Shown: positions 1-22,598 of the stretch, piece by piece | How positions within the stretch are numbered: position 1 is the first letter of the stretch | Layout of the letters: each line of letters begins with the position of its first letter | Program-made: the position numbers and the translations under genes | The notes under the pieces: generated by a model | Database searches by the model: none | What the model was told of the DNA's origin: nothing | Seen by the model: only the letters and a program-made list of their open reading frames with translations | Origin: a virus | Length of the DNA: 22,598 nucleotides | Virus record (IMG/VR): IMGVR_UViG_3300025669_000207 | Location: 1-22,598 of that record | Direction: 5' to 3' (one strand)

Positions 1-31
1 TCTTTGGAAGTATCGCGTCTATAAGTCCCAT
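1..31 (-). CDS. Partial CDS, N-terminus only, unknown product
   Basis: An ATG at 29-31 overlaps the TAA stop of the upstream gene by one base (TAATG), the same junction used elsewhere in this operon. Ten residues are readable before the window ends (MGLIDAILPK). This is too little to assign a family. By position it should be another tail or lysis gene of the same leftward transcript. Confidence rests on the coupling pattern alone. Confidence 0.5.
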   Translation of the reverse strand, partial: MGLIDAILPK

Positions 32-786
32 TACCATACCCTCAATGCTGAAAAGTACGTTGATGTTGCGCCAAGCACCGTGTCAAGCGTTCCGCCTGAA
101 GACTGGTACACACGGAGTTCGTAGTAGTCCAGAGCGGTCGCGCTGTCAGACTCGGTCACCCTAAGCACCGTCTGCTCCGTCGCGTGCGGGGCGAACTCTT
201 TTACCTCTGAAATCTTTGAGCCGTTTTTGTAGAGAGCCAACGTCCTGTATCCGGTTGCGTCTGCTACCAAGGTAACCTGACCAATGAAAAGATAAACGCC
301 AGTCGCGCCGGCAGGAATCGTCAGCCGGTTCGTGTTGCTGGCTACGCTGTGCATCGCGGTACGATCGTAGGACTCGGTATCAAACGTGAGCGCCGTGAGC
401 GTCGTGTTCGCAAGGGTCTGGGCTGCGGTGTCGGTAACCTTCGTGGCGTCCTGTCCAGTGGAAGAGAACGTGGACGTAGACGATACCGCAGCGGAGTGAA
501 CCACTGCTCCAGAGAATGTCCATGCGCCTGTGATCGTCTCGTCCTGTGCGAGAAACGCAGCGGCGGAAAGCACCGGAGTCGTAACGCTCTGCACACCGTC
601 GGGAGGATCATTAAACGCGTAGCTATCAGTCATTACGTCTTTAGCCAACTGAATCATGTTCAGACGAATGGAAGCGTTGACGTACGCCTCTATGCTTTCC
701 ACCATCGCGTTCAGTTCGGCCTGAGTAAGAGTTGTACCAGACGTATAACCCTCTGTTGCGTCCAATGCTGTAATTGAAGTTGCCAT
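31..786 (-). CDS. Tail-fibre-like protein with C-terminal C1q-like domain
   Basis: This 251-residue protein is rich in Ser, Thr and Ala. Residues 1-60 contain a short helical region (TQAELNAMVESIEAYVNASIRLN), and residues 60-125 look like a linker or shaft. About residues 130-251 resemble a C1q/TNF-like jelly roll: alternating beta strands, GVYLFIGQVTL, a YRTLALYKNGS hairpin, and a terminal YFSALRVW strand. Such domains commonly end phage fibres and trimerise. The ATG overlaps the stop of the nozzle-like gene by one base, with GAGGATAGGATA upstream. A role as a receptor-binding or short tail-fibre subunit is inferred from the fold pattern and the position at the tail end. It has no signal peptide, unlike the fibre genes at 4,439-9,369. 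Confidence 0.65.
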   Translation of the reverse strand: MATSITALDATEGYTSGTTLTQAELNAMVESIEAYVNASIRLNMIQLAKDVMTDSYAFNDPPDGVQSVTTPVLSAAAFLAQDETITGAWTFSGAVVHSAAVSSTSTFSSTGQDATKVTDTAAQTLANTTLTALTFDTESYDRTAMHSVASNTNRLTIPAGATGVYLFIGQVTLVADATGYRTLALYKNGSKISEVKEFAPHATEQTVLRVTESDSATALDYYELRVYQSSGGTLDTVLGATSTYFSALRVW

Positions 787-2348
787 TATCCTATCCTCGC
801 TCCCGTCTTACCTGCGTTCACTTCCACGTCAACCATGATGCCAAGCAGTTCGAAATCAACTGCGTCCTCTTGAAGTGTCTGTTCGTGCTCAATGAATAAC
901 TGATACGTCATTCCGTGTCCGCCAATTCTCTTTTTCAGAATCTTCATCTCTGGGATTCCACCCAGTATCGAAGCACCAAGAACGAAATCCTCTCCGAGTA
1001 AGTCCTGGTCAGAGGTGTCGGTCATGTCGAAGTCGAGATCGTTGACGACCCTTCCGTCTATTTTCATTTTCACGTTGAACGTTCCACTCGATTGCGGAAC
1101 AAATATCGGCGCTATATAATCGAACTCGAACTCCTCATCCAACGAGGTCGGGGAGATGATGCCACTGACGAATGTTACTGGTGGAATCTTCTCTCCATAA
1201 TCAGTAAAAACCTCGCTATCAATAACCCCAAGTCTTCCGTCCGGGCCACCAATGAGAGACTTCACCTTCTTCGTGCCGTAATCTATATATTTTGCTACCG
1301 AGGTAGCGTTGTAACTATGCCATTTGTACCACTTTTTTGCAACCAAAGAGTAGCCCCAGACGTCCGTCGGATAATTATACGACGACGCAGGGAACGTGAA
1401 CAGTAGCGATTGGAACTCCCGATCATAGTGTCCCCACATGTATTTCGCCCTGCGGAAGTTCACGTCCCCACGCCAGTCGTTTTGAATGTCGCGCGACAGC
1501 AAATCCGTCTCGATCTCAGAGACCTTATCAGATGACGAGAAGTAGTGGACCCCCTCGTCAGACGGGAAGAACATCGTCCCGCCGGCGGACACCACCGAGT
1601 TGTGGCTCACGCACCCGACGTTGTCGGATATCTTGGTTGGGACGAACTGCGTCCCGTAGGCCGTCTGCACGGGAGAAACCCGGTAGGTCGCGTACCGCTT
1701 CATCACATAGATCGATCCCCAGAACTGAGGGGTGATAGCCGTGATGCCGTCGGGGTCTCCGTCGTTGATGTCGAGGTCGATCGCGAACGCGTCCCTGGTC
1801 ACGAAGTCCGTAGGATCGTTTGTGACGCTCACCAGCAGGCGCCCCGGATAGTCAGGGTCTGGGATCCAGAGCCTGTTCCAGGCCACCTGCCCGAACTTCG
1901 CTACCTGCTCAGAAGAGGTCAGTGTGGCAACGCTGCCGGTCTGATTCCACGCCTGGATGGGGGTCGTCTCGTCCTGAAAAAAGACCGCGAGATACCCGTA
2001 GAACTTGGCGAAGGAGACAGCCTCGTCCAGAGGGATGGCCTGAGTGCCTGTGATGTTGTCAACGGCGTTGTCAGAGGGCCTCACAGCCTTCAGGAACTTG
2101 CCGTCATAGTAGACGACCCGCTGGGTGCCAAGCCTGTGGTAGTCAACCATCCCGAGGATCGGTCTCCCGTTCGGGGAGATGTCAAACGCGTCCGACTTCC
2201 CGGGGCGCTTCTTCTTCGTAGAGTAGGTCGTATAAATGACATTATCCGACCTGATGATATCCTTCGGGGATATCAGGAGAGGATGCTTGGTCGAATTCTG
2301 CGACCCGTCATACGGATAAAGCCTCTGCTGTAGTATTTTATCTGGCAT
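786..2348 (-). CDS. Tail nozzle / DNA-stabilisation-like beta-propeller protein
   Basis: This 520-residue protein lacks a signal peptide. It shows repeated beta-rich segments typical of short-tailed phage nozzle or stabilisation proteins (P22 gp10-like). An N-terminal part reads IIRSDNVIYTTYSTKKKRPG. A stretch GRLLVSVTNDPTDF, about residue 165, matches the usual 'value at position' strand of these propellers. About residues 255-290 hold VGCVSHNSVVSAGGTMFFPSDEGVHYFS, the most recognisable block. The C-terminal 150 residues look like separate beta domains. Its start overlaps the adaptor-like gene stop (TGATG), and it sits directly after that gene, as expected for the next ring of a podovirus tail. 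The family call is by pattern and context and I could not search a profile. Alternative: a generic virion structural protein. Confidence 0.65.
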   Translation of the reverse strand: MPDKILQQRLYPYDGSQNSTKHPLLISPKDIIRSDNVIYTTYSTKKKRPGKSDAFDISPNGRPILGMVDYHRLGTQRVVYYDGKFLKAVRPSDNAVDNITGTQAIPLDEAVSFAKFYGYLAVFFQDETTPIQAWNQTGSVATLTSSEQVAKFGQVAWNRLWIPDPDYPGRLLVSVTNDPTDFVTRDAFAIDLDINDGDPDGITAITPQFWGSIYVMKRYATYRVSPVQTAYGTQFVPTKISDNVGCVSHNSVVSAGGTMFFPSDEGVHYFSSSDKVSEIETDLLSRDIQNDWRGDVNFRRAKYMWGHYDREFQSLLFTFPASSYNYPTDVWGYSLVAKKWYKWHSYNATSVAKYIDYGTKKVKSLIGGPDGRLGVIDSEVFTDYGEKIPPVTFVSGIISPTSLDEEFEFDYIAPIFVPQSSGTFNVKMKIDGRVVNDLDFDMTDTSDQDLLGEDFVLGASILGGIPEMKILKKRIGGHGMTYQLFIEHEQTLQEDAVDFELLGIMVDVEVNAGKTGARIG

Positions 2349-3394
2349 CAGCTATCATACTCCAGTGCTCGCGCGGCCCTGAACATATCGTCACGGTTGT
2401 CGTAATCATGGACGCGTCGAAACCTGTTGGCGTTCACAACAAACTTTGGCTTAGGCTCGGTCTTCCGGTGCTCGTTCCTCATCTCCTTGAGCATCCCCAT
2501 CGCGTCCCGCAACTCCTTGTCGCTGGACGTTCCCTGCCCGTTAAGCTTGAACCATTCGTAGAGTGCGAAGTGGACGAGCATCCAGCGAGAGTCCATCGGG
2601 ATGATCGGCTCGTTAGCGTCCTCCGTCATTGGGGTGATGTTCATGCTGTAATCGAGGTGGATGAGCCGGCTCTTGTCCGGGGTGATCGGCAGAAGCCTGA
2701 TGCAGTCCACCTTGTCGGTGTCTGCGCCACCGAGGAAATCGTAGTCGAGGATCATGTCGTCGAGCAACTCGAGGGAGTTGTTCATATTGATCTTGCCGTC
2801 GATCGTGTAGAACGTCGGATAGGTGACCGTCGAAACGCTCGCCGCCAGCTTCCGGTTGAAATCCAGGGTTGAGAGATAGTCTACCTGGCCGTAATTGCGC
2901 GCGACGTCATCAACGATATATAGCTGTTTAACTGTATCGTAGTCAGGCGGCAGAGCGAACTCATACTCATATATTTTAAACGTAGCATCTGCATCAGAAG
3001 TGCCAAGGAATTCCCCCTCGAGGTAGAACTTGCCTGTGGCTACCTTGTACCCAATGATGCGGTACAGATCGCCAGAGCCGTTGAATCGAATGGATCTCCC
3101 GACGTATGCCTTGCTCACGGTGAGACCTGTCATCGTAATCTCACGGCTCTCGTCAACGATCGCTACCGACGACACGCCAGACTCAGACTCGACAGGGGTC
3201 TTAAAAGCAAACGTGCGATGAAAGGATCTCCACCACCAGTTGCGCTCAGTGCCAATGCGCATGTAATGCTCGTTGAGAAACCCCTTTACAAGCTCGCGGT
3301 CGACCGTCTCGACGGTTCCTTCGATGCGGCCACGAGACTCGACGATGGAGATCATATCTCCGAACGTTTTGCATTTAATCGATGGAACAGTCAT
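2348..3394 (-). CDS. Head-tail adaptor / connector-like structural protein
   Basis: This is a 348-residue soluble protein. The N-terminus is helical and aromatic (LNEHYMRIGTERNWWWRSFHRTFAF, about 39-63), as in phage adaptor proteins whose first helices pack on the portal. A beta-rich insert follows, about 75-145. A helical C-terminal part carries PIIPMDSRWMLVHFALYEWFKLNG (about 260-285) and a basic tail. The ATG has a strong ribosome binding site (GGGAGGGAAGG) and overlaps the preceding 70-aa gene by four bases (ATGA). Lying just before the nozzle-like gene supports a role joining portal and tail. It is much longer than P22 gp4, so the assignment to adaptor rather than another tail-completion protein is inferred. 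Confidence 0.55.
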   Translation of the reverse strand: MTVPSIKCKTFGDMISIVESRGRIEGTVETVDRELVKGFLNEHYMRIGTERNWWWRSFHRTFAFKTPVESESGVSSVAIVDESREITMTGLTVSKAYVGRSIRFNGSGDLYRIIGYKVATGKFYLEGEFLGTSDADATFKIYEYEFALPPDYDTVKQLYIVDDVARNYGQVDYLSTLDFNRKLAASVSTVTYPTFYTIDGKINMNNSLELLDDMILDYDFLGGADTDKVDCIRLLPITPDKSRLIHLDYSMNITPMTEDANEPIIPMDSRWMLVHFALYEWFKLNGQGTSSDKELRDAMGMLKEMRNEHRKTEPKPKFVVNANRFRRVHDYDNRDDMFRAARALEYDS

Positions 3395-3603
3395 CCTTCC
3401 CTCCCAAGCTCGAGTTCTTCCAGCCTACGCTTCATATTAGTTTTTCTATAAAAACTTATCAAGTCGCAAAGTGCGTCGTTTCCCCTTCGGTCCTTATAAA
3501 CAAACACCCTGAGCGCCTTTATGAGTTGAAGCTCCCGTCGCTCCCAGTCGTTTCTCGGGGCAAGGAAGATGCACTCGTCAACGCTCTTTTCGCATTCAGA
3601 CAT
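3391..3603 (-). CDS. Hypothetical 70-aa charged protein
   Basis: The frame is open from 3,651, but the ATG at 3,601-3,603 is preferred: AGGTGA lies a few bases upstream, and it follows the neighbouring stop (3,608) by only four bases. The product is helical and charged (DWERRELQLIKALRVFVYKDRRG, then KRRLEELELGREG), with no membrane segment and cysteines at residues 4, 11 and 46. It overlaps the adaptor-like gene by four bases. No family is recognised. A small tail-assembly or lysis-associated factor is possible, but nothing in the sequence decides this. Confidence 0.6.
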   Translation of the reverse strand: MSECEKSVDECIFLAPRNDWERRELQLIKALRVFVYKDRRGNDALCDLISFYRKTNMKRRLEELELGREG

Positions 3604-3607
3604 ACGA

Positions 3608-3844
3608 TCACCTATGGGCTTGATCAACAAGCTTGTCGATCTTGATATCAAGCTTCTCGATCATCCTGATGATGAGTGTTGCCTCGTTCCTGGAAAACGT
3701 GGCCTTCTGCAAAGCGCTTATCTTGGTATCGATTTTCGTATCCATGTGGGAAATGATTCCCCACCCAAGACCTCCGATTGCAACGATCAATCCAGCGGTT
3801 CGAAGTACAAGTCCGGTGCTTCCGTCTAATGGGCTGAATGTCAT
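3608..3844 (-). CDS. Small single-span membrane protein with coiled coil (holin/spanin-like candidate)
   Basis: The frame extends upstream to 3,907, but the ATG at 3,842-3,844 is chosen because GGAG sits eight bases before it, whereas the earlier TTG and ATG have the ribosome site touching the codon. The product is 78 residues: a short N-terminus, one Gly-rich hydrophobic segment at about 11-33 (LIVAIGGLGWGII), then a charged heptad-like helix at 36-76 (KIDTKI, MIEKLDIKIDKLVDQ). One membrane span plus a coiled coil is compatible with a holin, a spanin component or another lysis accessory protein. No lysozyme gene is visible beside it, so the function is a guess from topology. Confidence 0.6.
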   Translation of the reverse strand: MTFSPLDGSTGLVLRTAGLIVAIGGLGWGIISHMDTKIDTKISALQKATFSRNEATLIIRMIEKLDIKIDKLVDQAHR

Positions 3845-3875
3845 GGCGCTGGCTCCAATTTTAAAACTGCTTGTG

Positions 3876-4202
3876 CTACGTCTCATCTCCAAAAATGCTA
3901 AATGCAACCTTGGTATGACCAGCGTAAACCCATATAGAATCGCCGGCGTTGATCGTTATAAGCCCGCCATCAGTAACCTTGAGCGTTGTATTAGCGGCCA
4001 GCGCTGCGTCGTAATAGATAGCGTTCGCCGTGCCAGCCGTGTCTCCGTTCGGAACGACTTGAATCCTGAATGTAGTAGCAACCCCGTTCGAGTTACAAAC
4101 AAACATAGCCGAGACGGACGCAGTGTGCGTCGTCCCAACTTCGTATAGTTCAGTAGCTGTCGTCGCCGCTGGTGATGCCTGTTTGAAAAGTCTGTATGCC
4201 AT
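3876..4202 (-). CDS. Small beta-rich virion protein
   Basis: This 108-residue protein is almost wholly beta-strand in character. Key segments are ASVSAMFVCNSNGVATTFRIQVV, NAIYYDAALAANTTL and GLITINAGDSIWVYAGHTKVAFSIFGDE. The '-vcNsng-', 'iyyd', 'aGDsi.v' series is a layout seen in small phage virion proteins next to tail genes. The ATG overlaps the stop of the 75-aa gene by one base (TAATG), with GGAG eleven bases upstream. A role as a tail or head accessory subunit is inferred. There is no signal peptide. Confidence 0.65.
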   Translation of the reverse strand: MAYRLFKQASPAATTATELYEVGTTHTASVSAMFVCNSNGVATTFRIQVVPNGDTAGTANAIYYDAALAANTTLKVTDGGLITINAGDSIWVYAGHTKVAFSIFGDET

Positions 4203-4429
4203 TAGCTTTTAGGCTCCAACTCATGCAATGATTGCGGGCATGGCTCGAAATACATATGCACCTTTGTCTTCGGCTCGTAGCAGTTACACTGGCACGTTCC
4301 GTTAACTTCTTCATATGAAGACCGATCATAGTCGTTCCACCAACACTTGACCGCACACGCCATCCGGCCAAGGGCCAGCGAAACAACATCCCAAGGAAGA
4401 TAACCGCCTCTCATGCTTTCAATGTCCAC
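4202..4429 (-). CDS. Hypothetical 75-aa cysteine-containing protein
   Basis: GTG start at 4,427-4,429 with an excellent upstream site (AAGGAGGTAAC). The product has six cysteines: C25 and C29 in MACAVKC, a CxCxC cluster at 46-50, and C64. It also has aromatic residues (KCWWNDYD) and no signal peptide. The CxCxC cluster could bind a metal or form disulfides. It lies between the three-gene secreted cassette and the tail genes and is coupled to the following gene. No family is recognised. Confidence 0.6.
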   Translation of the reverse strand: MDIESMRGGYLPWDVVSLALGRMACAVKCWWNDYDRSSYEEVNGTCQCNCYEPKTKVHMYFEPCPQSLHELEPKS

Positions 4430-4438
4430 GTTACCTCC

Positions 4439-5233
4439 TTATGGAGTAGCAAGGAACTGCCCGCCGAAAGATGCGTTCTCATCACTAGTTGCTCCAGTGG
4501 GCTGTGTCCCGTCCTGATATATAGCCCCACCTATTGTATCAACTCCGTAAGAGTCGCACGTAGTAGACGATACCGCGTCACTTATCCGAACGTCTGTGTA
4601 TGTAGACCATATGCCTCTTTTGGTGGATGAAAAGTCGCACTGATATACGAAGTGATACCCACCACGCATCGGCTGATAACCAATACCGCCGTTGTTGAAC
4701 ACCATGTAATAAAGTTCAACGCCTTGGGTGTATATGGACTGGACGCCAACACCTAAATCTTCGTTGTTCTCCAACTCAATGCCTTGGAATATAATTATTG
4801 CCGAGTTGTTGCCTACATAAAATATTGGCTGGTCAGCGGTGGTGCCATCTAAGTTGTAATGCCCAGCGGTCGGGCGCGAACCGCTTTGTCCTTGGACAGT
4901 AATTCCACCATTGGCGAACCCAACAATCCTGATTGTTGTGGTGATTGTTATTGCCTCGTCAGCCAACTGGACAACGTACGTGTTGCCACCCAAATCCCTC
5001 GGCAGCTTGTTAATCGCGTACTGAATCGTATCGCACGCGCTTGCACCAGTTGCCGTCCCGCATCCCGGGTGGTCGGCTCCGCTGGTGTTATTCACATAAT
5101 GCGTAAACGTAGTTAGTGTTGGACGAGCCGCTGTTGTGGCCTCTCCGTTCTCAATCCCCGAGCCACCCAGCTGCACAGCAAACGCTGTTGACGAAAGTAA
5201 CATTGCAGCAATGATTGTTATGATTTTTTTCAT
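4439..5233 (-). CDS. Signal-peptide-bearing right-handed beta-helix protein
   Basis: This 264-residue protein begins with a clear Sec signal: MKK, a hydrophobic core at 4-14, and a cleavage site AFA|V after residue 19. The mature part opens with a pectate-lyase-like block (FTHYVNNTSGADHPGCG, then CDTIQYAINKLP). Short beta rungs follow (ITITTTIRIVGF, GGITVQGQSG, SAIIIFQGIELENN, VELYYMVFNNGG), as in single-stranded right-handed beta-helices of phage spikes and surface glycan-binding proteins. Cysteines at about 58 and 67 could pair outside the cytoplasm. The start overlaps the stop of the 1160-aa gene by one base, with AAGGAGCG upstream. It is the last of three consecutive genes with export signals. 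An exported or envelope-associated fibre or spike role is inferred; no catalytic residues can be named. Confidence 0.75.
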   Translation of the reverse strand: MKKIITIIAAMLLSSTAFAVQLGGSGIENGEATTAARPTLTTFTHYVNNTSGADHPGCGTATGASACDTIQYAINKLPRDLGGNTYVVQLADEAITITTTIRIVGFANGGITVQGQSGSRPTAGHYNLDGTTADQPIFYVGNNSAIIIFQGIELENNEDLGVGVQSIYTQGVELYYMVFNNGGIGYQPMRGGYHFVYQCDFSSTKRGIWSTYTDVRISDAVSSTTCDSYGVDTIGGAIYQDGTQPTGATSDENASFGGQFLATP

Positions 5234-8200
5234 TAGTTATCGCTCCTTGAGATTTCGTACCATGTGTCCTCGTCATCGTCCCATGTAATCATCAGGGTGT
5301 CACCTTTACCGAGAGTAAAATCAACACCACCAGCCAACTCGACGCCAAGACCATCTGTAATCAGCACGGTGTTCGTGTCGTGTGTGCCCTGAATAATGCA
5401 GGTCTGACTCTCGTTCTCGCCATCGTTAATCGCCGGGTCTGCGTCGAGGACGACCGCACCGCCATTACCAACGACACGCTCTACCTTGTCACCGCACGTT
5501 ATCGCACCGTCATCGGAAAGGGACTGGTCTGCGCCATCGCCAAAGTAGATGTGGTCGCCAATCGCAATCCACTCGTCTTGGTTCCCATCAGCGATAACCG
5601 TAACGGCACCATATGACTGAGTAATATATAGCTCGTCTGTGCCGTTCACTGTTTTTGAAGCTGGGACAATAGCGACTGGATATAAGTCAGCATCTCCGTC
5701 TTGGTCATAAACAACATACGTCCTACCATCAGTCAGGAGAGAGTCTGGAAATCCAATGTCCCTGTCTCCGCCAGTATCAATGGACGAGAGGTAGTACGAA
5801 AAAGCAGTAATCGTATAGTCTCCGCTCACAACGTCTTGGTCAAATGCGATACCGTCATCGAGGTTGATTGGAGCTGACGTAGCAGCGCCACCTATCGAGA
5901 CATACCCTGCATTTGTCACACCAATGTTGATGCCGCCAACAACAGCGCCACCTATGTTTCCACCAACGTCGATGTTGATTACACCAGTAGTGCCAGCTGC
6001 AGCGTCTGCAGTGGTGATATACATATCGTCATTAGCACCAACTGCCCCGATGCTCATCTCTCCTTCTGATGCCAGAGCATAATCTGCGGTGCCTTTATCA
6101 TAGAACGCATATGTCGTACCCGTTGTTGTCGTGTAATCCAAGTTTGAAGTGAACCCAGCAATCTTTGAATTAGCGTGAGATGCAGAACCCTCAGTTGCGT
6201 TAGCCATGAATGAAGTAACGACTGAGTCGGTTGCTAGGGCATAGTGAATCAGATTGCCGTTAACAACAAATGAATCGTCTGTGGCAGAAACGTACATATC
6301 AACATTCAATGCACCGATGTCATCTGTAACAGACTTGGTGCCGCTACCACCTGACGTGAGTTGAGCCATCGTCAATGTCTGAACTGCTGCATCAACCACC
6401 TGAAACGCAGTAGTTGGTGCAGCCGCAGTGCCAACTCCGAGATACCCTGCGTCGGTAAAGTAGAATAGGTCGTCAGTATGGTTGGTGATAACGTAGTCGT
6501 GGGTAGTCGCGTCGGACCTGAATAACCACGAATCGTTATTATCGTCACCTCCATCTGCGTCCAACATCATGATGGCGTTGCCATTCTGTATTGCCTGAAT
6601 ATGAAGCTGTTGCTCTGGAGTGCCAACACCGATACCAACGTTGCCTTGTACCGCAGCGGAAGCGTATGCAAGGATGACATCACCGTCTGCTCCACCATTC
6701 TTCAGCGCACCACCGTAGACATAAGCGTCTCCACCGTTACGCAACTCAGCGGCCGCCGCGTTTCCATCAGGAGCAACTAGGTACACATCTGTTCCATCGT
6801 TTCCGGGGAAAACGAGACCAGTAAGCAACAAGTCTCCACCGATAGAAGCGAAATCTATATCAAAATCAGCACCAATATGGGAAGACGAATACGCGATAGC
6901 GCCTTCACTCCCAGCGTTATCTACGTAGGTTGCAAGAAAGCTGGTCATGAATGTTCCAGCTGCGTCCGCTGCATCTGAAACTATAACCCCTTCAACGCCG
7001 GCGATTAGATTTCCAGTTGTAGTCAACCCCTCTGACTGAGCAGATGCGGTCACTGCTGCGTTGCCAGTGCTTCCGGTGTTCCCTGCATAGTAAGCAGCGA
7101 CATTAAAGCCAGATGTTGAACCAGCAGATGGTTGTGCTGCAGCGCCATGCTGAACATTAACAGTATCCACCGTCGGAGGGGCTGCAATGTCTTCGACCTC
7201 AAATGGATTGTCTGGTGTTGCATCTCCGATGGCAACGTACTGAGTATCATCAATCGCCATCGCCAACGCCAGCCCTGACCCGCTGTTGGTGTAAAACAAT
7301 ATCTCTGCGGGTAAGTGAGTGGCGCCAGCTATACCGTTCTGGTTTACCTGAATCACGCCACCAGTAGCCCTCTCGCTTGACGAGTTAACACCTTGGAATT
7401 GAATCAGCCCAAGGTAGTCACCGCTGTCTGTCTGTCCACTAGTGAGCGCACCAACAGCAGCGAGGTCAGCCTTGGATAATGTAAGTGAAGCAGCGTTTGT
7501 GTTGTTCACAGAAAACGACGAAACTTTCGAAACAACCGACCCGGCATCTGCTATCTCTTGGAGTGATGTTGGTGCATCAATCCCGATACCAACGCTTCCA
7601 CCCCACGTCGCTGACTCTTGGTTGTAGGTAAGGATGACATCACCAGCGACTCCGTTGGCTCCGCCGTTATTCTGGTCTCCTTTGAATCCACCTGCTAAGT
7701 ACAGGTTTCCACCGTCTCCGCCATCGGCTGCTGCACCAGCAGTACCACCTGGAGCACCGCCGCCAGCATATAAGTGCCACGCACCACCATCAGGCCCGGC
7801 ATTGGAAGCGGTAGCATCGCCGCCCTCAGCGCCAGCAAATATTGTATCGTATCCTGCCGTGTCGTCTTCCCCGCCGCTATGCGCAAAGCCCTTGGAGAAT
7901 GGACCATCAATTTCAATCGCGTAACTTTCAGCCGCTCCACCATCGGGGTCCCAGAAGATTGACATACCAAGGACGAAGGCATCAGCGTTGTCAGCAGCGT
8001 CACCAGCCATGTCGATTGCAAACGCAATCATCTCTTCGTCGGCACCGAGAGCACCAGCTATTGGGCCGATTCCAAGAACCATAGCGAGTTCATCAGCTAT
8101 CATCGTTGGAGCAAAGACTGCGTGGGCTGGCACTCCACCTGCGATAGCAGCCGCTGCGTTGGAACCCATCCCAAAAATGTCCCTATTGAATATGGACGTG

Positions 8201-8715
8201 GTCAGGCTGAGCGTTCCTACCTCAGTTCCACCAGCGTCAAAGCGCACTATATTCTCGTCGGCTGATTCCTCTGTCTGTACGAGTGTGTCCTTATCTGCGT
8301 CGTAGATAACCGACGTTTCCTTGACACAGACCGCGCCAATCATAATATAACCAGACGCACACGAATCGCAAAGATACCCTGAGTATCCAGTATTGCACTG
8401 ACAGTTCGGAGTGGTTGAAAAGTTTGCAGCGGCGGTGCTATTGCAATCAACGCCAACCGTATTGCCGGTTCCAGCGGTAACAGGTCCAGAGATGTTATCG
8501 TGGGATCCACTAACGCGCTGCGCCTCGCACTCGGTATCGGCTAAGAAAATATCAGTTCCAGCACCGACACCAGTCACGCAACCCTGATACGCAATATAGT
8601 TTGGTCTGCAATCATCAGTACCAACGTTCGTAACACACTGCGAAGAAACGTATGCCATTGCATTTGCAGACATCAGCAAGAAGGCAAGCGTTACGCCAGC
8701 GATAATCTTCTTCAT
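5233..8715 (-). CDS. Giant exported fibre/adhesin: signal peptide, EGF-like Cys module, fibre repeats
   Basis: The product is 1160 residues. Residues 1-21 are a Sec signal with cleavage AMA|Y. Residues 22-130 are Cys-rich, ending in a laminin/EGF-type module with cysteines at 91, 105, 107, 116, 119 and 130 (CQCNTGYSGYLCDSC). A DADKDTLVQTEESADE block at 139-154 opens the fibre shaft. The shaft is Ala/Gly/Asp-rich, with 'G.VGIG..TP...L' modules near 374, 493, 693, 758 and 938 and a duplicated Gly-rich segment (about 310-382 and 640-698, both with GDVIL.Y). No cysteine occurs between 131 and 1073. A beta-rich C-terminal cap ends TWYEISRSDN. VGIG modules are typical of trimeric phage tail fibres, while signal plus EGF module is typical of exported proteins. 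ATG follows GTAAGGAGACAAG. Role inferred: exported adhesin or fibre. Confidence 0.8.
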   Translation of the reverse strand: MKKIIAGVTLAFLLMSANAMAYVSSQCVTNVGTDDCRPNYIAYQGCVTGVGAGTDIFLADTECEAQRVSGSHDNISGPVTAGTGNTVGVDCNSTAAANFSTTPNCQCNTGYSGYLCDSCASGYIMIGAVCVKETSVIYDADKDTLVQTEESADENIVRFDAGGTEVGTLSLTTSIFNRDIFGMGSNAAAAIAGGVPAHAVFAPTMIADELAMVLGIGPIAGALGADEEMIAFAIDMAGDAADNADAFVLGMSIFWDPDGGAAESYAIEIDGPFSKGFAHSGGEDDTAGYDTIFAGAEGGDATASNAGPDGGAWHLYAGGGAPGGTAGAAADGGDGGNLYLAGGFKGDQNNGGANGVAGDVILTYNQESATWGGSVGIGIDAPTSLQEIADAGSVVSKVSSFSVNNTNAASLTLSKADLAAVGALTSGQTDSGDYLGLIQFQGVNSSSERATGGVIQVNQNGIAGATHLPAEILFYTNSGSGLALAMAIDDTQYVAIGDATPDNPFEVEDIAAPPTVDTVNVQHGAAAQPSAGSTSGFNVAAYYAGNTGSTGNAAVTASAQSEGLTTTGNLIAGVEGVIVSDAADAAGTFMTSFLATYVDNAGSEGAIAYSSSHIGADFDIDFASIGGDLLLTGLVFPGNDGTDVYLVAPDGNAAAAELRNGGDAYVYGGALKNGGADGDVILAYASAAVQGNVGIGVGTPEQQLHIQAIQNGNAIMMLDADGGDDNNDSWLFRSDATTHDYVITNHTDDLFYFTDAGYLGVGTAAAPTTAFQVVDAAVQTLTMAQLTSGGSGTKSVTDDIGALNVDMYVSATDDSFVVNGNLIHYALATDSVVTSFMANATEGSASHANSKIAGFTSNLDYTTTTGTTYAFYDKGTADYALASEGEMSIGAVGANDDMYITTADAAAGTTGVINIDVGGNIGGAVVGGINIGVTNAGYVSIGGAATSAPINLDDGIAFDQDVVSGDYTITAFSYYLSSIDTGGDRDIGFPDSLLTDGRTYVVYDQDGDADLYPVAIVPASKTVNGTDELYITQSYGAVTVIADGNQDEWIAIGDHIYFGDGADQSLSDDGAITCGDKVERVVGNGGAVVLDADPAINDGENESQTCIIQGTHDTNTVLITDGLGVELAGGVDFTLGKGDTLMITWDDDEDTWYEISRSDN

Positions 8716-8724
8716 CTTGTCTCC

Positions 8725-9369
8725 TTACTTGCAGCAAGCAAATGCCTTCTGCTCATTGCAAAATGTGATATATGATTCCAAGTCAGTGAGGTTCCAAAAC
8801 CTTGCGTACTGATCTCCGCCGTTGTCAGACCACCCGATGCAATCGTTGCACCCTTTGGTGGTGCTTGAAAAACCCGGCGCTCCACCGTTCACCCAATATC
8901 TTCCAGTACATGGCGCACAGTTAGTTCCAACCCACCCTTCGCCGGCACCAATCAACTCAAGCATCTCTTCGTTTGTGCAAACCCTAGCATCCACATTGCT
9001 CATATCGGTAGCGCAAAGTCCATTCGCGGTATCATAGTCTGTCTGGTCGCCGTCGTATGTGGCAGCCGCAGTAACTCCAAGGAAGTCAACTGACCCAACC
9101 GGAGTAACACCACCAGAGGTAATCTGAACCACGTCGCAATTGTCATTGATGTAATAGAGATCGACGTCTCCGGTAACCGCGTTATATTTCGTGTACACCT
9201 TCCCGCGATCAGCAATGCACGCGGGGTCAGCGGACTGTTTATAAAACGTCCTCGGACCGGAATCCAAAATCACATTTCCGCCCAAGACGTTTGGCTGCGT
9301 CGTGCCAGCAATCTGCGCAAACGCAGATGCAGGAATGAGCAGCATCAAAAGGATGAGTAGCTTCTTCAT
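8725..9369 (-). CDS. Signal-peptide-bearing cysteine-rich surface protein
   Basis: The product is 214 residues. Residues 1-18 form a Sec signal (MKKLLILLMLLIPASAFA|Q). Residues 25-85 look like a short fibre head (GKVYTKYNAVTGDVDLYYIN, VVQITSGG). Residues 95-214 form a Cys-rich domain with ARVCTNEEMLEL at 129-140, CAPC at 151-154, CNDCIGW at 174-180, and a terminal CNEQKAFACCK. There are eleven cysteines overall, which fits disulfides formed after export. The 'VCT.EE ... GW ... C..W ... ACC' spacing resembles small extracellular, possibly lectin-like domains in bacterial secreted proteins. That comparison is from memory of pattern, not a search. GAGGTAAGC precedes the ATG. It is first of the three-gene export cassette. 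Confidence 0.7.
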   Translation of the reverse strand: MKKLLILLMLLIPASAFAQIAGTTQPNVLGGNVILDSGPRTFYKQSADPACIADRGKVYTKYNAVTGDVDLYYINDNCDVVQITSGGVTPVGSVDFLGVTAAATYDGDQTDYDTANGLCATDMSNVDARVCTNEEMLELIGAGEGWVGTNCAPCTGRYWVNGGAPGFSSTTKGCNDCIGWSDNGGDQYARFWNLTDLESYITFCNEQKAFACCK

Positions 9370-9371
9370 GC

Positions 9372-9812
9372 TTACCTCGCAATCGAGTTGATGTCCGCGT
9401 AAAGTTTAAACGTTCCGGTCGGATCGGTTTGGGCCGTGGCCTCTTCCTGCTGGTACACCGTAAAATAACGTCTGCCGTTCGGCTGGACGGGAACGATGTG
9501 GCCCTCTGGAGTGGTCGATGAAGTCCACTGCCGGAGCAAATCCGCGGCCCGAAGCACGCCGCCACCGATCGACTCGAAGCCAAGCTCCATCGGGAACGGC
9601 TCTGAATCCTGAAGGTCGCGCGGAAAAGCGATATAAAGGTTCAACCCGGCCTCTGCACCCTTCGTGTAGTGGAGTTCCAGGTTGAACGTTTCCCCAGTCG
9701 CGTTCTCAATGATCCCGCAAACCTGAAGTTTGTCGGCAGAAACTTTCACATACTCTCCATCATGCAGAGTGATGAGCGGCTTCTTCACCATTTCAACTAA
9801 GTTGTGACGCAT
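9372..9812 (-). CDS. Hypothetical 146-aa virion-associated protein
   Basis: ATG start at 9,810-9,812 with a near-perfect ribosome site (AAGGAGG four bases upstream). The protein is soluble with mixed alpha and beta character and no signal: a basic N-terminus, beta strands (NLELHYTKGAEAGLNLYIAFP), then GGGVLRAADLLRQW and a terminal TFKLYADINSIAR. It follows a 77-base gap holding a palindrome and a possible terminator, so it may begin a separately transcribed or attenuated segment with the export cassette. No family is recognised. Confidence 0.6.
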   Translation of the reverse strand: MRHNLVEMVKKPLITLHDGEYVKVSADKLQVCGIIENATGETFNLELHYTKGAEAGLNLYIAFPRDLQDSEPFPMELGFESIGGGVLRAADLLRQWTSSTTPEGHIVPVQPNGRRYFTVYQQEEATAQTDPTGTFKLYADINSIAR

Positions 9813-9824
9813 CTTTCCTCCTTA

Positions 9825-9863
9825 TAAAACGACCCCATAGGCACGTTATAGCACCTTGGGGCC
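9825..9863 (-). terminator. Possible weak terminator hairpin
   Basis: Read on the minus strand, CCCCA and TGGGG pair around an imperfect loop, followed by TCGTTTTAT. The stem is short with internal mismatches. It lies in one of the few gaps in the late operon, between the concanavalin-like gene and the 146-aa gene. Confidence 0.3.
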
Positions 9864-9866
9864 AGT

Positions 9867-9876
9867 TTGTATACAA
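9867..9876. promoter_or_regulatory. Perfect 10-bp palindrome TTGTATACAA
   Basis: A perfect dyad sits in the 77-base gap upstream of the 146-aa gene and the export cassette. It could be an operator or part of a promoter. Only one copy was noticed, so this is tentative. Confidence 0.25.
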
Positions 9877-9889
9877 GTGGTGAAGGCTC

Positions 9890-10594
9890 TTATCGTTGCT
9901 GTGCCGCTTTGACATAATCAACATTGGCGGTTCTGGCGTCAGTGCTTCCTGCGCCTATGGCAATCGAAAGCCTTAACTCGGCGGTCGGGATATTGGTCGT
10001 GATCTCAGTCAACTTCGACCCGTCTTTCCAGAACTCGACCTTGCTTGTACCGATTACCTTGAACCCCAATGTGATGTAGGTATCTGCTTCAAAAGTCGCG
10101 GCAGAAGCCTCGATGCTTTCAACCGAGCCGGTTGAGCAGCCGCAGTTGATGCCCGTGCCGCCATCGTCCTTAACGAAATAGATGCCGTCGGAAACAGCGG
10201 CCATCGGGAGACCAGTATCAGTGTCGCACAGGCCAACGAGCCAATCCATATTCGTGGCTTCAGAAGCTTTGAACCGAGTTTCAAAGTAGATGTTCTTGCC
10301 GCCAGCGGGGAGGAAAGCCTCCGCGCCAAGCTGCATACCGAGAACGTCGTTCTCCGTAGCGGTGTTCGTCAGAAGAAGAACACCACCGACTTCGTCAGAC
10401 AGAGCTTCAGTCGCACCAGCATCGGTTTCCGTAACGGTCCAGTCGCCCGCAGCATACGTGAAAAAGTCATTCTCGTACCAAGCGAAGCCAGAGCCAGGTC
10501 CAAAGTCCACGCCTTCCCACATCGACTCGGGGATGGCGGGGACATTGTCTACAATCTTAATTCGATCATTATCGATCAACATTGGTTCAGTCAT
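9890..10594 (-). CDS. Concanavalin-like (LamG-type) jelly-roll virion protein
   Basis: The product is 234 residues with no signal peptide. After about 40 N-terminal residues comes a jelly-roll-like series: ENDFFTYAAGDWTVTETDAG, GGVLLLTNTATENDVLGMQLG, KNIYFETRFKASEATNMDWLVGLCDTD, GIYFVKDDG, YITLGFKVIGTSKVEFWKDGSKL, and LRLSIAIGAG. The 'W.v.....G......gG.l.l.t......d..' pattern is typical of concanavalin/laminin-G folds in phage virion proteins near the capsid gene. AGGAG lies six bases before the ATG. It probably decorates the head or forms part of a head fibre. Enzymatic activity is not indicated by any residue set I can identify. Confidence 0.7.
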   Translation of the reverse strand: MTEPMLIDNDRIKIVDNVPAIPESMWEGVDFGPGSGFAWYENDFFTYAAGDWTVTETDAGATEALSDEVGGVLLLTNTATENDVLGMQLGAEAFLPAGGKNIYFETRFKASEATNMDWLVGLCDTDTGLPMAAVSDGIYFVKDDGGTGINCGCSTGSVESIEASAATFEADTYITLGFKVIGTSKVEFWKDGSKLTEITTNIPTAELRLSIAIGAGSTDARTANVDYVKAAQQR

Positions 10595-10606
10595 GTTAAA
10601 CTCCTA

Positions 10607-11575
10607 TCAAGCTGGTGTTTGTGGTGCGCCAGCGTCCACATGTGTGAGCGGGCCAACAACCTGAATCTGGTCTGTAACTGTTGCGCAAACCGCCGTGGTA
10701 TTGGTCGAAGGATTGACTACCAAGAGATTGCCCTCAAGTAATCCAGAGACACTGTCGATCGCGTTATCAAGCGTTGCCGCTGAAGTGCTACCAACGAGAG
10801 CGCAGGTAAAAATTGGATTGACAACCAAGTTGCTAAACTGCAGCGCACTTGTATGCCCAACCAGCATGAACGCCTTATCAGAGTTCGAGCTTGAACAGGT
10901 AAACTGACAGTCACGCATCAGGAGATGCTTACACTTCGTTGTGCCACTGTTCAAAAACCTTACGGTTGCTCTTGCAGCCGCTTGAAGAACCGTGTCAGCA
11001 CCAAATTCGCAAGCAATGAACGTTGAACTGTCACCGCGTAATACTGCGTCTGAAACTGCAGCATCGCTAAGGTCAGACAACTTCATGAACGAACAGTTAA
11101 TGTACGTGTTCGCTTCGCCTGAATCAATGAGACATGCGAGCGAAGCTGCGTCGGTTCCTGTATTCACAAATTTCAAGTTCTCAAACGAGTTGCCCGTACC
11201 AGAGACTTCGATTGTAGAATCAACCGCTGCTGCGGTTCCCGTAGCAGTCGTTGCAATCCTTGCTCTCTGTGCATGGAACATTCCAGAGCCCAAGCCTACG
11301 ACATGGATTCTATTTTTGACCCATGTGATCTTGCTATCTTCTTGGATTTCTGAATCGCCGTCGATGAGGATGACATCATTGTTGTTCGACGTGCATTTTG
11401 CATAAGCTGCGCTCAACGTTTTGAGCGGCAAGGTCTTTGTCTTGCCATCGTTTCCGTCAAGGCCGTTACGATAGTCTACAAAGTAGACGTTGCCAAACAT
11501 AGCTGGAATACCGCCGCCGCCCATTACGGGCATACCGAAACTCGTCACACCATTTGGAAAATCAGTGAAACTCAT
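10607..11575 (-). CDS. Right-handed beta-helix virion protein (head-fibre/spike-like)
   Basis: The frame is open from 11,623, but the ATG at 11,573-11,575 has a perfect site (GGAGGTCTAT) and gives an N-terminus MSFTDFPNGVTSFGMPV typical of phage structural proteins following the capsid gene. The 322-residue product continues with VYFVDYRNGLDGNDG and PLKTLSAAYAKC. Beta-helix rungs follow: NDVILIDGDSEI, RIHVVGLGSG, NSFENLKFVNTG, NTYINCSFMKL, STFIACEFG, and LLMRDCQFTC. There is no signal peptide. It sits between capsid and concanavalin-like genes, behind a strong hairpin terminator, so it is probably made in smaller amounts than capsid. A head-fibre or spike role is inferred. Confidence 0.75.
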   Translation of the reverse strand: MSFTDFPNGVTSFGMPVMGGGGIPAMFGNVYFVDYRNGLDGNDGKTKTLPLKTLSAAYAKCTSNNNDVILIDGDSEIQEDSKITWVKNRIHVVGLGSGMFHAQRARIATTATGTAAAVDSTIEVSGTGNSFENLKFVNTGTDAASLACLIDSGEANTYINCSFMKLSDLSDAAVSDAVLRGDSSTFIACEFGADTVLQAAARATVRFLNSGTTKCKHLLMRDCQFTCSSSNSDKAFMLVGHTSALQFSNLVVNPIFTCALVGSTSAATLDNAIDSVSGLLEGNLLVVNPSTNTTAVCATVTDQIQVVGPLTHVDAGAPQTPA

Positions 11576-11599
11576 ATAGACCTCCGTATAGGGACATAA

Positions 11600-11628
11600 G
11601 AAAAATGCCGGGGGGATTTCCACCCCCC
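11600..11628 (-). terminator. Hairpin terminator downstream of major capsid gene
   Basis: On the minus strand six G pair with six C around TGGAAAT (bases 11,610-11,628), followed by GGCATTTTTCTT. This is a compact GC stem with a U tract, just after the capsid stop at 11,651. It would partially stop transcription before the beta-helix gene. Confidence 0.65.
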
Positions 11629-11650
11629 TTTACCCGCGAAAAGTTCTTAT

Positions 11651-12568
11651 TTATGCTCCAGCGTTGCCAGCGACTCCGCGCCAGTTGCTGTACCCTTTGT
11701 CGTAACGACAGTTTGCCGTCAGTTCCCAAGCCAATGCCTTCTTGTCGTAATCTGAATCCGTCTCAAGCGCTTGACGCGTGAGGAACATAAGGTGATGTTC
11801 CATCTTCTCGGCAAACATGAACCAAGCGGTGTCACTCGACAGATAATTCCAGAAGCCGCCCGGAAGCAGTTTCAAGGAATCATACATCGTGTTGATCGCG
11901 TTGTTCGCATTCGTCGGATCGTACATCGACTTCACAATCTCTGCCGCGACATCTTGAAGCGCCTGCGGGACTACGAGGCTGGAAGGTTTGTACTTCACGA
12001 TCTGGCCGTTCTCGTTCACCATCGACTGCATCACGTTACGAAGAACGCGCGAGGAGGTGAGAGAAAGTTCAGCCGCCGCACCGATGTTCGTGCCAAGGAC
12101 GCCATCACCATTTTCGAGGGGATGGGAAGCCGAGAACAAAGCAACGCCGTCATAACCAGTTTCCGTGAAACCGTCATCGAGAACCGATGCCGCGTCGTAT
12201 TCTTTGATCTCAAAGTGACCCTTGCCAAAGGACCGCGTGGCGCGCTCAATGAAATTGAACTTGCCATCGTTGACTGATTCCTTCGAGATACGATATCCCG
12301 TCGCAAACGTTGCAGCCGTGTACGTCTTGCTGTACCCGGATTTGAGGGTCTGGAACTGGATCGGCGTATTCTCAGCCTTCTCGACCGGATTCTGCAGACC
12401 GGAAATCGTGGTGGTCTGATAGATGTCAGTTCCCATGGACTCTTCATTGAAGAGAATGGGAATCATCGAAGGATAAGACTCTTCGATTGCGAGGATTACG
12501 GCTTCCAGTTCAGGAAGTTTATCTTCTCCAAAAAAATCACCAAAATTAGACCTGACATTGGTAGCCAT
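11651..12568 (-). CDS. Major capsid protein (Mu gpT-like, HK97 fold)
   Basis: The product is 305 residues. Recognisable blocks of the Mu gpT-like capsid family are: ATGYRISKESVNDGKFNF (about 90-107); ATRSFGKGHFEIKEYDAASVLDDGF (110-135); YDGVALFSASHPLENGDG (138-156); KPSSLVVPQALQDVAAEIVKSMYDPTNANNAINTM (193-228); the C-terminal SSDTAWFMFAEK, CRYDKGYSNWRG and VAGNAGA. No long N-terminal delta domain is present, in agreement with a separate scaffold gene upstream. TAAGGAGGAAGA precedes the ATG. A strong hairpin terminator follows, which fits high expression. This is one of the best supported calls in the window. Confidence 0.88.
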   Translation of the reverse strand: MATNVRSNFGDFFGEDKLPELEAVILAIEESYPSMIPILFNEESMGTDIYQTTTISGLQNPVEKAENTPIQFQTLKSGYSKTYTAATFATGYRISKESVNDGKFNFIERATRSFGKGHFEIKEYDAASVLDDGFTETGYDGVALFSASHPLENGDGVLGTNIGAAAELSLTSSRVLRNVMQSMVNENGQIVKYKPSSLVVPQALQDVAAEIVKSMYDPTNANNAINTMYDSLKLLPGGFWNYLSSDTAWFMFAEKMEHHLMFLTRQALETDSDYDKKALAWELTANCRYDKGYSNWRGVAGNAGA

Positions 12569-12577
12569 TCTTCCTCC

Positions 12578-13084
12578 TTAGAAAGTGACGCTGGGATTAA
12601 ACTTGCATTCAACTGTGACAAATTCTCCGAGAGCGTTCGCCACACTATTGCGCGAATCAGCTACCCGTAAAATAAACACAGCATAATCTGTAGCATGAGA
12701 TGTTGCACCTGCGATTTCCATCTTCGAGCGGAGAGTCGTCGTGTCGCCTGTCGTATAGTTGATGGCATAAGACAACTCGAGGTCACCCTGAACGTCAACA
12801 TCGGCGCTGTCAACCTGGGCGCGCATGATGAGGTTAGCACAGGCCGGCGTATAAGCGATCGTTCCGCCAGCACTTGCAGCCTTATACTCATTCGCAATGC
12901 CAAGAATGCGCGTCGGCGTTGCTGATCCACAAGCGCGTGCATACCCGTCCGTGTGCAACTCAACAATGTCGCCTGGATAGATAGCATCGTTTGCATCAGC
13001 AATCGAATGGAGCACGTCCTGAAGTTCTCCACCAGCCTGCATATAAACTGGTTCAAAACCCATCGGGAAATCAGTGTTAGCCAT
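12578..13084 (-). CDS. Head decoration / capsid cement-like protein
   Basis: The product is 168 residues, soluble and beta-rich. It begins MANTDFPMGFEPVYMQAGGELQDVLHSIADANDAIYPGDIVEL, with LGIANEYKAASAGGTIAY and 'vqGDLELSYAINYTTGD' further on. That ordering (fixed N-terminus, 'ai.pGDiv', 'ilGia..y') is the usual layout of small capsid decoration proteins encoded beside the capsid gene. The ATG has AAGGAGAAGACAA upstream and overlaps the 169-aa gene stop by eight bases. It lies ten bases before the capsid gene, so the two are probably co-translated at high levels. Alternative: a head-completion subunit. Confidence 0.7.
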   Translation of the reverse strand: MANTDFPMGFEPVYMQAGGELQDVLHSIADANDAIYPGDIVELHTDGYARACGSATPTRILGIANEYKAASAGGTIAYTPACANLIMRAQVDSADVDVQGDLELSYAINYTTGDTTTLRSKMEIAGATSHATDYAVFILRVADSRNSVANALGEFVTVECKFNPSVTF

Positions 13085-13586
13085 TTGTCTTCTCCTTACC
13101 TAGAAATTCGTGAACGTCCATTTTCTTTTCATCACTCGTTGCTTCTGGACTGAAACCGCTCAAGTTGCCGTCGTTCTTGATGATGTCGTTTAAATCCCTA
13201 CGACCCATCACGACCGCCTCCTCCATCTTACGCTGCTCGTGCTCCTCTTTGCTGATATATCCGAGGACCATCTCGCCCCGATGTAAGAAATTATCTGGAG
13301 CAGCCGCGTACTTATCTTGCATATCAGAGGGCAGGTCTTCCACTTTCAACAACTCGTACCCATCGGGATGCCACATTCCGTTCTTCTGCAATCTCGGTAA
13401 ACTCAAAAAACAAAAATGCTTGTCCTGATTAGCGTCCAAAATTTCATCGGGGATTTGAAGTAAGTTGCGACGTGCAAAATACCTCCGTGTTATTTCTTTT
13501 TTTGTCTGCCCCTTTATCGTCTTTTCAAGACCAATTTTCGGAACTGTTCCAGACTTTCTAGGACGACCCTTCGTTTTCGTTTTCAC
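13077..13586 (-). CDS. Hypothetical 169-aa head-module protein with basic N-terminus
   Basis: GTG start at 13,584-13,586, supported by AGGAGG five bases upstream. The first 40 residues are very basic (KTKTKGRPRKSG, an AT-hook-like GRPRK, then TKKEITRRYFARRN). A conserved-looking middle follows (LQIPDEILDANQDKHFCFLSLP, KNGMWHPDGYELLKVEDLPSDMQDKYA, HRGEMVLGYISKEEHEQRKMEEA) and an acidic C-terminus. It lies between scaffold and decoration genes. A head-assembly or DNA-contacting virion protein is plausible from the context and charge, but no family is recognised. Confidence 0.65.
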   Translation of the reverse strand: MKTKTKGRPRKSGTVPKIGLEKTIKGQTKKEITRRYFARRNLLQIPDEILDANQDKHFCFLSLPRLQKNGMWHPDGYELLKVEDLPSDMQDKYAAAPDNFLHRGEMVLGYISKEEHEQRKMEEAVVMGRRDLNDIIKNDGNLSGFSPEATSDEKKMDVHEFLGKEKTNG

Positions 13587-13616
13587 AAAATCCTCCTGAT
13601 TGTAAGTGTGTCAATT

Positions 13617-13640
13617 AAAAAAAGCAAGGAAAAAATCCTT
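13617..13640 (-). terminator. Intrinsic terminator after scaffold gene
   Basis: On the minus strand AAGGA (loop TTTTT) TCCTT is followed by GC and seven T. It begins 14 bases after the scaffold stop (13,654). The stem is short, so read-through into the head genes is expected. Confidence 0.55.
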
Positions 13641-13653
13641 ATATTTCAACATC

Positions 13654-14364
13654 TTACATTTTGTCTTTCAAATGCTTCTCATAAAGCTTCGGATCAAGGC
13701 CAAAAGATGCGCCGAAATCAAGCGTCTTTTGGGTGATCTTTTTCTTCGGTGGGGCGCCGTTCCCTGGCCCGTGCGTGGCGTTCTGCGCCTGACCTGCACG
13801 AATGCTATTCAGGTCGATCGGAGCGATCCCCAACTTGTTCGCCGCGCTCTCAACAGCAAGCGATGTCGCCATGTAAGAATTCTTCGCGTGATCATCAAAC
13901 GAGTTATAAATCCGCTGCGACTCGCGCCAAAGCGTAGAGTTCGGATTCATAATGTCTGGATACTTGGAAGCCATCTGGCCTTCCAGATCCTTTTTCTTGT
14001 CCTTGATCTCAACGCTCTTCGATACGCGCTCCATCACGTTCTTCTCAATGTCAGCCTCGTCAACCGTTCCACTGTTTTTCTTCACGAGCGACACGATCGC
14101 TGCAGCCTGCGTCTCGTCAATGCCGAGAGTCTCCAACTCACTGCCAAGCTCAGTCTCCTGCCTCTTCGTTATTCTCTCCGCAGGTTTGTTCGCAGCCAAC
14201 TTCTCGTCCATCACGCCGGTCATCTTCGCAACGAGATCGTTCATCATCGTCTCGCTCGACTGACGCTGCTCCGCGATCATCTCCTCTTTGAACTTCGCAG
14301 GATCGAACTCGTTCTCCATAGCCGTTTTGTTCTCTTCACTTAGATGTTTGTTCTCTTCCGTCAT
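13654..14364 (-). CDS. Capsid scaffolding-like protein
   Basis: The product is 236 residues, strongly charged and helical. Residues 1-50 are acidic and Met/Gln-rich (FDPAKFKEEMIAEQRQSSETMMNDLVAKMTG). Further helices follow (ELGSELETLGIDETQAAAIVSLVKK, DEADIEKNVMERVSKSVEIKDKKKDLEGQM), and the C-terminus is basic and Lys-rich (PPKKKITQK ... KLYEKHLKDKM). An acidic helical body with a basic C-terminal helix, encoded shortly before the capsid gene, is the usual form of phage scaffolds that bind capsid through the basic end. GGAGG lies four bases before the ATG. No protease domain is visible. Confidence 0.7.
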   Translation of the reverse strand: MTEENKHLSEENKTAMENEFDPAKFKEEMIAEQRQSSETMMNDLVAKMTGVMDEKLAANKPAERITKRQETELGSELETLGIDETQAAAIVSLVKKNSGTVDEADIEKNVMERVSKSVEIKDKKKDLEGQMASKYPDIMNPNSTLWRESQRIYNSFDDHAKNSYMATSLAVESAANKLGIAPIDLNSIRAGQAQNATHGPGNGAPPKKKITQKTLDFGASFGLDPKLYEKHLKDKM

Positions 14365-14375
14365 AAAGCCTCCGG

Positions 14376-14477
14376 TTATTTAAACATTCCAGGTTTCTTC
14401 GTCTTGACGGCGCTGGGTTTCCCCTTCGTTCCGCCCTTTTTGGTTTTCTTGTCACTCACCTTTTTGATCTTCGCCAT
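14376..14477 (-). CDS. 33-aa lysine-rich small protein
   Basis: A short gene with ATG at 14,475-14,477 and TAA at 14,376-14,378. AAGGAGG lies six bases before the start. It overlaps the end of the preceding gene by 26 bases and ends 12 bases before the scaffold start. The product has 13 lysines in 33 residues (MAKIKKVSDKKTKKGGTKGK, then PSAVKTKKPGMFK) and no acidic residue except one Asp. Such a peptide could bind DNA, RNA or the acidic scaffold. It is not long enough to assign a family, but the ribosome site and tight packing argue that it is translated. Confidence 0.65.
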   Translation of the reverse strand: MAKIKKVSDKKTKKGGTKGKPSAVKTKKPGMFK

Positions 14478-14847
14478 CGCTGGCCTCCTTTTCGTTCTGT
14501 TTTTCCGCTATATAAAGCCTCTGAAGTAGGAGGCGACTATTCGCAACGTACTTCATCTGATAGTACCTTCCGTGGTTGAACGCCATCTTGCATCCATAGT
14601 CGTTCGTGTCGAGCAACTCCTCCGCCGGAAGTTTAAACGCCTCTCCCATTCGCTCGCCAATAAGCTGTGACTCAAGCTCCATGAACTTCTTGAAGTCCGG
14701 GTTCTCTCGCAGGTCAATCATCGCCTGTGCATACCCGCGCTCCGTATCGCTCATCTTGAATTTCACAGCGGTCTTCTTTTTCTTGAACGCGCTCTTCTGT
14801 TCTTCATCTACAATTTCCTTCATCCTATCCGCATAGGTACTACTCAC
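14452..14847 (-). CDS. Hypothetical 131-aa protein between portal and scaffold
   Basis: The frame opens at a GTG at 14,851-14,853, but the in-frame GTG at 14,845-14,847 is better spaced from GGAGG (five bases) and is preferred. It overlaps the portal stop by eight bases. The product is helical and highly charged: ADRMKEIVDEEQKSAFKKKKTAVKFKMSD, then RGYAQAMIDLRENPDFKKFMELESQLIGERMGEAF, YYQMKYVANSRLLLQRLYIAEKQ, and an acidic end. No signal or membrane span. Its position suggests a head-assembly partner of the portal or scaffold. No family is recognised. Confidence 0.65.
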   Translation of the reverse strand: MSSTYADRMKEIVDEEQKSAFKKKKTAVKFKMSDTERGYAQAMIDLRENPDFKKFMELESQLIGERMGEAFKLPAEELLDTNDYGCKMAFNHGRYYQMKYVANSRLLLQRLYIAEKQNEKEASDGEDQKGE

Positions 14848-17800
14848 TGTCACCTCCCTGTGGTGGGTTGATTACCGTTTGATCAGGCGAGCGCGGAACC
14901 TGCGCATCTTGCTGCGGAGGCGTCTGTCCGCCCTGCAACCCCATCGTTGGAGACTGCTGACTCCCTGTCGGGTTCTCCAAGTTGGACGGCTGCTGCTCGA
15001 CCTCGAAGTATTTCTTGTGCTGCTTTAAAACGTTCTTCAAAACAGACATCGCGTTCGGAGACACAATGCCGTGCTGAGCCTCAAGCTCCGCCGCCGGGGA
15101 ATCCAATATCTGCGAATACATCTCTATCTTCCCCTCGCGCTCTGGATCGTTCAACCCAACCGGAGGAGGAATGCCCTGCATGATCATGCGAAGCTCGTGC
15201 TCCATCGGAACCGAACCGTACCCGTCAGGCTTGGAAACAAATCGCTCCGCGCGCGCAGTGCCAAGCGTGCGGTGAACCTCCATCATAATCTCGTACACGT
15301 TCTGAGGTTTGATAACTCCCGTCTGAATCGGTAACGGCTGGAATGAAAACTGCGCCATCTCCATCGCGTTCTGCTTCTCGATATCCTTGTTCAAGTTGCT
15401 GCCGTTCGCGTAAATACCGAAGTGAACCCTTCGGGCCAACTCGTCGCGCGAAATATCCATCTTGATCGGCTTCCCGTCTTCGTCGATCATCGGAACGCCA
15501 TACGCGCCAGTCACGCTGATCTTCAACTTCGGCGGCATCATCACCGTGCAATCGCTGTATAACCCTTCAAACAATTCCGACATGCAACTCTTCACGCGCT
15601 GAAACCAAACGTCGTGCAACATATTAGCATTCTGACCAAGTGCTTGCACGCCACTCGTTGAACGCAGCGGTCCCACGTTCTGTCCAACTTGTCCAACCGT
15701 TGTCGGCCCAATCGCGGTCATGCGCTCGGCCATCGATATAATGCCACCCTGGATCGCCTGCGACCACGACGGGTTCACGTTCCAACTGAAGAAGTTGATG
15801 TCCGCTTTCGGATCCTCCATCTTGATGCCCAGCCCCGGTTCCACTCTCACCTCTTGTGGGTCCCATGTGGAGTCTCCTTTAAAACCAAACATCGGGTTGT
15901 TCGCCAACGTGCCGGCATCAATCGACTGGTTCACCAACACGTCCAACGAATCGTTCAAGTTGAACATCGTCTGCACCATGCCTCGCCCAATAGACCGTCT
16001 CGGCCTGCGGAACAGATGACACATATGCAACGGGATCTTTCCGTTGGATGAAATCCTATCCAGGTACGTCCAACGCATGAGCGTATTTGTATTCGGATTG
16101 ATGATGTATTGAAGTCTGTCAGGTACTGAGAAGTTGTCTTCACCGTTCAATGAACAACTGTCGTACACCACGAGACACTCGTACGTGTCGCCGCCAGACG
16201 TAGACGTCGTGTTGATACCAGTCTGGAAATCTTCAGCAGCACGTCGCGTGTTGAGATAAGCCTGCGCACTAGACGTCGCCTTGTTCACACCGCCACTCTC
16301 AAGCACCACGTTCACAGCGTCTGAATCCATATACTCGCTGTCGCGAAAACGGATCAACTGCTCTTTCGAAAAATAACAAACCTTGATAACGGTTTCATGC
16401 TCGTTCAGATCCGTGCAGTCTACTACGTCTCCCTTGAATAAAACGAACGCAGGATCTTCAGCAACAACCGTCGGTCCATTAAACACAGTGCGAATAATGC
16501 TCTGTTCACGATAAGGCTCCTTGATAAACTCACGCGCCATCTTGTCGAACTCTTCCTCCGGCGTGTCTTCAAACATTTTCTGAAAGTCGAAGTTCTGATT
16601 GTCAAACTTCTCGTTTCGCACGATGTCGCGAAACCTATGCTGAACCACTTCCCAACCGCGACTGAAAATTGCAACGCCGTCGCGCGTGAGATCCGTAGCC
16701 CAATCGTCAACCGCTAAATAAATACCCTTGTGATAATTCGCGTACCGCTCGAGCACGTACTTCATAAACCGCTCGATCTTCTCCACCCTCTCGACATCGA
16801 TGTCCTCCTCTTGAGGATCAATGTAAAACCATGGATGACGAAAGAAAACAGCCTGCATGATTAAAGCGTGCAGGGCGTTACACTGAATCTCTGTAAGTGG
16901 AAAATGCAAATTGGACTGCCCAATAAACAAAGGCTTGCCGTTCTGTCTGGCATAAACGACTCCCCATTCATTTGTTACGCAAAAGTTTTTGCCAGTGTAA
17001 CCCGTTCGCTCAATCTTCGTTGTCGTTAGATCCGTTACTTTTGCGTGCCGCTCCGAAACAATATAAAATGGCTTCCCTTGCTGCGTTTCCGTTTCATATG
17101 CAATTCCCCAAACGCCAACTTTTGCCATAACCTCTTGTACGTCGCTCGCTAATCGCTTTGATGAAGTGGCATAACTCCTATGCTTTGACTTTCTACACTT
17201 CGTTCCGTCGCCAAGCATCATCGCTTCGTACATGACTTTCAAATACGCAGACGGAGCGTTCAATAATGGTCTAGGGATAACTCGCTCTGGTTGTAGCCCA
17301 CAAGAAGCAAATGCCGTCCTCCACCTCGTATCGATGCTTATTCTGAAATAGTTACCGCTTCGCCCCTTGCTATATTTAAATGGAAGTCTCTTTAATAACT
17401 CTTCAATTTTCTTGTAGTTTTCTGGTTTTGCGGACTTCGATTGAGAAATTTCGATCTGTGAATGACAACACTTGCACGCGCATCCCTCAGATAAATACCA
17501 GCCCCACAACTCAAACCAATCAAACGGGTCAACATTCTCAGGCATCAATGGGAGAGTACCTTCACTGTAAATACCGTTCCTCGGTATACCCCAATGCCTA
17601 ACCTTCTTTCCAACCATATCCTTAGCTTCAACAAACTTATGTCTGTTCTTATATGCGCCACCACGCTCATCGACTAAGTACATCCTGTGGATATCGGTCA
17701 CTGTTATGTCTAAACCACAACGCTTGTTGTGAAAATGGACAGCGTTATTACAATGTCCGAAACCCATTACAGCTTTAACCGGAATAAAGCCAAGCTCTCC

Positions 17801-18106
17801 AGTCTTGGGATTCCTGGAAAACGTATGGTCTTTCAACGTCATCGCCTCAACCGGAACCCATCCACGCTTTGTAAGCAAATCAGTCCCTGGAAGGAAACAA
17901 CTTCCGTCCCATAACCCCTTGCGCGTGCTCGTTTCGAAATCCTCTACCGCTAAATAATACTTCTCCCTGCGTCTCAACCACAACGATCGGTCCCGCTCGA
18001 ACGAACCAAACTTGTCAAGACCTCGTTGGACCAAATACTTATCGTCAATAACCTCGTCCGGTATTCTCATCACTGGGTCTACCGGAGCGTGAATAATCCG
18101 TCCCAT
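14840..18106 (-). CDS. Portal protein precursor containing an intein
   Basis: A GTG-ATG pair opens the frame. The ATG at 18,104-18,106 is chosen because AAGGAGG is five bases upstream and it overlaps the terL stop (TGATG). The precursor has 1088 residues; removing the 328-residue intein at 70-397 gives a 760-residue portal, close to the large portals of short-tailed phages. The rejoined sequence KGLWDGS|SNLHFPLTE matches the N-terminal 'W.G.SN...P.t' block of such portals. Later blocks include GPTVVAEDPAFVLF, HMCHLFRRPRRSIGRGMVQTMFNLNDSLDVLVNQSID, the crown-region IQGGIISMAERMTAIGPTTVGQ, and a Gln/Pro-rich tail. It forms the dodecameric DNA channel on which terminase docks. Function is blocked unless the intein splices. 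Confidence 0.85.
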   Translation of the reverse strand: MGRIIHAPVDPVMRIPDEVIDDKYLVQRGLDKFGSFERDRSLWLRRREKYYLAVEDFETSTRKGLWDGSCFLPGTDLLTKRGWVPVEAMTLKDHTFSRNPKTGELGFIPVKAVMGFGHCNNAVHFHNKRCGLDITVTDIHRMYLVDERGGAYKNRHKFVEAKDMVGKKVRHWGIPRNGIYSEGTLPLMPENVDPFDWFELWGWYLSEGCACKCCHSQIEISQSKSAKPENYKKIEELLKRLPFKYSKGRSGNYFRISIDTRWRTAFASCGLQPERVIPRPLLNAPSAYLKVMYEAMMLGDGTKCRKSKHRSYATSSKRLASDVQEVMAKVGVWGIAYETETQQGKPFYIVSERHAKVTDLTTTKIERTGYTGKNFCVTNEWGVVYARQNGKPLFIGQSNLHFPLTEIQCNALHALIMQAVFFRHPWFYIDPQEEDIDVERVEKIERFMKYVLERYANYHKGIYLAVDDWATDLTRDGVAIFSRGWEVVQHRFRDIVRNEKFDNQNFDFQKMFEDTPEEEFDKMAREFIKEPYREQSIIRTVFNGPTVVAEDPAFVLFKGDVVDCTDLNEHETVIKVCYFSKEQLIRFRDSEYMDSDAVNVVLESGGVNKATSSAQAYLNTRRAAEDFQTGINTTSTSGGDTYECLVVYDSCSLNGEDNFSVPDRLQYIINPNTNTLMRWTYLDRISSNGKIPLHMCHLFRRPRRSIGRGMVQTMFNLNDSLDVLVNQSIDAGTLANNPMFGFKGDSTWDPQEVRVEPGLGIKMEDPKADINFFSWNVNPSWSQAIQGGIISMAERMTAIGPTTVGQVGQNVGPLRSTSGVQALGQNANMLHDVWFQRVKSCMSELFEGLYSDCTVMMPPKLKISVTGAYGVPMIDEDGKPIKMDISRDELARRVHFGIYANGSNLNKDIEKQNAMEMAQFSFQPLPIQTGVIKPQNVYEIMMEVHRTLGTARAERFVSKPDGYGSVPMEHELRMIMQGIPPPVGLNDPEREGKIEMYSQILDSPAAELEAQHGIVSPNAMSVLKNVLKQHKKYFEVEQQPSNLENPTGSQQSPTMGLQGGQTPPQQDAQVPRSPDQTVINPPQGGDSE
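16916..17899 (-). other. Portal intein with LAGLIDADG-type endonuclease, C-terminal Gln
   Basis: 328 residues. Cys1 begins block A (CFLPGTDLLTKRGWVPVEAM). Block B contains TVTDIH (the TxxH motif). Endonuclease-type blocks WGWYLSEGC and MMLGDGTK lie in the middle, in the positions of the two LAGLIDADG helices. The C-terminal region reads KNFCVTNEWGVVYARQNGKPLFIGQ, followed by Ser+1 of the extein. The last residue is Gln (codon CAG, bases 16,916-16,918), preceded by Gly, instead of the usual His-Asn. Gln-ending inteins are known and can splice. The second endonuclease motif is degenerate, so cutting activity is uncertain. Confidence 0.9.
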
Positions 18107-20658
18107 CACGACCTCCTTGTATATGCGCCATTGTACGTCCTCAAAAACCTACTCTGTCCTGGTGTTGAAAATTCGGGGGCCAATCTCTCTATGTATCTCG
18201 ATGGATCGATGAAATCGTCGTTCGCCTTTTTAGGCTTTTCATTGCCGCCAGTTATATCATTCGGCCATTGGTAATGCAATAGGCCATATCTATAGTTGGG
18301 TACGCGCCCCTTGAACAGGAACTCAGTAGGACTTTCGAACGATCCGTAATTCAAAACGCGAAACAAATCCTTCAATTTCTCAATTCCAGGGAGTAGCCAG
18401 TCCTTCTTGTGGGCCAACATCGGTAACACCGTCTCCCCAGAATCAATGATAGCCTGCTTCAATGTCTGATACTGGTTCACCTTGTTCATGTCCTCCGTGT
18501 TGATGCTCGTGTCCGTAACCGATCTTACGATCTTCGCGCCGTGCGAGGTCAACTCCCGGCGCCGCTGCGCAATCGCTACCCCTAAATCATACACGCCCTT
18601 CTCAAACTTGAGTTCCGAACAGGCATACCGATACCCGTTCTTGTCTATCGCCTTCCATAACACACAATGCGGCTTGCTCGTGTGCGGATCAATCCCCTCG
18701 TAAATAACGAAATCCTCGTTCAAATCAAACGGCTCTATATCGCTCGCCTCCGGCCTGTAAGTGTCGATCACAAGCCCGAGCAAACGTGCAAACTTTCCAA
18801 GAAACCGCGTCTCACGCTCCCCTTTCGTCAATTCCGACAGGAAAAGGTTCAATGCGTCCTTGTTTATGTGCGGATTCTGGTCAGAACTGCCCCCAAAACA
18901 CTCAATGTAGTCCTTCTCCCCCAACATCCCAGGCTGCCATAACTCGTCGTAGATCCAAGCCTCCTTCAATGGCGTCATGCTGAACCACATATACCCACCA
19001 AAATCCACCAGCCCTCGCATATTCGCAACGTACAACTCGCGGGAGGGCGGTTCATCAAAAGCACAGTTATGGACTTTAAAACCTTCGCATATGAAATTAT
19101 GGTATTTTTCAACTTCAATGTCATAAACCCTTTTAACACCAACATTCTCTATTTTTTTAATCTTAAAATTTTGTTTTTTATTTAGGCTATTAGTAACCCG
19201 TTGTTTAGTAGAATGCCCAGCTCCGCCAATACCAGTTCTTTCTTTCCAACGCGCCATTTGTTTTTTAAGAATTAATTCGCAATGATAAGCAACTTTATTA
19301 ACGGCAGTTTCCTTCGATGGTATCCCGACAACCTTACAAAATTCCAGTTTCTCGGTTGAAGTTGTTATCAACACAAACCATTGGTCACGCCAATTATCAT
19401 CCTGTTTTTTCTTGAAATATATTCCACATTTTATCCCAAATGATTCGAGCAGGCGCTTTACACCCAATGATAACTCCTCAGATGTCGAGCCATACCCTAT
19501 GCACGACCACGATGCCCATCCATCAGTCGCGTATAAACCTCTAAGAAACTCCAATCTCCGCTCACCGTCTTGCTTGAAAATTTCATCAGGAACAAACTTA
19601 TTGAAGGCCTTCCTTCCATAGAGCCCATGTCTTTTTATTAATTCCATCAAATGGTTTCTGGTTATAGTATTGCGGCGCTTTAAGCTGTTACAAACAACGT
19701 AGTCATAGCGTTTTCTATGCTTTAAATGATATCCGTCTGGAAGCTTGGAATTAAAAATATCTATAAATTCATCCGAAGCAGATGACATGAAAGCCCTACT
19801 TTTATCACACCAGCCATCACCAATCCATGAACCAAGCAAAAAGCAATCATCCTTATCTACGGATTTACTCTGGCCTAAGTTCATAAAAACAGGACGATTT
19901 ATCTTATCACCCACTCTTAGTTTGCCAGCTTCAACGCATTTTCTGTAATTTATATAAATTTTATGGTCAGGGGTACACTCAATTGAATGGCCTCCATTTG
20001 TTGTTATTTTAATAACCTCACGCATCCCGTTGCATTTCGTATTCAAAACCCTAGAAAATTTCCGTTGCGATTTTCCATCTGTCACAGCTACAACGTCACC
20101 TTCCGAAATTTGTGCGATTGGTTTATGAGAACCATCTTCCATTAAAACCTTCTGCCCACCCTCTATGCAATAATGCCAGTTAGAACCCTCCGCCTTGCCA
20201 ACCTCCTGATCATATGACCCAATCTTGATCTGACTGCCGTTCTTAAAGTTAACCCCAGTCAAATACCCCATCTGGTTCGTCGTGTAAGGTCGCTTGTCAG
20301 CCAACGCCGTCTTCGGTATCCATTCATCAAATTTAGGCTTGAAAGTCTCCATAACCACCGGGAATGACTCGCCGTACATCTTTCCACGATTAGGAATCGG
20401 TAGCTTCTTGTAAGGATGAGTGCCAGTCGCTAACTGAACCGCCTCGAGGACCGAGCAAGTCGTTTTTCCATAGCGATTTCCGGTGCATAGGAGCCTTATC
20501 TTCTTGTCGCTCCGGTGAAACGCGTCCTGCCCAGGATGTGGGTCGTACCTCTGCAACTTCCGATCGTCATACGCCTCCACCTGCCGATCCGTGAAGTCCA
20601 AAAGCCGCAATAACTCGCGCTTGGATAATCCGCCCAACTCGCCCAATTCATTCGCCAT
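18106..20658 (-). CDS. terL: Terminase large subunit precursor containing an intein
   Basis: The precursor has 850 residues; excising the 368-residue intein at 164-531 leaves 482, a normal size for TerL. The ATPase part shows Walker A at 59-67 (TGNRYGKTT) and an adenine-binding-type HPGQDAFHRSD at 41-51. Walker B is formed only after splicing (HY|CAFDEPP, acidic residues D535 and E536 of the precursor). A coupling motif FSMTP is at 559-563. The RNase-H-like nuclease half has D657 in YEGIDPHTS, D716 in RSVTDTS, and D814/D815 in NDDFIDPSRY. It drives ATP-dependent DNA packaging into the prohead through the portal encoded next. It overlaps terS by eleven bases and the portal start by one. Confidence 0.92.
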   Translation of the reverse strand: MANELGELGGLSKRELLRLLDFTDRQVEAYDDRKLQRYDPHPGQDAFHRSDKKIRLLCTGNRYGKTTCSVLEAVQLATGTHPYKKLPIPNRGKMYGESFPVVMETFKPKFDEWIPKTALADKRPYTTNQMGYLTGVNFKNGSQIKIGSYDQEVGKAEGSNWHYCIEGGQKVLMEDGSHKPIAQISEGDVVAVTDGKSQRKFSRVLNTKCNGMREVIKITTNGGHSIECTPDHKIYINYRKCVEAGKLRVGDKINRPVFMNLGQSKSVDKDDCFLLGSWIGDGWCDKSRAFMSSASDEFIDIFNSKLPDGYHLKHRKRYDYVVCNSLKRRNTITRNHLMELIKRHGLYGRKAFNKFVPDEIFKQDGERRLEFLRGLYATDGWASWSCIGYGSTSEELSLGVKRLLESFGIKCGIYFKKKQDDNWRDQWFVLITTSTEKLEFCKVVGIPSKETAVNKVAYHCELILKKQMARWKERTGIGGAGHSTKQRVTNSLNKKQNFKIKKIENVGVKRVYDIEVEKYHNFICEGFKVHNCAFDEPPSRELYVANMRGLVDFGGYMWFSMTPLKEAWIYDELWQPGMLGEKDYIECFGGSSDQNPHINKDALNLFLSELTKGERETRFLGKFARLLGLVIDTYRPEASDIEPFDLNEDFVIYEGIDPHTSKPHCVLWKAIDKNGYRYACSELKFEKGVYDLGVAIAQRRRELTSHGAKIVRSVTDTSINTEDMNKVNQYQTLKQAIIDSGETVLPMLAHKKDWLLPGIEKLKDLFRVLNYGSFESPTEFLFKGRVPNYRYGLLHYQWPNDITGGNEKPKKANDDFIDPSRYIERLAPEFSTPGQSRFLRTYNGAYTRRS
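19066..20169 (-). other. TerL intein with LAGLIDADG homing endonuclease, inserted in Walker B
   Basis: 368 residues. Cys1 begins CIEGGQKVLMEDGSHKPIAQI. Block B is HSIECTPDHKIYIN (TPDH). Two LAGLIDADG helices read FLLGSWIGDGW and FLRGLYATDGW, both retaining the acidic residue and Gly. The C-terminus reads VYDIEVEKYHNFICEGFKVHN followed by Cys+1, all canonical for splicing. The DNA is visibly more A+T-rich than the flanking terL exons (for example 19,100-19,200 and 19,900-20,000), which suggests later acquisition. Splicing would be needed to join the ATPase Walker B motif. Confidence 0.95.
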
Positions 20659-21094
20659 CAGTCGCCTCAGTGGTTATAGAAATGACCTCCGCCTCAACCG
20701 CCTCCGGTGCCTTAATCCCCTCCAATAACCCGTCAAGTGAAAAACCAGGCACCAACTCCTGCAACTTCCCCAACTTCGATCGCAACATCGCCACCAACTG
20801 ATCCGTCGGCAAACTGTCGTAACTCACCCGCTTGTCCACCTTGTTGATCACCCCGTGCCCAGCCTGTCCCAAGACGTACTGAATCGCCTGCAGACGGAGT
20901 TGCTCGCTCTCCCCCTCATGAGCCATCTTGATAAGCTCAAACTCGGCTGAAGGACTCGCAGCCTCCTTCATTCCCTCAACATCCCCCTCTGCCAACCTCT
21001 CCATGACGTCCGCACGCCACGGTACCTCCGACATCTCGTCGCCGCCAGATACGCTCTCTATGAAGTCACTCGCACGCTTCCAAGGATCTGCCAT
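20648..21094 (-). CDS. terS: Terminase small subunit-like protein
   Basis: The product is 148 residues, helical, with no membrane span. It lies directly upstream of terL and overlaps it by eleven bases, the standard TerS position. The middle region (FELIKMAHEGESEQLRLQAIQYVLGQAGHGVINKVDKRVSYDSLPTDQLVAMLRSKLG) is compatible with the oligomerisation helices of small terminases, which recognise the phage packaging site and pass DNA to TerL. No clear Shine-Dalgarno site precedes the ATG at 21,092-21,094, unlike nearly every other gene here. Internal Met codons at residues 21 and 31 are alternatives with no better sites. Assignment rests mainly on position and size. Confidence 0.65.
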   Translation of the reverse strand: MADPWKRASDFIESVSGGDEMSEVPWRADVMERLAEGDVEGMKEAASPSAEFELIKMAHEGESEQLRLQAIQYVLGQAGHGVINKVDKRVSYDSLPTDQLVAMLRSKLGKLQELVPGFSLDGLLEGIKAPEAVEAEVISITTEATDGE

Positions 21095-21140
21095 ATGGTT
21101 GATATAATGACAAAATGTATCAAATTAAGCAAGGGGTAAT

Positions 21141-21168
21141 GTCAGGAGAACCTATAGGGTTTTCTGAC
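21141..21168. repeat. Stem-loop, about 12 bp imperfect stem
   Basis: GTCAG pairs with CTGAC. The stem continues inward through GAGA/TTTC with wobble pairs and ACC/GGGT, loop TATA. It lies about 45 bases upstream of terS, with no T run on either side, so it looks like a control or protein-binding structure rather than a terminator. Confidence 0.5.
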
Positions 21169-21259
21169 AATAATGCCTGCCAATTCCTTGGACACCATTA
21201 TATCGTTGCAATCCAGCAATATGGTCTCCGTTTTAGGGGTACCAAAATGCGGGATCATC

Positions 21260-21298
21260 GTAGATATGAAGTGCCCTTTTAGGGTGGGTCATATCTAC
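21260..21298. repeat. Perfect 10-bp inverted repeat with inner CCC/GGG stem
   Basis: GTAGATATGA at 21,260-21,269 and TCATATCTAC at 21,289-21,298 are exact complements. The 19-base interior contains CCC-TTTTA-GGG, so a two-tier cruciform or RNA hairpin is possible. Confidence 0.7.
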
Positions 21299-21371
21299 CA
21301 TGGATACGTAGTTATTGCGTGGACATCGTGGCGTCGTTACTACCGTCGGATAACGGTGATAGGTGAAAACA

Positions 21372-21397
21372 GGGGGGAGGGTGGGCGGTGGGTGGGG
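21372..21397 (+). other. G-rich tract with G-quadruplex potential
   Basis: Five runs of three or more G (6, 3, 3, 3 and 4) occur within 26 bases, separated by single bases or by CGGT. This meets the usual G-quadruplex pattern. It lies just left of the DnaA box. Confidence 0.6.
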
Positions 21398-21484
21398 TGA
21401 TAGGGATTCTATACGGTGACCAACTCAAGGTCCGACCCCCATAGGCAATGTCAATAATCCTAACCATATCAGCCACTTACCAGG

Positions 21485-21493
21485 TTATCCACA
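21485..21493 (+). promoter_or_regulatory. Consensus DnaA box TTATCCACA
   Basis: Exact match to the bacterial DnaA-binding consensus TTATNCACA, located in the gene-free region about 350 bases from an AT-rich island. Only one perfect copy was seen. Confidence 0.55.
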
Positions 21494-21687
21494 GCCAACC
21501 ATGCACACGGCGTATGCCTCACGCACCACGCTAACGCGCTGATATCACACACGATTTCACGATGCGGCGCTATCAACGGCGCACACGTCGTGGATATCGT
21601 GGGAACAGTAGGGAACGCCACCACTCCAGGATACAAACCGCGCTTTTAACAGCAGACGCAGCGCCCACGCGGTCTAGCGGGTCAAGT

Positions 21688-21732
21688 GTTCCAAGGTGTT
21701 CCAAGGTGTTCCAAACGCATGGAACGGCTAGG
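21688..21732 (-). repeat. Inverted repeat arm 1 (45 bp, TGGAAC array)
   Basis: Three GTTCCA hexamers spaced exactly 10 bp (21,688, 21,698, 21,708) are followed after six bases by TGGAACGGC and TAGG. The reverse complement matches arm 2 at 41 of 45 positions. All four differences fall in the six-base spacer between the facing hexamers. Confidence 0.85.
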
Positions 21733-21738
21733 ACTGTA

Positions 21739-21748
21739 ATGATATCAT
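21739..21748. repeat. Perfect 10-bp palindrome ATGATATCAT
   Basis: A perfect dyad just inside inverted repeat arm 1. A possible protein site; function unknown. Confidence 0.35.
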
Positions 21749-21841
21749 GGGTTTCCAGAGTTGCTGATACTATTGCCGTTCCACCCCCTAATGGACCATT
21801 AAGAACAATAAAATCATAGGGTTACAGGTCCGCTGTCGCTG

Positions 21842-21880
21842 AATATCGATATATTGTTTGTTTTATATATAATAATATTA
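21842..21880. other. AT-rich island (possible DNA-unwinding element)
   Basis: About 39 bases almost wholly A/T, including TATAAT at 21,868-21,873. It lies between the two inverted repeat arms and is the most AT-rich stretch of the gene-free region. It could equally carry a promoter -10 element, but I found no convincing -35 partner. Confidence 0.45.
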
Positions 21881-21987
21881 GTGCCTATACCCCCGGCCGT
21901 AACTTCGCGTGATATTGGAGTAAAGAGAATTTGGCAAATCATGGAACACTTGGGTACATTTGGGCGCAGACACCGCTATGTATGCAT

Positions 21988-22032
21988 CCTAGCCGTTCCA
22001 TCGCTATGGAACACCTTGGAACACCTTGGAAC
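21988..22032 (+). repeat. Inverted repeat arm 2 (45 bp, TGGAAC array)
   Basis: CCTAGCCGTTCCA, six spacer bases, then three TGGAAC hexamers at exact 10-bp spacing (22,007, 22,017, 22,027). It is inverted relative to arm 1, with 255 bp between the arms. Further isolated copies of the hexamer lie at 21,778, 21,942 and 22,083. Confidence 0.85.
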
Positions 22033-22292
22033 GGCAAACCCGCAACGTCTGCTATACCGCCATCTCCTGTCAATTTACCAAGTGGAACGGCAAAGGTATC
22101 AACATTGCCCATAACGCCCATTACAAGCAAACTTGCTAAATCACCTTTAAATTCGCGGCGTTGCACGGCTCTTGAACCGACAAAATCAAACCGCCCAAAA
22201 ATCGACACTAAAATCACGAACAAATCCGCAAGGTTGCCAAAATACCGCTCGACGCTTGAAATTCGTTGTGCGATACGTTCCGCAACACAAAC

Positions 22293-22310
22293 GAGAGCAT
22301 TTCGGCTCTC
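22293..22310 (+). promoter_or_regulatory. Hairpin just upstream of the small-gene ribosome site
   Basis: GAGAGC pairs perfectly with GCTCTC around ATTTCG. It ends three bases before the CAACCGAAAGGGG leader of the 29-aa gene. It could be a 5' mRNA-stabilising or regulatory stem. There is no T run, so it is not a terminator. Confidence 0.45.
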
Positions 22311-22331
22311 AGCAACCGAAAGGGGTTCCCG

Positions 22332-22421
22332 ATGAATAGTCTCAAACTAGAGGATTTCTGGATTGTTGTTAGCTTGGCTATCGGGGCGTATGCGATAGTA
22401 TTTGGTTTTTTTGTTATTTAG
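22332..22421 (+). CDS. 29-aa single-span membrane peptide
   Basis: ATG at 22,332-22,334 with AAGGGG six bases upstream; TAG at 22,419-22,421. The product is MNSLKLEDF followed by a hydrophobic span (WIVVSLAIGAYAIVFGFFVI) reaching the C-terminus, so a one-pass membrane peptide is expected. It lies on the opposite strand from the late genes and shares an identical 13-base leader with the next gene, which supports its being translated. No family is recognised. Small early membrane peptides of phages often target host functions, but nothing here shows a target. Confidence 0.5.
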   Translation: MNSLKLEDFWIVVSLAIGAYAIVFGFFVI

Positions 22422-22427
22422 GGGTCT

Positions 22428-22456
22428 GGACTCCCCGAAATAGGTTTGGGGTGTCC
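22428..22456 (+). terminator. Hairpin between the two small plus-strand genes
   Basis: GGAC-T-CCCC pairs with GGGG-T-GTCC, a nine-position stem with one T:T mismatch and an 11-base loop. It begins six bases after the 29-aa gene stop and is followed by GCGAGTTTT. It may be a weak terminator or an RNA-processing or stabilising stem that separates expression of the two genes. Confidence 0.45.
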
Positions 22457-22490
22457 GCGAGTTTTGGAAGTCAACCGAAAGGGGCACAGC

Positions 22491-22598
22491 ATGGAAAAGA
22501 GCGATAAGCAATTCGAGGCATTTATGGCGAAGGTTGACGGGTGTTTGGAGGCGATATGCGGTCTTAGCAATATGGACCTGCCCGACTACTGTTATCGG
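22491..22598 (+). CDS. Partial CDS, small early-type protein
   Basis: ATG at 22,491-22,493, six bases after GGGG of the repeated CAACCGAAAGGGG leader. The frame is open to the window end, 36 residues: MEKSDKQFEAFMAKVDGCLE and AICGLSNMDLPDYCYR. It is charged with three cysteines and no membrane span. The 'CG.S..DLPDYCY' stretch looks like the N-terminal part of small uncharacterised phage proteins, a comparison from pattern memory only. Transcription is rightward, away from the late operon. Confidence 0.65.
   Translation, partial: MEKSDKQFEAFMAKVDGCLEAICGLSNMDLPDYCYR

Follow-up and report, generated by a model that had tools for sequence, protein, structure and literature searches.

The locus and its genes

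The window, that is the whole stretch of DNA analysed, is 22,598 nt of the record IMGVR_UViG_3300025669_000207, and this ~22.6 kb is what is known of the phage. Three consecutive minus-strand ORFs encode proteins of 214, 1160 and 264 amino acids. They form a cassette tightly coupled within a late operon (intergenic gaps of 2, 9, -1 and 9 nt), and promoter- and terminator-like motifs around it occur at chance level, with no excess. The main features, from the capsid gene downstream, are listed below; L237 is the closest informative relative, a syntenic contig whose capsid protein is 75% identical.

11651..12568, minus strand: major capsid protein (phrog_371 major head protein, E=1.4e-15)
10607..11623, minus strand: 338-aa beta-helix/tail-fibre-type slot protein without a signal peptide (phrog_32409 tail fiber, E=7e-6)
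9890..10594, minus strand: 234-aa protein of the slot, conserved in the capsid family
9372..9812, minus strand: signal-less 146-aa slot protein that precedes the cassette (L237 counterpart 56% identical)
8725..9369, minus strand: 214-aa protein, predicted to be exported (signal peptide, aa 1-18; N-terminal module, aa 19-91; Cys-rich distal part)
9316..9369, minus strand: signal peptide of the 214-aa protein, MKKLLILLMLLIPASAFA followed by Q (score 14.2; kept in L237, score 15.8)
5233..8715, minus strand: 1160-aa fibre-like protein, predicted to be exported, with internal repeats, GIG-type motifs and a C-terminal trimeric-fibre-like segment
8653..8715, minus strand: signal peptide of the 1160-aa protein, MKKIIAGVTLAFLLMSANAMA followed by Y (score 14.8)
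8326..8637, minus strand: Cys-rich EGF/laminin-like N-terminal region of the 1160-aa protein (aa 27-130, 10 Cys; Pfam EGF_laminin sub-threshold)
5233..5536, minus strand: C-terminal ~100 aa of the 1160-aa protein, resembling a tail-fibre C-terminus (weak podovirus tail fibre and Phage_depo_C matches)
4439..5233, minus strand: 264-aa protein, predicted to be exported, with a probable right-handed beta-helix start motif (weak phrog_4577 match)
5177..5233, minus strand: signal peptide of the 264-aa protein, MKKIITIIAAMLLSSTAFA followed by V (score 11.2)
2348..3394, minus strand: probable gp4-like tail adaptor, across the slot from the capsid gene
786..2348, minus strand: gp10/stabilisation-type tail protein (phrog_3287 virion structural protein, 6e-9; phrog_578 head closure Hc3, 2e-5)

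The product of 2348..3394 has no library match, and its probable identity as the adaptor comes from its position and its resemblance to a 311-aa protein that MW202601 has in the corresponding position. The 338-aa slot protein is 53% identical in L237 and 89% identical in L004; the 234-aa protein is 62% identical in L237, ~40% in L013 and L243, and 30% in MW202601. In relatives that lack signal peptides the same slot is filled by fibre or decoration genes, whose products are presumed virion proteins. By sequence, the cassette is shown to occupy a variable fibre slot that lies between the capsid and tail-adaptor genes. A 251-aa tail-type protein at 31-786, without a signal peptide, is a candidate alternative receptor-binding protein.

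Signal peptides

N-termini were scored with a weight matrix of the von Heijne type. In its calibration set of 86 annotated E. coli K-12 genes, OmpA scores 17.0 and false positives (cytosolic and inner-membrane proteins) reach at most 6. The three products score 14.2 (AFA-QI), 14.8 (AMA-YV) and 11.2 (AFA-VQ; hyphens mark the cleavage site). Each has an h-region with a mean hydropathy of ~2.5 or above, an n-region net charge of +2 and no charged residue from the h-region to the cleavage site, and none has a lipobox there. Sec substrates favour mature chains that start without net positive charge, and the first 18 mature residues carry a net charge of -1 in each of the three proteins. No other ORF on either strand of the window (ATG start, ≥60 aa) has a strict signal peptide. 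The earlier note's observation of three consecutive late genes with Sec signal peptides thus holds: textbook Sec/signal-peptidase-I signal peptides are confirmed on all three products, and their export is predicted.

Among 127 loci of the same capsid family, which have 1452 sense-strand ORFs of ≥100 aa, 5 ORFs are signal-peptide-positive (one of them in L237), against 3 of 19 ORFs in this window (binomial, ~4e-5). Signal peptides are not general in this family, since strict ones on ORFs of ≥100 aa were found at only 3 of 80 surveyed loci. The predictor errs on the side of caution and overlooks some true-looking signals; a 918-aa C1q-type protein of MW202898 has a signal-peptide-like sequence at an internal start (MFNKILIAIVFIITCLNAFS followed by D), yet scores 4.2. 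The pattern scan is biased towards MKK...AFA-Q, and its counts are to be read as "at least" values, not as frequencies.

Integrity of the block and closest relatives

A separately assembled contig, L002 (IMGVR_UViG_3300023297_000135), is 99.94% identical over 17.9 kb and carries the whole block, which is therefore not chimeric. A fusion of host and phage DNA or an annotation error, for which the metagenomic origin of the record might speak, is accordingly very improbable: the frames are coupled in one operon and L237 is syntenic, and together with L002 this relative refutes a chimera. The earlier note had suggested a search for the block in related contigs. It is whole in L002, whereas in the same slot of L237 only the signal peptide and the ~75-aa N-terminal module of the 214-aa protein are kept (47% identity, 2e-15), and the distal fibre is unrelated. 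A retained N-terminal module with an exchanged distal part is the modular pattern of receptor-binding proteins. Homologs of the 1160- and 264-aa proteins were not found beyond near-identical contigs. A tblastn search of 50,697 phage records with the three proteins, in full and as sub-segments, gave no match, and scans of genome contigs for relatives or a host found nothing.

Predicted structure of the mature proteins

Fibre, beta-helix and Cys-rich bodies had been proposed for the three proteins, and their sequence features agree with this, but the library matches are sub-threshold. The N-terminal region of the 1160-aa protein matches Pfam EGF_laminin at E=0.003 (18.1 bits, under the cut-off of 21), and its C-terminus matches a Manatee Spring podovirus tail fibre weakly (34% identity, E=0.07) and Phage_depo_C at a sub-threshold 16 bits. 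The 264-aa protein has a weak match to the phrog_4577 tail protein (E=0.013), and the mature 214-aa protein contains 11 Cys. NCBIfam searches with the cassette proteins gave no matches and PDB sequence searches gave matches at chance level only. For the 264- and 214-aa proteins, AlphaFold gave models with pLDDT values of 31 and 36, unusable for a fold search. No autotransporter C-terminal barrel or other outer-membrane anchor was recognised in the three proteins with Pfam or NCBIfam.

Recurrence in other phages

The earlier note's description of a whole exported fibre-type cassette within a structural operon is well supported, and the design recurs in L237, in the T7-like phages G001, G002 and L203, in the podovirus G005 and in the tailed-phage contigs L127 and L111. 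The T7-like phages are unrelated to the present one and have two to five signal-peptide genes between their capsid and tail-adaptor genes. The signal peptide of their ~212-aa exported protein is present in each of the 17 full homologs, 16 of which satisfy every strict criterion (L227 lacks the n-region charge); under random change, the chance of retention would be 3-20% per divergent lineage. A distant homolog in L229, which has no signal peptide and does not lie beside a T7-like capsid gene, was left out of the paired comparison. An exported slot protein of L111 matches a fibre/spike family well (phrog_4636, 2e-29).

G001 (50 kb, 182-bp overlapping ends) is apparently complete and has five signal-peptide genes in the slot. 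Its sole tailspike-family protein (phrog_4250, 1.5e-12; PF12708, 1.2e-8) bears a signal peptide, and no spike without one is recognisable. The PF03906 anchor, which is present at the corresponding spike position in the cultured homologs VSW-3 and KM02, is found nowhere in G001 and is likewise absent from L002, L237, G002 and L203. Cys makes up 1.41% of the mature exported proteins and 0.50% of neighbouring virion proteins (p=3.5e-4), and Cys counts in the exported proteins are even in 13 of 16. Exported enzymes also occur in related contexts, namely a GDSL esterase (L216) and a CARDB-pectate lyase (L063), neither of which needs a virion. Recurrence in unrelated uncultured phages suggests that some phages route fibre proteins through the host secretion channel and not through cytoplasmic folding.

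Interpretation

The signal peptides, the intact block in a second contig, retention in a relative, the slot position and the recurrence are shown at the level of sequence. The reading we prefer, with a probability of roughly 0.45, is that the cassette encodes late fibre/adhesin-family proteins that are Sec-exported, fold in the periplasm and most likely become virion-attached fibres after lysis. The host Sec system would export the three products and their signal peptides would be cleaved. The mature proteins would take up their fold in the periplasm, a compartment that permits disulfide bonds, and would build up until lysis, when they would meet virions assembled in the cytoplasm. Attached as fibres, they would most likely bind receptors or attack surface polymers. 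The docking part would be the N-terminal module common to the 214-aa protein and its counterpart in L237, and the distal parts would be exchangeable. More tentatively, the route may be a split one, in which capsid and tail are made in the cytoplasm and fibres pass through Sec, undergo oxidative folding in the periplasm and dock on the virion only at lysis, the signal peptide replacing the classical anchor; this phage and the T7-like phages would then be independent inventions.

A close rival, though doubtful, is that the proteins are exported late, released by lysis and never bound to a virion. Near the lysing cell they would serve in free form as adhesins, depolymerases or decoys for receptors, for example to loosen extracellular polymer or to occupy receptors on debris. 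In G001 the exported spike lacks a T7-like anchor, which suits a protein secreted in free form better than one built into the virion; its signal peptide stands where cultured homologs have the virion anchor. The exported esterase and pectate lyase point the same way, and Cys-rich or EGF-like bodies suit extracellular function. Free secretion would, however, leave G001 without any recognisable receptor-binding protein. In relatives without signal peptides, the proteins of the slot are presumed to be decoration or fibre proteins of the virion, and the conserved N-terminal module with its variable tip suggests a docking partner.

The earlier note had also proposed a coat of adhesins displayed on the infected host, blocking superinfection or altering attachment. 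The signal peptides of the three proteins speak for it, and lambda Lom and Bor are phage precedents. So are the Q-rule proteins of Porphyromonas gingivalis phages (PMC10367356). Such a coat is nevertheless disfavoured and unlikely: no lipobox, membrane anchor or autotransporter domain is recognisable, no moron-like promoter or terminator of the cassette's own stands out, and the coupling of the genes to the late virion operon places them too late for classical exclusion. Bor-type lipoproteins were rejected for want of a lipobox at the cleavage sites, and a moron cassette on account of the short gaps and chance-level motifs. An autotransporter adhesin is not supported either, as Pfam and NCBIfam gave no match to a barrel anchor. 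It is more improbable still that the N-terminal segments escape Sec processing and are retained as hydrophobic virion anchors or membrane-insertion tips. Retention would suit the fibre-like bodies and an assembly route that needs no export, but the n-h-c architecture with an AxA site occurs three times independently, each time with no charge ahead of the cleavage site, the cleavage motif is conserved in L237 and the T7-like homologs, and the exported proteins are enriched in Cys.

If the preferred reading is true, the recurrent Sec-exported slot would mean a two-compartment assembly of receptor-binding proteins; the other outcome is a late secretome of the phage with a role outside the cell. 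Either has consequences for host range and for the evolution of disulfide-rich receptor binders in phages, and in metagenome annotation a signal peptide would mark spikes of this type.

Comparison with known systems

Tailed-phage morphogenesis is by textbook cytoplasmic. The T7-like tailspikes of VSW-3 and KM02 resemble the proteins described here in being fibre or spike bodies encoded in late virion operons, and they share PF12708 with the exported spike of G001, but they fold in the cytoplasm and have PF03906 where a signal peptide is found here. The exported genes lie between the capsid and tail-adaptor genes, whereas cultured T7-like spike genes follow the internal core gene. Known depolymerases are mostly part of the virion, and their free copies arise as by-products of translation or lysis; dedicated Sec export is not known as a defining feature of them; pectate-lyase-type folds and exported esterases nonetheless occur in the same class of loci, as among secreted or soluble phage depolymerases.

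The view of exported proteins as exceptional for phages is only partly right, since signal-peptide phage proteins are known and clusters of this kind are not rare in IMG/VR. The temperate phage lambda encodes lysogenic-conversion envelope proteins with Sec signals, such as Lom, an outer-membrane barrel whose gene sits among the tail-fibre genes, and Bor, a lipoprotein; unlike these, the cassette is a multi-gene set of large soluble fibre-like proteins without a lipobox, coupled to capsid genes. The P. gingivalis phages also encode proteins with SPI signal peptides (the "Q-rule" proteins), proposed users of host general secretion (PMC10367356). Those are unknown proteins of temperate phages, whereas the present ones are of fibre or spike type in a capsid-adaptor slot, and one of the three follows the Q rule.

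Organization of the late genes

The window, a 22.6-kb virus record, comes from a tailed phage with all of its late genes on the minus strand.

Late genes of the window, in order
Minus strand: small terminase (phrog_2538)
Minus strand: large terminase, terL (phrog_2), interrupted by an apparent intein
Minus strand: portal (phrog_1216), interrupted by an apparent intein
Minus strand: probable scaffold
Minus strand: major capsid protein (phrog_371, 1e-15)
Variable slot of about 8 kb after the major capsid protein, holding the three cassette genes:
9369-8725, minus strand: 214-aa protein
8715-5233, minus strand: 1160-aa protein
5233-4439, minus strand: 264-aa protein
3394-2348, minus strand: probable tail adaptor, 348 aa, assigned from its position
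Minus strand: gp10/stabilisation-type protein, 520 aa

The intein-like insertions in terL and portal (18106-20658 and 14840-18109) have a C-start and ...VHNC and ...IGQSN junctions; the portal of contig L004 is uninterrupted. An extra ORF of about 360 bp with an HExxH-like motif (ALHEILHL) lies between terL and portal in two near-identical contigs (L002:130-490 and L001:871-1231) and is absent from the window (18106-18111). Directly after the cassette is a 75-aa ORF (4202-4429) with 6 Cys (8%) and no signal peptide.

Intergenic gaps in the cassette region are 2, 9, -1 and 9 nt, and promoter-like and terminator-like motifs there show no excess over chance. From these gaps and motif counts we infer that the cassette genes are expressed late, share transcription with virion genes and are probably coupled to them in translation. 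The objection that the block is a chimeric assembly fails, since the near-identical contig L002, which aligns to the window at 99.94% over 17.9 kb with 11 mismatches, has the complete block; L001 includes part of it. Judged by these alignments, the block is not a chimera.

Signal peptides and cysteine content

A reconstructed von Heijne-type weight matrix for prokaryotes was used to score N-termini, together with hydropathy of the h-region, charge of the n-region and a check that no charge precedes the cleavage site; 86 annotated genes of E. coli K-12 served for calibration. The earlier note had proposed Sec signal peptides on three consecutive late gene products, and prediction bears this out: the 214-, 1160- and 264-aa proteins score 14.2, 14.8 and 11.2 (OmpA, 17.0), above false positives (≤6). 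No further ATG ORF in the window is a strict hit, none of the three has a lipobox, and all three mature N-termini have a net charge of -1. The strict pass rate is 3/19 in the window; across 127 loci of this capsid family it is 5/1452, counted over sense ORFs of 100 aa or longer (P ~4e-5). As predicted from sequence, these signal peptides are real.

Cysteine content is evidence separate from the signal-peptide score. In the window, L237, G001, G002, L203 and G005, mature exported slot proteins contain 1.41% Cys, against a figure of 0.50% for virion proteins from those phages (Mann-Whitney p=3.5e-4); 13/16 of the exported proteins have an even Cys number. Ten Cys of the 1160-aa protein lie within residues 27-130, and this protein matches EGF/laminin weakly. 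This enrichment is a prediction of disulfide folding outside the cytoplasm.

Relatives in the same capsid family

The closest non-identical capsid is that of L004 (91%), whose contig stops short of the exported genes. In L237 (capsid 75%) the genes follow the order seen in the window: products of 333 aa (53%), 233 aa (62%) and 155 aa (56%) precede a signal-peptide ORF (score 15.8, AFA|Q) that runs for at least 779 aa before the contig breaks off. This signal peptide and about 75 further residues match the 214-aa protein (47%, 2e-15). Beyond this module there is no kinship: the window protein continues as a Cys-rich tip of 120 residues, that of L237 as a long repetitive fibre. A search of related contigs thus recovers the block complete in L002 and, in L237, its signal peptide and N-terminal module with an unrelated distal part. 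Receptor-binding proteins usually have a kept N-terminal module and an exchangeable distal part, a layout that the pattern seen here appears to follow. In farther members of the capsid family, the fibre or decoration proteins of the same slot lack signal peptides. One contig of the family encodes a signal-peptide CARDB-pectate lyase (L063:17521-18912; PF00544 2e-12, PF07705 2e-9), likely a secreted enzyme.

Recurrence in other phages

A scan for MKK...AFA|Q, biased by construction, found at least 120 phage stretches; among the matches listed are 22 clusters of at least two signal-peptide ORFs, eight of them with at least three. Several of the listed clusters lie in hallmark structural contexts (L101/G005, L127, L111, T7-like L094, L139 and L203). 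In L101/G005 a stabilisation-type gene (called by resemblance, with no PHROGs match) is followed by three signal-peptide ORFs in a row, L127 has several such ORFs downstream of portal and capsid-type genes, and L111 encodes a fibre of 1392 aa that matches phrog_4636 (tail spike, 2e-29). Glycosyltransferase-like genes, identified by eye, share structural operons with exported fibre genes (L127:1684-3741 and L111:7120-7857).

A homologue search in the T7-like group gave 19 loci. The signal peptide of a ~212-aa gene is kept in 17/17 full-length homologues, 16 of which pass all strict criteria (L227 lacks n-region charge), and further, different signal-peptide genes follow up to a gp11-like adaptor (phrog_394). 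If codons changed at random until the observed divergence was reached, a strict signal peptide would survive in only 3-20% of cases per divergent lineage, the lineages being not fully independent.

Other signal-peptide genes were also seen. A T7-like phage has a GDSL/SGNH esterase gene immediately upstream of terL (L216:947-2512), and in a Manatee Spring podovirus (MW202898; L092:14191-16944) the 918-aa protein annotated as 'caprin-2 domain protein' probably has an internal start that gives it a signal peptide (MFNKILIAIVFIITCLNAFS|D). The protein at L152:2414-4135 combines an export signal with a spike hallmark, a C-terminal Peptidase_S74 intramolecular chaperone domain (4e-10). A ~145-aa protein (MKK...AFAQ...GVTYDAxxxRVxDGDT) recurs in L138, L144, L154 and roughly twelve further loci of the pattern scan; its RVxDGDTV motif recalls thermonuclease-like proteins.

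Possible roles of the exported proteins

G001, a T7-like contig of 50,001 bp, is essentially complete, because its ends overlap by 182 bp at 97.8%. Five signal-peptide proteins, of 213, 146, 406, 282 and 450 aa, are encoded in the stretch that separates its capsid gene from the gp11-like gene. The last is the only protein of G001 with spike or fibre matches (phrog_4250 EPS depolymerase, 1.5e-12; PF12708, 1.2e-8), and the profile match sets in past the first ~150 positions. Homologues of this protein from the cultured phages VSW-3 (Pseudomonas) and KM02 (Escherichia) have the T7 tail-fibre anchor PF03906 ahead of the spike domain, whereas no PF03906 was found anywhere in G001; the signal peptide thus occupies the place expected for the anchor. 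These features suggest that the known way of holding a spike on the virion does not apply to that of G001, and that this phage has no other recognisable receptor-binding protein. The missing anchor cuts both ways.

Signal peptides, operon position, slot, retention and recurrence are all seen at the level of predicted genes and proteins. Beyond these, the cassette proteins would be exported by Sec and cleaved, fold oxidatively in the periplasm, accumulate there (no outer-membrane anchor was found) and be released at lysis alongside virions. They may then dock on the virions, to which we give a probability of roughly 45%. Docking is narrowly preferred to free secretion on two grounds: G001 would otherwise be left with no receptor-binding protein, and the N-terminus is modular. 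That the proteins act free after secretion is a close, somewhat less probable alternative. An adhesin coat on the host that blocks superinfection, as the earlier note had suggested, is unlikely, given late expression and the lack of an anchor.

Comparison with known systems

P22 tailspikes can join otherwise finished particles outside cells, and Lom and Bor of lambda are the classical phage signal-peptide proteins. A review (PMC9576892) documents the folding of P22 tailspikes only. Signal-peptide proteins are described in P. gingivalis phages (PMC10367356) and counted in rumen Bacteroides phages (PMC5723332). Among the open-access papers searched, none describes Sec-exported fibre or spike genes recurring in a slot between capsid and adaptor. 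Phage proteins with signal peptides are therefore already known; the recurrent exported fibre/spike slot between capsid and adaptor is apparently new, and its proposed mechanism is testable.
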